Positions 1-64,000 of a DNA stretch of 64,000 nucleotides are shown in pieces (the stretch's first letter is position 1; each line of letters starts with the position of its first letter). The notes under the pieces were generated by a model. It worked only from the letters and a program-made list of their open reading frames with translations. It did not search any database and had not been told where the DNA came from. Origin of the DNA: Thermoanaerobacter sp. A7A (GTDB lineage: Bacteria; Bacillota; Thermoanaerobacteria; Thermoanaerobacterales; Thermoanaerobacteraceae). The position numbers and the translations under genes are program-made. The stretch lies in the NCBI RefSeq assembly GCF_000445185.1, contig NZ_AVAF01000122.1, positions 1 to 64,000 of the forward strand, given 5' to 3'.

Positions 1-70
1 TGATTTTCATTAGGTGTTGCATTTAATATTGCAATTTATATAAAATATTCTTTAAAAAGACTGTTTTTTA

Positions 71-99
71 TTGTCATTGAGATTTCATAGTGATATAAT
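71..99 (+). promoter_or_regulatory. sigma-A promoter of secA
   Basis: TTGTCA at 71-76 and a perfect TATAAT at 94-99 are separated by 17 bp. A TG at 91-92 gives an extended -10. It lies 36 bp before the secA start. Nothing else is visible in positions 1-70. Confidence 0.75.
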
Positions 100-134
100 A
101 TATAGTTGATTAATAACCTTAGAAGGTGATAAAA

Positions 135-2828
135 ATGTTGGGCTTAGTTGAAAAAATATTTGGCAGCTACAGTGAAAGAGAAGTTAAGAGATTGGAACCA
201 ATTGCCGATAAGGTTTTGTCATATGAAGATCAAATGGCAAGACTTACGGATGCAGAGCTTAGGGCGAAAACAGATGAATTTAAAAATAGATTGAAAAATG
301 GTGAAACTCTTGATGATATACTTCCCGAGGCTTTTGCGGTGGTAAGAGAGGCCGCTTGGAGAACTCTTAAAATGAAACATTTTAGAGTGCAGGTGATAGG
401 CGGCATTGTCCTTCACCAAGGACGCATTGCTGAAATGAAAACTGGTGAAGGTAAAACCCTTGTCGCGACATTACCTGCATATCTTAATGCTTTAGAGGGC
501 AAAGGAGTTCACATTGTAACTGTCAATGATTACTTGGCAAAAAGAGACCGCGATTGGATGGGCAAGATATACGAGTTTTTGGGGCTGAGCGTTGGAGTAA
601 TACTTCACGATATGGGCCCTGAAGAAAGAAAAAAAGCCTATGCTGCTGATATAACCTATGGAACCAACAACGAATTCGGTTTTGATTATTTAAGAGACAA
701 CATGGTTATATACAAAGAAGACATGGTGCAAAGAGAACTTAATTATGCTATAGTAGACGAGGTAGATAGCATACTGATAGACGAGGCAAGGACTCCTCTT
801 ATCATATCTGGCATAGGCGAAAAATCCACAGATATGTATAAATTAGCTGACAGATTTGTGAGGACTTTGAGAAAAGATGAAGATTATGTAGTTGATGAAA
901 AAGCAAAGGCTGTAAGTTTGACTGAAAAAGGGATAGTTAAGGCAGAAAAATTTTTTGGAATTAAAAACCTTGCTGATATTGAAAATATGGAAATTTCTCA
1001 CCACATTAACCAAGCCTTAAAGGCCCATGCTATAATGAAAAGAGATATAGACTATGTGGTAAAAGATGGTCAAGTCATCATAGTGGACGAATTTACAGGA
1101 AGGCTTATGTTTGGGAGAAGGTACAGTGAAGGCCTCCATCAGGCTATTGAGGCAAAGGAAGGGGTTAAGGTAGAAAGAGAAAGCAAAACTTTAGCCACCA
1201 TAACATTCCAGAATTACTTTAGAATGTATAAAAAATTAGCTGGTATGACAGGTACAGCTCAAACAGAAGAGCAAGAATTTAGGGCTATTTATGGATTAGA
1301 TGTTGTAGTAATACCGACTAATAAGCCGATGATAAGAATAGACCATCCTGATGTGATATACAAAACAGAAGAAGCCAAGTTTAAAGCTGTTGTTGAGGAC
1401 ATTGTAGAACATCATAAAAAAGGTCAGCCTGTTCTAGTTGGTACAATTTCTATTGAAAAATCTGAAAAATTAAGCGCCATGTTAAAGAAAAGAGGGATAC
1501 CTCATCAAGTATTAAATGCAAAGTACCATGAAAAAGAAGCAGAGATAATAGCACAGGCAGGAAGAAAAGGAGCAGTTACAATTGCTACAAACATGGCAGG
1601 CCGTGGTACTGATATCCTTTTAGGAGGTAATCCTGAATTTATAGCTAAGAAAAAGATGCTTGAGGAGGGCTACTCAAAAGAAATTATTAACGAAGCTGCA
1701 GGATATGGCCCTGTTTCAGGCGAGGAAGTTAAAAAAGCCCGCGAGAGATATTTTGAGCTTCTTGAAGAGGCGAAAAAAGAGACTGAAAAAGAACACGATG
1801 AGGTTGTAAAGCTGGGTGGGCTTTACATTATAGGTACTGAAAGGCACGAAGCTAGGAGAATAGACAATCAGTTGAGAGGACGTGCAGGCCGTCAAGGTGA
1901 CCCAGGAGAATCAAGATTTTATATATCTTTAGAAGACGACCTGATGAGACTTTTTGGCTCAGAAAGAGTAAAGAACATGATGGACAGTCTGGGAATTGAT
2001 GATGACCAGCCCATAGAGCATAAGATTTTGACAAAACAAATAGAGCAGGCCCAGAAAAAGGTAGAGGGTATAAACTTTGACACTAGAAAACACGTTTTGC
2101 AGTATGACGATGTAATGAACAAACAAAGAGAGATAATATATGCCCAAAGGAGAAAGGTACTTGAAGGTGAAAACTTAAAAGAGTCTATTCTTGAGATGGT
2201 AAAAAGTATAATAGAGAGAAATGTTGAGATATATACTGCAGGAAGTAAGTATCCTGAGGAATGGGATATAAAAGGGCTTTTAGACCATCTTTACGACATG
2301 TTCCTTGAAAAAGACAGCGTGGTTATTGATGTTGATATAGATAGGCTTGACAAAGAGGTTTTGACTGACATAATATATGAAGAGGCAGTAAGACAGTATG
2401 AGAAAAAAGAGGCAGAAATTGGTCCAGAACAAATGAGGGAAATCGAAAGAATAGTTCTTTTAAGAGTTGTAGATACTAAGTGGATGGACCACATAGACGA
2501 AATGGACCAATTGCGTCAAGGCATAGGCTTAAGAGCTTATGGACAGGTAGACCCTCTTATTGAGTACAAAAAAATAGCTTTTGATATGTTTGAAGACTTG
2601 ATACAAAGCATACAAGAGGATACTGTTAAATTCTTGTATCACATTCAAATTAATAAAGACAATATGATTCAAAGAGAACAGGTGGCGAAACCTATTTCCA
2701 CTAATGTAGACGCAGAAGAGAAAAAACAGCCAGTTGTTAAAGGCAAAAAAGTTGGCAGAAATGACCCATGTCCTTGTGGCAGTGGTAAAAAATATAAAAA
2801 ATGTTGTGGTGCCAATATAAAATACTAA
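135..2828 (+). CDS. secA: Preprotein translocase ATPase SecA
   Basis: SecA is the ATP-driven motor that pushes preproteins through SecYEG at the membrane. The 897-residue product has the DEAD-like motor with Walker A ([11 protein letters not shown], about residues 98-108) and Walker B ([11 protein letters not shown]), the second helicase half with the [11 protein letters not shown] motif, and the C-terminal zinc-binding tail [13 protein letters not shown]. Length matches a full SecA. I start at ATG 135 because AGAAGGTGAT sits directly before it; an in-frame GTG at 126 overlaps that ribosome site. prfB follows after 16 bp, an arrangement common in Firmicutes. Confidence 0.97.
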
Positions 2829-2844
2829 AAAGGAGAGATGCGGT

Positions 2845-3952
2845 TTGTTGCAAGACTACAAAGCAGAAGTTTCAAACATGATTGAAGAAATAAAAGAAAT
2901 GGGGGTTTCTCTTTGACATAGAAAGTGTCAAAAGAGAAATAGAAGAAATAGACAAAAAGATGTCTGATCCTGCTTTTTGGAGCGATATAAAAAAGTCACA
3001 GGAATTAGCTAAAAAACAAAAAGCCTTAAAAGAACTTTTAGAAGAGTACAATTCTCTTGTGTCAAAATGGGAAGACTTAAATACACTTATTGAATTGGGT
3101 TTAGAAGAAGGGGATGAGTCGATAACTGATGAAGTAGACAAGGAATACAAAGAGCTCAAGAAAAAGTTAGAGGATTTAAAGATAAAAACCCTATTAAATG
3201 GCCCCTATGATAAAAACAATGCCATACTTTCTATTCATGCAGGCTCAGGTGGTACAGAGGCTCAAGACTGGGCGGAGATGTTACTTCGCATGTATACAAG
3301 ATGGGCTAATGACAAAGGTTTTGAAGTAGAAACCCTTGACTATTTGCAAGGAGAAGAAGCAGGAATAAAAAGTGTCACTCTTATGATAAAAGGGCCTTTT
3401 GCCTATGGATATCTTAAATCAGAGGCGGGTGTTCACCGCCTTGTGAGGATATCTCCTTTTGATGCGGCAGGTAGAAGGCATACTTCATTTGCACTTGTGG
3501 AAGTACTTCCTGAATTAGAAAATGATATTGAAGTGGAAATAAGGCCTGAGGATTTAAAAATTGACACTTATAGGGCTTCGGGTGCGGGAGGACAGTATGT
3601 AAATAAGACGGAGTCTGCTGTAAGGATTACTCACCTTCCAACAGGCATAGTGGTTTCATGTCAAAGTGAAAGGTCTCAGATTTCAAACAGAGAGACTGCC
3701 ATGAAAATGCTTAAAGCTAAACTTTTGGACCTCATGATGAAAGAGAAGAAAGAAAAAATCGAAGACTTAAAAGGAGAGCACAGAGAGGCGGCATGGGGCA
3801 ACCAAATAAGGTCGTATGTCTTCCAGCCTTATACCCTTGTTAAAGACCACAGGACAAATTACGAAGTGGGAAATGTTCAGGCAGTGATGGATGGAGAAAT
3901 AGACGGTTTCATAAATGCTTATCTCAAACAGAAATCCCAGGGGATATCCTAA
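2845..3952 (+). CDS. prfB: Peptide chain release factor 2 (programmed +1 frameshift)
   Basis: RF2 releases peptides at UGA and UAA. The gene is in two frames: a 23-codon opening from TTG 2845 (AGGAG at 2831-2835) ends at TGA 2914-2916, and skipping T2914 joins it to the long frame that begins DIESVKREIEEID and runs to TAA 3950-3952, giving 368 residues. The body has the GGQ loop (RASGAGGQYVNKTESAVRI) and the SPF recognition motif (RISPFDAAGRRHTSF) diagnostic of RF2. The in-frame UGA makes synthesis self-limiting, the classical autoregulation of this family. A sequencing error is unlikely because the slip site is canonical. Confidence 0.96.
2901..2917 (+). promoter_or_regulatory. prfB recoding site
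   Basis: A GGGGG run at 2901-2905 acts as an internal Shine-Dalgarno-like element, followed by slip codon CTT (2911-2913), stop TGA and C. The slip codon and TGA-C context are canonical. The gap between the G run and CTT is 5 nt, against 3 nt in the E. coli site. Confidence 0.9.
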
Positions 3953-4255
3953 GCAGGTATCCCTTTCAGACTGTGGACAAAGTCTTTATGATATGTTGGC
4001 ATTTTGCATAAGTGAGTGACTTAACAGAGCAGTAACTAAACTTAGCGAGACTGAGAGGCGAAAGCGGGGCCGAAGCCAAGGATGGCGGAGGCGGGCACCT
4101 GAGGCACGGATGCCGAATGTGCCCGGAACCCCGCTTGAGCCCGAGGTCGAGCGCCAGTTTAGTCTGCGATGTTACTGGAGAGAACGATGCAAAATGCCAA
4201 CAAAAATAGAGCTTTGTCAACAAACCAAAGGGATATCTTAAAAAGGTATCCCTTT
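3941..4255 (+). repeat. GC-rich foldback element bracketed by a duplicated terminator
   Basis: A 263-bp insert (3967-4229) lies between two 26-bp direct repeats (3941-3966 and 4230-4255, 23 of 26 identical) that each form a GGGATA/TATCCC hairpin. Inside, 4061-4160 has 68 G/C of 100, far above its surroundings. Nested complementary arms are exact: 3995-4009 with 4187-4201 (15 bp), GACAAAG 3976-3982 with 4212-4218, CAGTAAC with GTTACTG, ACTAAACT with AGTTTAGT, AGCGGGG with CCCCGCT and GGGCAC with GTGCCC, plus two tetraloop hairpins (GCCA-AGGA-TGGC, GGCA-CGGA-TGCC). It has no convincing coding frame. It may be a mobile structured RNA or a MITE-like foldback. Confidence 0.8.
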
Positions 4256-4262
4256 AAATTTA
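4227..4262 (+). terminator. Terminator hairpin downstream of prfB
   Basis: AAAGGGATA (4227-4235) pairs with TATCCCTTT (4247-4255). The tail is A/T rich but not a pure T run. The shorter copy at 3941-3966, overlapping the prfB stop, is probably the original or duplicated terminator. Confidence 0.6.
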
Positions 4263-4281
4263 TGTGAGAAAGGGGTAAGTT

Positions 4282-6420
4282 ATGGATAGAGTAAAAGAAA
4301 CATTAAAAAAAGAATTTAATCTTAAAGACTTTCAAGTGGAAAATACAATAAAGCTTATTGATGAAGGAAATACAATTCCTTTTATTGCAAGGTACAGGAA
4401 AGAAGCAACAGGAAGTTTGTCAGATGAGGTTTTAAGAAATTTTTATGACCGACTTACATATTTGAGAAACCTTGAAGAGAAGAAACAGGATACTATAAGG
4501 TTAATTGATGAACAGGGAAAACTGACAGAGGAGATAAAAGCAAAAATAGAAAATGCTACAACTTTACAAGAGGTGGAGGACATATACAGGCCTTTTAGGC
4601 CAAAAAGAAGGACAAGGGCGACCATTGCGAAAGAAAAAGGCTTGGAACCTCTTGCAAAGGTTATTTCTTCAAATGAGGTAACAGATGGGGATGTAGAGGA
4701 ATACGCAAAGCCTTATCTTAATGAAAATGTTCCAACAGTTGAAGAAGCATACCAAGGGGCAATGGATATAATTGCAGAGGATATATCTGATGACGCTGAT
4801 ATAAGAAAATACATAAGAAGTTTTACGTGGAATAACGGAATTATAGTGACACAGGCGTTAAAACAAGAAAGGTCTCCCTATGAGATGTATTATGACTATA
4901 AAGAAGCTGTAAAGACAATACCGCCTCATAGAATACTGGCGATAAATAGGGCAGAAAGGGAAAAATACATATCTGTAAAAATTGAGATAGATAGTGAAAG
5001 GATAATAAATAGGCTTATAGAATCAAAAGTAAATAAAGCTTCAATATTTGCAGAGTATTATAAGAAGGCAATTGAAGATTCCTATAAAAGGCTTATTGCT
5101 CCTTCAATAGAGAGGGAAATAAGGAATACTCTTACGGAAAAAGCAGAAGAAAAGGCAATAATAGTTTTTAAAGAAAATCTAAAAAGTCTTTTACTCCAGC
5201 CGCCAATAAAAGGACACGTTGTTATGGGATTCGACCCAGCGTATAGGACAGGGTGCAAGATTGCCATTGTGGATGAAACGGGAAAACTTTTGGATACTGC
5301 AACAATCTACCCTACTCCTCCTCAAAATGATTTTGAAAATTCTAAAAAGGTTTTAAAAGAGTTAATAGAAAAATACAATGTCACTTTAATCGCTTTGGGA
5401 AATGGAACTGCTTCAAGAGAGAGTGAAATGTTTATAGCAGAGCTTATAAAAGAACTTTCAAGAGAAGTAAAATATGTGATAGTGAATGAAGCAGGGGCAT
5501 CAGTCTATTCTGCTTCTCCAATAGGTACAGAGGAATTTCCTGATATAAACGTAAGTTTAAGAGGAGCTATTTCACTGGCAAGAAGGCTTCAAGACCCATT
5601 GGCAGAGCTTGTGAAAATTGATCCCAAGTCCATCGGGGTAGGACAGTATCAACACGATGTAGACCAGAAAAAACTGGGAGATGCTTTAAACGGTGTTGTA
5701 GAAGATTGTGTAAACAGCGTAGGAGTTGATTTAAACACTGCATCAGTATCCTTATTAAAATACGTTTCAGGAATAAATGCTGCTATCGCCAAGAATATTG
5801 TAGAATATAGAAATCAAATAGGGAAATTTACAAATAGGGAGCAGCTTAAAAATGTAAAAAGGTTAGGAGATACTACTTTTACACAATGTGCGGGTTTTTT
5901 GAGAATTTTGGACGGTGACAATATCTTTGACTCAACAGCAGTTCACCCAGAGCGTTACGAAACCTTAGAAAAACTTTTGAAAAAATTTGGATATGAGAAA
6001 GAAAAACTAGATAGAAAAAAGTTAAAAGATTTTGCTAATTCTCTAGAAGAATACGGATTAGAGAGGATTTCAGAGGAATACGATATAGGACTTCCTACTC
6101 TTTATGATATAGTTTCAGAGCTTAAAAAACCTGGAAGAGATCCCAGAGAGGATTTGCCTAAGCCAATTTTGAGGTCTGATGTAATGACTATAAATGAGCT
6201 AAAACCAGGCATGGAGCTTATGGGAACAGTTAGAAATGTCACTGATTTTGGCTGCTTTGTAGATATAGGGGTTCATACTGATGGGCTTGTCCACATTTCT
6301 GAGATGTCTCAAAACTACATAAAACATCCTCTTGATGTGGTTTCAGTGGGAGACATTGTAAAAGTGAGAGTTTTAAGTGTTGACATTGAGAGAAATAGAA
6401 TTTCTCTTTCAATGAAATAA
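4282..6420 (+). CDS. tex: Tex-family S1 RNA-binding protein
   Basis: Tex is a nucleic-acid-binding protein linked to transcription in many bacteria. The 712-residue product shows the family order: N-terminal helical Tex domain (FIARYRKEATG, VEDIYRPFRPKRRTRA), a YqgF/RuvC-like segment (MGFDPAYRTGCKIAIVDETG), helix-hairpin-helix motifs (about residues 490-560) and a C-terminal S1 domain (GMELMGTVRNVTDFGCFVDIG). Start ATG 4282 follows AAAGGGG. It stands alone between the folded repeat and an AT-only hairpin (6423-6451) that may end it. Confidence 0.95.
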   Translation: MDRVKETLKKEFNLKDFQVENTIKLIDEGNTIPFIARYRKEATGSLSDEVLRNFYDRLTYLRNLEEKKQDTIRLIDEQGKLTEEIKAKIENATTLQEVEDIYRPFRPKRRTRATIAKEKGLEPLAKVISSNEVTDGDVEEYAKPYLNENVPTVEEAYQGAMDIIAEDISDDADIRKYIRSFTWNNGIIVTQALKQERSPYEMYYDYKEAVKTIPPHRILAINRAEREKYISVKIEIDSERIINRLIESKVNKASIFAEYYKKAIEDSYKRLIAPSIEREIRNTLTEKAEEKAIIVFKENLKSLLLQPPIKGHVVMGFDPAYRTGCKIAIVDETGKLLDTATIYPTPPQNDFENSKKVLKELIEKYNVTLIALGNGTASRESEMFIAELIKELSREVKYVIVNEAGASVYSASPIGTEEFPDINVSLRGAISLARRLQDPLAELVKIDPKSIGVGQYQHDVDQKKLGDALNGVVEDCVNSVGVDLNTASVSLLKYVSGINAAIAKNIVEYRNQIGKFTNREQLKNVKRLGDTTFTQCAGFLRILDGDNIFDSTAVHPERYETLEKLLKKFGYEKEKLDRKKLKDFANSLEEYGLERISEEYDIGLPTLYDIVSELKKPGRDPREDLPKPILRSDVMTINELKPGMELMGTVRNVTDFGCFVDIGVHTDGLVHISEMSQNYIKHPLDVVSVGDIVKVRVLSVDIERNRISLSMK

Positions 6421-6454
6421 AAAAATTTTTAATTAGTACCCCCTAAAAATTTAT

Positions 6455-6510
6455 TTCTTCCTCCGAAATTATATAGTGAAAATAAGGTAAATCAAACAAA
6501 GGAGGAAGAA
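6455..6510 (+). promoter_or_regulatory. Inverted repeat that could mask a ribosome site
   Basis: TTCTTCCTCC (6455-6464) is an exact complement of GGAGGAAGAA (6501-6510), which contains the ribosome-binding site of the gene starting at 6515. If the transcript includes the left arm, a 10-bp helix with a 36-nt loop would hide the ribosome site. The promoter is not clear, so the role is inferred. Confidence 0.4.
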
Positions 6511-6514
6511 GAGT

Positions 6515-7189
6515 ATGAAGAAAATATTAGCTTTTGTGCTTATGGGGTTACTCGTTTTTTCTTCTGCTTTAACAGTCTATGCAAAGCCAGATAAGGCGAA
6601 ACATGAGCTAAAAATTAAAACAGAAACTAAATTAGAGGCAAAAGGAGAAACTAAAAATAAGGTAGAAGTCCAAACGCAGACAAAATTAGAAGCTAGCGTG
6701 AAAGCTAAGGAATTTAAAGGTAAGGTATTTGTCAACAAAAAAGAGATTAAATTTGACGACGTACCTCCAGTGATAAAAGATGAAAGAACATTAATTCCTG
6801 TACGAGCTGTAATGAACGGCTTGGGAGCAAAAGTGGATTGGGATCGAGAGACTAAGACGGTTACTATTACAAAAGGCGATACAACAATTCAACTTGTTTT
6901 AGGTGAAACAAAAGTTTTAGTAAACGGTAAAGAATATACTTTAGACGTTCCGGCAATGGAAATAAGTAATAGAACATTTGTGCCAGTTAGATTTATATCT
7001 GAGATTTTAGGGGGAAAAGTAAATTACGATAAAGAAACAGGAGATATAGAAATTGAAGAAGAGAATCAAACGGAAATAGAAAATAATTCTGAGGAAAGTA
7101 CAGTATCTCAGGATGTGTACGCAAATACAAATGAGACAGTCACAAACAGTGTATACGGCACCGATGAAGAAGTAGAGGGAAATGATTAA
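6515..7189 (+). CDS. Secreted copper amine oxidase N-terminal (stalk) domain protein
   Basis: The 224-residue product opens with a signal peptide (MKKILAFVLMGLLVFSSAL, probable cut after VYA). A Lys/Glu/Thr-rich linker of about 45 residues follows. Then comes the stalk domain (about residues 70-190) with its two hallmark repeats, RTLIPVRAVMNGLGAKVDWD and RTFVPVRFISEILGGKVNYD. The tail is acidic and Asn/Thr rich. Such domains occur on exported proteins of anaerobic Firmicutes, often at the cell wall; no enzyme domain is attached, so a structural or adhesive role is a guess. Start ATG 6515 follows AAAGGAGG. A strong terminator follows the gene. Confidence 0.85.
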   Translation: MKKILAFVLMGLLVFSSALTVYAKPDKAKHELKIKTETKLEAKGETKNKVEVQTQTKLEASVKAKEFKGKVFVNKKEIKFDDVPPVIKDERTLIPVRAVMNGLGAKVDWDRETKTVTITKGDTTIQLVLGETKVLVNGKEYTLDVPAMEISNRTFVPVRFISEILGGKVNYDKETGDIEIEEENQTEIENNSEESTVSQDVYANTNETVTNSVYGTDEEVEGND

Positions 7190-7215
7190 AAAATACATAG
7201 GCAATTGGATGTTGC

Positions 7216-7245
7216 AAAACCGGCAGTAAAATGCCGGTTTTTTGT
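7216..7245 (+). terminator. Rho-independent terminator
   Basis: AAAACCGGCA (7216-7225) pairs with TGCCGGTTTT (7232-7241), followed by T residues. Confidence 0.9.
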
Positions 7246-7261
7246 ATAGACAGTGCTTTTA

Positions 7262-7290
7262 TTGACATGGCTTTGAATGAATCCTATAAT
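7262..7290 (+). promoter_or_regulatory. Consensus sigma-A promoter
   Basis: TTGACA (7262-7267) and TATAAT (7285-7290) are both perfect and 17 bp apart, so the two genes downstream should be well expressed in growing cells. Confidence 0.9.
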
Positions 7291-7331
7291 AAAATTACAA
7301 ACATAGGACCGTAAGAAAACGGGGGAGAAAA

Positions 7332-7607
7332 ATGTCAAAAGCCAAATGGGTTGGAGGTAATAAAGGTAAAGTCGGATTTATCTTTAGTGTTTTTGGCCCG
7401 GGCTCTCAAAATGCTATTAAAAGGTCTATTAAAAAAATTATTATGTATGGCATAGGGACAGGGCTTATGTTAGGAGCAGGGAAAAAGTATGGAAAACGCT
7501 TGTTACCTTTTGTACGTGGAAAGGGAAGAAAATATTTGAATTATGCTGGTAGGGATGTTTCGCAACTTTACGATTATTTTGTAAAAAGAAAAAAGAGAAA
7601 TGGATAA
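7332..7607 (+). CDS. Small basic protein of unknown function
   Basis: I do not recognise this 91-residue protein. It is rich in Lys, Arg and Gly with one mildly hydrophobic stretch (IIMYGIGTGLMLGAG, about residues 36-50) that could be a membrane-associated helix, and a very basic C-terminus. The start ATG 7332 follows GGGGGAGAA and a consensus promoter. Its end abuts the VTT membrane protein gene, so the two are probably co-transcribed. Confidence 0.75.
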   Translation: MSKAKWVGGNKGKVGFIFSVFGPGSQNAIKRSIKKIIMYGIGTGLMLGAGKKYGKRLLPFVRGKGRKYLNYAGRDVSQLYDYFVKRKKRNG

Positions 7608-7626
7608 AAAATTGAGGTGTAAATGG

Positions 7627-8307
7627 ATGAAAATGCACAAAACTTATGTAATAAATTTATTTTTAGTAGTCATTTTTGCCATTACCCTAGTGGTTGTTAT
7701 GGCAACTTTTGGAAGGAATTTTGTTTTGTTAATTGACAACCCTTATGAATTTAGGCAGTGGATACACAGCTTTGGTAAGTTTAGTGTTATTGTATTTATA
7801 GGAGTTCAAATACTTCAAGTAGTTATATTTGCCATACCGGGAGAAGTAGTGCAAATTGCAGGGGGATACCTTTTTGGGACTTTTTTAGGCACTTTATATT
7901 CTGTCATAGGTATTACTATAGGTTCTCTTATTTGCTTTTTGATAGCGAGAGTTTTGGGTTATAATTTTGTGAGAAGTATTGTTTCAGAGGAAAATTTGAA
8001 AAAATTTGATTATATTATAAACAATCCTAAAGGAGAAACTATTCTTTTTTTGTTGTTTTTTATACCTGGAATGCCTAAAGATGCCCTTTCCTACATTGCA
8101 GGAATTACACCGGTTAAGTTTTACAATTTTTTCATCATTACTCTTTTTGCGAGACTTCCAGGCATATTTTTTTCTGCCTATATAGGGGCAAATTTGGGGA
8201 ATAAAAATTACTTTATGGCAGGAATCGTTGCAATTATCGCAGTATTATTGTTTTTAATAGGGGTTTATAAAAAAGATGTCATAATGGAAAAATTAAAAAA
8301 ACTTTAA
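7627..8307 (+). CDS. TVP38/TMEM64 (VTT-domain) membrane protein
   Basis: This is a 226-residue polytopic membrane protein of the SNARE-associated (DedA-like) superfamily. It has an N-terminal helix, the VTT core (about residues 65-185) with GEVVQIAGGYLFGTFLGT and the FFIPGMPKDALSYIAGI motif typical of the TVP38 branch, and a C-terminal helix. Relatives are implicated in lipid flipping or membrane homeostasis; the substrate here cannot be read. ATG 7627 is chosen because GAGGTG (7614-7619) precedes it by 7 nt, while the in-frame ATG at 7600 has no ribosome site. Confidence 0.85.
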   Translation: MKMHKTYVINLFLVVIFAITLVVVMATFGRNFVLLIDNPYEFRQWIHSFGKFSVIVFIGVQILQVVIFAIPGEVVQIAGGYLFGTFLGTLYSVIGITIGSLICFLIARVLGYNFVRSIVSEENLKKFDYIINNPKGETILFLLFFIPGMPKDALSYIAGITPVKFYNFFIITLFARLPGIFFSAYIGANLGNKNYFMAGIVAIIAVLLFLIGVYKKDVIMEKLKKL

Positions 8308-8391
8308 AAAAGTAAGGTTTGACGTGGTTGAACAGAAAAGTTTAGTGAATATGTTTTGTAAAGATAATGATTTCATAAAATTGTTTCATTG

Positions 8392-8400
8392 TGCTATAAT
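8392..8400 (+). promoter_or_regulatory. Extended -10 promoter of the amidohydrolase gene
   Basis: TGC-TATAAT at 8392-8400 is an extended -10 with a perfect hexamer; the -35 region (about 8372-8377) is poor. It lies 32 bp before ATG 8433. Confidence 0.6.
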
Positions 8401-8432
8401 GTTAATATATAATGAATTCAGGGGGGAATTAT

Positions 8433-9584
8433 ATGTACTTATTAAAAGGTGGGAAAATCCTGACAATGGCCGGCAAAATTTATGAAAAAGGAGATGTACT
8501 CATTGACAATGGAAAAATTGTTGATGTTGGAGAAGATTTAATTGCTCCTTTAGATGCAGAAGTGATTGATGTACAAGGCTTAACTGTTATGCCTGGTTTG
8601 ATTGATGCTCATTGCCATCTTGGAATGTGGGAAAATGCTATGGGATTTGAAGGAGCAGATGGAAATGAAGCGACAGACCCTATAACTCCGCAACTTAGGG
8701 CAATTGATGGAATAAATCCAATGGATAAATATTTTGAAGAGGCTTATCAAGCAGGGGTTACGACAGTTGCGACAGGTCCTGGCAGTGCTAATGTTATAGG
8801 AGGACAGTTTGCAATTATAAAAACTTATGGTAAAAGAATAGATGATATGATAGTAAAAGAACCAGCAGCGATAAAAGTCGCTTTTGGTGAAAATCCTAAA
8901 TCCGTTTACCATGAGCAGCATAAAATGCCTTCAACTAGAATGGCGGTTGCGGCTCTTTTAAGGCAAGAGCTTATAAAAGCTCAGGAGTACATGGAAAAGA
9001 TGGAGCATGCAGAGGAAGACAAAAAGCCTGAAAGGGACTTAGGTCTTGAAGCATTGGTAAAAGTATTAAAGAGAGAAATTCCACTGAAAGCTCATGCTCA
9101 TAGAGCAGATGATATTTTTACAGCTTTAAGAATTGCAAAAGAATTTAATGTAGATATAACCATTGACCATTGTACTGATGGCCATTTAATTGTTGATGAA
9201 TTGGTGAAAGAAAATGCTAAAGTTATTGTGGGACCTTCATTGTCTGAAAGGTCAAAGATTGAGCTTGTAAATCTAAGCTTTAAGACAGCAGGTATTCTTT
9301 CAAAAGCAGGACTTACAGTTGCGATAATGACAGACCACCCTGTAATACCTCTCAATTACTTGCCTCTATGTGCTGCTTTAGCTGTAAAGGATGGTATGGA
9401 TGAAATGGAGGCTTTAAAAGCCATCACCATAAACCCTGCGAAAATTTTAGGAGTTGACGACAGGGTGGGAAGCATTGAAAAAGGGAAAGACGCTGATATT
9501 GTAGTCTTTGATGGAGATCCATTGGAAGTGAAGACAAGGACAAAATATGTATTTATTAATGGGAAATTAGTACATAAAGCATAA
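8433..9584 (+). CDS. Amidohydrolase family protein (imidazolonepropionase-like)
   Basis: This is a 383-residue cytoplasmic metal-dependent hydrolase. The amidohydrolase metal ligands are visible: the first-strand motif GLIDAHCHLG, later single histidines (LKAHAHRADD, ITIDHCTDGH) and the late Asp (IMTDHPVIPL). The C-terminus has the usual EKGKDADIVVFDGDPLE. It resembles the imidazolonepropionase-like group, often acting on cyclic amides or dipeptides; the substrate is unknown. ATG 8433 follows GGGGGGAA; the in-frame ATG at 8412 lies upstream of that site. The gene stands alone between its own promoter and terminator. Confidence 0.88.
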   Translation: MYLLKGGKILTMAGKIYEKGDVLIDNGKIVDVGEDLIAPLDAEVIDVQGLTVMPGLIDAHCHLGMWENAMGFEGADGNEATDPITPQLRAIDGINPMDKYFEEAYQAGVTTVATGPGSANVIGGQFAIIKTYGKRIDDMIVKEPAAIKVAFGENPKSVYHEQHKMPSTRMAVAALLRQELIKAQEYMEKMEHAEEDKKPERDLGLEALVKVLKREIPLKAHAHRADDIFTALRIAKEFNVDITIDHCTDGHLIVDELVKENAKVIVGPSLSERSKIELVNLSFKTAGILSKAGLTVAIMTDHPVIPLNYLPLCAALAVKDGMDEMEALKAITINPAKILGVDDRVGSIEKGKDADIVVFDGDPLEVKTRTKYVFINGKLVHKA

Positions 9585-9592
9585 ACTGTCAT

Positions 9593-9640
9593 GGGGCTAT
9601 TTATTTAGAGGAGTCTGAATAAATAGCCTCATAATTTTTT
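9593..9640 (+). terminator. Rho-independent terminator
   Basis: GGGGCTATTTATT (from 9593) pairs with AATAAATAGCCTC (to 9630), followed by ATAATTTTTT. Confidence 0.85.
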
Positions 9641-9679
9641 ATAACTTTAAAAAATTTTTTATGCAGTCTGAAATTCTAT

Positions 9680-9697
9680 GATTTATTTTTATTCATG
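9680..9697 (-). promoter_or_regulatory. ArgR/AhrC-type ARG box 1
   Basis: Read on the minus strand, the first 13 positions are CATGAATAAAAAT, identical to the left part of the Bacillus AhrC box; about 14 of 18 positions match overall. It lies about 220 bp upstream of arcA, in a 332-bp gene-free region. Confidence 0.55.
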
Positions 9698-9740
9698 CCA
9701 TGTTTTATTTGGGGAATTTTTAAGGCTTTATCTTGGGATA

Positions 9741-9758
9741 TTTGAATAATTATTTAAA
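9741..9758 (+). promoter_or_regulatory. ArgR/AhrC-type ARG box 2
   Basis: TTTGAATAATTATTTAAA is a near-palindrome matching the TGAAT-N4-ATTCA pattern of ARG boxes (about 12 of 18 positions of the Bacillus consensus). With box 1 it suggests arginine-dependent control of the arc genes. Confidence 0.55.
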
Positions 9759-9795
9759 ACTTTACAAACAAAAGATTTTTTTAAATTATTTTTAT

Positions 9796-9809
9796 ACAAA
9801 ACGTTTACA
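9796..9809 (-). promoter_or_regulatory. Candidate cre (CcpA) site
   Basis: On the minus strand this reads TGTAAACGTTTTGT, matching the TGWAARCGNWN core of catabolite-responsive elements except for the last two bases. It lies just upstream of the arcA -35 hexamer. Confidence 0.5.
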
Positions 9810-9827
9810 TTAATTTACTGAGTTAAA

Positions 9828-9856
9828 TTGCAAAAGTTATTTTATTGATTTATACT
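9828..9856 (+). promoter_or_regulatory. arcA promoter
   Basis: TTGCAA (9828-9833) and TATACT (9851-9856) are 17 bp apart, 60 bp upstream of the start codon. Confidence 0.6.
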
Positions 9857-9916
9857 ATAGGTGTATAAAGTTGATGGATAGGTAGTATAGTAAAAGGGAC
9901 AGAGGGGGTTACAGAG

Positions 9917-11143
9917 TTGGAGAAAAACACAAATTGCTTGCGAGTCTATTCTGAGATTGGAAAATTAAAGTCTGTCCTCCTTCATAGGCCTGGTAAAGAA
10001 TTAGAAAGGTTGACCCCTGAGTTTTTAAGTGAGCTTCTTTTTGATGATATTCCCTGGCTTAAAAGGATTCAGGAGGAACACGACAAATTTGCGCAAGCTT
10101 TAAAAGAAAACGGAGTGACAGTTTATTATTTAGAAGATTTATTGGAAGAGGTTTTACAGGATACTGGAATAAAAGAGTTTTTTATATATGATTTGGTTTC
10201 ATATATGAATACTTCTTTAGAAGTTAAGAAAACAATTACAAATTTTTTAAAGGAAAGAACCCCCAAGGAAATAGTGGACTACGCTATTGCAGGACTTTTG
10301 AAAAAAGAAGTGCATGAGGTGGAGCCTCAATCTTTGGTGGATTATGTCTATAAGGATTCCCCATTTTTTATAAATCCTTTGCCAAACTGCTATTTTATGA
10401 GAGACCCTGCTGCGGTCATTGGCAATGGTGTGATGATAAGCAGTATGAAGACAACTGCTCGAAAGAGAGAAGCCATGTTGCTTAAGTATGTTTTTAAGCA
10501 TTCTAAGACTTTAAAAGTACAGGAGAATCTATTGTGGTATGATTATCGTTCAGAGTATCCTATTGAGGGGGGAGACGTGTTAGTTCTCAGCAAAAAAGTA
10601 ATAGCTATTGGAATAAGTGAAAGAACCTCCCCACAGGCAATTGAAGAAATTTCTCTTACTCTTTTAGAGAGAGGAGAAGAGTTACAAGAGATAATCGCTT
10701 TAGAAATTCCAAAAAAACGAACTTTTATGCATCTTGATACAGTTTTTACTATGGTGGATGTGGACAAATTTTTAATATATCCTGGTATAAAAGAAAAATT
10801 GAAGGTTTATAGGATTACAAGAGGAGAAAAGGGAACAATTAGAGTGAAGGTAGAAGAAGACTTTACAAAAGTTTTAGAGACTTCATTAGGCCTTGATAAA
10901 GTCAATTTAATTGAAAGTGGAGGAGGTGACGAGATAACAGGAGCAAGAGAACAGTGGAATGACAGCACGAATACCTTGGCCATTGCTCCAGGAGTTGTAA
11001 TGGCATATAACAGAAATGAGATAACCAACACCACCTTAGTAAATCATGGAATAAAAGTTATTGAAATTGAAGGCTCTGAATTAGTGAGGGGACGCGGTGG
11101 CCCAAGGTGTATGTCGATGCCTTTAAAGAGAGAAGATATATAA
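9917..11143 (+). CDS. arcA: Arginine deiminase
   Basis: Arginine deiminase converts arginine to citrulline and ammonia, the first step of the ATP-yielding ADI pathway. The 408-residue protein carries the family motifs: SEIGKLKSVLLHRPGKE near the N-terminus, LPNCYFMRDPAAVIG, EGGDVLVL, the catalytic His in FMHLDTVFTMVD and the nucleophilic Cys near the end in GGPRCMSMPL. Start TTG 9917 follows GAGGGGG. arcB and carbamate kinase come next, completing the pathway; no arginine/ornithine antiporter is in the window. Upstream ARG-like and cre-like sites suggest control by arginine and carbon source. Confidence 0.95.
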   Translation: MEKNTNCLRVYSEIGKLKSVLLHRPGKELERLTPEFLSELLFDDIPWLKRIQEEHDKFAQALKENGVTVYYLEDLLEEVLQDTGIKEFFIYDLVSYMNTSLEVKKTITNFLKERTPKEIVDYAIAGLLKKEVHEVEPQSLVDYVYKDSPFFINPLPNCYFMRDPAAVIGNGVMISSMKTTARKREAMLLKYVFKHSKTLKVQENLLWYDYRSEYPIEGGDVLVLSKKVIAIGISERTSPQAIEEISLTLLERGEELQEIIALEIPKKRTFMHLDTVFTMVDVDKFLIYPGIKEKLKVYRITRGEKGTIRVKVEEDFTKVLETSLGLDKVNLIESGGGDEITGAREQWNDSTNTLAIAPGVVMAYNRNEITNTTLVNHGIKVIEIEGSELVRGRGGPRCMSMPLKREDI

Positions 11144-11148
11144 ACCTT

Positions 11149-11177
11149 TTGACTAATAGGGTAAGATAATATAAAAT
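11149..11177 (+). promoter_or_regulatory. Candidate internal promoter before arcB
   Basis: TTGACT (11149-11154) and TAAAAT (11172-11177) are 17 bp apart in the arcA-arcB gap. Confidence 0.5.
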
Positions 11178-11210
11178 TAATAAAGTAAAATTACTAAAAG
11201 GAGGATGACT

Positions 11211-12152
11211 ATGGCATTTAATTTAAAGGGCAGGAGTTTATTAACTTTAAAAGATTACATCCCTCAAGAAATAACATATATTTTAGACATTGCTAAACAA
11301 GTAAAAGCAGAGAGAAAAGCAGGGGTTGTACATCAAAGATTTTTAGGTAAGACTATTGCTCTCATTTTTGAAAAGAGGTCCACAAGAACGAGATGCGCTT
11401 TTGAAACTGCCTTTGGTGAAGAAGGAGGACATCCAGTATTTTTATCAACAGATGACATTCAGTTGGGAGCTAAAGAATCAATAGAGGATACTGCAAGAGT
11501 TTTAGGAAGAATGTTTGATGCAATAGAATTTAGAGGGTTTAAACAGGAGACCGTGGAAATTTTGGCAAAATATGCAGGTGTTCCTGTGTACAATGGCTTA
11601 ACTGACGAATATCATCCAACTCAAGTTTTGGCTGACCTTATGACAATAGAAGAAGAATTTGGGAATTTAAAAGGAAGAAAGCTTGTATTTGTAGGGGATG
11701 GAAGGAATAACATGGCTAATACTTTAGCGGTAGGCTGCGCTAAGATGGGGATGCATTATGTGATTAATTCTCCAAAAGAATTGTGGCCTTCACAGGAGTT
11801 CATAGATGAAATCAGGCAAATGGCAGCTGAAAATGGAGGAACTTTTGAACTTACTAGTGTGCCAGGAGAGGGCCTTGAAGGTGCAGATGCTATTTACACC
11901 GATGTGTGGGCGTCAATGGGAGAAGAAGCAAAGGCTACAGAGAGGGAAGCTCTTTTGAGACCTTTTCAAGTGAATGAGGAAATGATGAAAAAGACAGGAA
12001 GAGAAGATACTATATTTTTGCATTGCCTGCCCGCAGTAAAAGGACAAGAAGTTACTTTTGATGTTATAGAAGGTAAACAATCTAGAGTGTGGGACCAAGC
12101 AGAAAATAGAAAACATACAATTAAAGCTGTGATGATTGCTACTCTGCTTTAA
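11211..12152 (+). CDS. arcB: Ornithine carbamoyltransferase (probably catabolic)
   Basis: The 313-residue enzyme interconverts citrulline and ornithine plus carbamoyl phosphate. The carbamoyl-phosphate loop is clear (FEKRSTRTRCAFE), as are the ornithine-binding DGRNNMANT region and the HCLPA catalytic motif. Context between arcA and a carbamate kinase points to the phosphorolytic catabolic direction, although the sequence alone does not separate arcB from anabolic argF. ATG 11211 is used because AAAGGAGG (11197-11204) leaves 6 nt to it and abuts the alternative ATG 11205. Confidence 0.93.
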   Translation: MAFNLKGRSLLTLKDYIPQEITYILDIAKQVKAERKAGVVHQRFLGKTIALIFEKRSTRTRCAFETAFGEEGGHPVFLSTDDIQLGAKESIEDTARVLGRMFDAIEFRGFKQETVEILAKYAGVPVYNGLTDEYHPTQVLADLMTIEEEFGNLKGRKLVFVGDGRNNMANTLAVGCAKMGMHYVINSPKELWPSQEFIDEIRQMAAENGGTFELTSVPGEGLEGADAIYTDVWASMGEEAKATEREALLRPFQVNEEMMKKTGREDTIFLHCLPAVKGQEVTFDVIEGKQSRVWDQAENRKHTIKAVMIATLL

Positions 12153-12175
12153 AATTGGTTACAGGGGAGGACATT

Positions 12176-13117
12176 ATGAGGGAAAAAGTTGTTATTGCCT
12201 TAGGAGGGAACGCTCTGCAGGATGTGAATACGCCTCCTACTGCAGAGGCTCAAATGGAAGTAGTGAAGAGGACAGCGGGGTATTTAGTGGATATAATTGA
12301 AAAAGGGTATTCTGTTGTAATTACTCATGGCAATGGTCCTCAGGTGGGGAATATAGTCATACAAAATGAAGTCGCATCAAAAGTTGTCCCTGCAATGCCT
12401 TTTGATGTGTGTGGGGCAGAGAGCCAGGGTATGATAGGATATATGATTCAACAGGCATTGGGGGAAGTTTTGAAGGAGAGAAATATCAGAAAAGAAGTAG
12501 CAACTATTATAACACAGGTTGTAGTGGATAAAAATGACCCTGCTTTTGAAAAACCTACAAAGCCGATAGGACCTTTTTATACAAAAGAGGAAGCTGAAGT
12601 TTTAATAAAAGAAAAAGGTTATGAAATGGTGGAAGACAGTGGAAGAGGATACAGAAGAGTTGTTCCCTCCCCTGACCCCAAAGAAATTGTAGAACTTAAT
12701 ACAATAAAGTTACTTGAAAAAAATGGGGTAATAGTAATAACAGTTGGGGGAGGAGGAATCCCTGTTATTAAGGAAAATGGCAATTTAAAAGGAGTAGCTG
12801 CCGTAATAGACAAGGATTTGGCTTCTGAAAAATTGGCAGAAGATATTGATGCAGATGTGCTGTTAATTCTTACAGCTGTTGAAAAGGTAGCAATAAATTA
12901 CAACAAGCCAAATCAAAAGTTTCTTGACAAAATGACAGTGGAAGAGGCAATAAAATACATGGAAGAAGGCCATTTTGCACCAGGCAGTATGTTTCCAAAA
13001 GTTAAAGCAGCAGTGAGGTTTGCAAAGTCAAAAGTAGGAAGGCGAGCTATAATTACTTCTTTAGGCAAAGCATTAGAAGCTTTAGAGGGAAAAGCAGGCA
13101 CAGTTATAAGCTTATGA
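12176..13117 (+). CDS. arcC: Carbamate kinase
   Basis: Carbamate kinase transfers phosphate from carbamoyl phosphate to ADP, giving the ATP of the ADI pathway. The 313-residue product has the amino-acid-kinase opening KVVIALGGNALQ, the THGNGPQVGN loop, the TVGGGGIPVI and IDKDLASEKLAEDI motifs and C-terminal GSMFPKVKAA. Length is typical. ATG 12176 follows AGGGGAGG; it lies 23 bp after arcB, in the same operon. Confidence 0.95.
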   Translation: MREKVVIALGGNALQDVNTPPTAEAQMEVVKRTAGYLVDIIEKGYSVVITHGNGPQVGNIVIQNEVASKVVPAMPFDVCGAESQGMIGYMIQQALGEVLKERNIRKEVATIITQVVVDKNDPAFEKPTKPIGPFYTKEEAEVLIKEKGYEMVEDSGRGYRRVVPSPDPKEIVELNTIKLLEKNGVIVITVGGGGIPVIKENGNLKGVAAVIDKDLASEKLAEDIDADVLLILTAVEKVAINYNKPNQKFLDKMTVEEAIKYMEEGHFAPGSMFPKVKAAVRFAKSKVGRRAIITSLGKALEALEGKAGTVISL

Positions 13118-13147
13118 AAATAAATTAAAAATTTTTCACAAAAACTA

Positions 13148-13176
13148 TTGACAAAGAGAGATAAAAGTGAGAGAAT
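13148..13176 (+). promoter_or_regulatory. Promoter of the FMN riboswitch transcript
   Basis: Perfect TTGACA (13148-13153), 17 bp, then GAGAAT (13171-13176), a weak -10. The aptamer begins about 27 bp later. Confidence 0.6.
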
Positions 13177-13202
13177 AAAGTTAAAATTGAAAAGATGAAG
13201 GT

Positions 13203-13317
13203 AAATCTTCGGGGCAGGGTGAAATTCCCGACCGGCGGTATAGCCCGCGAGCCGCGCCTGCGGTCGATTTGGTGAAATTCCAAAGCCGACAGTGAAAGTC
13301 TGGAGGGGAGAAGATTT
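13203..13317 (+). promoter_or_regulatory. FMN riboswitch (RFN element)
   Basis: Outer helix AAATCTTC (13203-13210) pairs with GAAGATTT (13310-13317). The conserved RFN core is present in order: GGGGCAGGGTGAAATTCCC, GACCGGCGGTA, the variable GC-rich arm, GGTGAAATTCC, AAAGCCGACAGT and GTCTGGA. It senses FMN and should switch off ribU when FMN is plentiful. Confidence 0.96.
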
Positions 13318-13330
13318 TCTTTTTGTGCCT

Positions 13331-13386
13331 ATTTTTGTGAAATAAATCACAAAAATCCTGAAGATTTATCTTCAGGATTTTTTTAG
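13331..13386 (+). terminator. Expression platform and terminator of the FMN riboswitch
   Basis: AAATCCTGAAGAT pairs with ATCTTCAGGATTT and ends in seven T residues (about 13381). An alternative hairpin, ATTTTTGTGA (13331-13340) with TCACAAAAAT (13347-13356), takes up the foot of the terminator arm. The terminator also repeats the GAAGAT of the aptamer's closing helix. Confidence 0.85.
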
Positions 13387-13410
13387 TAAATAAAATTGGA
13401 GGGATGAATT

Positions 13411-13995
13411 GTGGAAAAAACCAAAACACAAGCCATAGTAAAAGTGGGATTTCTTTCTGCTACAGCTTTTATACTGATGTACTTGGAATTTCAGGTACCT
13501 CTATTCCCTGGCTTTTTAAAGCTGGATTTTAGTGACGTACCTGCATTAGTTGCTTCTTTTGCTATGGGACCTTTATATGGTGTAATGGTCGAGCTTATTA
13601 AAAACATAATCCATGCTACTATAACTCAATCGGGTGGCATTGGAGAAATTGCAAATTTTTCTGTGGGTTCTATATTTGTATACACAGCAGGCATAATATA
13701 TCAATTCAATAAGACGCGAAAAAATGCCCTTATATCTATGGCAATTGCTACAGTAGTGATGGCTTTTACTGCTTCACTTTTGAATTATTATGTTTTTCTG
13801 CCTTTGTACCAAAAAGTTATGGGATGGCCTATGGATGCTATCATTGGTATGAGTAAGGCTGCAAATAAAAACATAGTGGATGTGAGAACCCTTATAGCAT
13901 ATGGTATTTTTCCTTTCAATGTGCTAAAAGGAATTATGCTTTCGTTAATCACTTTATTGATATATAAAAAGCTTTCACCAGTTTTGAAACATTGA
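13411..13995 (+). CDS. ribU: Riboflavin ECF transporter S component
   Basis: RibU is the substrate-binding membrane subunit of an energy-coupling-factor importer and captures riboflavin or FMN. The 194-residue protein has about five to six hydrophobic helices and the family features FLSATAFILMYLEFQVPLFP, LDFSDVPALVASFAMGP and VMVELIKNIIHATI. The FMN riboswitch directly upstream supports the assignment strongly. Start is GTG 13411, behind GGAGGG. The shared ATPase and T subunits are not in this window. Confidence 0.95.
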   Translation: MEKTKTQAIVKVGFLSATAFILMYLEFQVPLFPGFLKLDFSDVPALVASFAMGPLYGVMVELIKNIIHATITQSGGIGEIANFSVGSIFVYTAGIIYQFNKTRKNALISMAIATVVMAFTASLLNYYVFLPLYQKVMGWPMDAIIGMSKAANKNIVDVRTLIAYGIFPFNVLKGIMLSLITLLIYKKLSPVLKH

Positions 13996-14006
13996 TTTTT
14001 TTGAGA

Positions 14007-14037
14007 ATCCTCAGCGCATGCTGGGGATTATTTTTCT
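14007..14037 (+). terminator. ribU terminator
   Basis: ATCCTCAGC (14007-14015) and GCTGGGGAT (14020-14028) around GCAT, followed by TATTTTTC. Confidence 0.85.
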
Positions 14038-14094
14038 TTTTAATTTGTTAAAAGATAGTATATAATAAAGTTATAACGAGTGGGGTGAGAATTG

Positions 14095-14556
14095 GTGAAG
14101 AAGACTTATATTTGCAAAAATAGAGATGAGACCATTGCTTTAGGAGAAAAATTAGGAAGGCTGTTAAGGAGTGGAGATATAATTCTTTTATATGGTGAGC
14201 TGGGGAGTGGCAAAACTGTTTTTACCAAGGGAATTGCAAAGGGGTTAGAAATAAATGAGCCAATTACCAGCCCGACTTTTACTTTAGTCAATGAACATAG
14301 AGGCAGGATTCCTCTCTATCATTTTGATTTATATAGGTTAGATGATTACACAGCCCTTTATGACATAGGTTATGAGGAATATTTTTATGACGAAGGAGTT
14401 TGTGCAATTGAATGGCCTGAAAGGTTAGGACCTTTACTTCCGAAAGAAAGGTTAGAAGTGATAATTCAAAAAGGAGAAAAAGAAGATGAAAGAGTTATTT
14501 TATTTAAAGATTTTGGGAGACGATATGAGGAGCTTTTAAAGGAGATGGGGCAATGA
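14095..14556 (+). CDS. tsaE: tRNA t6A biosynthesis ATPase TsaE
   Basis: TsaE is the P-loop ATPase that works with TsaB and TsaD to transfer the threonylcarbamoyl group to A37 of ANN-decoding tRNAs. The 153-residue product has Walker A (LYGELGSGKTVFTKGIAKGL), the ITSPTFTLVNEH loop, a LYHFDLYR-like Walker B region and AIEWPERLG. Start is GTG 14095 or the adjoining TTG 14092; both are served by the GGGGTGAG site. The stop overlaps the tsaB start (ATGA). Confidence 0.95.
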   Translation: MKKTYICKNRDETIALGEKLGRLLRSGDIILLYGELGSGKTVFTKGIAKGLEINEPITSPTFTLVNEHRGRIPLYHFDLYRLDDYTALYDIGYEEYFYDEGVCAIEWPERLGPLLPKERLEVIIQKGEKEDERVILFKDFGRRYEELLKEMGQ

Positions 14557-15245
14557 AAATTTTGGCAATAGATTCTTCTTCTAAAACTGCTACTGTTGCA
14601 TTAGTAGATGAAAAGGGGATAATAGGAGAATACTCTATAAATTATCTAAGGCATTCAGTAATTTTAATGCCTATGATAGATGAACTACTTAAAAAGTGTG
14701 AAGTACCGATAAATCAAATAACTCATGTGGCTGTTTCAGAAGGACCGGGCTCTTTTACAGGGCTTAGAATTGGTGCTGCCACTGCAAAAGGTTTGGCTCA
14801 TGCTCTTAACATACCTATTGTAGGAGTATCTTCTCTTTTAGCTCTTGCATATAATGTCAGTGAATTTGAAGGATTAATATGCCCTGTCATAGATGCTTTA
14901 AATGAAAATGTTTATGGAATGCTGATAAGAGGTGGTAATTTTGAAGTTTTAATAGATGCTGGGGTGTATTCTTTAGAGGAAATTACGGAGTTGGTAAGCA
15001 ATTATTCTGACAAAGTGTTGTTCGTAGGAGAGGGTGTTTATTCCTATAAAGATAAATTACAAGAGATGATAAGGGGTAAAGCTTTATTTGCAAAGGACAA
15101 AGATAACATGGCAAGAGCAGCTTCCATAGGAGAGCTTGCTATTCAAAAGATAAAAAAAGGAGAAGTGATTAGTTACTTTGATTTCAAGCCGATGTATATA
15201 AGGAAATCGGCTGCTGAAATTCGTTTAAGTGGCGAGGGGAGTTAA
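14553..15245 (+). CDS. tsaB: tRNA t6A biosynthesis protein TsaB
   Basis: TsaB is the ASKHA-fold partner that heterodimerises with TsaD. The 230-residue protein has the opening MKILAIDSSSKTATVAL, the SEGPGSFTGLRIGAATAKGL signature and VPIVGVSSL-type segments. It starts inside the tsaE stop codon (4-nt overlap), so the two are translationally coupled. rimI and tsaD follow in the same direction, the standard Firmicute order. Confidence 0.95.
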   Translation: MKILAIDSSSKTATVALVDEKGIIGEYSINYLRHSVILMPMIDELLKKCEVPINQITHVAVSEGPGSFTGLRIGAATAKGLAHALNIPIVGVSSLLALAYNVSEFEGLICPVIDALNENVYGMLIRGGNFEVLIDAGVYSLEEITELVSNYSDKVLFVGEGVYSYKDKLQEMIRGKALFAKDKDNMARAASIGELAIQKIKKGEVISYFDFKPMYIRKSAAEIRLSGEGS

Positions 15246-15248
15246 TTA

Positions 15249-15695
15249 ATGGATGTTATTATAAGGCCTATGAGGAAAGAAGATGTGGAGGAGGTCTTGG
15301 AAATTGAAAAGCTAAGTTTTAGCACTCCTTGGTCTAAAGAAGCTTTTATAAGTGAAGTTACAAAGAACAGCTGTGCTAAGTATATAGTGGCGGAAGTTGA
15401 CAACAAAATTGTGGGTTATGGAGGATTTTGGGTGGTTGTAGATGAAGGTCATATAACCAATATAGCAGTTCATCCGGAATACAGATCTAAAGGAATTGGA
15501 AGTAAAATTATGGAAGGTTTAATTGACCTTGCTAAGAAAAATGGAATAACTGCCATGACATTAGAGGTGAGAGAATCAAATATAACAGCGCAACATTTGT
15601 ATGCAAAATATGGCTTTAGACAATTAGGTAGAAGAAAAGGCTATTATCAAGATAATAATGAGGATGCAATTATAATGTGGAAATACGACTTGTGA
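15249..15695 (+). CDS. rimI: Ribosomal protein S18-alanine N-acetyltransferase
   Basis: This is a GNAT acetyltransferase of 148 residues that in the RimI family modifies the N-terminal alanine of ribosomal protein S18. Visible elements are [10 protein letters not shown] near the N-terminus, the acetyl-CoA loop [15 protein letters not shown] (Q/RxxGxG/A type) and the C-terminal [17 protein letters not shown] followed by the DAIIM motif. Its place between tsaB and tsaD is conserved in Firmicutes. Start is ATG 15249, 3 nt after tsaB. Confidence 0.92.
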
Positions 15696-15708
15696 TGGTG
15701 GTGGAATA

Positions 15709-16731
15709 ATGGAGAAAGATATAATTATTTTAGGAATAGAATCTTCCTGCGATGAAACAGCTGCAGGAGTTGTAAAAAACGGCAAAGAAGTATTGTCGAA
15801 CGTAATATATTCTCAAATAGAGATTCACAAAAAATATGGTGGGGTAGTGCCAGAAATAGCTTCAAGAAAGCATATTGAAGTAATATCTTTCGTAGTGGCA
15901 GAAGCATTAGAAAAAGCCCAGCTAAGTCTTGATGAAATAGATGTAATTGCGGCTACATATGGACCAGGATTAGTTGGTGCTCTTTTAGTCGGTTTGTCAT
16001 ATGGTAAAGCTTTAGCGTATGCAAAAAATAAGCCTTTTGTAGGAGTAAATCATATAGAAGCCCACATAGCTGCAAATTACTTAGGGGGTGATTTTGCTCC
16101 TCCTTTTATTTGTCTTGTGGCTTCCGGTGGACATAGCCACATTGTTTTTGTAAAAAATTATGGAGAGTACGAAGTAATGGGACAGACAATGGACGATGCA
16201 GCAGGAGAAGCCTTTGACAAAGTAGCAAGAGCTTTGGGCTTGGGATATCCTGGAGGGCCTGCTATTGAAAGGGCTGCAAAGCTGGGGAATATGGAAGCTA
16301 TTGAGTTTCCCAAATCTTTTATGGAGGAAGGAAATTTTGATTTTAGTTTTAGTGGGCTTAAAACAGCAGTTTTAAACTATTTAAACAGGCAAAAGCAAAA
16401 AGGAGAAGAGGTGAATATTTATGATGTGGCGGCTAGTTTTCAAAGAAATGTGGTGGAGGTCTTGGTAAAAAAATTAATTGATGCAGCAAAGAGGAAAAAT
16501 ATTGGCAAAATTTCTATAGCAGGAGGGGTAGCTTCTAATAGTTTTTTGAGGGAAAAATTAGGAGAAGAAGCGAAGAAAATTGGAATAAGAGTCCATTATC
16601 CTGATAAAATTTATTGTACAGACAATGGGGCAATGATAGCTGCTGCCGCCTATTATGACTTTATAAAAGGGAAAACATCTGGCTTGGATTTAAATGCCAT
16701 TCCTTACTTAAAGATTGGGGAAAGAATTTGA
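15709..16731 (+). CDS. tsaD: tRNA N6-threonylcarbamoyladenosine transferase TsaD
   Basis: TsaD is the catalytic subunit of t6A synthesis. The 340-residue protein shows [16 protein letters not shown] at the start, the metal-binding [10 protein letters not shown] (HxxxH), the phosphate loop [35 protein letters not shown] and a late [11 protein letters not shown]. Full family length. With tsaE, tsaB and rimI it completes one operon; the TsaC/Sua5 step is elsewhere. Confidence 0.97.
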
Positions 16732-16785
16732 CTGTTGAAAATGTGGAAATCTGTCGAAGTTTATGATGTACTGCCTTTTAAGGTC

Positions 16786-16806
16786 TGTGGATAACTTTGT
16801 GGATAT
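16786..16806 (-). promoter_or_regulatory. Two DnaA-box-like 9-mers
   Basis: On the minus strand these read TTATCCACA (16786-16794, a perfect DnaA box) and ATATCCACA (16798-16806), same orientation and 12 bp apart, in the 169-bp tsaD-16901 gap. No origin or replication gene is nearby, so a DnaA-responsive promoter or chance are the alternatives. Confidence 0.35.
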
Positions 16807-16900
16807 TGTGCTTAAATATATTTCATTGTATTTACTGTAATAAAATAGAATGAAAATATATTAAAAATAAATCAAAATTTTAAAGCTTAGGGGGGTTATT

Positions 16901-17851
16901 ATGAGAAATATTTTGCTTTTCACAAAATTAAATGACAATTACATAAAAGAAATTAAAGAGCAAATGGAGGGATATGACGTTCTTTACGTTCAAAATGAGG
17001 AAGAGGCTGAAAAGTATGTAAAAGATACAGAGATTATCATAAGCTTTGACTTTGAATTTTATTCCAATATTGTGGACAAGGCTTCAAACCTTAAATGGAT
17101 TCATCTTTTGAGTGCGGGAGCAGATACTCTTCCTTTTGAAAAACTGAAAGAAATGAAGGTAATAGTTACTAATTCTAGAGATGTCCACAAATATCAAATT
17201 TCACAACAAGTCATAGGCTATATGCTTATGTTTGAGAGAGCCCTTAACGTTTTTGTAAGAAATCAAATGAAAAAAGTATGGGATAGATCTGTTAGGGTTT
17301 CAGAGCTTACAGGTAAGACTGCTTTGATAATAGGAGTAGGAAGCATAGGAGAGGAAATTGCAAGACTTTTAAAAGAATTTGGCATGAAGGTCTATGGTAT
17401 AAGAAATTCGGGCAAACCTTCTTTGTATGTGGAAAAAATGTATACCTCTATTGAAGATTGTGATATATTGCCACTTGCCGATTATGTAATATCTATACTT
17501 CCTTTGACTAAAGATACTTATCATTTGATAGGAGAAAATGTGTTTAATAAAATGAAAAATGATAGCTATTTTATAAATGTGGGAAGAGGCAAAGTAGTAG
17601 ATGAATCAGCTCTTATAAATGCCCTCAAGAATAAAGCTATAAAGGGAGCTGCGTTGGATGTGTTTGAAGAAGAGCCTTTAAGTGAGGACAGCCCTTTGTG
17701 GGATATGGAAAATGTGATAATCACTCCTCACATTGCAGGGGTCACGCCTTTATACATGAAAAGAGCGATGGAAATTTTAAGAGAAAATTTGATAGCTTAT
17801 AAAGAAGGAAGACCTTTGAGAAATATTGTAAATTTAGATAAAGGATACTAA
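16901..17851 (+). CDS. D-isomer-specific 2-hydroxyacid dehydrogenase family protein
   Basis: This 316-residue NAD(P)-dependent oxidoreductase has the flanking catalytic domain, then the Rossmann loop GVGSIGEEIARLL (about residue 145). The catalytic set is complete: Arg in INVGRGKVVDE, Glu in ALDVFEEEPL and His in ITPHIAGVTP. It belongs to the glyoxylate/hydroxypyruvate reductase-like group; the exact 2-oxoacid cannot be told. Start ATG 16901 follows AGGGGGG. It shares a bidirectional terminator with the convergent ABC-F gene. Confidence 0.88.
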   Translation: MRNILLFTKLNDNYIKEIKEQMEGYDVLYVQNEEEAEKYVKDTEIIISFDFEFYSNIVDKASNLKWIHLLSAGADTLPFEKLKEMKVIVTNSRDVHKYQISQQVIGYMLMFERALNVFVRNQMKKVWDRSVRVSELTGKTALIIGVGSIGEEIARLLKEFGMKVYGIRNSGKPSLYVEKMYTSIEDCDILPLADYVISILPLTKDTYHLIGENVFNKMKNDSYFINVGRGKVVDESALINALKNKAIKGAALDVFEEEPLSEDSPLWDMENVIITPHIAGVTPLYMKRAMEILRENLIAYKEGRPLRNIVNLDKGY

Positions 17852-17870
17852 AGCGGGTTTTTACCCGCTT
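17851..17870. terminator. Bidirectional terminator
   Basis: AAGCGGGT-TTTT-ACCCGCTT between convergent genes, with T runs available on both strands. Confidence 0.85.
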
Positions 17871-19753
17871 AAATTTTCCCATTCTTCATACATTTGTTCT
17901 AATTTGCTTTTAAGGGCGTTGTATTCTTTTTGTATTTCTACAATTTCTCCTGTTTTATAAATTTTAGCATCACACATTTTTTCTTCCAAATATTTTATTC
18001 TTTCTTCAGCTTGATAAATTGAATTTTCAAGGTTTTTCAGATACTCTTTTTGCTGCTTTAACTTAAGTTTAGCTAATCTTTCTTTATACCTTTCGTTTTT
18101 TATCTGTGTTTTTGTTTTTTTGATTGTTTCTTCTTTTTTTTCGTTAAGCTGGTTTTTCTTTTCTATATAATAGCTGTAATTACCTAAGTATACTTCTACA
18201 CCTTGAGGTGTCAAAATCATCACTTTTGTAGCAATTTTGTCTATAAAATATCTGTCATGGGAGACAAATAATAAAGTTCCAGTATAATCTAACAAAGCTT
18301 CTTCTAATACTTCTTTTGCTTTTAAATCTAAATGGTTAGTTGGTTCATCCATAAGTAGAAAATTCGCTTTTGAAAGGATGAGCTTTAGCAATGAAAGCCT
18401 TGCCTTTTCACCACCACTTAGTGTAGAGATAGTTTTAAAGACATCTTCTTCTCTAAAAAGAAAAGAAGCTAATAATGTCCTCACTTCTGTTTGAGTAAGA
18501 TATGGATTTTCATCCCATATTTCATCAATGGCTGTTTTTTCAGCATTTAAACTTTTAAATTCTTGTTCGTAATAACCTGTTATTACGTTTGTGCCAAATT
18601 TAATTTCCCCTTCAAAATTGTCAATTTCCCCCACTAATATTTTTAAAAGAGAGCTTTTTCCTATTCCGTTTGGCCCTAAAAGGGCAATTTTTTCCCCTTT
18701 TTTTATTTCAAAAGATACATTGGAGAAAATTTGTCTGTCAAAGCGTAAAGACAAATTTTTGACTGTCAATACATCATTTCCGCTTTCTAAATCGAAATCA
18801 AAACGCAAGTTGATAGATTTATTATTTATCACTGGCTTTTCTATTATTTCCATCTTTTCCAATAGTTTTTGCTTGCTTTCCGCCATTTTTACTGATTTTT
18901 CTGTTCTACGGTTTTTTTGAATCTGTATAATAGATTTTATTCTTTTTATTTCTTTTTGCTGTTCTTCATAAGCTTTTAACTTTGCTTCCATTTCCAATTT
19001 TTTTCTTTTTAAATATTCTGTGTAATTGCCTTCGTAAACACTTAAATGAGTATTTTCAATTTCAAATATTCGAGTGACAATTTTATCCAAGAAATACCTA
19101 TCATGGGATATAATTAAAATTGTACCATTATAAAATTTTAAATATTGCTCTAGCCATTCTATTGAGTTTATGTCTAAGTGATTGGTAGGTTCGTCTAATA
19201 ATAGGACATCTGGACTTAAAAGTAAAGTTTTTGCCAGCATAAGACGGGTTTTTTGACCGCCGCTTAAAGTTGATACAGGTGTATCAAATTGGGACACGTC
19301 AAATCCTAATCCATTTAAAACCCCTCTTATTTTACTTTCTACAGAATAACCATCTAATTCATTGTACTTGTCTGTTAAAAAGGAATATTCCAAAAAAAGT
19401 TTATCAAGTAGATGTGAATCTTTTGTTTGTGAGATTTTTTCCTCTAGAGATTTAATTTGCTTTTCTAATTGGAATATTTCATCAAAAACTGTTTTTACTT
19501 CTTCATATATACTTTTTTCAGATTCAATTACAGTATTTTGTTGTAGATATCCGATTTTATTTGCAGAAATTGAAATTGTTCCACTGTCAACTTCAGTAAA
19601 ACCGGCTAAAAGGTTAAAAAGAGTGGATTTTCCAGCACCATTTTCGCCTATTACTCCTATTTTGTCTCCTTCGTTGACTATAAAAGAAATATTTTGTAGA
19701 ATTATATCGATACCGTAACTTTTTGTCACGTTGCTTACTGTTATTATTGCCAT
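17861..19753 (-). CDS. ABC-F family ATPase (ribosome-associated, YdiF/Uup-like)
   Basis: This 630-residue soluble protein has two ABC ATPase domains and no membrane segments. Each has Walker A (GENGAGKSTLFNLLAG; GPNGIGKSSLLKILVG), a signature (STLSGGQKTRL; STLSGGEKARL) and Walker B (LLLDEPTNHLD; LLMDEPTNHLD). A charged interdomain linker (about residues 235-300) and a C-terminal coiled coil (from about residue 535) follow the translation-factor ABC-F layout. Such proteins act on the ribosomal E site; some protect against antibiotics, which cannot be inferred here. AGGAGG precedes the ATG at 19753. Confidence 0.93.
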   Translation of the reverse strand: MAIITVSNVTKSYGIDIILQNISFIVNEGDKIGVIGENGAGKSTLFNLLAGFTEVDSGTISISANKIGYLQQNTVIESEKSIYEEVKTVFDEIFQLEKQIKSLEEKISQTKDSHLLDKLFLEYSFLTDKYNELDGYSVESKIRGVLNGLGFDVSQFDTPVSTLSGGQKTRLMLAKTLLLSPDVLLLDEPTNHLDINSIEWLEQYLKFYNGTILIISHDRYFLDKIVTRIFEIENTHLSVYEGNYTEYLKRKKLEMEAKLKAYEEQQKEIKRIKSIIQIQKNRRTEKSVKMAESKQKLLEKMEIIEKPVINNKSINLRFDFDLESGNDVLTVKNLSLRFDRQIFSNVSFEIKKGEKIALLGPNGIGKSSLLKILVGEIDNFEGEIKFGTNVITGYYEQEFKSLNAEKTAIDEIWDENPYLTQTEVRTLLASFLFREEDVFKTISTLSGGEKARLSLLKLILSKANFLLMDEPTNHLDLKAKEVLEEALLDYTGTLLFVSHDRYFIDKIATKVMILTPQGVEVYLGNYSYYIEKKNQLNEKKEETIKKTKTQIKNERYKERLAKLKLKQQKEYLKNLENSIYQAEERIKYLEEKMCDAKIYKTGEIVEIQKEYNALKSKLEQMYEEWENLSG

Positions 19754-19818
19754 AAATATAACCTCCTGTTCATATTAAATATATCAAAAAAATTTATTTT
19801 GTAAAAGTGTAGTAACTA

Positions 19819-19845
19819 TAACTTTTTTTTAATATGTGTCGATAA
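19819..19845 (+). promoter_or_regulatory. Sigma-D (sigma-28) type flagellar promoter
   Basis: TAAC (19819-19822), 15 bp, then GTCGATAA (19838-19845), against consensus TAAA-N15-GCCGATAA. It is 39 bp upstream of the motA start, the expected target of this motility sigma factor. Confidence 0.75.
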
Positions 19846-19883
19846 AAATTAATGAGTGTATTTCTAAATGGAAGGTGATGGAC

Positions 19884-20699
19884 TTGGATATAGCAACAAT
19901 AGTGGGCATAGTTCTTGGAGTAGGCTCTTTGATTTATGCATTTACACTAGAGGGAGGTACTGTTACTTCTTTAATAGGTGTTTCAGCTGCTTTAATAGTT
20001 TTTGGGGGTACTATAGGTGCTACTATAACTTCTTATTCTATGGATGACATTAAAAAAGTGCCGGGGCTTTTAGCAAGGGCTTTTAAAAATGAAAAGGATA
20101 ATTATCTTGAGATAATAAAGTATTTTACTTATTTGGCTCAAAAAGCAAGAAGCGAAGGACTTTTAAGCCTCGAATCAGAGATTGAGTCTGAAGAAATAAA
20201 AAAATTTGACCCTATTTTAAAGGAAAGTTTAGAATTAGTTGTTGATGGTTCTGATATGGAACTTATTAGAACGACAATGGAGAATAAAATATATATAGAG
20301 GATATGGAAGCAAAAAAGGAAGCAGGTATTTTTGAATCTGCGGGTGGTTATGCACCCACAATGGGTATCATAGGAACAGTTATGGGACTCGTTCACGTGT
20401 TAAGTAATTTAAGTGAACCAGACAAATTAGGTCCTTCTATAGCGGTAGCATTTATAGCTACACTTTATGGTGTCAGTTCTGCAAACTTGTTGTGGCTTCC
20501 TATTGCTCAAAAATTAAAAAATAGAGCTCATATTAAAAGGACGGAAAGAGAATTGATATTAGAAGGAAGTCTTTCACTGCAAGCTGGTGAAAATCCAAAG
20601 ATTTTAGAGAGAAAGTTAATGACATTTATTACACAAGCGCAGCGAAAAAATATACCTCAGAAAGGTAGTGTTGAATTAAATGAAGAGGTTGGAAGATGA
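19884..20699 (+). CDS. motA: Flagellar motor stator protein MotA
   Basis: MotA and MotB form the proton (or sodium) channel that drives flagellar rotation. The 271-residue product has four hydrophobic helices (MDIATIVGIVLGVGSLIYAF at the start), a long cytoplasmic loop, and the Pro/Gly-rich region YAPTMGIIGTVMGLVHVL before the last two helices. TTG 19884 is preferred because AAGGTG (19872-19877) precedes it by 6 nt and the usual MotA N-terminus results; the frame extends upstream without a ribosome site. The end overlaps motB. Confidence 0.93.
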   Translation: MDIATIVGIVLGVGSLIYAFTLEGGTVTSLIGVSAALIVFGGTIGATITSYSMDDIKKVPGLLARAFKNEKDNYLEIIKYFTYLAQKARSEGLLSLESEIESEEIKKFDPILKESLELVVDGSDMELIRTTMENKIYIEDMEAKKEAGIFESAGGYAPTMGIIGTVMGLVHVLSNLSEPDKLGPSIAVAFIATLYGVSSANLLWLPIAQKLKNRAHIKRTERELILEGSLSLQAGENPKILERKLMTFITQAQRKNIPQKGSVELNEEVGR

Positions 20700-21399
20700 A
20701 TCAAAGCCAAATAACGAAAGATGGCTGCTTACTTATTCTGATATGATTACTTTACTTTTAATATTTTTTATAGTGATGTATACTATAAGTACTATTAATG
20801 CTACCAAATTTGCTCAAATTGCCAGTTCTTTAAGCAAAACTTTTACTGGAACTGATTACGTGATAGGCCAGTATAGTGGGAGCAGCTTTGTTCAAGGTAA
20901 TAGTGGAGACAAAAATAGTTTGGGAGAAATTGAAAAGCAATTGAACGGTTTTATAAAAGAAAACAATCTTCAAGGTATGGTAACAAGTTATATAGATGAA
21001 AGAGGACTTGTAATAAGTATGCAGGATTCTCTTCTTTTTGATTTAGGTTCTGCTGATGTACATCCGGAAGAGAAAGAGGTTTTAATAAAAATAGGTGATA
21101 TGTTAAAAAGTCTTCCAAATCATATTAGAGTGGAAGGTTTTACTGATGACCTCCCAATACACAATAATAAATTTGATTCAAACTGGGAACTGTCTGTTAT
21201 AAGAGCAACTAATGTAGTGAAAATATTAGTAAATGAAGTAGGTATAGAACCTGCCAGAATTTCTGCAGTAGGATATGGGGAATACAGGCCTGTTGTTCCA
21301 AATGACTCAGAAGAACATAGAAGACTTAATAGAAGAGTAGACATTGTCATTATGAATACAGAATATAATAAATGGGAGCCTAAAAGCCAGCAAAATTAA
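20680..21399 (+). CDS. motB: Flagellar motor stator protein MotB
   Basis: The 239-residue product has the short N-terminal tail with NERWLLTYSDMITLLLIFFIVMY split across its single membrane helix; the Asp in TYSDM is the ion-binding residue. The C-terminal half is an OmpA-like peptidoglycan-binding domain (VEGFTDDLPI, NWELSVIRATNVV, GYGEYRPV, NRRVDIVI). It overlaps motA by 20 nt. No close ribosome site serves ATG 20680, so translation is probably coupled; TTG 20689 is an alternative. Confidence 0.93.
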   Translation: MKRLEDESKPNNERWLLTYSDMITLLLIFFIVMYTISTINATKFAQIASSLSKTFTGTDYVIGQYSGSSFVQGNSGDKNSLGEIEKQLNGFIKENNLQGMVTSYIDERGLVISMQDSLLFDLGSADVHPEEKEVLIKIGDMLKSLPNHIRVEGFTDDLPIHNNKFDSNWELSVIRATNVVKILVNEVGIEPARISAVGYGEYRPVVPNDSEEHRRLNRRVDIVIMNTEYNKWEPKSQQN

Positions 21400-21441
21400 A
21401 AAATTTTAGTGCTATTACAGAAATTTTTTAGAATTCCTCAT

Positions 21442-21510
21442 ATTCTACTATGTTTTTATTACGTTGACAAAAAATTTACAATATTATATAATTCAATTAC
21501 ATAGTAGAAT
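21442..21510. repeat. Inverted repeat flanking the rex promoter
   Basis: ATTCTACTATGT (21442-21453) and ACATAGTAGAAT (21499-21510) are perfect complements on either side of the rex promoter. The left arm is upstream of the -35, so it cannot pair in the rex transcript; a DNA-level operator or looping site is more likely. Confidence 0.6.
21464..21492 (+). promoter_or_regulatory. rex promoter with Rex-like operator
   Basis: Perfect TTGACA (21464-21469), 17 bp, perfect TATAAT (21487-21492). Overlapping it, TTGACAA-AAAA-TTTACAA (21464-21481) matches 11 of 14 defined positions of the Rex operator TTGTTAA-N4-TTAACAA, which suggests redox autoregulation. Confidence 0.75.
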
Positions 21511-21522
21511 GAGGTGAGGACA

Positions 21523-22197
21523 GTGAGCAAAAAGACTATAGTATCAATGGCTGTAATAAGAAGGCTCCCAAGATATCATAGATATCTTGAAGAACTTCTT
21601 AAAAACGATGTAAAGCGTATTTCTTCTAGAGAATTAAGCGAAAGGATGGGAGTTACTGCTTCTCAAATTAGACAAGATTTAAATAATTTTGGCGGTTTTG
21701 GACAGCAGGGATATGGCTATAATGTAGAAGAGCTTTATAATAATTTGACTAAGATTTTAGGCCTTGATAAAACTTATAATACTATCATCATAGGAGCAGG
21801 AAATCTTGGTCAAGCGATTGCCAATTATACTAGCTTTGAAAAATCTGGCTTTAATTTAAAGGGGATTTTTGATATTAATCCTCGTTTATTTGGGCTTAAA
21901 ATTAGAGATGTTGAAGTGATGGACATAGAAACAGTAGAAGATTTTATAGCCCGTAATAAAATCGACATAGGTATTTTATGTATTCCCAAGGATAATGCTC
22001 AATATACTGCTGACAGACTGGTGAGAGCGGGAATTAAGGCGATTTGGAATTTCTCGCCAATAGATTTAAAGGTACCTGATGATGTAATTTTAGAAAATGT
22101 TCATTTAAGTGATAGTTTATTTACTGTATCATATAGATTAAATGAAGAAGAGCTCTTTAAAAAGTTAAAAGGAGAAACTGCTAAAATAGATGGGTAG
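21523..22197 (+). CDS. rex: Redox-sensing transcriptional repressor Rex
   Basis: Rex binds DNA when NADH/NAD+ is low and leaves it when NADH rises, derepressing fermentative genes. The 224-residue protein has an N-terminal winged helix (RISSRELSERMGVTASQIRQD, given here to its first 20 residues as RISSRELSERMGVTASQIRQ) and a Rossmann domain with IIGAGNLGQAIANY and FDINPRLFGLKI. It sits directly before the crt-bcd-etf genes, a frequent pairing in Clostridia. GTG 21523 follows GAGGTGAGGA; the in-frame GTG at 21514 lies within that site. Confidence 0.95.
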   Translation: MSKKTIVSMAVIRRLPRYHRYLEELLKNDVKRISSRELSERMGVTASQIRQDLNNFGGFGQQGYGYNVEELYNNLTKILGLDKTYNTIIIGAGNLGQAIANYTSFEKSGFNLKGIFDINPRLFGLKIRDVEVMDIETVEDFIARNKIDIGILCIPKDNAQYTADRLVRAGIKAIWNFSPIDLKVPDDVILENVHLSDSLFTVSYRLNEEELFKKLKGETAKIDG

Positions 22198-22226
22198 TGT
22201 AAATTTTCTATCCATCTATTTTAATT
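22184..22226 (+). terminator. rex terminator
   Basis: AAAATAGATGG at the rex end pairs with CCATCTATTTT downstream, followed by AATTTT. The stop codon lies inside the stem. Confidence 0.8.
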
Positions 22227-22227
22227 T

Positions 22228-22242
22228 TGGCATGAATTTTGC
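22228..22242 (+). promoter_or_regulatory. Sigma-54 promoter upstream of crt
   Basis: GG at 22229-22230 (TTGGCAT context) and GC at 22241-22242 (TTTTGC) are separated by exactly 10 nt, as in TGGCAC-N5-TTGC. The 15-mer TGGCATGAATTTTGC recurs exactly upstream of hbd. Confidence 0.85.
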
Positions 22243-22281
22243 TTTTAAATTTTAATGATAAAACAAGAAGGAGGGTTTTTT

Positions 22282-23068
22282 ATGGAATTTAAAAATATTA
22301 AGCTAGAACTAAATGAAGGCGTTTCCCTCATTGCTATTGACAGACCTAAATCTTTGAATGCGTTGAATTTAGAAACTCTTAAAGAAATAGACCAGGCTTT
22401 AGAAGAAGTTAAGGAAAATGAGGAGGTGAAAGTAGTAATAATAACAGGAGCAGGAGAAAAAGCTTTTGTAGCGGGAGCGGACATTTCTGAAATGAATGAA
22501 GGATATGAATCCACTTAAAGCAAAAGAATTTGCTGAGTTTGGCCAAAAAGTGTTTAGAAAGATTGAACTTATGAAAAAGCCTGTTATTGCTGCTGTTAAT
22601 GGTTACGCTCTTGGAGGAGGTTGTGAACTGGCAATGGCTTGTGACATAAGGATTGCAAGTCACAATGCAAAATTTGGGCAGCCAGAGGTGGGACTTGGTA
22701 TTATACCGGGATTTGGAGGCACACAAAGACTACCTCGAATTGTAGGAGTGTCAAAAGCGAAGGAGCTTATTTACACAGGGGACATGATAGATGCTGAAGA
22801 AGCTTTAAGAATAGGACTTGTTTCAAAAGTAGTAGAGCAAGAAAAACTATTGGAAGAAGCTTATAACATTGCGAAAAAGATAATGTCAAAGGGGATGATT
22901 GCTGTAAGGCTTGCAAAAGAAGCTATAAATATAGGGATTAATGCAGATATTGAAACAGGTATGAGTTATGAAGCAAAGGCTTTTGCTGTTTGTTTTGCTA
23001 CAGAGGACCAAAAAGAAGGTATGGCAGCTTTTTTAGAAAAAAGAGCTCCTAAATTTGTGGATAAGTGA
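22282..23068 (+). pseudogene. crt: 3-hydroxybutyryl-CoA dehydratase (crotonase), frameshifted
   Basis: Crotonase hydrates or dehydrates crotonyl-CoA / 3-hydroxybutyryl-CoA. The reading frame is broken: from ATG 22282 it runs to TAA 22516-22518, while the rest of the protein continues in another frame from about 22496. Removing one copy of a tandem ATGA (22492-22499) restores the continuous sequence GADISEMKDMNPLKAKEF. The oxyanion-hole region (FVAGADI) is on the first piece. The two catalytic glutamates (GGGCELAMACD and GQPEVGLG) are on the second, so neither piece alone should work. ATG 22496 could restart but has no ribosome site. A sequencing error remains possible. Confidence 0.88.
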
Positions 23069-23076
23069 TACGTGGT

Positions 23077-23100
23077 GATAAAGGGTGATAACCCTTTATC
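23077..23100 (+). other. Intercistronic hairpin between crt and bcd
   Basis: GATAAAGGGT and ACCCTTTATC form a perfect 10-bp stem with a GATA loop. No T run follows, so an RNA-processing or stabilising role is more likely than full termination. Confidence 0.6.
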
Positions 23101-23146
23101 TGTAATCTTAAGTGTTAAAAAAATATCAAAAAAAGGAGGAATTTTA

Positions 23147-24289
23147 ATGGATTTTTCATTGACGAAAGAACAACAGATGGTAAGGAAAATAGTAAGAGAA
23201 TTTGCTGAAAAAGAGATTGCACCTAAAGCAAAGGAAATTGATTTAACGGGTGAATTTCCTTGGGATAATGTCAAAAAAATGGCGAAAGCTGATATGATGG
23301 GAATTCCATATCCAAAGGAATATGGAGGAGCAGGAGGAGATTATATAAGTTATATTATAGCAGTGGAAGAGATATCTCGCGCTTGTGCGGCGACAGGCGT
23401 AATATTGTCTGCTCATACATCATTGGCATGTTTTCCTATTTTCCAGTGGGGAACAAAAGAGCAAAAAGAGAAATACTTAATACCATTGGCAAAAGGAGAA
23501 AAGTTAGGGGCTTTTGCGCTTACAGAGCCTAATGCTGGAACTGATGCAGCAGCTCAGCAAACGACAGCAGTATTAGAAGGAGATCATTACATTTTAAACG
23601 GCTCTAAGATTTTTATAACCAACGGCGGAAAGGCAGATGTATATATAGTTTTTGCTATGACCGATAAATCTAAAGGTACTAAAGGAATAAGTGCTTTTAT
23701 TATAGAAAAAGATTTTCCCGGTTTTTATATAGGAAAAGTAGAAGAAAAAATGGGCATAAGAGGCTCGAGGGCAGCAGAATTGGTATTTGAAGACTGTGTA
23801 GTGCCTAAAGAAAACCTACTTGGCAAAGAAGGAGAAGGGTTTAAGATAGCAATGGTGACTTTGGACGGCGGAAGAATAGGTATTGGCGCTCAAGCCTTAG
23901 GAATAGCTCAGGCTGCGTTAGACGAGGTCACAAAATATGTGAAAGAGAGGCAACAATTTGGAAGGCCTATAGGGAAATTTCAGGGCTTACAGTGGTATAT
24001 TGCTGAAATGGCTACAAAAGTAAGTGCAGCTAGACATCTTGTTTACTACGCTGCATGGAGAAAACAAAACAATTTAAGTTATACGATGGAAGCTGCTATG
24101 GCAAAGCTTTTTGCTTCTGAGACAGCCATGGAAGTTACTCCAAAGGCAGTACAAATTTTTGGTGGATACGGCTATACAAAAGATTATCCAGTTGAGAGAT
24201 TAATGAGAGACGCAAAGATAACAGAAATATATGAAGGTACTTCAGAAGTTCAAAAGATGGTCATAGCCTCGAATTTATTAAAGATGTAA
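23147..24289 (+). CDS. bcd: Butyryl-CoA (short-chain acyl-CoA) dehydrogenase
   Basis: The 380-residue FAD enzyme belongs to the acyl-CoA dehydrogenases; with EtfAB in anaerobes it reduces crotonyl-CoA and can bifurcate electrons to ferredoxin. Visible are LTEPNAGTDAAAQQT, FITNGGKADVYIVFA, KMGIRGSRAAELVFEDC, QVFGGYGYT-like QIFGGYGYTKDYPVE and the catalytic Glu in EIYEGTSEVQ. Start ATG 23147 follows AAAGGAGGAA; the open frame upstream to 23072 lacks a ribosome site. It is followed at 12 bp by etfB. Confidence 0.94.
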   Translation: MDFSLTKEQQMVRKIVREFAEKEIAPKAKEIDLTGEFPWDNVKKMAKADMMGIPYPKEYGGAGGDYISYIIAVEEISRACAATGVILSAHTSLACFPIFQWGTKEQKEKYLIPLAKGEKLGAFALTEPNAGTDAAAQQTTAVLEGDHYILNGSKIFITNGGKADVYIVFAMTDKSKGTKGISAFIIEKDFPGFYIGKVEEKMGIRGSRAAELVFEDCVVPKENLLGKEGEGFKIAMVTLDGGRIGIGAQALGIAQAALDEVTKYVKERQQFGRPIGKFQGLQWYIAEMATKVSAARHLVYYAAWRKQNNLSYTMEAAMAKLFASETAMEVTPKAVQIFGGYGYTKDYPVERLMRDAKITEIYEGTSEVQKMVIASNLLKM

Positions 24290-24301
24290 GGAGGAATTGC
24301 C

Positions 24302-25084
24302 ATGAATATACTTGTGTTTATAAAACAAGTGCCTGACACTAACGAAGTCAAGATAGATCCAGTTACAAAAACCCTTATAAGAGAAGGGGTTCCCAGCATA
24401 ATAAATCCAGATGATAAAAATGCTTTAGAAGAAGCTATAAGAATTAAAGAAGAATATGGAGCAAAAGTTATTGTCATAACAATGGGACCTCCACAGGCTG
24501 AAACTGCGTTAAGAGAGGCACTGGCTATGGGTGCCGATGAGGCATATCTTTTGACTGATAGAGTATTTGCGGGTGCTGATACTTATGCAACTGCCAAAAC
24601 TTTGTCAAAGATGGCTAAAAAATTTGACTATGACATAATATTCTGTGGTAGACAAGCTATAGATGGGGATACTGCGCAGGTAGGCCCCCAATTGGCTGAA
24701 CAGCTTAATATTCCTCAAGTGACATATGTTAAAGAAGTAGAAATTGAAGGTGATACACTTATCGTAAAAAGAGCACTTGAAGACGGATATGAAGTCATAA
24801 AAGTCAAAATGCCTGTGCTTTTAACAGCGATTAAAGAGCTTAATACTCCAAGGTATCCTTCTATAAAGGGAATATTTGAAGCGTATAGAGAAAAAGAAGT
24901 TAAAATTGTGACTGCTGCAGATTTAGGAGTAGATCCTCAAGAAGTTGGACTTAAAGGGTCTCCTACAAAAGTTATTTCCACAACTACTCCAGAGACACAA
25001 AGGGCAGGAGAAATTTTTACAGGCAATGTAAAGGAATGTGTGCAAAACCTTGTCCAAAGATTAGTTGAAAAGCATGTTATATGA
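24302..25084 (+). CDS. etfB: Electron transfer flavoprotein beta subunit
   Basis: The 260-residue EtfB opens with MNILVFIKQVPDTNEVKID and has the family signature region (VKRALEDGYEVIKVKMPVLL) and the AMGADEAYLLTD segment. It binds AMP or FAD at the subunit interface and passes electrons between NADH or ferredoxin and Bcd. The pairing with bcd suggests the electron-bifurcating type. Start ATG 24302 is behind AAGGAGG, and etfA follows after 15 bp. Confidence 0.95.
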   Translation: MNILVFIKQVPDTNEVKIDPVTKTLIREGVPSIINPDDKNALEEAIRIKEEYGAKVIVITMGPPQAETALREALAMGADEAYLLTDRVFAGADTYATAKTLSKMAKKFDYDIIFCGRQAIDGDTAQVGPQLAEQLNIPQVTYVKEVEIEGDTLIVKRALEDGYEVIKVKMPVLLTAIKELNTPRYPSIKGIFEAYREKEVKIVTAADLGVDPQEVGLKGSPTKVISTTTPETQRAGEIFTGNVKECVQNLVQRLVEKHVI

Positions 25085-25099
25085 AGGAGGCTGGAAAAA

Positions 25100-26107
25100 A
25101 TGAATGAATACAAAGATATATGGGTGTTCGCCGAGCAAAGAGAGCAAAGATTAATGAATGTATCTTTAGAGATATTAGGAGAAGCGAGAAAACTTGCTGA
25201 TAAAAAAGGTGTAAAAGCTTGTGCAGTGTTAATTGGATATGGTGTGAAAGGGCTGGCAGATGAATTAATCAAATATGGTGCTGATGTAGTGTATGTAATA
25301 GATAATCCCCTTCTTAAAAACTATACGACAGAAGGCTATGCAAAAGTCATTGCAGACCTTGTAAATGAGTTAAAGCCAGAAGCGATTTTGTATGGAGCCA
25401 CATATATAGGAAGAGACCTTGCACCAAGAATTGCTTCACGATTGCACACTGGCCTTACAGCAGACTGTACGGGACTTGATATAGATGAAAATGGATTGCT
25501 TTTACAAATACGTCCTGCTTTTGGAGGCAATCTCATTGCCACAATAATATGTCCAGAAAGAAGGCCTCAGATGGCGACTGTGAGGCCTGGAGTTATGAAA
25601 AAAGCTCCAAAAGACGGAAAGCGCAAAGGAGAAATCATAGAAATACAGGCAAATATTAAAGAGGGTGACATAAGGACCCAAATATTTGATATAATAAAAG
25701 AAGCGAAGAGTAAAGTAAATATAGAAGAGGCAGATATTATTGTTTCTGGAGGAAGGGGGGTAGGAGGAGCAGAAGGATTTAAGCTAATTCAGCAATTAGC
25801 TGATGCTTTAGGAGGAGTGGTAGGAGCTTCTCGTGCTGCAGTTGATGCAGGATGGATTTCCTCTGACCACCAAGTGGGGCAGACAGGTAAAACCGTAAGG
25901 CCAAAGCTTTATATAGCTTGTGGAATTAGTGGGGCGATACAGCATATTGCAGGCATGGGAAATGCAAAAACGATAGTTGCCATAAATAAAAATCCTGATG
26001 CACCTATTTTTAAAGTAGCTGATTATGGAATAGTTGGAGATTTATTTAAAGTAATACCGGCATTGATAGAGGAAATAAAGAGGATTAAAAATAACGAGAT
26101 GGCATGA
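25100..26107 (+). CDS. etfA: Electron transfer flavoprotein alpha subunit
   Basis: The 335-residue EtfA has an N-terminal alpha/beta domain ([20 protein letters not shown]) and the C-terminal FAD domain with [52 protein letters not shown] and [10 protein letters not shown]. It has no N-terminal ferredoxin extension. The last codons and stop overlap a second sigma-54 promoter that serves hbd. Confidence 0.95.
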
Positions 26108-26114
26108 ATTTTGC
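26100..26114 (+). promoter_or_regulatory. Sigma-54 promoter upstream of hbd
   Basis: TGGCATGAATTTTGC is identical over 15 nt to the element before crt, with GG at 26101-26102 and GC at 26113-26114 (10 nt between). It overlaps the etfA stop codon. Confidence 0.8.
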
Positions 26115-26124
26115 ATATATAAAA

Positions 26125-26160
26125 AAGAGGGCGGCTGACCTTTTGGCAGCTGACCCTCTT
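26125..26160 (+). terminator. Leader hairpin before hbd
   Basis: AAGAGGG (26125-26131) pairs with CCCTCTT (26154-26160), with an inner GGCTG/CAGCT pairing. Only a weak A/T tail follows, so it may attenuate rather than end read-through from etfA, or stabilise the hbd message. Confidence 0.5.
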
Positions 26161-26189
26161 ATAAATAAATTTAGAAGGGGTGTTTTAAA

Positions 26190-27035
26190 ATGCAAAAAAT
26201 ATTTGTAGTCGGTGCAGGTACAATGGGTTCGGGAATAGCCCAGGTATTTGCAGAAAATGGTTTCGATGTCATAATAAGAGATGTAGATATCAAGTTTGTA
26301 GAAAGAGGTTTAGGAGTAATTGAAAACAATCTCAAAAGAAGTGTTGAAAAAGGCAAAATTACAGAAGAAGAAAAAAATAAAGTTTTAGGAAGAATAAAAG
26401 GCACTGTTGACATTAATGAGGCGAAAGATGTTGACTTTGTTATTGAAGCAGCTATAGAAAACATGGAGATTAAAAAACAAATTTTTAAAGAGCTTGATAA
26501 CGTATGCAAAGAAGGTACAATACTTGCAACAAACACTTCTTCTCTTTCAATAACAGAAATAGCAAGTAGCACAGCAAGGCCTGAAAAAGTTATCGGAATG
26601 CACTTTTTTAACCCTGTGCCTGTCATGAAATTAGTAGAAGTTATAAAAGGCATGAAGACTTCTGAAGAGACTTTTAATACAGTAAAAGAGCTGGCGCAAA
26701 AGCTTGGTAAGACTCCTGTTGAAGTCAATGAAGCTCCTGGTTTTGTGGTAAACAGGATTTTAATTCCCATGATAAATGAAGCTATAGGAGTTTTAGCTGA
26801 TGGAGTAGCTTCTGCATCTGACATAGATGAAGCGATGAAATTAGGAGCAAACCATCCCATAGGACCTCTTGCTCTTTCTGACCTTATAGGCAATGACGTA
26901 GTTCTTGCAATAATGGATACACTTTATTCAGAATTTAATGATTCAAAATACAGACCCCATCCGCTTTTGAGAAAAATGGTTAGAGCAGGACTTTTGGGAA
27001 GAAAAACAGGGAAAGGATTTTTTGAATATAAATAA
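26190..27035 (+). CDS. hbd: 3-hydroxybutyryl-CoA dehydrogenase
   Basis: The 281-residue NAD(P)-dependent enzyme interconverts acetoacetyl-CoA and (S)-3-hydroxybutyryl-CoA. It has the Rossmann loop [20 protein letters not shown] (given as [16 protein letters not shown]), the catalytic His in [15 protein letters not shown] and the helical C-terminal domain with [15 protein letters not shown] and the substrate Asn in [10 protein letters not shown]. Length is typical of the clostridial enzyme. Start ATG 26190 is behind AGAAGGGGTG. It begins a second transcript with coaD and thl. Confidence 0.95.
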
Positions 27036-27065
27036 CGAATATAATCTAAAAAGGAAAGAATTGAC

Positions 27066-27545
27066 ATGAAAACAGCAATTTATCCAGGAAGTTTTGATCC
27101 AGTTACATATGGCCATATAGATATTATAAAAAGAGGAGCACTTTTATTTGACAAATTAATTGTCGCTGTACTTTTAAATCCAATCAAAAAGCCTTTATTT
27201 TCAATAGAAGAAAGAATTGAACTTTTAAAAGTTACAACAAAAAATATTCCTAATGTCCAAATAGATTACTTTGATGGCTTATTAGTAGATTATGCAAAAA
27301 AAGTAAAAGCTGATGTTATAATAAGAGGTTTAAGGATGATTTCTGACTTTGAGTATGAATTTCAAATGGCTTTAATTAATAAAAAATTAGATCCTTCAAT
27401 TGAGACAGTTTTTTTAATGACAAATGAGCAATACAGTTATTTTAGTTCTAGTGCAGTAAAAGAAATTGCTCAGTTCAGAGGGGGTTTTTCTAAATTTGTG
27501 CCTGAAATAGTAGCCCAGAAGTTAAAGGAAAAGTTAAACCCGTAA
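27066..27545 (+). CDS. coaD: Phosphopantetheine adenylyltransferase
   Basis: CoaD makes dephospho-CoA from 4'-phosphopantetheine, the penultimate step of CoA synthesis. The 159-residue protein has the nucleotidyltransferase TxGH motif as [36 protein letters not shown], and the ISSS-like [16 protein letters not shown]. Full length. It normally sits near rpmF or ylbM-type genes; here it lies between hbd and thl, both users of CoA esters, 30 bp after hbd and 15 bp before thl. Confidence 0.96.
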
Positions 27546-27560
27546 GGAGGATTGATTTGT

Positions 27561-28739
27561 ATGAGAGAAGTTGTAATTGTAAGTGGTGCGAGAACTGCAA
27601 TAGGAAAATTTGGAGGTAGTTTGGCCGGTATTCCTGTTGTAGACTTAGGAGCAATTGTTATAAAAGAGGCTTTGAAAAGGGCAAACATTGCTCCTGAACA
27701 AGTGGATGAAGTGCTTATGGGAAATGTAATACAAGCAGGACTAGGACAAAACCCAGCAAGGCAGTCGGCAGTGAAAGCAGGAATTCCAGTTGAAGTAACA
27801 TCTGCAACAATTAATATGGTTTGTGGATCAGGACTTAGAACTGTAGCAATGGCAGCACAGGCTATTATGACAGGAGATGCAGAAATAGTTGTTGCTGGTG
27901 GAATGGAAAATATGTCAAGAGCGCCATATCTTTTAAATGAAGCTCGATTTGGCTATAGAATGAACGATGGTAAAATAGTGGATTCTATGGTATACGACGG
28001 TTTAACCGATGTGTTTAATCAATATCTTATGGGTATAACAGCTGAAAATGTTGCTGAAAGATATGGAATTACAAGGGAAGAGCAAGACGAATTTGCGCTA
28101 AGAAGCCAAAAGCTTGCAGAAGCTGCGATTACATCAGGAAGGTTTAACGATGAAATTGTACCTGTTTTAATTCCTCAGAAAAAAGGCGATCCCATAGAAT
28201 TTAAAACGGATGAACATTATAGACCTGGTACAACATTAGAGGCTCTTTCTAAATTAAAACCTGCGTTTAAACCGAATGGAACAGTTACAGCAGGAAATGC
28301 ATCTGGCATAAACGATGGAGCAGCTGCTGTGGTTGTTATGTCAAAAGACAAAGCAAAAGAGTTAGGAATTACTCCACTTGCTACAATTAAGTCTTATGCT
28401 TATGCAGGTGTTGATCCAAGTGTTATGGGATTAGGTCCTATTTATTCTACAAGGAAGGCTCTTGATAAAGCAGGCTTAAAAATTGAAGACATTGACCTTA
28501 TAGAAGCTAATGAAGCCTTTGCAGCACAAGCGTTAGCAGTTGCAAAAGAACTTAAATTTAACATGAATAAAGTAAATGTCAACGGTGGTGCAATAGCTTT
28601 AGGCCATCCTATTGGTGCAAGCGGAGCTAGGATTTTAGTGACACTGCTTTATGAAATGAAGAAGAGAGGTTCCCATCTTGGGCTTGCGACACTTTGCATA
28701 GGCGGTGGTATGGGCATATCAATGATTATAGAAATGTAA
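27561..28739 (+). CDS. thl: Acetyl-CoA C-acetyltransferase (thiolase)
   Basis: Thiolase condenses two acetyl-CoA to acetoacetyl-CoA, or runs in reverse. The 392-residue protein has the acylated Cys in [16 protein letters not shown] (about residue 88), the His in [17 protein letters not shown] and the second Cys in [10 protein letters not shown]. Start ATG 27561 is 10 nt after AAGGAGG; the upstream TTG 27552 is too close to that site. It closes the butyrate-type gene set, and the sigma-54 activator follows. Confidence 0.95.
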
Positions 28740-28752
28740 AGTAAATAGAGAA

Positions 28753-28785
28753 AATAATGGCCCTCGGTTTATGCCGGGGGTTATT
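28753..28785 (+). terminator. thl terminator
   Basis: AATAATGGCCCTCGG pairs imperfectly with CCGGGGGTTATT around TTTATG. Confidence 0.6.
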
Positions 28786-28813
28786 GACTTTTAATAACGA
28801 TTACATATATAAT
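28784..28813 (+). promoter_or_regulatory. Sigma-A promoter of the activator gene
   Basis: TTGACT (28784-28789), 18 bp, then TATAAT (28808-28813). Confidence 0.7.
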
Positions 28814-28820
28814 AAATATC

Positions 28821-28856
28821 AAAGGATGTCCTAAAATGATACATCCCTTCTTTTTA
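28821..28856 (+). terminator. Terminator-like hairpin in the activator leader
   Basis: AAGGATGT and ACATCCCTT with a CTTCTTTTT tail. It starts about where the sigma-A transcript should begin, so it either ends read-through from thl or attenuates the activator message. Confidence 0.5.
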
Positions 28857-28876
28857 ATATTAAGGGGAGAGAAAAG

Positions 28877-30283
28877 ATGGGCAAGAATGTTGGCAAGTCG
28901 TTTTTGTTTAGTGAAAAAATGGAATTTTTATTTGAAAGTGTTTTTGACAAACTGCCAATTGCTTTTGATATACTTGATGCAGAAGGTAATATAAGAATGA
29001 TGAATAAAACGTTTTTAGATTTTTTAGGCTTGGAAAAAGAAAAAGTTATTAACAGATACGTATTGGACGTTGATCGAAACTCGCGATTTCCTCTTGTTTT
29101 GAAAACAGGACAGAACGAGATTGCCTATAGACATAAGTTTGCCAATGGAAAAGAAGCTATTGTGCATAGAATTGCGATAAAAGATGGCGACGAGGTTATT
29201 GGCGGTTTTGGAATGATTTTGTTTGAGGATTTAAATGAACTTAGAAAACTCATAGAAAAAAACAGGCTTTTAGAGACTGAACTTAATCACTATAAAAAAA
29301 CATTAAGAAAAATTCGTGGTGCCAGGTATTCATGGGAGAATATTGTTGGAAAAAGTGATGCAATAATTGAGTGTAAGAAAAAAGCTATAAAAATGGCTAG
29401 TATGGATTCCAATATTCTTATATATGGAGAAAGTGGGGTAGGGAAAGAACTTTTTGCTCAGGCAATCCACAATTCAAGTAGCAGAAGAGATTATCCCTTT
29501 GTAACTGTAAATTGTGCTGCTATACCAGAGCAGTTAATGGAATCAGAGCTATTTGGTTATGAAGAAGGCGCTTTTACAGGAGCTCAAAAAGGCGGTAAAA
29601 TAGGTAAGTTCGAGCTTGCAAATCATGGTACTATCTTTTTAGATGAAATAGGTGATATGCCGTATACAATGCAAGCAAAACTTTTAAGAGTGCTTCAAGA
29701 AGGAGAAATCGAAAGAGTAGGTGGCAAAGAACCTATTAGAGTTGATGTACGCGTAATATCAGCGACAAACAAAGACCTTACAAAACTTATTAAAGAAGGC
29801 AAATTTAGGAGTGATTTGTTTTACAGGATAAATGTATTAATGCTTAATGTTCCACCATTGCGTGAAAGAAAAGGAGATATTCCACTTTTGATAGATCATT
29901 TTTTGTACCTTTTGGCTCAGAATTCTGGAATATACAAAAAAATTTCTAAGGAAGTGTATGATATTTTGGAGAAATATGATTGGCCAGGTAACATAAGGGA
30001 ACTTAGAAATGCAGTTGAGCGAATGGTTGTCAATTCGGAAGGTGATACAATTAGGAAAACAGACATTCCTCTTTATATTCTAAACAAAGAGATACCCATA
30101 AGGAAGAAAGGGTCGGGACTTCAGCAAATGCTTGAAGAATTTGAAGAGAAGATAATCCTTGAGACTTTAAAAGAGTGTAACTATAATAAATCACAAGCAG
30201 CAGAAATATTAAAAATACCAAGGTCAAGACTTTATCGGAAGCTAAAAAAGTTTAATATTCTCGAAGATAATGAAGTAAAATGA
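28877..30283 (+). CDS. Sigma-54-dependent transcriptional activator (PAS, AAA+, Fis HTH)
   Basis: The 468-residue enhancer-binding protein has an N-terminal PAS sensor (about residues 15-120, LPIAFDILDAEGNIRMMNKT), a short linker, and the sigma-54 AAA+ domain (about 155-390). That domain has Walker A (YGESGVGKELFAQ), the GAFTGA loop that touches sigma-54, Walker B (TIFLDEIGDMP) and the DVRVISATNKDL and FRSDLFYRINVLMLNVPPLR regions. A Fis-type helix-turn-helix is at the C-terminus (NYNKSQAAEILKIPRSRLYR). It sits between two groups of genes with sigma-54 promoters and is their likely regulator. The PAS ligand is unknown. Confidence 0.95.
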   Translation: MGKNVGKSFLFSEKMEFLFESVFDKLPIAFDILDAEGNIRMMNKTFLDFLGLEKEKVINRYVLDVDRNSRFPLVLKTGQNEIAYRHKFANGKEAIVHRIAIKDGDEVIGGFGMILFEDLNELRKLIEKNRLLETELNHYKKTLRKIRGARYSWENIVGKSDAIIECKKKAIKMASMDSNILIYGESGVGKELFAQAIHNSSSRRDYPFVTVNCAAIPEQLMESELFGYEEGAFTGAQKGGKIGKFELANHGTIFLDEIGDMPYTMQAKLLRVLQEGEIERVGGKEPIRVDVRVISATNKDLTKLIKEGKFRSDLFYRINVLMLNVPPLRERKGDIPLLIDHFLYLLAQNSGIYKKISKEVYDILEKYDWPGNIRELRNAVERMVVNSEGDTIRKTDIPLYILNKEIPIRKKGSGLQQMLEEFEEKIILETLKECNYNKSQAAEILKIPRSRLYRKLKKFNILEDNEVK

Positions 30284-30312
30284 TACTGTGTAGCGAAAAG
30301 CTACAAATTTTG

Positions 30313-30347
30313 AAAACGCAGGAGACATATCTCTTGCGTTTTTTTGT
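30313..30347 (+). terminator. Terminator of the activator gene
   Basis: AAAACGCAGGAGA pairs with TCTCTTGCGTTTT around CATA and runs into T7. Confidence 0.85.
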
Positions 30348-30356
30348 ATTATTGTG

Positions 30357-30448
30357 AGACATTTATCAATAAAAAATTGTATTTTGTAATGTCTTTAAAA
30401 GCAACAAGAGAATTTTTAATTTAAAGGGTGGACATTTAAAAAATCCAC
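30357..30448. promoter_or_regulatory. Candidate activator-binding region upstream of maoC
   Basis: Two inverted repeats, AGACATT (30357-30363)/AATGTCT (30388-30394) and GTGGA (30428-30432)/TCCAC (30444-30448), share the core GACATTTA and lie 45-140 bp upstream of the sigma-54 site. That is a usual distance for enhancer-binding proteins. I found no clear counterpart before crt or hbd. Confidence 0.35.
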
Positions 30449-30492
30449 ATTTGACTGCTTATTTTCTAAAAATTTTTAAGCAAAATTAATAG

Positions 30493-30508
30493 TTGGCACT
30501 TTTTTTGC
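30493..30508 (+). promoter_or_regulatory. Sigma-54 promoter of the maoC-liv operon
   Basis: TTGGCAC (30493-30499) then T7 and GC at 30507-30508, with exactly 10 nt between GG and GC; a close match to TTGGCACG-N4-TTGC. It lies 41 bp upstream of maoC. Confidence 0.88.
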
Positions 30509-30548
30509 TTTTACTATTTAGAGAAAAACAACTGAAAGGAGTAGCATT

Positions 30549-30965
30549 ATGGGGAAAACGATTAATGAATTAAAAATTGGTGACAAAGACTATTTTGAGA
30601 AAACAATTACAGAAACAGATGTATATTTATATGCTGGGATTACAGGTGATTTTAATCCTGCCCATATTAATCAGGTAGCATCTGAAAAAACGATGTTTAA
30701 GGGAAGGATAGCTCACGGAATGTTGACAGCGGGGTTAATTTCTGCTGTTTTGGGTACTAAGTTACCAGGACCGGGAACTATTTATCTTGGTCAAGAATTG
30801 AAGTTTACAAAACCTGTAAGGATTGGCGATACAATCAAAGCTGAGGTAGAAGTAGTAGAAATCATCCCTGAAAAAAATCGAGTTATATTAAAAACAATAT
30901 GTACAAATCAAAATAACGAAGTTGTACTGGAGGGCATGGCGACAGTACTTGCACCAAAGGAGTAA
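30549..30965 (+). CDS. MaoC-like (R)-enoyl-CoA hydratase
   Basis: The 138-residue hot-dog-fold protein has the hydratase-2 motif AGITGDFNPAHINQ with the catalytic Asp and His, followed by GRIAHGMLTAGLISAVLGTKL. Relatives such as PhaJ hydrate enoyl-CoA to (R)-3-hydroxyacyl-CoA. It could act on the product or substrate of the transporter operon it heads. It would not simply replace the damaged crotonase, because Hbd uses the (S) isomer. Start ATG 30549 is behind GAAAGGAG. Confidence 0.88.
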   Translation: MGKTINELKIGDKDYFEKTITETDVYLYAGITGDFNPAHINQVASEKTMFKGRIAHGMLTAGLISAVLGTKLPGPGTIYLGQELKFTKPVRIGDTIKAEVEVVEIIPEKNRVILKTICTNQNNEVVLEGMATVLAPKE

Positions 30966-30995
30966 GCAGAAATTATTGGAATGGGAGGTTAGTAC

Positions 30996-31862
30996 ATGTT
31001 ATTGCAACAATTAATAAGCGGTTTTGCTACAGGTGGATTATATGCATTAGCAGCATTAGGTCTCGTATTGATATACAAAACTTCTGATGTAGTAAATTTC
31101 GCACAGGGCGAAATGGCGATGTTTTCTACTTTTATTGCATATACAACTATGACATCCTATGGTATGTCTTATTGGGAAGCTTTTATATTGGCACTTTTGT
31201 TTGCGTCAGTTTTAGGATTTATCGTAGAAAGATTTTTCATAAGACCTATACAAAATGCTCCAGTTTTAAGTCTTTTAATTGTGACATTAGGTCTTATGAT
31301 GATTGTAAATGGTATAGCAGGATGGGCATTTGGTTTTGAGACTCATAGTTTTCCAGCAATTGTCGGGGGGGAATTAAAAATTTTTGGTGCAGTGATATCA
31401 AAGTCAAATCTTTTGACATTAGTTATTACAGTATTTATAATGGGAATTTTGTTTTATATGTTGAAATATACTCTTGCTGGAATTGCTATAAGGGCTACAT
31501 CAGAAAATCCAACTATTGCAAGGTTAATGGGTATTGCTGTTAATCATGTTTATTCTATTACTTGGGTTGTAAGTTCTATACTTGGTGCAATTGCAGGTAT
31601 GTTCATAGCCCCAACTACATTTCTTGATGTAAATATGATGTCTTCTGTGTTGCTAAAGGCATTTACTGCTGCAGTTTTAGGAGGATTTACAACTTTTGTG
31701 GGGCCTGTAGTAGGAGGGTTAATACTTGGAGTGTTAGAAAACATTGCAAGTGGCTATATTTCTGCGCAACTGAGTTCGACATTTGCGTTTGCTCTTATAG
31801 TTATAATGCTATGGATTAAGCCTACGGGACTTGTTGGCCAAAAAGTGGGAAAGAAGGTGTAA
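30996..31862 (+). CDS. livH: Liv-type ABC transporter permease (LivH-like)
   Basis: The 288-residue membrane protein has about eight hydrophobic helices and the LivH signatures GFATGGLYALAALGLVLIYKT and VVNFAQGEMAMFSTF near the N-terminus, plus the AVLGGFTTFVGPVVGGLILG region. It forms the inner-membrane channel with the next gene product. The family imports branched-chain amino acids, but also urea, amides and aromatic or short-chain carboxylates, so the liv name describes family only. Confidence 0.9.
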   Translation: MLLQQLISGFATGGLYALAALGLVLIYKTSDVVNFAQGEMAMFSTFIAYTTMTSYGMSYWEAFILALLFASVLGFIVERFFIRPIQNAPVLSLLIVTLGLMMIVNGIAGWAFGFETHSFPAIVGGELKIFGAVISKSNLLTLVITVFIMGILFYMLKYTLAGIAIRATSENPTIARLMGIAVNHVYSITWVVSSILGAIAGMFIAPTTFLDVNMMSSVLLKAFTAAVLGGFTTFVGPVVGGLILGVLENIASGYISAQLSSTFAFALIVIMLWIKPTGLVGQKVGKKV

Positions 31863-31864
31863 AA

Positions 31865-32860
31865 ATGAATGCAAAAAAATACATCTCATGGATAGTTCTA
31901 ATTTTAATTGCTACATTAATTCCACCTATATTAAATTTACCGGGTAGCCTTCAGTATCTTTTAGATTTGTCGCTTATATATGCAATTGTCGCAATAGGCC
32001 TTAATCTTCTAATGGGTTATGCAGGACAGATATCCTTGGGACATGGTGCTTTTTTGGCTGTTGGTGCTTATACTTCAGCATATTTAACACTTACACTTCA
32101 TGTGCCATTTTTTATAGCACTTATATTATCAGGTTTAATAACAGGTATTGTGGGGATTCTTTTAGGACTTCCTGCACTGAAGTTGGAAGGGAATTATTTA
32201 GCGATAGCTACTCTTGGATTTGGTGTAGCTGTAACACAAATTTTTGCTATATGGACAAGTTTTACTGGTGGTTTTTCAGGTATAAAACCATTGAAACCTG
32301 AATTATTTGGTTTTAAGTTTAATTCGTATCTAAGTTATTACTATATTATCTTAATTTTAACTATTGTTCTTGTAATATTGACTTGGAATATTATAAGGAC
32401 AAAAGTGGGCAGAAGCCTAATGGCTATGAGAGACAGTGAAATTGCTGCAAAGGCAATGGGAATAAATGTTTCGTATTATAAAACATTAGCTTTTGGATTA
32501 AGCGCATTTTATACAGGAATTGCAGGAAGCCTTTATGCTCACCTGCTTGGTTTTATGACTCCTTATGATTATGCATTCAGCATAGGGATGTCTCTTAATT
32601 TTCTTGCAATGATTGTTATAGGCGGGATAGGAACAATAAGTGGGTCCATAATTGGGGCAATAATTATGACGTGGCTTCCACAGATTACCTCCAATTTACC
32701 CATAAAAAGTTTATCGCAAATTATTACAGGTGCAATTATAATAGCCGTCGTAATCTTTTATCCAAACGGTATAGCATATGCGGGAGCTAGACTAAAAGAT
32801 AAATTTGAGAAATTATTTGCGAAGCACCAAGAAAAAATCGTAGTTAAGATAGAGAAGTGA
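31865..32860 (+). CDS. livM: Liv-type ABC transporter permease (LivM-like)
   Basis: The 331-residue membrane protein shows LIYAIVAIGLNLLMGYAGQI, SLGHGAFLAVGAYTSAYL, the EAA-like loop VGRSLMAMRDSEIAAKAMGI and the GGIGTISGSIIGAIIMTWLP region. These are the LivM hallmarks. It starts 3 nt after livH ends, so the subunits should be made in step. Confidence 0.9.
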   Translation: MNAKKYISWIVLILIATLIPPILNLPGSLQYLLDLSLIYAIVAIGLNLLMGYAGQISLGHGAFLAVGAYTSAYLTLTLHVPFFIALILSGLITGIVGILLGLPALKLEGNYLAIATLGFGVAVTQIFAIWTSFTGGFSGIKPLKPELFGFKFNSYLSYYYIILILTIVLVILTWNIIRTKVGRSLMAMRDSEIAAKAMGINVSYYKTLAFGLSAFYTGIAGSLYAHLLGFMTPYDYAFSIGMSLNFLAMIVIGGIGTISGSIIGAIIMTWLPQITSNLPIKSLSQIITGAIIIAVVIFYPNGIAYAGARLKDKFEKLFAKHQEKIVVKIEK

Positions 32861-32870
32861 GGGATAATGC

Positions 32871-33641
32871 ATGGAACATTTAATAGTTGACAATTTAACT
32901 ATGGAATTTGGAGGTTTGAAAGCTGTTGATTCTCTCAGTTTTAGTGTTAAAAAGGGTGAAATCTATGGTCTTATAGGTCCTAATGGTGCTGGGAAAACAA
33001 CTGTTTTTAATTGCGTATCAAGGTTTTACAATCCTACCTCCGGCAGAATTATTTTTGAGGGTAAGGAAATTACAAAGCTTAAACCTCATGAAATAATAAG
33101 AGCAGGGATATCTAGAACTTTTCAAAATGTAGAACTCTTTAAGCATATGACTGTATTAGAAAATTTGCTTGTTGGTCAAGTTGCATTTACAAGAGAGAAC
33201 ATATTATCCGCTGCTTTTATGCTCTCTTCTGTAAGAAAAGAAGAGAGAAGAATTAGGGAGGAAGCTATGGAAATACTTAAAATTCTCAATATAGAAGACA
33301 AAGCACATGAATATGCATCGGCACAACCTTATGGAATACAAAAGCTAGTAGAAATAGGAAGAGCACTTGTATCTCAACCACGACTAATCATGTTAGATGA
33401 ACCTGCTGCAGGTATGAATCACAGTGAAACAGATGAATTAGCTGAATTAATATTAAAATTGCGAGATGAGCTTGGTATTACAATACTTTTAGTAGAACAT
33501 GACATGTCTCTTGTCATGAATATATGTGAGAATATTTGTGTAATGAATTTTGGCAAAAAAATATGCGAAGGTATACCAGAAAAAGTAAAATCTGATCCTG
33601 CTGTCATCGAAGCATATCTGGGGGGTGAAGAGATTGCTTAG
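32871..33641 (+). CDS. livG: Liv-type ABC transporter ATPase (LivG-like)
   Basis: The 256-residue ATPase has Walker A GPNGAGKTTVFNCVSRFY, Q-loop region RTFQNVELFKHMTVLENLLV, a degenerate signature in SAQPYGIQKLVEIGRAL (YGxQ rather than SGGQ, usual in LivG), Walker B LIMLDEPAAGMNHSE and the switch His in LLVEHDMSLVM. It overlaps the start of the second ATPase gene. Confidence 0.92.
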   Translation: MEHLIVDNLTMEFGGLKAVDSLSFSVKKGEIYGLIGPNGAGKTTVFNCVSRFYNPTSGRIIFEGKEITKLKPHEIIRAGISRTFQNVELFKHMTVLENLLVGQVAFTRENILSAAFMLSSVRKEERRIREEAMEILKILNIEDKAHEYASAQPYGIQKLVEIGRALVSQPRLIMLDEPAAGMNHSETDELAELILKLRDELGITILLVEHDMSLVMNICENICVMNFGKKICEGIPEKVKSDPAVIEAYLGGEEIA

Positions 33642-34362
33642 CCTTATTGATATAGAATCTTCCTACGGATACGTTAAAGTGCTAAAAGGCATAACAATTG
33701 AAATAAAAGAAGGAGATATTGTTGCAATTTTAGGTGCCAATGGTGCAGGAAAAACCACAATACTTAGAACTATATCAGGGCTTTTAAAACCTGACCGTGG
33801 GAAAATAGAGTTTATGGGAGAAAGAATAGATGGCAAACCTCCCGAATTAATTGTATCTAAGGGTATTGTACAATCTCCTGAAGGAAGAGAAATTTTCCCT
33901 GGTTTATCCGTTTTAGAAAATTTAAAAATAGGTGCTTATACCAGAAAGGACAAAAATAATATTTCAAAAGACCTTGATAGGATTTATCATTATTTTCCAC
34001 GGCTTAGAGAAAGACAAAATCAAATTGCTGGTACTTTAAGTGGTGGAGAGCAACAAATGCTCGCAATAGCAAGGGCATTGATGGCAAAGCCAAAATTGTT
34101 AATGCTTGATGAACCTTCATTAGGACTTGCACCACGTGTAGTTAAGGAAATATTTGAAATTATTAAAGAAATTAATCAAGAAGGGGTAACAGTACTTTTA
34201 GTGGAGCAAAATGCCAGACAGGCATTAGCAATAGCTAATTATGCTTATATTTTGCAAACTGGATTAGTAGTAATGGAAGGAAAAGCAGAAGATTTAAAAA
34301 ATAATGAGGAGGTGAAAGTAACTTATCTTGGAGGTAAAAGCCCAGGGTCGAATGTAAATTAA
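33634..34362 (+). CDS. livF: Liv-type ABC transporter ATPase (LivF-like)
   Basis: The 242-residue ATPase has Walker A GANGAGKTTILRTISGLL, signature TLSGGEQQMLAIARAL, Walker B LLMLDEPSLGLAPRVV and the LivF-type LLVEQNARQALAIANYAYIL. I place the start at TTG 33634 because GGGGGTGAAG lies at the right distance; GTG 33625 in the same frame is the alternative. Either overlaps livG. Confidence 0.92.
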   Translation: MLSLIDIESSYGYVKVLKGITIEIKEGDIVAILGANGAGKTTILRTISGLLKPDRGKIEFMGERIDGKPPELIVSKGIVQSPEGREIFPGLSVLENLKIGAYTRKDKNNISKDLDRIYHYFPRLRERQNQIAGTLSGGEQQMLAIARALMAKPKLLMLDEPSLGLAPRVVKEIFEIIKEINQEGVTVLLVEQNARQALAIANYAYILQTGLVVMEGKAEDLKNNEEVKVTYLGGKSPGSNVN

Positions 34363-34384
34363 AAATAATAAGAGGAGGATAATT

Positions 34385-35656
34385 ATGGGGAAAAAGTTTA
34401 TTAAAAAATTGTTTGTAATAGCATTTGCTTTAATATTTACATTAGGGATTATTTTAACAGGTTGTGGAAACAAAAATAATGAACAGCCAAGTACCCCGGC
34501 TTCACAAAAAGAACAAACAAAAAAAGAACTGGCTCAAGGAGTGACAGATACAACAGTAAAAGTAGGTACAACACTGGCGTTGACAGGACCAGTAGCAGTA
34601 ATTGGCACACCAATGCTCCATGGTATGCAAGCTTATTTTAATTACATTAACGACCAGGGAGGAGTAAATGGCAGGAAAATAGAACTGATATACAAAGATG
34701 ATCAATTTAACCCTGCTGTAACAGTACAAAAAACTCAGGAATTAGTTGAACAAGATAAAGTATTTGCTCTTGTAGGTACGCTTGGGACTCCAGGATTGCT
34801 TGCATCAATGGATTATATCGTTCAAAAAGGAATTCCTGATGTATACCAGGGCTCAGGGTCAAGCAAGTTTGCAATTCCCTTCAAGAAAAATTATTTTCCT
34901 GTACAGCCTAATTATACTACAGAAGGACATGTGCTAGCACAATATGCGGTTGATAATTTAAATGCGAAAAACATTGTAATAATTTATCAAAACGATGAAC
35001 AAGGTACAGAAGGCCTAAATGCTATAAAAGAACAACTTGAAAAGCTGGGGAAATCTGACCTTTTGAAAGCTGTTGTTCCTTTTAACACAACTGATGTAGA
35101 TTTTAGCACACCGGTATTAAAGGCAAAAGAAGCTAATGGAGATGTTGTAATACTTCTTGGTACCGCGAAACCTCTTGCAGGTATTGCTGTCAAGGCAAAA
35201 GAAATTGGGTATAAGCCGCAATTTCTTGCCTCCTATGTGGTTTCTGACCTTACAATGTTTAAACTTGCAAAGGATGCATGGAATGGTGCAATAGTTGCAG
35301 GGTGGGCTTACCCAATATATGGTAAAACTGAGAATGAACCTAAAGTTAAATTATTCCTTGATACAATAAAAAAATATTTTCCTAATGAAACACCTTCAGG
35401 ATATCATGTTGCAGGATGGATTGCTGCTCAAACTTTTGTTGAAGGATTAAAAAGAGCTGGCGATAATCTTACTTGGGATGGTTTTATAAAAGCCATGGAG
35501 ACATTTAAAGATTGGAATGACGGCCTTGCTTATAAACTTACCTATACAGAGACAGACCATAGTCCGCAAAGGGCAATGTACTTTATGAAGGCTATATACA
35601 AAAACGAAAATGAATATACTTATGAGATAATTACCGATTACATTGAACCTAAGTGA
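34385..35656 (+). CDS. livJ: ABC transporter substrate-binding lipoprotein (LivJ-like)
   Basis: The 423-residue exported protein has a lipoprotein signal ending in TLGIILTGCGNK (lipobox LTGC, Cys about 27), a Ser/Thr/Gln-rich spacer, and a type I periplasmic-binding fold (VKVGTTLALTGPVAVIGTPM, NYINDQGGVNGRKIELIYKD, VFALVGTLGTPGLLA). The branch with this N-terminal pattern binds varied ligands, including amides and aromatic acids. The ligand is probably the compound that this operon metabolises. A strong hairpin follows the stop. Confidence 0.9.
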   Translation: MGKKFIKKLFVIAFALIFTLGIILTGCGNKNNEQPSTPASQKEQTKKELAQGVTDTTVKVGTTLALTGPVAVIGTPMLHGMQAYFNYINDQGGVNGRKIELIYKDDQFNPAVTVQKTQELVEQDKVFALVGTLGTPGLLASMDYIVQKGIPDVYQGSGSSKFAIPFKKNYFPVQPNYTTEGHVLAQYAVDNLNAKNIVIIYQNDEQGTEGLNAIKEQLEKLGKSDLLKAVVPFNTTDVDFSTPVLKAKEANGDVVILLGTAKPLAGIAVKAKEIGYKPQFLASYVVSDLTMFKLAKDAWNGAIVAGWAYPIYGKTENEPKVKLFLDTIKKYFPNETPSGYHVAGWIAAQTFVEGLKRAGDNLTWDGFIKAMETFKDWNDGLAYKLTYTETDHSPQRAMYFMKAIYKNENEYTYEIITDYIEPK

Positions 35657-35670
35657 TACTTTTTAATATT

Positions 35671-35702
35671 TTAGAAAGGGCTTTTTAAAAAGCCCTTTCT
35701 AA
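35671..35702 (+). terminator. Perfect palindrome after livJ
   Basis: TTAGAAAGGGCTTTTT and AAAAAGCCCTTTCTAA form a 16-bp stem with no T tail beyond it. It could stabilise the livJ message 3' end or reduce transcription of the enzymes downstream. Confidence 0.6.
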
Positions 35703-35727
35703 AAACCTCATGATAGGAGGCTACCAA

Positions 35728-36567
35728 ATGGCAAAAGTCAGAGTTAATAATATTGAATTATATTATGAAATACACGGAAATGGTCAACCTCTTGTACTAA
35801 TAGAAGGCCTTGGTTGTTCGAAATGGATGTGGTTTAAACAGATATATGAGTTAAAAAAGTATTTTAAGGTTATTGTTTTTGACTTGAGGGGTGTTGGTGA
35901 TTCTGATAAACCTGATATGGAATATTCTATTAAGTTGTTCGCTGATGATACAGCGGCTCTGGTAACAGAACTTGGGTTTAAAAAAGTTCACATACTTGGG
36001 GTTTCTATGGGTGGTTATATAGCACAAGAACTTGCTTTGGAATACCCTGCTCTTGTTGATAGGTTGATATTATGTTCTACTCATTATGGAGGACCAAATA
36101 TCGTGCCAATACCACTGTCCACTCTTAGCATTATGTTAAATGGAACAGGTGCAGGTAATGCACTGGAAAATTTGCGAATTGCTATGTCTTTAAGTTTTAG
36201 CGATGAATATCTTTCTACTCATAAAGATGAATTTGAACAAATTGTGAAATGGAAATTTGAAAAGCCGCAACCATTTTACGCTTACAAAAGACAATTTTAC
36301 GCTGGATTAGCATTTGATGAAGAATCAAGAGTTCATTTGATTAAATCTCCTACTTTAATAATGGCAGGTAAAGACGATAAAATCGTACCTTATGAAAATG
36401 CTCTTTTATTGCATTCAAAAATTGAGGACTCAGAAGTTGAATTTTTTGATAATGCAGGACACATGTTTTTTATAGAAAAAGCAGAGGAAGTGAATCAAAA
36501 AATTGTAGAGTTTTTAACAAAACCTATAGGAGGAGATGAAAAATGGAAAGAAAGAATATTAACGTAG
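35728..36567 (+). CDS. Alpha/beta hydrolase (first copy)
   Basis: The 279-residue protein has the alpha/beta-hydrolase fold with oxyanion region LVLIEGLGCSKWMW (the usual HG is replaced by EG), FDLRGVGDSDKP, nucleophile elbow GVSMGGYIAQELAL (Ser about 96), Asp in MAGKDDKIVP and His in NAGHMFFIEK. No signal peptide. Substrate unknown; esterase, thioesterase or C-C hydrolase are all open. ATG 35728 follows ATAGGAGG. Its end overlaps the next gene by 25 bp. Confidence 0.88.
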   Translation: MAKVRVNNIELYYEIHGNGQPLVLIEGLGCSKWMWFKQIYELKKYFKVIVFDLRGVGDSDKPDMEYSIKLFADDTAALVTELGFKKVHILGVSMGGYIAQELALEYPALVDRLILCSTHYGGPNIVPIPLSTLSIMLNGTGAGNALENLRIAMSLSFSDEYLSTHKDEFEQIVKWKFEKPQPFYAYKRQFYAGLAFDEESRVHLIKSPTLIMAGKDDKIVPYENALLLHSKIEDSEVEFFDNAGHMFFIEKAEEVNQKIVEFLTKPIGGDEKWKERILT

Positions 36568-37571
36568 GAATTGTTGGAACAGGACTTTACATTCCTGAGA
36601 CATATATGACAGCTGAAGATATAGCAAAAGAAACAGGTATACCTGAAGAAATTATAAAAACCAAATTTGGGATTATAAGAAAGCCTATACCGGGTCCGGA
36701 AGACCATACTTGTCATATGGGAATACAAGCGGCGAAAGATTGTTTGAGAAGAACTGGTGTTGATCCAAAAGAAATAGACCTCATTATATATATAGGCGAA
36801 GAACACAAAGAATATCTACTTTGGACATCTGGTATCAAATTACAATACGAAATAGGAGCAGAAAATGCGTGGGCTTTTGATATGGCGTTAAGGTGCGGTA
36901 CAGCAGTTGCAGCTTTGAAGATAGCGAAAGATATGATGGTTGCAGATGATAATATTAATACCGTTATGATTGCTGGTGGATACAGAAACGTTGACTTTAT
37001 TGATTATAAGAATCCGCGCGTATCCTTCATGTATGACCTTGCTGCAGGAGGAGGAGCAATTCTCCTTAAGAAAAATTATAATAGGAACATTGTACTTGAG
37101 GCATCAATTATAACAGATGGTTCCTTTTCTGAAGATGTTGCTGTTGTCGGTGGAGGGACAAAATATCCTGTAAGCCATGAAATGATTGATAAAGGACTAT
37201 ATAAATTAGATGTTTTGAATATGGAACATATGAAAAAAGGCCTTGAAGAAAAATCGATGCCTAATTTTTTAGGTGTGATTAAAGAATCTCTAAGGAAAAG
37301 CGGATATACACCTTCCGATATTGGCTATCTTGCGATACTTCACATGAAAAGGTCTGCTCATGAATTTATTTTAAATGAACTAGGCTTATCTCCTGACAAA
37401 TCGATTTACTTAGAAAACTATGGGCATATGGGTCAGATCGACCAGATACTTTCAACACAACTTGCACTAGAAGAAGGAAAAATAAAAGATGGTGATGTAG
37501 TAGTATGGGTAAGTGCAGGGATAGGTTATGTATGGGATGCAATTACAATAAAGTGGGGACCTATAGAATAA
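36543..37571 (+). CDS. KAS III / HMG-CoA-synthase-like thiolase-fold protein (first copy)
   Basis: The 342-residue protein has the thiolase fold of the FabH group: VGIVGTGLYIPETYMTAEDI at the start, a Cys at about 118 in MALRCGTAVAALK, a conserved His in AILHMKRSAHEF and VWVSAGIGYVWDA at the end. The Asn of the FabH triad is replaced by His in ENYGHMGQID. A Glu-rich segment (IGEEHKEY) falls near where HMG-CoA synthase keeps its catalytic Glu. It is therefore unlikely to be a housekeeping FabH and more likely condenses or cleaves CoA esters in this pathway. Confidence 0.8.
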   Translation: MERKNINVGIVGTGLYIPETYMTAEDIAKETGIPEEIIKTKFGIIRKPIPGPEDHTCHMGIQAAKDCLRRTGVDPKEIDLIIYIGEEHKEYLLWTSGIKLQYEIGAENAWAFDMALRCGTAVAALKIAKDMMVADDNINTVMIAGGYRNVDFIDYKNPRVSFMYDLAAGGGAILLKKNYNRNIVLEASIITDGSFSEDVAVVGGGTKYPVSHEMIDKGLYKLDVLNMEHMKKGLEEKSMPNFLGVIKESLRKSGYTPSDIGYLAILHMKRSAHEFILNELGLSPDKSIYLENYGHMGQIDQILSTQLALEEGKIKDGDVVVWVSAGIGYVWDAITIKWGPIE

Positions 37572-37609
37572 GTTTTATGGCATAAATTTTATGACAGGAG
37601 GTTTTAAAC

Positions 37610-38905
37610 ATGGATTATAAAGAACTATACAAAAAGAAGTTAGTTTCTGTTGAAGAAATTTTATCAAAGATTAACAGTGGAGATGAAATTGTTTCTGCTA
37701 TGGCTGCTTCAGAGCCTCAAGGCATTTTAAGTAAACTCCATACTATAAAAGATAGAGTTGAAGATGTAACGGTTGTTGTATGTCTTCCAATGAAAGATTA
37801 TGAATTTTTTATGAATCCATCAATGAAAGGGCATTTTCTTACTGAATCATGGTTTTATACTGCAGGATTAAGGGAAGCACATAAATATGGAACAGTATCT
37901 TTTATACCCAATCATCTTCATTTAGCTTCAACAAAAAGATTACACTATAGAAAACCCAGGTTTTTCCTAGGCACAGCAACTCCAATGGATAAACATGGAT
38001 ATTTATCATTATCTTTAGGTATTACTTATGAAAAAGATATTCTTGAGAACGCTGATTATGTTGTTTTAGAGGTAAATGAAAACCTCCCAAGGACATATGG
38101 TGATACACAAATCCACATAAGCCAGGTGGACTTCATTGTTGAAAATCATGCTCCTGTTCCTGAAATTCCTATTGTAGAACCAAACGAAAAAGACAAAATA
38201 ATAGGGAATTATATAGCTGAGTTAGTAGAGGACGGCTCAACGATTCAATTGGGAATAGGTGGAATACCTAATGCTGTGGCAAAAGCACTTTTAAATAAAA
38301 AAGACCTTGGCATTCACACAGAGATGTTTACAGAAGGAATGGTAGATTTATTTGAAGCTGGGGTAATCACCAATAAGAAAAAGACCTTATGGAAAGGAAA
38401 ATCTATAGCTACATTTGCACTTGGTACTAAGAAACTGTATGATTTTATAGATGATAATATGGGAATAGAATTTCAAAGAGGCGCAGTTGTCAATGACCCA
38501 TATGTAATAGGCCAAAATTATAAAATGGTATCTATAAATACTGCACTGCAAGTAGATTTAACAGGTCAAGTTTGTTCAGAATCTCTGGGTATAAGGCAAT
38601 TCAGTGGGACGGGGGGACAAGCAGACACGGCAGTAGGGGCACAAATTTCAAAAGGAGGAAAATCAATAATAGCACTGTACTCATCAGTAAAAAACGATGC
38701 TATATCTACAATAGTTCCTGTGCTGACAGAGGGTGCTGCAGTGACTCTTTCAAGAAATGATGTAGACTATATTGTTACAGAGTATGGCATTGCAGAAATG
38801 AGAGGACGGTCAATAAGAGATAGAGTCAGAAATTTAATAAACATTGCTCATCCTAAATTTAGAGATGAACTTAAAGAGAAGGCTAAAGAGCTTATGATAT
38901 GGTAA
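37610..38905 (+). CDS. Acetyl-CoA hydrolase/transferase family CoA-transferase
   Basis: The 431-residue enzyme belongs to the family of butyryl-CoA:acetate and 4-hydroxybutyrate CoA-transferases. Visible are the glycine loop QLGIGGIPNAVAKALL, the probable catalytic Glu in HTEMFTEGMVDL and the CoA-contact regions RQFSGTGGQADTAVGAQISK and VTEYGIAEMRGRS. It should move CoA between acetyl-CoA or a product CoA ester and an imported carboxylate. It could also take over the last step of butyrate formation lost with butyrate kinase. Start ATG 37610 follows ACAGGAGG. Confidence 0.88.
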   Translation: MDYKELYKKKLVSVEEILSKINSGDEIVSAMAASEPQGILSKLHTIKDRVEDVTVVVCLPMKDYEFFMNPSMKGHFLTESWFYTAGLREAHKYGTVSFIPNHLHLASTKRLHYRKPRFFLGTATPMDKHGYLSLSLGITYEKDILENADYVVLEVNENLPRTYGDTQIHISQVDFIVENHAPVPEIPIVEPNEKDKIIGNYIAELVEDGSTIQLGIGGIPNAVAKALLNKKDLGIHTEMFTEGMVDLFEAGVITNKKKTLWKGKSIATFALGTKKLYDFIDDNMGIEFQRGAVVNDPYVIGQNYKMVSINTALQVDLTGQVCSESLGIRQFSGTGGQADTAVGAQISKGGKSIIALYSSVKNDAISTIVPVLTEGAAVTLSRNDVDYIVTEYGIAEMRGRSIRDRVRNLINIAHPKFRDELKEKAKELMIW

Positions 38906-38954
38906 TATTTGAATGTTAAAGATAAAATGACGATGAAGAAAGGAGGAACAATTT

Positions 38955-40166
38955 ATGAAGAAGCTAAGAGTATTTCCTTTATTGGTAATAATGTCGTTGT
39001 TATTATTTCAAGGACATTATAAAGCAACATCATATTTTGACCCAACACCAATAAAAACATTTACAGACTCCAAATACTGGACTAAAGTGGAACTTTTAAG
39101 GGATAGCAATCCTAACATAGGACAAGAAAAATTCATAACAGATAATCAACAGAAGGATTCAGAAATCATCAAAGAATTTAACAACAATCCTCAACCAAAT
39201 TCGCAATATTTTTTGCTCCATTATGCACCGGGTTGGGATACAGGCACAAAGCCATATCCTGTAATTCTTGTTCACGGTGCTGGTTCTGATGCAAACTTTT
39301 TTGCAGATCCTAAAAGAGATGGTTCGATTACTGGTTTGATGCAATATCTTTCGCAAAGAGGTTATAAGGTCTTTGCTGTTACATTTGCGCATCCTCATGG
39401 GGACAATTACATTCAAAGAGAGATTCTTGCTGATGCGATTCAGAAGGTTAAGGCTGTAACAGGAGCAAGTAAAGTTGATATTATAGCACATAGTAAAGGC
39501 AATATGTCTGCGAGAATGTACGTATCAAATGTCAAAAAATCATGGGGAGTTGATTTTGGAAAAGATGTGAGAAGATATATCCAGCTGGGAGCTCCAAATG
39601 GTGGAATTGACTTTACTTTTAGGAATCCAAATATGGCATGGGGTATAATAACAACTAGAGGATTTGGACCTGTTCCTTATACTTATATGTTGATTTATGG
39701 ATTATGGTATAATACCACCTATCACAGTATATATACAGAAGGTGGTGCCTATCCAGGACAACTTCAGATGTTAGCAAGATGGGATAGTGTATATCCTCTA
39801 AATACAACGCAGCAAGATTGGTATACAACTTATTATGGAGGATGGGGATTTGCTAGTTATTCCTATGGGATAGATTATGCAATTAAAGAAGGTGGGAATC
39901 TTATTAATACATTACAGAATTCCCCTGTAGATCCTTCTGTAGAAATGGCTGTGTTGGCTGGAGATTATAATTATATAAATGGTGTTCCGTGGGAGACCAC
40001 AGGGCCCAGTGATGGATTAGTATTTGTAAAAAGTGCTACTGATACATCGGCAATGACAAAATCAGGAGCAAAACTTTTAGCGAAAGACGTATACCATTTA
40101 AATCACCTTGAGCTGGCATATGATAAATCAGCTATGGATTGGATAGATGCACAATTGTCAAAATGA
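38955..40166 (+). CDS. Secreted lipase / depolymerase-like esterase
   Basis: The 403-residue protein has a signal peptide (KKLRVFPLLVIMSLLLFQG). Its alpha/beta-hydrolase core has the oxyanion stretch PVILVHGAGSDANFF, the nucleophile elbow IIAHSKGNMSARMYVS (Ser about 180, AHSxG rather than GHSxG), an Asp in GPSDGLVFV and a His in HLNHLELAYD. The AHSxG elbow and a Tyr/Trp-rich lid-like insert recall thermostable lipases of anaerobic thermophiles and the PhaZ7-type PHB depolymerase. It is the only exported enzyme of the operon and probably frees the acid that the Liv transporter imports. AAAGGAGG precedes ATG 38955. Confidence 0.85.
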   Translation: MKKLRVFPLLVIMSLLLFQGHYKATSYFDPTPIKTFTDSKYWTKVELLRDSNPNIGQEKFITDNQQKDSEIIKEFNNNPQPNSQYFLLHYAPGWDTGTKPYPVILVHGAGSDANFFADPKRDGSITGLMQYLSQRGYKVFAVTFAHPHGDNYIQREILADAIQKVKAVTGASKVDIIAHSKGNMSARMYVSNVKKSWGVDFGKDVRRYIQLGAPNGGIDFTFRNPNMAWGIITTRGFGPVPYTYMLIYGLWYNTTYHSIYTEGGAYPGQLQMLARWDSVYPLNTTQQDWYTTYYGGWGFASYSYGIDYAIKEGGNLINTLQNSPVDPSVEMAVLAGDYNYINGVPWETTGPSDGLVFVKSATDTSAMTKSGAKLLAKDVYHLNHLELAYDKSAMDWIDAQLSK

Positions 40167-40279
40167 GAAAAGGAATTGCTTTTAGCAAAAGTAAATTATA
40201 TTTCAAGCAGTTTATTTCCTCGGAAACAAATTAAAATATTATATTTTGTAGATGTTAAAAATAAAGGGGGTTAAAATTT

Positions 40280-41176
40280 ATGTGTAGAGTAATATATAAA
40301 AAAATTGCTTTACCAAATGGAGAGGAAATTGGTTACAGAGAAAGAGAAGGAGGAAAAGACGCAATAATTTTTGTTCATGGTAATCTAGTTTCATCAAAAT
40401 ATTGGGAAAAATTTATGCAAAGATTTCCTGAAAATTTTAAACTTTATGCAGTAGATTTAAGAGGAGCAGGAATCTCTTCATATAACAAGCCTATTGAAAC
40501 AATGAGGGATTTTTCTGAAGATATATGGCTTTTTTCACAAGAAATGAATATCAAAAAGTTTATTCTTGTAGGGTGGTCGATGGGCGGAGTAATTTCTATG
40601 CAACTAGCGGCTGACCACCCTGATTCAGTAAAAAAATTGATTCTTGTAAGTTCACCATCTTGCAAAGGTATACCATTTACAAAAAAAGATGAAGAAGGTA
40701 AAGTGATACCGGGTGAATATTGGAAAACAAAAGAAGAAGTGTTTAATGATAAGGTACAAGTTTTACCGCTAGTGTATGCGTTGAGGTCGGAGAATAGGGA
40801 AATAATGAAAAATATTTGGGATTCTGCTGTGTTTAACTATAAAAAACCTGAAGAAAACTATTATAAAGAGCTCATAGAAGATATTTTTACAGTAAGAAAT
40901 TATCCTGATTGTGCATGGGCAACTCAGATTTTTAATATATCTCACCTTCATAATGGTGTGGTCACGGGTACAGGGGAAGTAGACAATCTAAAGATGCCTG
41001 TATTGTTATTATGGGGAGAATATGATGTAATCGTAAAAAAAGAGTATAGTGATGAAACATCAAAAGAAATCGGGGAGAATGCCCATGTTGTAGTTATTGA
41101 AAATGCGGCTCATAGTGTGTTTATTGATAATGAAGAACAAACATTAAAGGTTATGCTAGACTTTATTGAGAAATAG
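40280..41176 (+). CDS. Alpha/beta hydrolase (second copy)
   Basis: The 298-residue cytoplasmic protein has AIIFVHGNLVSSKYWEKF as oxyanion region, YAVDLRGAGISSYNKP, nucleophile elbow VGWSMGGVISMQLAA (Ser about 99), an acid in LLWGEYDVIVKKE and His in ENAAHSVFIDNEE. It is distantly related to the first copy but has the normal HG. Together with the following KAS III-like gene it repeats the hydrolase-synthase pair found at 35728-37571. Start ATG 40280 follows AAAGGGGG, after a 113-bp gap without a visible terminator. Confidence 0.88.
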   Translation: MCRVIYKKIALPNGEEIGYREREGGKDAIIFVHGNLVSSKYWEKFMQRFPENFKLYAVDLRGAGISSYNKPIETMRDFSEDIWLFSQEMNIKKFILVGWSMGGVISMQLAADHPDSVKKLILVSSPSCKGIPFTKKDEEGKVIPGEYWKTKEEVFNDKVQVLPLVYALRSENREIMKNIWDSAVFNYKKPEENYYKELIEDIFTVRNYPDCAWATQIFNISHLHNGVVTGTGEVDNLKMPVLLLWGEYDVIVKKEYSDETSKEIGENAHVVVIENAAHSVFIDNEEQTLKVMLDFIEK

Positions 41177-41192
41177 GGGAGGAGATGAATAT

Positions 41193-42173
41193 ATGAGAAG
41201 AGCGCGAATCATAGGAGTAGGAAGTTATCACCCAAAAAATTTGATAACAAATGAAGAACTGTCAAAAAGAATAGGAGAACCGATAAGCATAAATTTTGAA
41301 AAAAAGGTTGGAATACTGCAAAGATATATAACTGGATCGGATGAAAGTACTGCAGACCTTGCATATGAAGCAGCTAAAAGAGCCCTTGAAATGGCAAATG
41401 TATCACCGAAGGATATTGATTTGATAATTTTAGCCACAGATACTCCCGAGTATATTACTCCTCCAACTTCTGCAATTGTACAAGGAAGGCTTGGAGCAAT
41501 AAATGCTGGCTTTTTTGATATAAATGCTTCTTGCGCTGGATTTGCAGGCTCTCTTGCAGTTGCATCAAAAATGATTATGGCTGATGATTCATTAAATAAA
41601 GTCTTAGTTATTGGTGCATATAACATGAGCAAATTTATTGACTATAATACACCCGGACTTTCGGCCATATTTGCGGATGGTGGTGGAGCGGTTGTACTTA
41701 CTTCAACAGAAGAAAATGCCGGGTTTTTAGCATCCAAATTCATAGGAGATGGTACCCAATATGATTTTCTAGGTATATATGATGGTGGTGCAAAAAATCC
41801 ATTTAAAAAAGACAATCCTAAAGACCAGCTTTTGACATCTTTCAAGCCTCTTCCTCCAGATAGAAACCTTAAAATGTGGCCTCCTCTTGTAAAGGAAGTT
41901 GTGGAAAGAGCGGGTTATAAAGTTGAAGATATTGATCATATTTTCTTTACTCAGATAAATAAGTCGGTAATATTAGAGGTTATGGATACATTAGGGCTTG
42001 ACCGGTCAAAAGCAACTACTATTATGGAAAAGTACGGCTATACTGGTTCAGCTTGTCTTCCTATGGCTTTAGATGATGCAGTAAAAAATAATAGGATAAA
42101 GAGAGGAGACCTAATTGTTTTTGTAGGTTCAGGAGTAGGATTTTCTATGGCTGCATCAGCTTTTATATATTAA
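41193..42173 (+). CDS. KAS III-like thiolase-fold protein lacking the catalytic His and Asn (second copy)
   Basis: The 326-residue protein keeps the FabH-type fold and nucleophile, Cys114 in FFDINASCAGFAGSLAVA, and the closing FVGSGVGFSMAASAFIY. Where FabH has His (PHQAN), this protein has FFTQINKSV. Where FabH has Asn (GNTSAAS), it has KYGYTGSACLP. Only the Cys of the Cys-His-Asn triad remains, so decarboxylative condensation is unlikely; acyl transfer or a partner role with the first copy is possible. ATG 41193 follows GGGGAGGAG; the longer frame from 41166 overlaps the upstream gene. Confidence 0.82.
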   Translation: MRRARIIGVGSYHPKNLITNEELSKRIGEPISINFEKKVGILQRYITGSDESTADLAYEAAKRALEMANVSPKDIDLIILATDTPEYITPPTSAIVQGRLGAINAGFFDINASCAGFAGSLAVASKMIMADDSLNKVLVIGAYNMSKFIDYNTPGLSAIFADGGGAVVLTSTEENAGFLASKFIGDGTQYDFLGIYDGGAKNPFKKDNPKDQLLTSFKPLPPDRNLKMWPPLVKEVVERAGYKVEDIDHIFFTQINKSVILEVMDTLGLDRSKATTIMEKYGYTGSACLPMALDDAVKNNRIKRGDLIVFVGSGVGFSMAASAFIY

Positions 42174-42210
42174 GCAGTGCATATCTTGGTGAATAATATG
42201 GGGTGATGAA

Positions 42211-43023
42211 ATGACCCTTATTGATGCGTTTAAAAAAATAGCACCTTTTATTAATATAATGACAACAGAGGATCTAGGTATATCAATATGTGATATTAAT
42301 GAATGCGTATTATATTTACCTGGTAAAAAAATTAATCATAACATAAAGGTAGGAGATCCTTTAAAAGAGGGTACCGCTATATATGAAGCAATAAAAAGTG
42401 GAAAACGTATTGTTAGAAGAGTGGGAAGCGAAGTGTATGGTTTCCCATATATTGCTATAGCATTTCCGCTGAGAGAAAACGGTGTAATAACAGGAGGAGT
42501 AAGTATATTTCAATCGACAGCAAAACAGGATGAGATAGCAAATATAACTGAAAAAGTGTTTTCTTCATTGCAGCAGATTCACTCTATGATACAAGAGATA
42601 TTTCTAATTTCAAAAAATGTATCTGAAATAAGCGATGAAGCCTCAAAGCTTGCAGAATATGCAAAAAATAATGCTCAATCTACTGACGAGCTTATAGACT
42701 TTATTAAACATATCTCTTCAGAAACAAATTTATTGGGCTTAAATGCGGCAATAGAAGCTGCGAGAGTTGGTGAGAGTGGCAAAGGGTTTACAATAGTTGC
42801 AAATGAAATAAGGAAATTATCTATGTCAACCAAAGACTCTGTAGAATCTATAAACAATGTACTTATAAAACTTAAAGAAATAAGTTACAAAATTGATAAA
42901 AATATGAAAGAAATAAAGAATACAAATGTGAATCTATATAAACTTATAGAAAATGCGAATAGTGAACTTGAAGAAATAAACAAAATGTTTGAGGAACTTT
43001 ACAATAAAACGCGACTTTATTAA
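42211..43023 (+). CDS. Soluble chemoreceptor-like protein (MCP signalling domain)
   Basis: The 270-residue protein has no membrane helix. The N-terminal part (about residues 1-120) looks like a small sensor domain, and the C-terminal part is a short MCP signalling coiled coil with [20 protein letters not shown] and [12 protein letters not shown], resembling the soluble YfmS-type receptors of Bacillus. It may couple chemotaxis to the compound handled by the operon upstream. A fragment of butyrate kinase begins 6 bp after its stop codon. Confidence 0.85.
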
Positions 43024-43028
43024 ATAAG

Positions 43029-43181
43029 ACATATAGTGGGGAATTTGTAACACTTATAAAAGATAGAGTAAATTTTATAGCATCTATTTATGTATATCCG
43101 GGAGAAGAGGAAATGCTAGCTTTAGCTCAAGGGGCTTTGAGAGTTTTAAACGGTGAAGAAAAGGCAAAAGAATATGTATAA
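43029..43181 (+). pseudogene. buk: Butyrate kinase C-terminal remnant
   Basis: A reading frame with no start or ribosome site encodes about 50 residues that read like the extreme C-terminus of butyrate kinase, including [20 protein letters not shown] and [20 protein letters not shown], then stops at TAA 43179-43181 before a terminator. The other 300 or so residues of the kinase are missing. It is best read as the 3' stub of a deleted buk whose terminator is now used by the chemoreceptor-like gene. Confidence 0.85.
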
Positions 43182-43185
43182 AATG

Positions 43186-43229
43186 AAAACTGATAAGAGG
43201 CTTATGTTGGTCCTCTTGTCAGTTTTTTT
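43186..43229 (+). terminator. Terminator of the maoC-liv operon
   Basis: AAAACTGATAAGAGG pairs with CCTCTTGTCAGTTTT and ends in T7. Confidence 0.9.
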
Positions 43230-43237
43230 AATTTTAA

Positions 43238-43266
43238 TTGACATCATAATTAATAAAAATTACAAT
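43238..43266 (+). promoter_or_regulatory. agr operon promoter
   Basis: Perfect TTGACA (43238-43243), 17 bp, then TACAAT (43261-43266), upstream of the membrane-protein gene at 43304. Confidence 0.8.
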
Positions 43267-43303
43267 TATATTTGAGATTATGTAAAGTAGAAAGGCGAGA
43301 AAA

Positions 43304-43762
43304 ATGGATAAGTTGACGATTTGGGAAGTATTTTTGTTTTCAGTGCCAGAGGCAGCAGTTATAATAAGTATTGCTTTTGGTTTAGGGGGAGTAAAGTTTA
43401 AGCCAAAAGAGATTTTGTATATAAGCTTACTTACTGGAATCATATTGTACTTTATAAGGCCATTGGTCAGTAGTTATATTATAAATGTTATACTTTATAT
43501 CGGGGTATTAATGATTTTGTTTTTGGTATTTAAAGTTATGGACTTTTTTAAAGGCATGATGAGCGTTATTTTATCCGTCTCCATTTATTTAATAATAGAA
43601 TATCTAAATGTTACGGCAATTCAATTTTTATTTGATATAGATCCTGTAATTTTATTGAAGGACTATGTCTTACGATTTGTGTGTTTTTTACCCCAATTAT
43701 TAACAGCAATTTTGATTTCTTTTGCTATACGCAAATATAAACTTTATTTATTTACAGAGTAA
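43304..43762 (+). CDS. AgrC-receptor-like membrane protein without a kinase domain
   Basis: The 152-residue protein is almost wholly hydrophobic, with about five membrane helices. Its features look like the N-terminal receptor half of clostridial AgrC kinases: the opening WEVFLFSVPEAAVIISIAFG, a central FLVFKVMDFFKGMMSVILSV and the last helix RFVCFLPQLLTAILIS. It lacks any kinase domain and ends after a basic tail (IRKYKLYLF). The response regulator begins 21 bp later. I infer a receptor subunit that acts with the short kinase at 44514. Confidence 0.75.
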   Translation: MDKLTIWEVFLFSVPEAAVIISIAFGLGGVKFKPKEILYISLLTGIILYFIRPLVSSYIINVILYIGVLMILFLVFKVMDFFKGMMSVILSVSIYLIIEYLNVTAIQFLFDIDPVILLKDYVLRFVCFLPQLLTAILISFAIRKYKLYLFTE

Positions 43763-43783
43763 TGCATTGGGAGATGAATTTAT

Positions 43784-44494
43784 ATGTTAAGAATAGTTAT
43801 TGCAGAAGACGATATAAATTTTAAAAAAGAACTCATAAAAATTCTTTTAACAATGGAAGGCGTAAGTGTTGAATATTCTACAGGAGACGGAAATGACGCA
43901 TTAGAAGCATTAATTAAAATTAAACCGGACGTTGCTATTTTAGATATAGGATTACCAGGAATATCGGGCATTGAGGTGGCGAAAAAGATTAGAGAATACA
44001 TGCCTTTTTTGGAAATAATTTTTATTACGTCCTTTGAGGAATACATAAAAGATGCTGTGAGACTTTATGCTTCTGATTATATTGAGAAGCCTCTTGATGA
44101 GAAGAGGCTGAGAGAAACTTTGGATAGGATAAAGAAAAAACTTTTGGAAGTAGAAAATGTCATCCCTTTTAAGACGGAAGATGGAGTAAAGCTTATCAAT
44201 CCAAAGGAAATTTATTGTGTTCAAGCCAGTAAAAAAAGGAGCATAGTTTATACCCAAAAAGAAAAATTTATATGTGATTATTCTTTAAAAGAAATAGAGG
44301 AATTGTTAGATAGTAGCATGTTTTTTAGAACAAATCGATCTTTTCTAGTGAACCTCTTTAAAGTTGAGCTGTTGAAAGATAACAATAGGACTTCCTTTGA
44401 GATACGTCTTAAAGGTTCAAATTATAAGGCTTATCTCTCTAAAGAATTGTATGAAGAATTTAGGAGGAGAGTAAAAGCTATTTACAAATCATAG
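43784..44494 (+). CDS. LytTR-family response regulator (AgrA-like)
   Basis: The 236-residue regulator has a receiver domain (IAEDDINFKKELIKIL, phospho-acceptor Asp in VAILDIGLPGISGIEV, Thr/Lys positions IFITSF and YIEKPLDE) and a C-terminal LytTR DNA-binding domain (about residues 135-236, VQASKKRSIVYTQ, FFRTNRSFLVNL). LytTR regulators bind pairs of 9-bp direct repeats; such repeats stand before agrD at 46115-46144. It is encoded between the receptor-like protein and the kinase. Confidence 0.92.
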   Translation: MLRIVIAEDDINFKKELIKILLTMEGVSVEYSTGDGNDALEALIKIKPDVAILDIGLPGISGIEVAKKIREYMPFLEIIFITSFEEYIKDAVRLYASDYIEKPLDEKRLRETLDRIKKKLLEVENVIPFKTEDGVKLINPKEIYCVQASKKRSIVYTQKEKFICDYSLKEIEELLDSSMFFRTNRSFLVNLFKVELLKDNNRTSFEIRLKGSNYKAYLSKELYEEFRRRVKAIYKS

Positions 44495-44513
44495 TTAGAT
44501 TGGAAGAGGTTTT

Positions 44514-45377
44514 ATGTTTAAGGATAGTTACAAAAATGCGATGATGATTTATGTAGTGCAAATGGTATTGATAGTAATACTAGTAAACAACAATTTTATG
44601 AAAAGTCTTGATGTATTTCAGCCAAAAAATCAAGAGTTGTTTAGGATTTTCATAGGAATTTTAATTTTTATATTGAATGGGTTTTCTATTTTTGTGTTAA
44701 GAGAGCTGTATGCTAAAAATAAAGAAGAACGTCAATTTTTGATAAATAGTATTAGATTTAAATACATAGAAGAGCAAAATCGCATCTATAGGCAAAATCA
44801 CCATGATATTAAAAATCACTTGATAATTATTTCTGAATTAGTCAAGGAAAAAAGATATAGTGAACTGGAGAATTATTTGTCTTCATATATGGAAGAAATT
44901 GATAAAAATTTAGTGACGATAAACACAGGTGTAAATGAAATTGATATATTGCTTTATTCGAAAATAAGTAATGCTAAGAGTAAAGATATTGAAGTGGATT
45001 TTAAATGTGATACACAAATCCAGTGCAGCAAAAAACACGTGCTTAATTTAGTTTCGGTTTTAGGAAATTTAATAGACAATGCAATAGAGGCTTGTGATGA
45101 AATGGAAAAAGATAAATACATAATTATAGAGATGAAAGAAGACCCAATAGATTACATATTTCACATAAAGAATAGATATAATTTTCAAACAAATGTAAAA
45201 CCATCCATCTTTTTTGAAGAAGGGTTTTCTACAAAAGAGGGTAGAGGCAGAGGAGAAGGATTGTATATTGTCAGAAATATAGTAGAAAAGTATAGCGGTG
45301 AAATAGAAGTACAAACCGATGGAGGTTATTTTGACGTTATTGTAGAAATTCCCAAATTTTCTTTGGAGGGTGATTAA
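44514..45377 (+). CDS. GHKL sensor histidine kinase with only two membrane helices (AgrC-like)
   Basis: The 287-residue kinase has two N-terminal membrane helices (about residues 10-30 and 42-62). The dimerisation/phosphotransfer helix carries YRQNHHDIKNHLIIIS with the phospho-accepting His of the AgrC type. The GHKL ATPase domain has LVSVLGNLIDNAIEAC (N box) and GRGRGEGLYIVRNIVEKY (G box). Typical AgrC kinases have six or so helices before this domain; here most of the receptor seems to be supplied by the 43304 product. Its stop overlaps agrB. Confidence 0.9.
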   Translation: MFKDSYKNAMMIYVVQMVLIVILVNNNFMKSLDVFQPKNQELFRIFIGILIFILNGFSIFVLRELYAKNKEERQFLINSIRFKYIEEQNRIYRQNHHDIKNHLIIISELVKEKRYSELENYLSSYMEEIDKNLVTINTGVNEIDILLYSKISNAKSKDIEVDFKCDTQIQCSKKHVLNLVSVLGNLIDNAIEACDEMEKDKYIIIEMKEDPIDYIFHIKNRYNFQTNVKPSIFFEEGFSTKEGRGRGEGLYIVRNIVEKYSGEIEVQTDGGYFDVIVEIPKFSLEGD

Positions 45378-45954
45378 AATTAATATCGAAAAGTTAGCTG
45401 AGAGGTTAACACAAAGACTGTTTAAAACGCAAAATTTAACGGATATTGAAATGGCAAAAATACAATATGGTATAAGCTTAATTTTAGGGGTAATAATTGA
45501 ATTTACTTTAGTTTATGCTATTTCTTTAATATTGGGGTTTGGCTTTTACACTGTAGTAATAATGCTTTCTGCTTTTTTTTTGAGAATAAATACAGGAGGA
45601 GCTCATTGTTCAACCTATAATAGATGTGTAACTTTTACGGCAGTTTATTTCATACCTTTTGCTGCTTTAGCAAAATTTGTAGATATACATTTTCCTTTAG
45701 AATTTAAAGTTTTTACAAGCCTATTGTTATATTTTATAGTTTTAGCGATAGTGAAGGATAATAAATTTTACAGGGTTATAATTCTGAGTTTAGTTGGTAT
45801 AAATATTTTTTTATTTTTCGCCAATTCAATAGTCTATATTAAAATATTGTTTTTAGTATCTATAGGTTTTACACTACAAGCTGTTATGAGGACTACATTA
45901 GGAGAAACTATAGTAAAAATTGCAGATACGTTGTTTAAAAAAGCAGGGATATAA
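45370..45954 (+). CDS. agrB: AgrB-type peptide-processing membrane protease
   Basis: AgrB cuts and cyclises the AgrD propeptide in the membrane. The 194-residue protein has several hydrophobic helices and the catalytic His and Cys in RINTGGAHCSTYNRC, which follows the expected FFLR. It starts at GTG 45370, overlapping the kinase gene; the GGAGGG site is very near, and a rare ATT at 45379 has the better spacing. Its substrate is encoded at 46209. Confidence 0.93.
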   Translation: MIKINIEKLAERLTQRLFKTQNLTDIEMAKIQYGISLILGVIIEFTLVYAISLILGFGFYTVVIMLSAFFLRINTGGAHCSTYNRCVTFTAVYFIPFAALAKFVDIHFPLEFKVFTSLLLYFIVLAIVKDNKFYRVIILSLVGINIFLFFANSIVYIKILFLVSIGFTLQAVMRTTLGETIVKIADTLFKKAGI

Positions 45955-46114
45955 AAAAATTTTTTTATTTTTTTCAGCCTTTTTATGTAAATCTAAGCAA
46001 AGAATATATTTTTATACAAAAAATTAATGGTTTTTAAAGGAATAAATTGTATTTATTACATAAAAAAATGAGATTTTGTGTAAATATTTGGATATATTTA
46101 GGCAAAAAATGCAT

Positions 46115-46179
46115 TTTCGTTCCCTAAAATGACACTTTCGTTCCGAAATCCACACAAAGCTTTTTAAATGTTGTATAAT
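46115..46179 (+). promoter_or_regulatory. agrD promoter with LytTR-type direct repeats
   Basis: TTTCGTTCC occurs at 46115-46123 and 46136-46144, 21 bp apart, the spacing of LytTR half-sites, each with the GTT core. TATAAT follows at 46174-46179 without any recognisable -35, as expected for an activator-dependent promoter. The rest of the 254-bp agrB-agrD gap is A/T-rich with nothing else I can name. Confidence 0.65.
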
Positions 46180-46208
46180 TAAATAAAGATGAGTGGGAGG
46201 TGAAGTGA

Positions 46209-46340
46209 ATGAAAAAAATTAACCCACTATCACTATTAGGAACGCTGCTTACATTTATAGGCACATTGGGACTTGTAACTTCTGCTTGCATCGGCTGGTT
46301 TTATAAGCCGCAAGTTCCTGATGTTTTGTTGAAAAAGTAA
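46209..46340 (+). CDS. agrD: AgrD-type cyclic autoinducer propeptide
   Basis: This 43-residue peptide is encoded directly after GGGAGGTGAAG. It has the AgrD layout: an amphipathic N-terminal leader (KKINPLSLLGTLLTFIG), then the signal region TSACIGWF, then the acidic-proline tail YKPQVPDVLLKK recognised by AgrB. By family rule the ring would be a thiolactone between Cys27 and the residue four positions on (C-I-G-W-F), with a short TSA or shorter tail; the exact N-terminal cut cannot be read. Confidence 0.9.
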   Translation: MKKINPLSLLGTLLTFIGTLGLVTSACIGWFYKPQVPDVLLKK

Positions 46341-46420
46341 TACATCTCAAAGATCTTTTCTACCCTTCCCTCGTGGGTTTCAACATTTTCCTGAGTTTTT
46401 ACATAGATTTAAATTGATTT

Positions 46421-46450
46421 TGTGCCGAGTTTTCGGCACTTTTTATTTTA
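46421..46450 (+). terminator. Terminator after agrD
   Basis: GTGCCGA (46422-46428) and TCGGCAC (46433-46439) followed by TTTTTATTTT. The 390-bp gap from agrD to 46731 also holds the two promoters listed next and no ORF I trust. Confidence 0.85.
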
Positions 46451-46467
46451 GTATTTTAAGAAATTAT

Positions 46468-46482
46468 TGGTATAATTTTTGC
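46468..46482 (+). promoter_or_regulatory. Possible sigma-54 promoter
   Basis: TTGGTATAATTTTTGC has GG (46469-46470) and GC (46481-46482) exactly 10 nt apart, but T replaces the usual C after GG. It is 250 bp upstream of the P-loop/nfn genes, far for a leader. Confidence 0.4.
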
Positions 46483-46635
46483 TTAAATAATAGAATTGAT
46501 GAAAGAGATTTAAGGGGATAGTCTTGACTTTAAAATAGTAAGAAAGTTATAATAAGCTTTGTAGGGGTATAGGATAGGGGGGTATATATTGCTAATTTTT
46601 TCGATAACATGTTGAAGCAATACTATTTTTTGTGA

Positions 46636-46663
46636 TTGAAAAATTTATATAAAACCGTATAAT
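46636..46663 (+). promoter_or_regulatory. Sigma-A promoter of the P-loop/nfnAB genes
   Basis: TTGAAA (46636-46641), 16 bp, TATAAT (46658-46663). Confidence 0.6.
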
Positions 46664-46730
46664 TAATATTGTAAAACAATTCAAAAGATTATTGGTTGGT
46701 TTTCAGATTGCTATTTAGGAGGTTGCTCTG

Positions 46731-47561
46731 TTGAAGGTTTATTCTTTAGTTGGAGAAAGTGGGACGGGAAAAAGCCATCATGCTTCTTTTATTGCTGGCA
46801 AGTATGGCATCAGATATATCATTGATGATGGAATTTTAATAAAAGGTAATAACATTATTGCTGGGGTTTCTGCTAAAAAAGAGGCTACAAAAATTGGAGC
46901 GATAAAAAGAGCATTATTTACTGATCCTACGCATGTAGAGGAAGTAAAAAAAGCTATTGAAGAAGCGAAACCTGATAAAATCCTTATAATAGGCACTTCT
47001 GATAAAATGGTGGATGCTATAGCTGAAAAGTTAGGGCTTCCGCCAGTGAGTGTAAGGATATATATTGAAGATGTAGTCCCACCTAAACAGATTGAAATAG
47101 CCCGTGAAAAACGCTTGTTAGAAGGAAAACATGTTATCCCTGTTCCAACTTTCGAAGTTAAAAAGCAGTTCTCAGGCTATTTTTTGGACCCTCTCAGGAT
47201 TTTTAGGAGGAATAACAAAGGGTATTTTGAAAAAACCATTGTAAGGCCTAATTATAGTTATTTAGGTAAATATACCATTTCTGAAAGTGTTATAAATTCA
47301 ATAGTGGCTCATGAACTTATTTTATTTAATGAAGTTTACAAAGTTAATAAAGTTTTGACAGAAAAAAGGCCTGAAGGTATAATTTTAAAAGTAGACGTTA
47401 CAATGAGGTATGGGTACAAAATTATCCCTGTATTAAAAGAAGCTATGAAAAATATAAAAAAACAATTGGAGTATATGACGGCCATAAATGTCCTGCAAAT
47501 GGACATTTATGTAAAAAATCTGCATATAGAAAAAACAAATATTAGAGAAAAGGGTGTGTGA
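46731..47561 (+). CDS. P-loop ATPase with C-terminal Asp23/Gls24-like domain
   Basis: The 276-residue protein opens with a Walker A, VYSLVGESGTGKSHHASFIA, followed by a short nucleotide-binding domain (KILIIGTSDKMVDAIAEKLG as a Walker B-like strand). From about residue 185 it looks like an Asp23/Gls24 domain (GKYTISESVINSIVAHELIL, and later VDVTMRYGYKIIPVLKEAMK). Such Asp23 domains are linked to cell-envelope stress, but the role of this combination is unknown. TTG 46731 follows AGGAGG. It is just upstream of nfnA and may be co-transcribed. Confidence 0.8.
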   Translation: MKVYSLVGESGTGKSHHASFIAGKYGIRYIIDDGILIKGNNIIAGVSAKKEATKIGAIKRALFTDPTHVEEVKKAIEEAKPDKILIIGTSDKMVDAIAEKLGLPPVSVRIYIEDVVPPKQIEIAREKRLLEGKHVIPVPTFEVKKQFSGYFLDPLRIFRRNNKGYFEKTIVRPNYSYLGKYTISESVINSIVAHELILFNEVYKVNKVLTEKRPEGIILKVDVTMRYGYKIIPVLKEAMKNIKKQLEYMTAINVLQMDIYVKNLHIEKTNIREKGV

Positions 47562-47562
47562 T

Positions 47563-49789
<2,227 letters not shown>

Positions 49790-49887
49790 TTAGTATAATG
49801 TATCAAAAATATGAATTATTATGCAGAAAATATCTTGTAACATTTACAAATGATATAAGAAATGGTATAACAATTAGAATATTATGT

Positions 49888-49917
49888 AAAATATACCCAT
49901 AAACGGGTATATTTTTT
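49888..49917 (+). terminator. nfnB terminator
   Basis: AAAATATACCC and GGGTATATTTT around ATAAAC, ending in T6. Confidence 0.85.
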
Positions 49918-49957
49918 AAAATGATTAAAAAAAATAGAAAACTTACAATAAAAAAAC

Positions 49958-50001
49958 TTTCACAAAAGAAAAAAATGTGATAAAATGCATTTAAATGCAT
50001 T
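49958..50001 (+). promoter_or_regulatory. Promoter with an 18-bp palindromic operator candidate
   Basis: TTTCAC (49958-49963), 17 bp, TAAAAT (49981-49986). The perfect palindrome AATGCATTTAAATGCATT (49984-50001) overlaps the -10 and likely start point, the position of a repressor site. The remaining gap to 50105 is A/T-rich with no other signal I can name. Confidence 0.55.
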
Positions 50002-50104
50002 ATTATACGAACCTTTATTTAGAAATAACATTAAAACAACTTAATTTAGCGAAAAAATTAGATTTTAAAACTAATCACAAAATATTGAACAGGAGGTAAT
50101 TGCA

Positions 50105-51745
50105 ATGACCATATGGTCAAAATCAAATGATGTACTAGGAACAGTAAACAGAGGAAATCCAGCGGAATCCGGCTTGTGCACACTTTGCATGGCGGATTGC
50201 CAGGGAAAGTGCGAAACCTGGCTTTCTAGTCTTCTGGGCAGAAAAATGTTGTACCCTAGAGATTTTGGTATGGTAACAGCTGGAAGCAGCAACACAACGT
50301 CCATTGGCGTATCTTACAATTCATTGAGGATAATGGGATATAATTACGGTGCTTATGGGTTAGGTCAAAATATTTCCAATTCTTCTGATGACTGCATATT
50401 CCCAAATGTAAATATTGAAACTGAATTTGGTAGTGAAGAAAAAACAAAATCAAGAATTCCTATTATGACTGGTGCTCTCGGGTCGACTTTTATTGCAGCA
50501 AAGTACTGGGACCCATTAGCTATAGGTGCGGCTCTTGTAGGCTTTCCGATAGTAATAGGCGAAAATGTGGCAGGTATTGATAAGGAGGCAGTAATAGAAA
50601 ATGGCAGAATTAAAAAGGCACCGGAACTAGACAGAAGAATAAATACTTATCTTCGTTATTTTGATGGATATGGTGCTATTATTGTCCAGGTGAATGTAGA
50701 AGACTTAAGGAACGGTGTGGCAGAATATGTTATTGAAAAGTACGCTGATAAGGTAATAATAGAGCTTAAATGGGGACAGGGTGCAAAAAGTATTGGTGGC
50801 GAAATTCAAGTTAAGGATATTGAATATGCTACTTTCTTAAAAAAGAGGGGTTACATTGTCGATCCTGATCCAGAAAAGCCTGAAATTGTTGAAGGATTTA
50901 AAAACGGTGCTGTAAAATCTTTTGCAAGGCACAGTAGACTCGGATATACTCATCTATCTTCCCCTGAAGAAGTGAGGGAAGAATTTATGAAAACCGTAGA
51001 GTATTTACGAAAAATCGGGTATAAAAAAATCACATTAAAAACCGGCTCTTATAGTATGGATAGTTTAGCTATGGCTATAAAATTTGCTACCGAAGCAAAA
51101 CTTGATTTGCTCACAATCGATGGTTCAGGCGGCGGAACTGGCATGAGTCCGTGGAATATGATGCAGACATGGGGTGTACCGTCTATACTTCTGCATTCGA
51201 AAGCATATGAGTACGCATCAATCCTCGCAAATAAAGGGCAGAAAGTGGTTGATATGGCCTTTGCCGGTGGTTTTGCAAGAGAAGACCATATTTTTAAAGC
51301 CCTTGCGCTGGGAGCACCATTTACAAAGTTAGTTTGCATGGGAAGAGCATTAATGATACCAGCCTTTGTAGGTTCGAATATAGAAGGGGTACTGCATCCG
51401 GAAAGGAAAGGCAAGGTAAATGGAAATTGGGACAGCTTGCCGCCGACGGTTTCTCAGCTTGGCCTCAAAGCAGAGGAAATTTTCGCAGGTTACTATGAGG
51501 TGAAAAAGAAAGTGGGAGAAAATGAAATGAAAAATATACCTTATGGAGCTATAGCCGTATGGACTTTAGCGGATAAATTGGCTGCAGGTTTGCAACAGCT
51601 GATGGCGGGAGCAAGAAAGTTTTCTCTCAAAGCAATTTCAAGAGAAGATATTGCTTCGGCCAACAGGGAAACTGAAAGGGAAACTGGGATACCATTTATC
51701 ACAGATATAAGGAATGATGTTGCGAGAGATATTTTAAATTCTTAA
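50105..51745 (+). CDS. FMN-binding glutamate synthase family protein
   Basis: The 546-residue protein has an N-terminal cysteine cluster (GLCTLCMADCQGKCETW) and the TIM-barrel FMN domain of glutamate synthase (IGYKKITLKTGSYSMDSLAM, LDLLTIDGSGGGTGMSPWNM, FAGGFAREDHIFKALALGAP, VCMGRALMIPAF). It lacks the glutamine amidotransferase domain of GltB, like the archaeal-type stand-alone synthases. It may pair with a GltD-like protein such as NfnB or use ferredoxin; activity is not proven. Start ATG 50105 follows AACAGGAGG. Confidence 0.85.
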   Translation: MTIWSKSNDVLGTVNRGNPAESGLCTLCMADCQGKCETWLSSLLGRKMLYPRDFGMVTAGSSNTTSIGVSYNSLRIMGYNYGAYGLGQNISNSSDDCIFPNVNIETEFGSEEKTKSRIPIMTGALGSTFIAAKYWDPLAIGAALVGFPIVIGENVAGIDKEAVIENGRIKKAPELDRRINTYLRYFDGYGAIIVQVNVEDLRNGVAEYVIEKYADKVIIELKWGQGAKSIGGEIQVKDIEYATFLKKRGYIVDPDPEKPEIVEGFKNGAVKSFARHSRLGYTHLSSPEEVREEFMKTVEYLRKIGYKKITLKTGSYSMDSLAMAIKFATEAKLDLLTIDGSGGGTGMSPWNMMQTWGVPSILLHSKAYEYASILANKGQKVVDMAFAGGFAREDHIFKALALGAPFTKLVCMGRALMIPAFVGSNIEGVLHPERKGKVNGNWDSLPPTVSQLGLKAEEIFAGYYEVKKKVGENEMKNIPYGAIAVWTLADKLAAGLQQLMAGARKFSLKAISREDIASANRETERETGIPFITDIRNDVARDILNS

Positions 51746-51853
51746 AATAATAGGTCTCTCTATAGGGGCAGACTCTATTCTTTTTATGGTGTTTTTTTCT
51801 TCAATACTCTTACAATTATTTTCTAAGTGGTAAATATCTCTACACTTATTTGA

Positions 51854-51883
51854 GAAAAAAAGCCGATTTTCGGCTTTTTTTTG
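51854..51883 (+). terminator. Rho-independent terminator
   Basis: AAAAAAAGCCGA and TCGGCTTTTTTT around TTT. Confidence 0.9.
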
Positions 51884-51968
51884 TACAGAAAAAATTATAT
51901 AATAATAATTAACAGGATAGAGAAATATGATAGTTAGTAAGTAAATAAACTCAATGTGGGTGAGGAAG

Positions 51969-52862
51969 ATGAAATATAGTGTGGAAGAAAAGGGGACAAA
52001 GGTAATTGTAAGGGGGATTGAAGATTTTAACCTTAAAGAGACTTTTGAATGTGGACAGTGTTTTAGATGGAATGAAGAAGAGGATGGGAGCTATACAGGA
52101 ATTGCTTACGATAGAGTCATAAACGTGAAATTGGAAGAAGACATGTTGATAATTGACAATACAGATTTAAATGACTTTTATGACATTTGGTTTGACTATT
52201 TTGATTTGGGAAGGGATTATAAGCAAATAAAAGAAAATCTTTCAAGAGATCCCATATTAAAAGAAGCAATTCAATATGGGCAAGGTATAAGGATTTTGCG
52301 CCAAGATACATGGGAAACTCTAGTCTCTTTTATAATCTCACAAAATAATAGAATACCCCAAATAAAAAAAGTTATAGAAAATCTTGCCAGTTCCTTTGGA
52401 GAGCCAATTGAGTACAAAGGAAAAATCTATTACACTTTTCCTAAAGCAGAAGAATTAGTTATGTTTGATGTTGAGACGATTGCCAAGACAAAATGCGGTT
52501 TTAGAGCGAAATATATATTGGACGCGGCTTCTAAAGTTTTTTCTGGAGAAATAGATCTTTTAAAATTGTTTGAATACAGCACTAATGACATAAAAGATAT
52601 TCTTATGAATATAAACGGAGTGGGTCCTAAAGTTGCAGATTGTGTCATTTTGTATTCAATAGGGAGATATGACACTTTTCCTACAGATGTATGGATAAAA
52701 AGGATTGTTGAATATTTGTATTTGAAAAGAGAAGGAACTCCTTTAGAGATTCAGTTATTTGCGATAGATAAGTTTGGAGATTTGTCTGGTTTTGCTCAAC
52801 AGTATTTATTCTATTATGGTAGGGAGATGGGGAAAAAAATTTTTAACGAAAGGAAGAAATAA
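51969..52862 (+). CDS. ogg: 8-oxoguanine DNA glycosylase (OGG1 type)
   Basis: The 297-residue protein excises oxidised guanine. It has the OGG N-terminal domain (NLKETFECGQCFRWN) and the HhH-GPD region: QDTWETLVSFIISQNNRI, INGVGPKVADCVILYSI with the catalytic Lys, and FPTDVWIKRIVEY with the catalytic Asp. No iron-sulfur cysteines. ATG 51969 follows GGGTGAGGA; the in-frame ATG 51954 lies upstream of that site. The next gene starts immediately after its stop. Confidence 0.93.
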   Translation: MKYSVEEKGTKVIVRGIEDFNLKETFECGQCFRWNEEEDGSYTGIAYDRVINVKLEEDMLIIDNTDLNDFYDIWFDYFDLGRDYKQIKENLSRDPILKEAIQYGQGIRILRQDTWETLVSFIISQNNRIPQIKKVIENLASSFGEPIEYKGKIYYTFPKAEELVMFDVETIAKTKCGFRAKYILDAASKVFSGEIDLLKLFEYSTNDIKDILMNINGVGPKVADCVILYSIGRYDTFPTDVWIKRIVEYLYLKREGTPLEIQLFAIDKFGDLSGFAQQYLFYYGREMGKKIFNERKK

Positions 52863-53558
52863 ATGTTAGGAACTGTTGTAAATTCAATTGCAATAATTGT
52901 GGGTGGTACTATTGGCACTTTTCTTAAAGTAGGAATTCCGGAAAGGTTTAAAAATATAGTCATGCAGGGTGTCGCCTTAAGTGTGATGATAATAGGGATT
53001 TCTAGTGGCCTTCAATTTAATAATTTAATGGTAGTGATCGTGAGCCTTGTAATAGGTGGTATTATAGGAGAAGCCTTAAATATTGAAGAATATTTAAATA
53101 AGTTTGGAGATACATTGCAAAAAAAATTAAGTAAAGATAACAGTTCTACAATTAGCAAAGGTTTTGTGACAGCAAGTTTGGTATACTGCATTGGTGCTAT
53201 GGCAATTGTAGGTGCTTTAAAAGATGGACTTTCTGGAGACCACAGTATATTATTTGCTAAATCTGTTCTAGATGGAATTTCCTCAATAATTTTTGCTTCC
53301 ACTTTTGGAATAGGTGTTGTTTTTTCAGCTGTTTCTGTGTTTTTATATCAAGGGTCTATTTCGCTGGGAGCGTCTTTTCTGCAAGGGCTTTTGACAAAAG
53401 CAGTTGTGGATGACATGACGGCTGTGGGCGGAGTATTGATATTTGCCATTTCTTTGAATATGTTAGAGATTAAAAATATAAAAGTAGGGAATTTATTACC
53501 GACTATTTTTATACCCATTTTTTATCAGATTTTACTAAACATTATAAAAGGATTTTAG
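52863..53558 (+). CDS. DUF554 family membrane protein
   Basis: The 231-residue protein has about seven hydrophobic helices and the DUF554 pattern: MLGTVVNSIAIIVGGTIGTF at the start, VIGGIIGEALNIEEYLNKFG, VYCIGAMAIVGALKDGLSGD, LFAKSVLDGISSIIFASTFG. B. subtilis YdfK and YqgA relatives are of unknown function. It starts directly at the stop of ogg and lies 11 bp before hutP, so the three may form an operon. Confidence 0.88.
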   Translation: MLGTVVNSIAIIVGGTIGTFLKVGIPERFKNIVMQGVALSVMIIGISSGLQFNNLMVVIVSLVIGGIIGEALNIEEYLNKFGDTLQKKLSKDNSSTISKGFVTASLVYCIGAMAIVGALKDGLSGDHSILFAKSVLDGISSIIFASTFGIGVVFSAVSVFLYQGSISLGASFLQGLLTKAVVDDMTAVGGVLIFAISLNMLEIKNIKVGNLLPTIFIPIFYQILLNIIKGF

Positions 53559-53569
53559 GCGGTGCGGAT

Positions 53570-53983
53570 ATGAAACTACTAAAAAGCATCGATGTAGCCA
53601 GAATTGCTGTAAAAATGGCCATGTCTACAAGAGAAGAGGAAGAAATACTAAAAAACAAATATTGGAAACAAGGAGTAAAAGTTGCAGCTGTTGACTATGG
53701 TGGAGAATACGTAAATTCTATATCTAAAATTATTGAAAGAGCGGTAGTAGCGGCTAAAAGAGAAGGAATTATAGAAGACACACACGCTGCAGAAGGAGCT
53801 GTAGCAGGAGCTGCGCATGAGGCTGCTATACAAGTCATGAACAAAGCTATGGGACTTAATGTAGGTGGAAAAATAGGCATTGCCTATGCTGATGAGCATC
53901 TTTGTGTTTGTGTGTTTTTTGCTGTAGGGATGCTAAACTTAAATGAAGTGGCAATTGGACTAGGACATAGGTCATTAAAATAA
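53570..53983 (+). CDS. hutP: HutP-family RNA-binding antiterminator
   Basis: HutP binds L-histidine and Mg2+ and then grips NAG-repeat RNA to prevent termination of hut genes in Bacillus. The 137-residue product has the conserved metal/histidine-binding segment IIEDTHAAEGAVAGAAHEA and C-terminal GIAYADEHLCVCVFFAVG. No hut gene is in the window, so its target RNA is elsewhere or different. Start ATG 53570 follows GGCGGTG. Confidence 0.88.
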   Translation: MKLLKSIDVARIAVKMAMSTREEEEILKNKYWKQGVKVAAVDYGGEYVNSISKIIERAVVAAKREGIIEDTHAAEGAVAGAAHEAAIQVMNKAMGLNVGGKIGIAYADEHLCVCVFFAVGMLNLNEVAIGLGHRSLK

Positions 53984-54008
53984 GGGGTTAACCCCCTCAT
54001 ACTTTTTT
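53984..54008. terminator. Bidirectional terminator between hutP and the subtilase
   Basis: GGGGTTAACCCC (53984-53995) followed by TCATACTTTTTTT lies between the two convergent stop codons. Confidence 0.75.
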
Positions 54009-55235
54009 TAATGCCTCTTCTATATTTATCATTCCACTGCCTTGTGTCCATAGACCTGCATCGTCAATTTTTATTGCTGTCGATTTTAAAATATTTTTTA
54101 TTTGTACATTAGTCAAATTAGGATTTTTTTCAAGGAGTAGAGCTGCTGCTCCTGCTGCCATTGGAGTCGCCATAGAAGTCCCTGTTGCTGTTCTATATGC
54201 TTTATTTATCGTAATTTCATCTGCACCAAAAGGTATATTTTCTGAGGCAGTAGAGACTATTTTTACACCTGGTGCTACTATGTCTGGTTTGTATAGATAA
54301 GGCGAACCTCTTCCAGAAAATTGAGCTATTTCGTCATCACTTATGTCGGAGGTTCTTTTGTCATCTACTGCTCCTACAGTTATGACATTTTTACTGGTGC
54401 CAGGAGAAGTTATTGTGTTGTAATTAGGACCTGAGTTTCCAGCTGCAACAGTTACTACTAATCCATTTCTCCAAAGAGTATCTACTCCTCTTACCAAAGG
54501 ATCTAAGAAAGTAGGAAGAGATGGAGTTTCACCTATTGATAGAGAAATTATCCGTATATTGTATTTATCTTTATTGTCTAAAATCCATTGCATTCCAGCA
54601 AGGATGTCAGAGGATAAACCTCTACCATAGGCATCTAATACTTTTACTGCTACTATATTAGCTTCTGGAGCTACGCCTTTGTACTTGCCATTAGAAGCAT
54701 ATCCATTTCCAGCAGCGTCCCCAGCTACATGAGTGCCATGGCCATTGTCATCGTAAGGTTGTTTTTTTCCATTTACTACATCGTGAAATGCCACTATGCG
54801 GTTTTTAGGCTTGGTAAAATCAGGGTGAGGATATATTCCAGTATCTAAAAAGGCAATTGTTACTCCTTTACCGGTGTAGCCTAAGTCGTTAACTTTTCGA
54901 GAGGCGATTTCTTGAGTGGCAATATTAAGCTGCAACTTAACGGCGGAGTCTTCTGCTATAAAATGAATTCCTTTTAATGTAGCAAAATTTTTTAATTTAT
55001 CACAAGGTAAATTTACTGACCAGGCTTTTATAATTGGTAGTTCAAATTTTATGCTTCCTCCTATTTTTTCGATTTTTTCTTTTAAAATGTCATAAGGTAA
55101 ATGGGAATACAAAATTACAGGAACACATTCACTTCTTAGATATAATGCTTTTTTTAAAAGCCTTTTATCAATTTTATTTGAGACATAAATTTCCTTTGCT
55201 ATTTTAGAAAAAGCAAATAATGGAATTAGATTCAT
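53997..55235 (-). CDS. Subtilisin-like serine protease (S8 family)
   Basis: The 412-residue protease has an I9-like propeptide (about residues 20-95, VPVILYSHLPYDILKEKIEK) and then the S8 catalytic domain with Asp in IAFLDTGIYPHP, His in DNGHGTHVAGDAAG, oxyanion Asn in AAGNSGPNYN and Ser in GTSMATPMAAGAAALL. No convincing signal peptide is visible on the chosen start, so it may be intracellular or exported by another route. The ATG at 55235 follows AAAGGAGG; the open frame extends 81 bp further upstream without a better site. Confidence 0.92.
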   Translation of the reverse strand: MNLIPLFAFSKIAKEIYVSNKIDKRLLKKALYLRSECVPVILYSHLPYDILKEKIEKIGGSIKFELPIIKAWSVNLPCDKLKNFATLKGIHFIAEDSAVKLQLNIATQEIASRKVNDLGYTGKGVTIAFLDTGIYPHPDFTKPKNRIVAFHDVVNGKKQPYDDNGHGTHVAGDAAGNGYASNGKYKGVAPEANIVAVKVLDAYGRGLSSDILAGMQWILDNKDKYNIRIISLSIGETPSLPTFLDPLVRGVDTLWRNGLVVTVAAGNSGPNYNTITSPGTSKNVITVGAVDDKRTSDISDDEIAQFSGRGSPYLYKPDIVAPGVKIVSTASENIPFGADEITINKAYRTATGTSMATPMAAGAAALLLEKNPNLTNVQIKNILKSTAIKIDDAGLWTQGSGMINIEEALKKV

Positions 55236-55342
55236 TAGCATACCTCCTTTCATGCTATTAACACAATATGTGAAATATAAAAATTTGTTAGTGGAAATTA
55301 AAAAAAGTGTCACCATACAAAGTTATGTCATATTATGTAGTA

Positions 55343-55356
55343 GGTCTTTAAAGACC
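55343..55356. repeat. Short perfect palindrome
   Basis: GGTCTTTAAAGACC lies between the divergent subtilase and small-protein genes, 42 bp before the first small ORF. It may be an operator or a leader hairpin. Confidence 0.4.
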
Positions 55357-55397
55357 CACATAGAAAAGGATGAAACTTGAAAGGAGGAAAATTATTT

Positions 55398-55508
55398 ATG
55401 CCAGTAGATAAAAGCGGAGCAGGATTTGGGTGGTTTTGGATCATAATCATCATACTGTTGATTTTCTTGTTTATCCCAGGAATTATCGTTGAAGAACCAA
55501 AAGCTTGA
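55398..55508 (+). CDS. 36-residue hydrophobic protein A1
   Basis: ATG 55398 follows a strong AAAGGAGG. After a short polar start (MPVDKSGAGFGWFW) the peptide is a single hydrophobic helix, IIIIILLIFLFIPGIIV, ending in EEPKA. I do not recognise a named family, though it recalls the tiny YjcZ-like sporulation proteins. The product of 56072 is a clear paralogue with the same length and GGWFW/FVPGIII pattern. Confidence 0.8.
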   Translation: MPVDKSGAGFGWFWIIIIILLIFLFIPGIIVEEPKA

Positions 55509-55542
55509 TTAGGTGTTAAAAATTGCTTAAAGGGGGATCAAT

Positions 55543-55728
55543 ATGGCAGGAACAAGTTCAGTTTTTGGCGAAAGCAATTTGTTGTTTTTCTTCTTGATAC
55601 TTGTATTAGCGCTTGGTGGAGGCTGGCTTAATGTAACATGGTCTTTAGAGACATTGCTGTTCTTCTTCATACTCCTTGTAATAATAATGGATGGCGGATT
55701 AGGCTGGTTTTTCAATGAACTCAAGTAA
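55543..55728 (+). CDS. 61-residue hydrophobic protein B1 with internal repeat
   Basis: ATG 55543 follows AAAGGGGGAT. The protein consists of two similar hydrophobic segments, ESNLLFFFLILVLALGGG and LETLLFFFILLVIIMDGG, the second ending in a WFFNELK tail. It is a paralogue of the 55800 product. Function unknown; likely a membrane peptide. Confidence 0.78.
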   Translation: MAGTSSVFGESNLLFFFLILVLALGGGWLNVTWSLETLLFFFILLVIIMDGGLGWFFNELK

Positions 55729-55734
55729 TTTGAA

Positions 55735-55765
55735 AGGGCTCTATCCTGCGATAGAGCCTTGTTTA
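55735..55765 (+). terminator. Terminator within the small-protein cluster
   Basis: GGCTCTAT (55737-55744) and ATAGAGCC (55751-55758) around CCTGCG, followed by TTGTTT. Confidence 0.75.
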
Positions 55766-55799
55766 CTTAGAAAATTTGATGCGTGTGGAGTGATAATAT

Positions 55800-55994
55800 A
55801 TGTCTTTTACTGGAGATACTCTGTTGTTCTTCTTTGTAATTTTAACCTTGCTGTTGGATGTAAGATTTGAGCTTGAAAGTCTACTGTTCTTCTTTTTAAT
55901 ACTTGTAATTTTGCAGGAAGAAAAACCGCGAAAAAAAGCAAAGCGATTTTTGTGGTCATTAACAGGCATTAATTTTGGTAACACAAATTCTTGA
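55800..55994 (+). CDS. 64-residue hydrophobic protein B2 with internal repeat
   Basis: Two repeated segments, DTLLFFFVILTLLLDV and LESLLFFFLILVILQEE, are followed by a basic tail (KPRKKAKRF). The LLFFF core is shared with the 55543 product, also at the DNA level. ATG 55800 has GGAG about 9 nt upstream. Function unknown. Confidence 0.72.
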   Translation: MSFTGDTLLFFFVILTLLLDVRFELESLLFFFLILVILQEEKPRKKAKRFLWSLTGINFGNTNS

Positions 55995-56071
55995 AATTAC
56001 GTATTATATATTAGCTAAAGATAAAAAATTTATTTCCCTATTATTTACCTATCTGAAGGGAGGTAGTATTT

Positions 56072-56182
56072 ATGCCCGAAGAAAAAGGAATAGGATTTGT
56101 CGGAGGTTGGTTTTGGATTTTCATAATAATAATTTTAATACTTCTATTTGTTCCAGGAATAATTATTTGGGAAAAAAATTAG
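56072..56182 (+). CDS. 36-residue hydrophobic protein A2
   Basis: ATG 56072 follows GAAGGGAGG. The sequence MPEEKGIGFVGGWFW, then IFIIIILILLFVPGIIIW, matches the 55398 product in length and layout. Probably a single-pass membrane peptide of unknown role. Confidence 0.8.
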   Translation: MPEEKGIGFVGGWFWIFIIIILILLFVPGIIIWEKN

Positions 56183-56188
56183 ACAAAA

Positions 56189-56223
56189 AATAGGGGTGGT
56201 CTATAATAATAGACTAACCCCTT
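56189..56223 (+). terminator. Terminator after the small-protein cluster
   Basis: AGGGGTGGTCTAT pairs with ATAGACTAACCCCT around AATA; the tail is only moderately T-rich. Confidence 0.65.
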
Positions 56224-56264
56224 ACATATATTTAGTAAGAGATTAAAAATAGGGGGAATTTGTT

Positions 56265-57239
56265 TTGCAAAAGGAGATTTTATTAAAAATACTTGCTGTA
56301 GAACTTTTGATAGTAGCATTTGTGAGATTTCAGGTAATGGGTATAGAAAAGGAAAGAGAAAAAGAAGAAGTTACAGAAGAAGATAAAGATGAATTATCTT
56401 CACCGCAGGAAAATAAAAAAACTTCAATAGATGTGTACGAAGTGATAACAAAGGGAAAAGATTTTGTAGGTAGCGTAAAGCCTTATCTAAACAAGAGAGA
56501 CCAATATTATGTAGATATTTTCTCTAAAATTGCCGAAATAATTGAAATACAAAAAAAATTGATGAGCCTTTCAGAAGAAAAAATTGAAGTGGCAGAAAAA
56601 ATAGAAGTAGATAAAATAGGAATTTTGAAAGCGATAAAACCCTACATAACGGAAGATAAAAAAATTGTGATAGATAAGTTTTTAAAATTTCATGAAGCGT
56701 TGAAGAATTTGCAAGAAAAAATGGAGAAATATTCAAAAGAAGAAGATAAAGACAATATTTTCGACAAAATAATTGATATTTATGAGGCCCTAAGGCCTAT
56801 AATTCCTGAAGAAAAGTTAGAAGAAACTGATAAGCTGGCAAAGAAGATAAAATTGTTGGAAGTATTAAACAAAGCAGAGGGTATTATGAACAGCATGAAA
56901 GAGGAGAAAAAACAATTACAATCTTCTACTAGGAGTATGGAGGAAGAAGAACAAAAAGCAGAAGAAAATAAAGAGGAAATAGAAAGAATAGAAGATAAAG
57001 AGGAAATATCGAAAATAGAGGAAGGAGATAAAATTTTAGATACCAATAAAAAAGAAACAGAGGAACAATTAGAGAAAGAAGAAAACAATTCATTACCTCA
57101 AGGATTATCTGACCAGCAGGTAGCAATTATAGACAATCTCAAATCTATGTTGACAAAGGAACAGCAGCAGTATATGTATAATATGATTAATTATCTTAAA
57201 CAACAAGGATTAGTTAAATCTGAAGGTAAAGGGGAATAA
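56265..57239 (+). CDS. Membrane-anchored coiled-coil protein of unknown function
   Basis: The 324-residue protein has one N-terminal hydrophobic helix (LLKILAVELLIVAFVRFQVM) and is otherwise strongly charged. Long Glu/Lys-rich coiled-coil stretches (about residues 25-55 and 200-280) flank a helical middle that contains two similar units (VKPYLNKRDQYYVDIFSKI and IKPYITEDKKIVIDKFLKF) and a third looser one (LRPIIPEEKLEETDKL). I do not recognise the family. TTG 56265 follows AGGGGGAA. Its position after the tiny hydrophobic proteins suggests a shared envelope or spore role, unproven. Confidence 0.75.
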   Translation: MQKEILLKILAVELLIVAFVRFQVMGIEKEREKEEVTEEDKDELSSPQENKKTSIDVYEVITKGKDFVGSVKPYLNKRDQYYVDIFSKIAEIIEIQKKLMSLSEEKIEVAEKIEVDKIGILKAIKPYITEDKKIVIDKFLKFHEALKNLQEKMEKYSKEEDKDNIFDKIIDIYEALRPIIPEEKLEETDKLAKKIKLLEVLNKAEGIMNSMKEEKKQLQSSTRSMEEEEQKAEENKEEIERIEDKEEISKIEEGDKILDTNKKETEEQLEKEENNSLPQGLSDQQVAIIDNLKSMLTKEQQQYMYNMINYLKQQGLVKSEGKGE

Positions 57240-57266
57240 ATATTTTCCCTGTATTTTTTATTTTTA
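57230..57266 (+). terminator. Probable terminator
   Basis: GGGGAA and TTTCCC around TAAATAT, overlapping the stop codon, followed by TGTATTTTTTATTTTT. Confidence 0.55.
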
Positions 57267-57380
57267 AATACAAGATACAGAAACATAGTCTAAATCGATA
57301 AATAATGGCATAAAATCATAATATTTGGGTAAAATCATAGATAATCAGAATATATGGCCTAAAATAGGCTATAATAAAGT

Positions 57381-57447
57381 TTGATATGTTTTACCACTTA
57401 AATTAATATAAAGATTGGGATTAGCACTCACATAAGTTGAGTGCTAA
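57381..57447 (+). promoter_or_regulatory. groESL promoter and CIRCE operator
   Basis: TTGATA (57381-57386), 17 bp, TAATAT (57404-57409), then a perfect CIRCE: TTAGCACTC (57421-57429), 9 nt, GAGTGCTAA (57439-57447). CIRCE is the HrcA repressor site, so groESL is a class I heat-shock operon. Confidence 0.95.
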
Positions 57448-57473
57448 TAAATGAAGGAGGAGGGATAAAGTAT

Positions 57474-57758
57474 ATGAGATTAAAACCACTCGGAGACAGA
57501 GTTGTGGTCAAAGTAATCCAGGCAGAAGAAGTTACAAAAGGCGGAGTTATTTTACCAGGTACAGCAAAAGAAAAACCACAACAAGGTGAAGTAGTTGCAG
57601 TAGGAACAGGGGAATACATAGACGGTAAAAAAGTAGAATTAGAAGTAAAAGTCGGTGATAGAGTAATCTTCTCCAAGTATGCGGGAACAGAAGTTAAGTT
57701 AGATGGTGAAGAATATCTACTTTTAAGAGAAAGCGATATTCTAGCAATTATAGAATAA
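57474..57758 (+). CDS. groES: Co-chaperonin GroES
   Basis: The 94-residue protein forms the heptameric lid of the GroEL chamber. It has [19 protein letters not shown], the mobile-loop region [20 protein letters not shown] and [20 protein letters not shown] (roof/core). ATG 57474 follows AAGGAGGAGGG; the longer open frame begins inside the CIRCE region and is not used. groEL follows after 14 bp. Confidence 0.98.
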
Positions 57759-57766
57759 GGAGGTAG

Positions 57767-59398
<1,632 letters not shown>

Positions 59399-59400
59399 TA

Positions 59401-59432
59401 AAAAGGGCTGAGCGAAAGCTTAGCCCTTTTAA
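59401..59432 (+). terminator. groEL terminator
   Basis: AAAAGGGCT-AGC and GCT-AGCCCTTTT around GAAA. Confidence 0.9.
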
Positions 59433-59441
59433 GTTTTAGCC

Positions 59442-59470
59442 TTGACAGCTTTGAAATTGTCTGATAAAAT
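59442..59470 (+). promoter_or_regulatory. tRNA-Arg promoter
   Basis: Perfect TTGACA (59442-59447), 17 bp, TAAAAT (59465-59470), 22 bp before the tRNA. Confidence 0.85.
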
Positions 59471-59491
59471 ACTTTTGTAGCAAGTTTTTGA

Positions 59492-59568
59492 GCGCCCGTA
59501 GCTCAGCAGGATAGAGCAGCAGTTTCCTAAACTGCGTGCCGGAGGTTCGAGTCCTCTCGGGCGCACCA
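59492..59568 (+). tRNA. tRNA-Arg (anticodon CCT)
   Basis: A full cloverleaf of 77 nt including an encoded CCA: acceptor GCGCCCG/CGGGCGC, D arm GCTC...GAGC, anticodon stem GCAGT/ACTGC with loop TTCCTAA (anticodon CCT, reads AGG) and T arm GGAGG-TTCGAGT-CCTCT. It is transcribed alone from its own promoter. Confidence 0.97.
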
Positions 59569-59620
59569 TTTTCACGATAAGACTTCCTAAAATGAAAATT
59601 AAATGATAACATGAAAAATT

Positions 59621-59642
59621 TGACCTCCCTTTTGGGAGGTCA
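59621..59642 (+). terminator. Terminator-like hairpin after tRNA-Arg
   Basis: TGACCTCCC and GGGAGGTCA form a near-perfect stem around TTTT; the tail is TTCAATTATTTTC. Confidence 0.65.
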
Positions 59643-59737
59643 TTCAATTATTTTCTTTTGGAATATTTTATATGGTTCAGGGACAACCCCAAAACTAGCT
59701 GGAGGGATAAAGGATAACTCGTTGTAGTTCATTACAA
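59643..59737 (-). other. Short open stretch of unknown origin
   Basis: On the minus strand about 30 codons are open, beginning MNYNELSFIPPASFGVV and ending KIFQKKIIE before a stop at the hairpin. There is no ribosome site and I recognise no family. It could be a remnant of a mobile element or chance. The 494-bp tRNA-guaB gap otherwise holds the guanine-riboswitch region. Confidence 0.2.
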
Positions 59738-59767
59738 TTGAGAAGTTGAATTGTATTTTTTGTACTG

Positions 59768-59796
59768 TTGACATAGACATGTAAATTTGTTATATT
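59768..59796 (+). promoter_or_regulatory. guaBA promoter
   Basis: Perfect TTGACA (59768-59773), 17 bp, TATATT (59791-59796). Confidence 0.85.
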
Positions 59797-59837
59797 GAAT
59801 AATAAATTATTCATTTAACAAGTTAATAGTGTTAATA

Positions 59838-59915
59838 GAGGAACTCATATAATCCCGTGAATATGGCACGGGAGTTTCTACAAAGCAGCCGTAAACTGCT
59901 TTACTATGGGTGGAA
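59838..59915 (+). promoter_or_regulatory. Purine riboswitch, guanine type
   Basis: The aptamer core is standard: ACTCATATAATCCCGTGAAT, ATGGCACGGGAGTTTCTAC, the GCAG-CCGTAAA-CTGC hairpin and ACTATGGGT. The specificity position is C (ACTATG), the guanine class, not T (adenine). Loops TGAATATGG and CCGTAAA carry the kissing bases. Confidence 0.96.
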
Positions 59916-59933
59916 TTTGTTGTTGCCTTTTTG

Positions 59934-59963
59934 GCCTGAGGAAATTCTGCCCTCAGGCTTTTA
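59934..59963 (+). terminator. Terminator of the guanine riboswitch
   Basis: GCCTGAGG (59934-59941) and CCTCAGGC (59951-59958) followed by TTTTAATTT. Guanine binding should favour this stem and stop guaB transcription. Confidence 0.9.
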
Positions 59964-59981
59964 ATTTATAAAGGACTATAA

Positions 59982-61517
<1,536 letters not shown>

Positions 61518-61530
61518 GAGGAGGATTTTA

Positions 61531-63069
61531 ATGGGGATTAAACGGGAAGTAGTGTTAGTTTTAGACTTTGGAGGCCAATACACACAATTAATTGCGAGAA
61601 GAATAAGAGAAGCAAATGTCTTTTGCGAGATTGTTCCTTACAATATTTCTCCAGAGGAGATACGAAAAAAAGAGCCAAAGGGAATTGTGCTTTCTGGAGG
61701 ACCTGCCAGTGTATATGCAAAAAATGCTCCTAAATGCGATAAGGAAATTTTTGAGTTAGGCTATCCTGTATTAGGTATATGTTATGGTGCACAACTTATG
61801 ACAGAGCTTTTAGGCGGAAAAGTTGCGCCAGCACCTGTGAAGGAATATGGCAAGACAGAAATTGTCTTAAATAATACTATTCCTTTGTTTAAAGGGATAG
61901 AAAGAGACACTGTTGTTTGGATGAGCCATACTGACCACATAGAACTTCCTCCTCCAGATTTTAAGGTAGTAGCCTCTACTGACAATTGTCCTATCGCAGC
62001 GATTGCGAATGTAGAAAAGAAATTGTATGCGGTTCAATTCCATCCTGAAGTTTCACACACTCATAGAGGAACAGAGATTATAAGAAATTTCCTTTTTGAA
62101 GTATGTGATTGCGCGGCAGATTGGACAATGGATTCTTTGATTGAGCAGACAGTAAAGGAAATAAAAGCGAAAGTAGGAAAACACAAAGCTGTATGTGCTC
62201 TGTCTGGTGGTGTAGATTCTTCAGTGGCTGCTGTTTTAGTAGACAGAGCCATTCACGACCAATTGGTGTGCATTTTTGTTGATACAGGGCTTTTAAGGAA
62301 AAACGAAGGAGATATGGTTATTGAAACTTTTAGAAAAAATTATGACATGAACATAATCCGGGTAGATGCAAAGGATAGATTTTTGTCACGACTTAAGGGA
62401 GTTACGGATCCAGAAGAAAAGAGAAAAATTATTGGTAATGTTTTTATAGAAGTTTTTAAAGAAGAAGCTTTAAAGATAGGAGATGTGAAATTTTTGGTGC
62501 AGGGTACTTTGTATCCTGATGTAATAGAAAGTGGCAATGGCGTGTCTTCTACTATTAAAAGTCACCACAATGTTGGAGGTTTGCCTGAAGATATAGGTTT
62601 TGAACTTATTGAACCTTTGAGGATGCTTTTTAAAGACGAAGTAAGGCAAGTAGGAAAAGAATTGGGAATCCCCGAGGAAATATTGTATAGGCAACCTTTC
62701 CCTGGACCAGGATTAGCAGTTCGAATCCTTGGTGAGGTTACAGAAGAGAAGTTGGAAATTTTGAGACAAGCTGACAGTATAGTTTTAAGAGAAATGAAAA
62801 AGTTTGGCTGGTACAATAAAGTATGGCAATCTTTCGCGATTTTGCCTGGTATAAAAAGTGTTGGAGTTATGGGAGATGAGAGAACTTACGCCTATGCCAT
62901 AATTTTGAGGGTAGTAGATAGCTACGACGGAATGACAGCAGATTGGACAAAGCTTCCTTATGAAATTTTAGAAAGTATATCTACTAGTATTACTAATGAA
63001 GTTCCGGGAATAAATCGAGTACTTTACGACATTACTTCTAAACCGCCTGCTACTATAGAGTGGGAATAG
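61531..63069 (+). CDS. guaA: GMP synthase (glutamine-hydrolysing)
   Basis: GuaA converts XMP to GMP. The 512-residue protein has the class I amidotransferase domain with catalytic Cys in [19 protein letters not shown] and [10 protein letters not shown], then the ATP-pyrophosphatase loop [20 protein letters not shown], and the C-terminal dimerisation region ending KPPATIEWE. It follows guaB by 13 bp in the same riboswitch-controlled operon. Its 3' end adjoins an integrase gene and is a known integration target in other bacteria; the coding sequence is intact. Confidence 0.97.
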
Positions 63070-63079
63070 ACGTTAAAAT

Positions 63080-63125
63080 GCCTCTGAACCCAGTAAAATA
63101 AAGGGTTTCAGAGGCTTAATTTTTG
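63080..63125 (+). terminator. guaA terminator
   Basis: GCCTCTGAACCC (63080-63091) and GGGTTTCAGAGGC (63103-63115), followed by TTAATTTTT. Confidence 0.85.
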
Positions 63126-63148
63126 CTCGTGGTAGCAGTTTGGAAGCA

Positions 63149-64000
63149 TTATTCTAAAATACCCGGATTTTTATCTGATTTTTGGCAAATATTAGGAGAA
63201 AATAACTCGTTCAGTTTACTGGAAACTTCCCCGTGCTTATTGGGGTATAAGTGGGCATATATTTCCAGAGTGGTCTCCACATTTTCATGGCCAAGACGCT
63301 CTGATATCAGCAGCGGGGAAAAACCAAGTTCAATCAATAACGATGCGTGGGAATGACGGATGTCATGAACACGTATCTTTTTTACCCCTGATTTCTTGCA
63401 ACCGCGGTCCATTTCACTTTGAAGGTAGTGCTTTGTATATTCAAAAAGGCGGTCCGAAGGCTCATAGTCCACCAGGCGGCCAGCGTAATCCTTCAGGATA
63501 TCCAGGAGGAAATCCGGTACAGTTATTACCCGGCGGCTCTTTGGAGTTTTTGGAGGAGAGATCACATCCTCTCCTCCGATCCTGGCGTAGCTCTTTGTTA
63601 TGCTTATCGTTTTAGCTTCAAAATTTACATCATTCAGAGTAAGGGCCAGGAGCTCTCCGGAGCGCATACCGGTCCAGAATAAGGTGTTAAAAATAGCATA
63701 CGATGCAGGCTTATCTGAAACAGCTTCAACAAAAAGCTGAAATTCATCTTTTGTCCAGAACTGCATAGCCTCGGCGTTCTTTTTACCGATAGATCCAGCG
63801 ACAGCTGCAGGATTGGTACTCAGTCCATAATAGCGCTTGGCAAAATTGAAAATGGCCGAAAGCTGATTATTTATCGTCTTGAGGTATGTTGGAGAATACT
63901 CGGCGTCATCATCCAGGAGCTCATTCTGCCATTTGCGTACCGTAGCGGCTGTTATAGCATTTACAGGTAAATCTTTAAAAGTTGGAAGTATTTTAGACTC
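63149..64000 (-). CDS. int: Tyrosine recombinase (integrase), N-terminus beyond the window
   Basis: The frame is open through the right edge, so at least 283 residues are visible. First comes part of the core-binding SAM-like domain (TVRKWQNELLDDDAEYSPTY, SAIFNFAKRYYGLSTNPA), then the catalytic domain with Arg in WTGMRSGELLALTLNDV, HxxR in IRVHDIRHSHASLL, the LGHENVETTLEIYAHLY motif with second His and the Tyr nucleophile. It resembles integrases of phages and conjugative elements of Firmicutes. G+C is about half (31 of 60 in 63481-63540), above its neighbours. The start is not in the window; ATG 63766 is internal. Confidence 0.93.
   Translation of the reverse strand, partial: ESKILPTFKDLPVNAITAATVRKWQNELLDDDAEYSPTYLKTINNQLSAIFNFAKRYYGLSTNPAAVAGSIGKKNAEAMQFWTKDEFQLFVEAVSDKPASYAIFNTLFWTGMRSGELLALTLNDVNFEAKTISITKSYARIGGEDVISPPKTPKSRRVITVPDFLLDILKDYAGRLVDYEPSDRLFEYTKHYLQSEMDRGCKKSGVKKIRVHDIRHSHASLLIELGFSPLLISERLGHENVETTLEIYAHLYPNKHGEVSSKLNELFSPNICQKSDKNPGILE

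Follow-up and report, generated by a model that had tools for sequence, protein, structure and literature searches.

FabH, which initiates fatty-acid synthesis and has the KAS III fold, needs a histidine and an asparagine residue to decarboxylate malonyl-ACP. In HMG-CoA synthase, the glutamate of a TES motif is the catalytic base. For PqsBC it has been found that the acylation of the PqsC cysteine is hardly slower when the histidine is missing (PMC4807248), and CerJ, which has a catalytic set equivalent to that of ChlB3, moves malonyl onto a sugar hydroxyl (PMC9573744).

The window analysed here is a stretch of 64,000 nucleotides from Thermoanaerobacter sp. A7A. It encodes two KAS III-fold proteins in the same operon, KS1 (41193-42173) and KS2 (36543-37571), both on the forward strand. 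A search of open-access papers gave none on this gene cluster, and none that names PRK06840, the family of KS2.

An invariant Cys-Thr-Tyr site in a separate KAS III family

The open reading frame of KS1 (P0001) is intact and encodes 326 amino acids, and both KAS III domains of Pfam, PF08541 and PF08545, are found above cut-off, in agreement with the first-pass annotation, which had called the product KAS III-like. The AlphaFold2 model (pLDDT 80.7, with residues 187-220 poorly modelled) has the FabH fold and superimposes on 4dfe with a Z-score of 42.0 over 311 residues at 2.1 Å. The best-matching solved structures are FabH proteins, with about 28-36% identity and Z-scores of about 42. However, KS1 scores below the cut-offs of both FabH models, with 225 against 292.1 bits for TIGR00747 and 241.5 against 249 bits for PRK09352. 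KS2 belongs to NF005308 (PRK06840; 542.4 bits against a cut-off of 315), while KS1, with 206 bits, is a non-member. KS1, KS2, and FabH form three separate groups in a maximum-likelihood tree, with moderate support for KS1 (90/87, a single group in 97% of the bootstrap trees) and 100/100 for each of the other two. KS1 is a widespread cross-phylum family of its own on the known KAS III fold, apart from FabH and KS2. Three loci (L163, L166, and L206) carry two KS1 genes of different subtypes.

The residues of KS1 were mapped by alignment to FabH from E. coli MG1655, and the FabH triad Cys112/His244/Asn274 then corresponds to Cys114/Thr253/Tyr283. It had been claimed from the first reading of the sequence that only the cysteine of the triad is kept, that this residue stands in its normal FabH context, and that a tyrosine is found at the asparagine position, all of which agrees with the alignment. 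The glutamine proposed for the histidine position was off by one residue. The gapless alignment of FabH PHQANLRI with KS1 FTQINKSV makes Gln254 the normal glutamine of HQAN and Thr253 the replacement of the histidine, and a glutamine in this role is thereby ruled out.

The KS1 homologues were collected by scanning the GTDB species genomes with two motifs made from the KS1 alignment, one over each altered position, which gave 80 loci. They come from Bacillota, Spirochaetota, Bacteroidota, Ignavibacteriota, Bdellovibrionota, and other phyla. The triad columns read Cys/Thr/Tyr in 94 of 94 KS1 homologues and Cys/His/Asn in 49 of 49 FabH sequences. When it comes to bias from the scan, the 39 sequences matched by the YTG motif alone all have the threonine, and the 24 matched by the TQINK motif alone all have the tyrosine. 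Another 11 KS1 sequences, found as neighbours of KS2 and not by motif, are also all Cys/Thr/Tyr (three of these are near-identical orthologues from the same genus). Orthologues with the full triad, which would have spoken against the first-pass annotation, are absent among the 94 sequences. This invariance argues that the altered site is the result of neither chance nor decay.

At several other columns, including those of Asp83, Met145, Asn225, and Ser313, KS1 has a residue which is conserved to 90% or more and is rare in FabH. Going from E. coli FabH to KS1, the changes are T81 to D83, L142 to M145, A216 to N225, H244 to T253, N274 to Y283, and F304 to S313, at positions which line the pocket in FabH structures. 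The position of FabH F87 is a serine or threonine in KS1. The FabH residues T28, W32, R151, K214, R249, and K256, the contacts to CoA and ACP in the same structures, are not conserved in KS1, and a CoA donor is thus not assured. Asp83 is found in 94 of 94 sequences, while the same column is mostly valine in FabH (threonine in E. coli) and mostly glutamate or glutamine in KS2. It is a candidate residue which might take over a catalytic role.

The model of KS2 (pLDDT 93) matches the structures of FabH, BioZ, and PqsC about equally well. The first-pass annotation had read this protein as keeping the cysteine and the histidine and having a histidine for the asparagine, and these residues are recognized as Cys118, His267, and His295, with the register of His267 relative to FabH His244 uncertain by one residue. 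It had missed Asp300, which like His295 is invariant among the KS2 homologues. Cys118, His295, and Asp300 are of the same kinds as Cys113, His296, and Asp301 of ChlB3, with the same spacing between histidine and aspartate, and the KS2 profile matches ChlB3 at 1.2e-19 and CerJ at 6.3e-19. Neither CerJ nor ChlB3 is among the best 50 structural matches of the KS1 or the KS2 model, which is no argument against kinship. In three KS2 relatives (L103, L104, and L117) the nucleophilic cysteine is replaced by serine; DpsC also has a serine in this place.

The operon and its relatives

The operon is transcribed from the forward strand, as are the butyryl-CoA genes and the activator gene upstream of it. 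It starts with a MaoC-type hydratase (30549-30965), followed by a Liv-type ABC transporter consisting of two permeases, two ATPases, and a binding protein of PF13458 (30996-35656), and an alpha/beta hydrolase whose nucleophile motif is GVSMG and the gene of which overlaps the start of KS2 with its 3' end (35728-36567). After KS2 come a CoA-transferase of the butyryl-CoA:acetate type (37610-38905; its 311 bits fall short of the equivalog cut-off, 675) and a Lipase_2-family protein, the N-terminus of which is hydrophobic and signal-like (38955-40166; a weak PhaZ7-like match of 36 bits against a cut-off of 450). A second alpha/beta hydrolase (40280-41176) is a predicted depolymerase, since it belongs by score to the intracellular short-chain PHA depolymerase model NF050089 (357.4 bits, cut-off 300); the hydrolases of two other clusters reach 94 bits with this model. 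KS1 comes next and is followed in Thermoanaerobacter by a protein with an MCP signalling domain (42211-43023, forward strand). Terminator-like sites within the operon were no more numerous than in shuffled sequences.

Upstream of the operon are the butyryl-CoA genes crt-bcd-etfBA-hbd-thl (22496-28739) and a gene for a PrdR/AtoC-like sigma-54 activator with a PAS domain (28877-30283). The only perfect match in the window to a sigma-54 promoter of the -24/-12 type, TGGCACTTTTTTTGCT (30494-30509, forward strand), ends 39 bases before MaoC. The operon thus has both the promoter sequence and an adjacent activator gene. In other Bacillota, sigma-54 sites with no or one mismatch recur upstream of maoC, livH, hydrolases, an SDR gene, or KS2. 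The main text of a survey of sigma-54 regulons in Clostridiales mentions neither Thermoanaerobacter nor "oxoacyl" genes (PMC6615313). Sites with one mismatch are found at 22228 upstream of crt and at 26100 upstream of hbd, and also in L094, a locus of the same genus; judged from these sequences, sigma-54 may control the butyryl-CoA genes as well.

The last 50 codons of a butyrate kinase gene remain at 43029-43178 (forward strand), and this remnant shows 94% identity to its intact counterpart in L091. The related loci L091-L093 keep a butyrate kinase of 355 amino acids after the MCP-domain gene, while no other butyrate kinase above cut-off is found in the present genome. Further downstream, an agr-like region (43304-45954) was recognized by eye from the translations, with a LytTR-type response regulator (43784-44494), a sensor kinase (44514-45377), and an AgrB-like membrane protein (45370-45954).

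In the relatives, the CoA-transferase adjoins KS1 and KS2. The gene order in Bacteroidota is thiolase, SDR, sodium-solute symporter, CoA-transferase, KS1, and KS2, with a hydrolase further on, while Fulvivirga and Ignavibacteria have KS1 together with an SDR, a symporter, an AMP-forming ligase, and a hydrolase, and without KS2. A rule that KS2 always goes with the CoA-transferase, and KS1 alone with the AMP ligase, fails in its general form. In eight loci of Bacillota, KS2 is accompanied by a ligase and the CoA-transferase is missing, yet the latter is present in 37 of the 37 longer loci (>15 kb) from the motif scan that carry KS2. On two haloarchaeal plasmids (L131 and L132) the KS2 genes directly follow Liv transporter genes, and in one of these clusters an AMP ligase, a hydrolase, and MaoC are encoded too.

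Possible reactions of KS1

With an invariant cysteine and neither the histidine nor the asparagine, KS1 should remain capable of being acylated, and should not be capable of decarboxylative condensation. It is tentatively proposed that KS1 could be a non-decarboxylating cysteine acyltransferase in the catabolism of (R)-3-hydroxybutyrate or its oligoesters, which is the best of the readings considered, although we give it somewhat less than even odds. The first-pass annotation had also suggested a non-decarboxylating acyltransferase. This part of it gains indirect support from the invariant replacement of the residues for decarboxylation, the invariant cysteine, and the analogy to PqsBC.

In such an enzyme the acyl group would be taken onto Cys114 and then passed to a second acceptor, and the transfer might be helped by the polar residues that replace the FabH pocket (Asp83, Thr253, Tyr283, Asn225, and Ser313). 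The sigma-54-controlled operon as a whole probably imports and degrades (R)-3-hydroxybutyrate or short polyesters. The hydrolases would open the esters, and the acid would be activated by the CoA-transferase, or by an AMP-forming ligase in other species. MaoC and Bcd/Etf would then reduce part of the substrate to butyryl-CoA, while the remainder would be oxidised by Hbd or an SDR plus thiolase. The likeliest task for KS1 would be to exchange the oxygen ester and thioester linkages of 3-hydroxyacyl units, by which the energy stored in the ester would be conserved. Formation of an oxygen ester from a thioester is known for a KAS III-like enzyme, and the opposite direction is only implied. KS2 might carry out a related reaction with its ChlB3/CerJ-like Cys-His-Asp set.

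The proposed substrate, (R)-3-hydroxybutyrate or its oligomers, is suggested by MaoC, the SDR of the relatives, Bcd/Etf, thiolase, butyrate kinase, and the PHA-depolymerase-like hydrolase. PHA synthase (TIGR01836, E up to 1e-10) gave no match in this genome and four others of the genus, which suggests that the polymer would be external. Thiolytic breakdown of PHB has been reported for R. eutropha, in work cited in PMC3430594. Given the low scores of the hydrolases in the other clusters with the depolymerase model, 3-hydroxybutyrate may not be the substrate everywhere, and the butyrate kinase and C4 genes also fit other C4 or short-chain acids.

A broader and more doubtful proposal is that KS1 and KS2 are new catabolic branches of KAS III, which by ester-thioester exchange, or by C-C cleavage with the aspartate as base, would allow polyesters of (R)-3-hydroxybutyrate to be harvested with less ATP. 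If true, this would be an enzyme step not described so far, present in anaerobes as well as in many other bacteria. The relatives of KS1 and KS2 are annotated as "3-oxoacyl-ACP synthase" and would therefore be counted as genes for fatty-acid synthesis. No description was found of the KS1 family, which combines the invariant Cys-Thr-Tyr and aspartate with ties to genes for transport, CoA activation, and C4 oxidation. Should KS1 be an acyltransferase, it would offer a direct test of how the thiolase fold shifts from condensation to acyl transfer, and possibly a missing step in the bacterial use of 3-hydroxybutyrate or PHB.

The main rival reading, which we regard as unlikely, is that KS1 forms or cleaves C-C bonds in a non-decarboxylating way, as HMG-CoA synthase or thiolase does, with Cys114 carrying the acyl group and Asp83 acting as the base that forms the carbanion. 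Asp83 is invariant in the 94 sequences, at a position where FabH mostly has valine, and the KS2 column is mostly glutamate or glutamine. An alignment with HMG-CoA synthases had been called for in the first-pass annotation. The closest available protein for this, an HMG-CoA-synthase-like protein of Fulvivirga, was used; HMG-CoA synthase proper was found in none of 119 genomes of the phylum. With the cysteines aligned, Asp83 falls on the acidic residue of the TES motif, in a weak profile alignment which is not significant by itself (probability 1%). The Glu-Cys-His set is, however, incomplete in KS1, as the position of the catalytic histidine, located through the FabH alignment, is a threonine. 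Furthermore, a normal thiolase is already encoded at 27552-28739, and no gene for HMG-CoA lyase or reductase is found among the annotated neighbours.

Independence from KS2 and comparison with known systems

The two altered proteins of the operon had also led to the suggestion of a heteromeric enzyme. An obligate heterodimer of KS1 and KS2, after the manner of PqsB and PqsC, is improbable. The pair shares an operon, PqsBC provides a precedent, and the presence of the CoA-transferase in the 37 longer KS2 loci means that the three genes travel together. Nevertheless, KS2 above its family cut-off is lacking anywhere in 14 of 16 genomes with KS1, which were chosen since their KS1 locus showed no KS2, and KS1 is lacking in 19 of 20 genomes with KS2 (the KS1 of the exception, G087, is also Cys/Thr/Tyr). 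Draft metagenome-assembled genomes may miss a gene, but hardly this consistently. In a genome of the same genus (G025), KS2 and the CoA-transferase are present, while KS1 and the neighbouring PHA-depolymerase-like gene are absent; at the corresponding place, between the lipase and MCP genes, its locus L094 has a divergent Liv set. With each protein found without the other in whole-genome searches, an obligate pair of the PqsBC type was rejected, and KS1 must be able to work without KS2. A facultative complex may form where both occur.

It is similarly hard to believe that KS1 has lost all catalysis and acts as a regulator or scaffold. Two of the three catalytic residues of FabH are indeed lost, but neither Cys114 nor the rebuilt pocket varies between the several phyla, unlike in a decaying site, and a considerable share of the clusters have no KS other than KS1. 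The fold and the closest solved structures would point to an additional FabH of the ordinary kind, serving fatty-acid synthesis, but this can be set aside, since KS1 falls below both FabH cut-offs, has lost the triad and the ACP contacts, and sits in a catabolic operon, while a regular fabH is present elsewhere in the genome. The genes for uptake and for C4 oxidation speak against olefin synthesis of the OleABCD type, where a KAS III protein occurs with an alpha/beta hydrolase, an AMP ligase, and an SDR, and this reading was dropped.

When KS1 is compared with the described systems, it shares with FabH the full-length fold and the nucleophilic cysteine, at about 28-36% identity to the best solved structures. 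It differs in His244 to Thr, Asn274 to Tyr, Thr81 to Asp, Phe304 to Ser, and Ala216 to Asn, in the lost CoA and ACP contacts, and in being encoded in a degradative operon. The "3-oxoacyl-ACP synthase" family PRK06840 (NF005308) has KS2 as a full member (542 bits, cut-off 315), while KS1 (206 bits) is outside it. HMG-CoA synthase has in common with KS1 the cysteine and, in the weak alignment, the acidic character of the position of its catalytic glutamate (Asp83 in KS1), but KS1 lacks the catalytic histidine and is closer to FabH by sequence.

PqsBC resembles KS1 in having an altered FabH-like triad, and in PqsC the acylation of the cysteine is independent of the histidine (PMC4807248). PqsC nevertheless keeps this histidine and is paired with PqsB, while KS1 is without it and occurs without KS2. 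The Cys113-His296-Asp301 set of ChlB3 has its counterpart, by residue kind and spacing, in Cys118-His295-Asp300 of KS2 (PMC9573744). KS1 has Tyr283 and Cys288 in the columns of His295 and Asp300 and so has no such triad, and the genes of both KS1 and KS2 are found in catabolic clusters, unlike those of CerJ and ChlB3, which belong to antibiotic biosynthesis.
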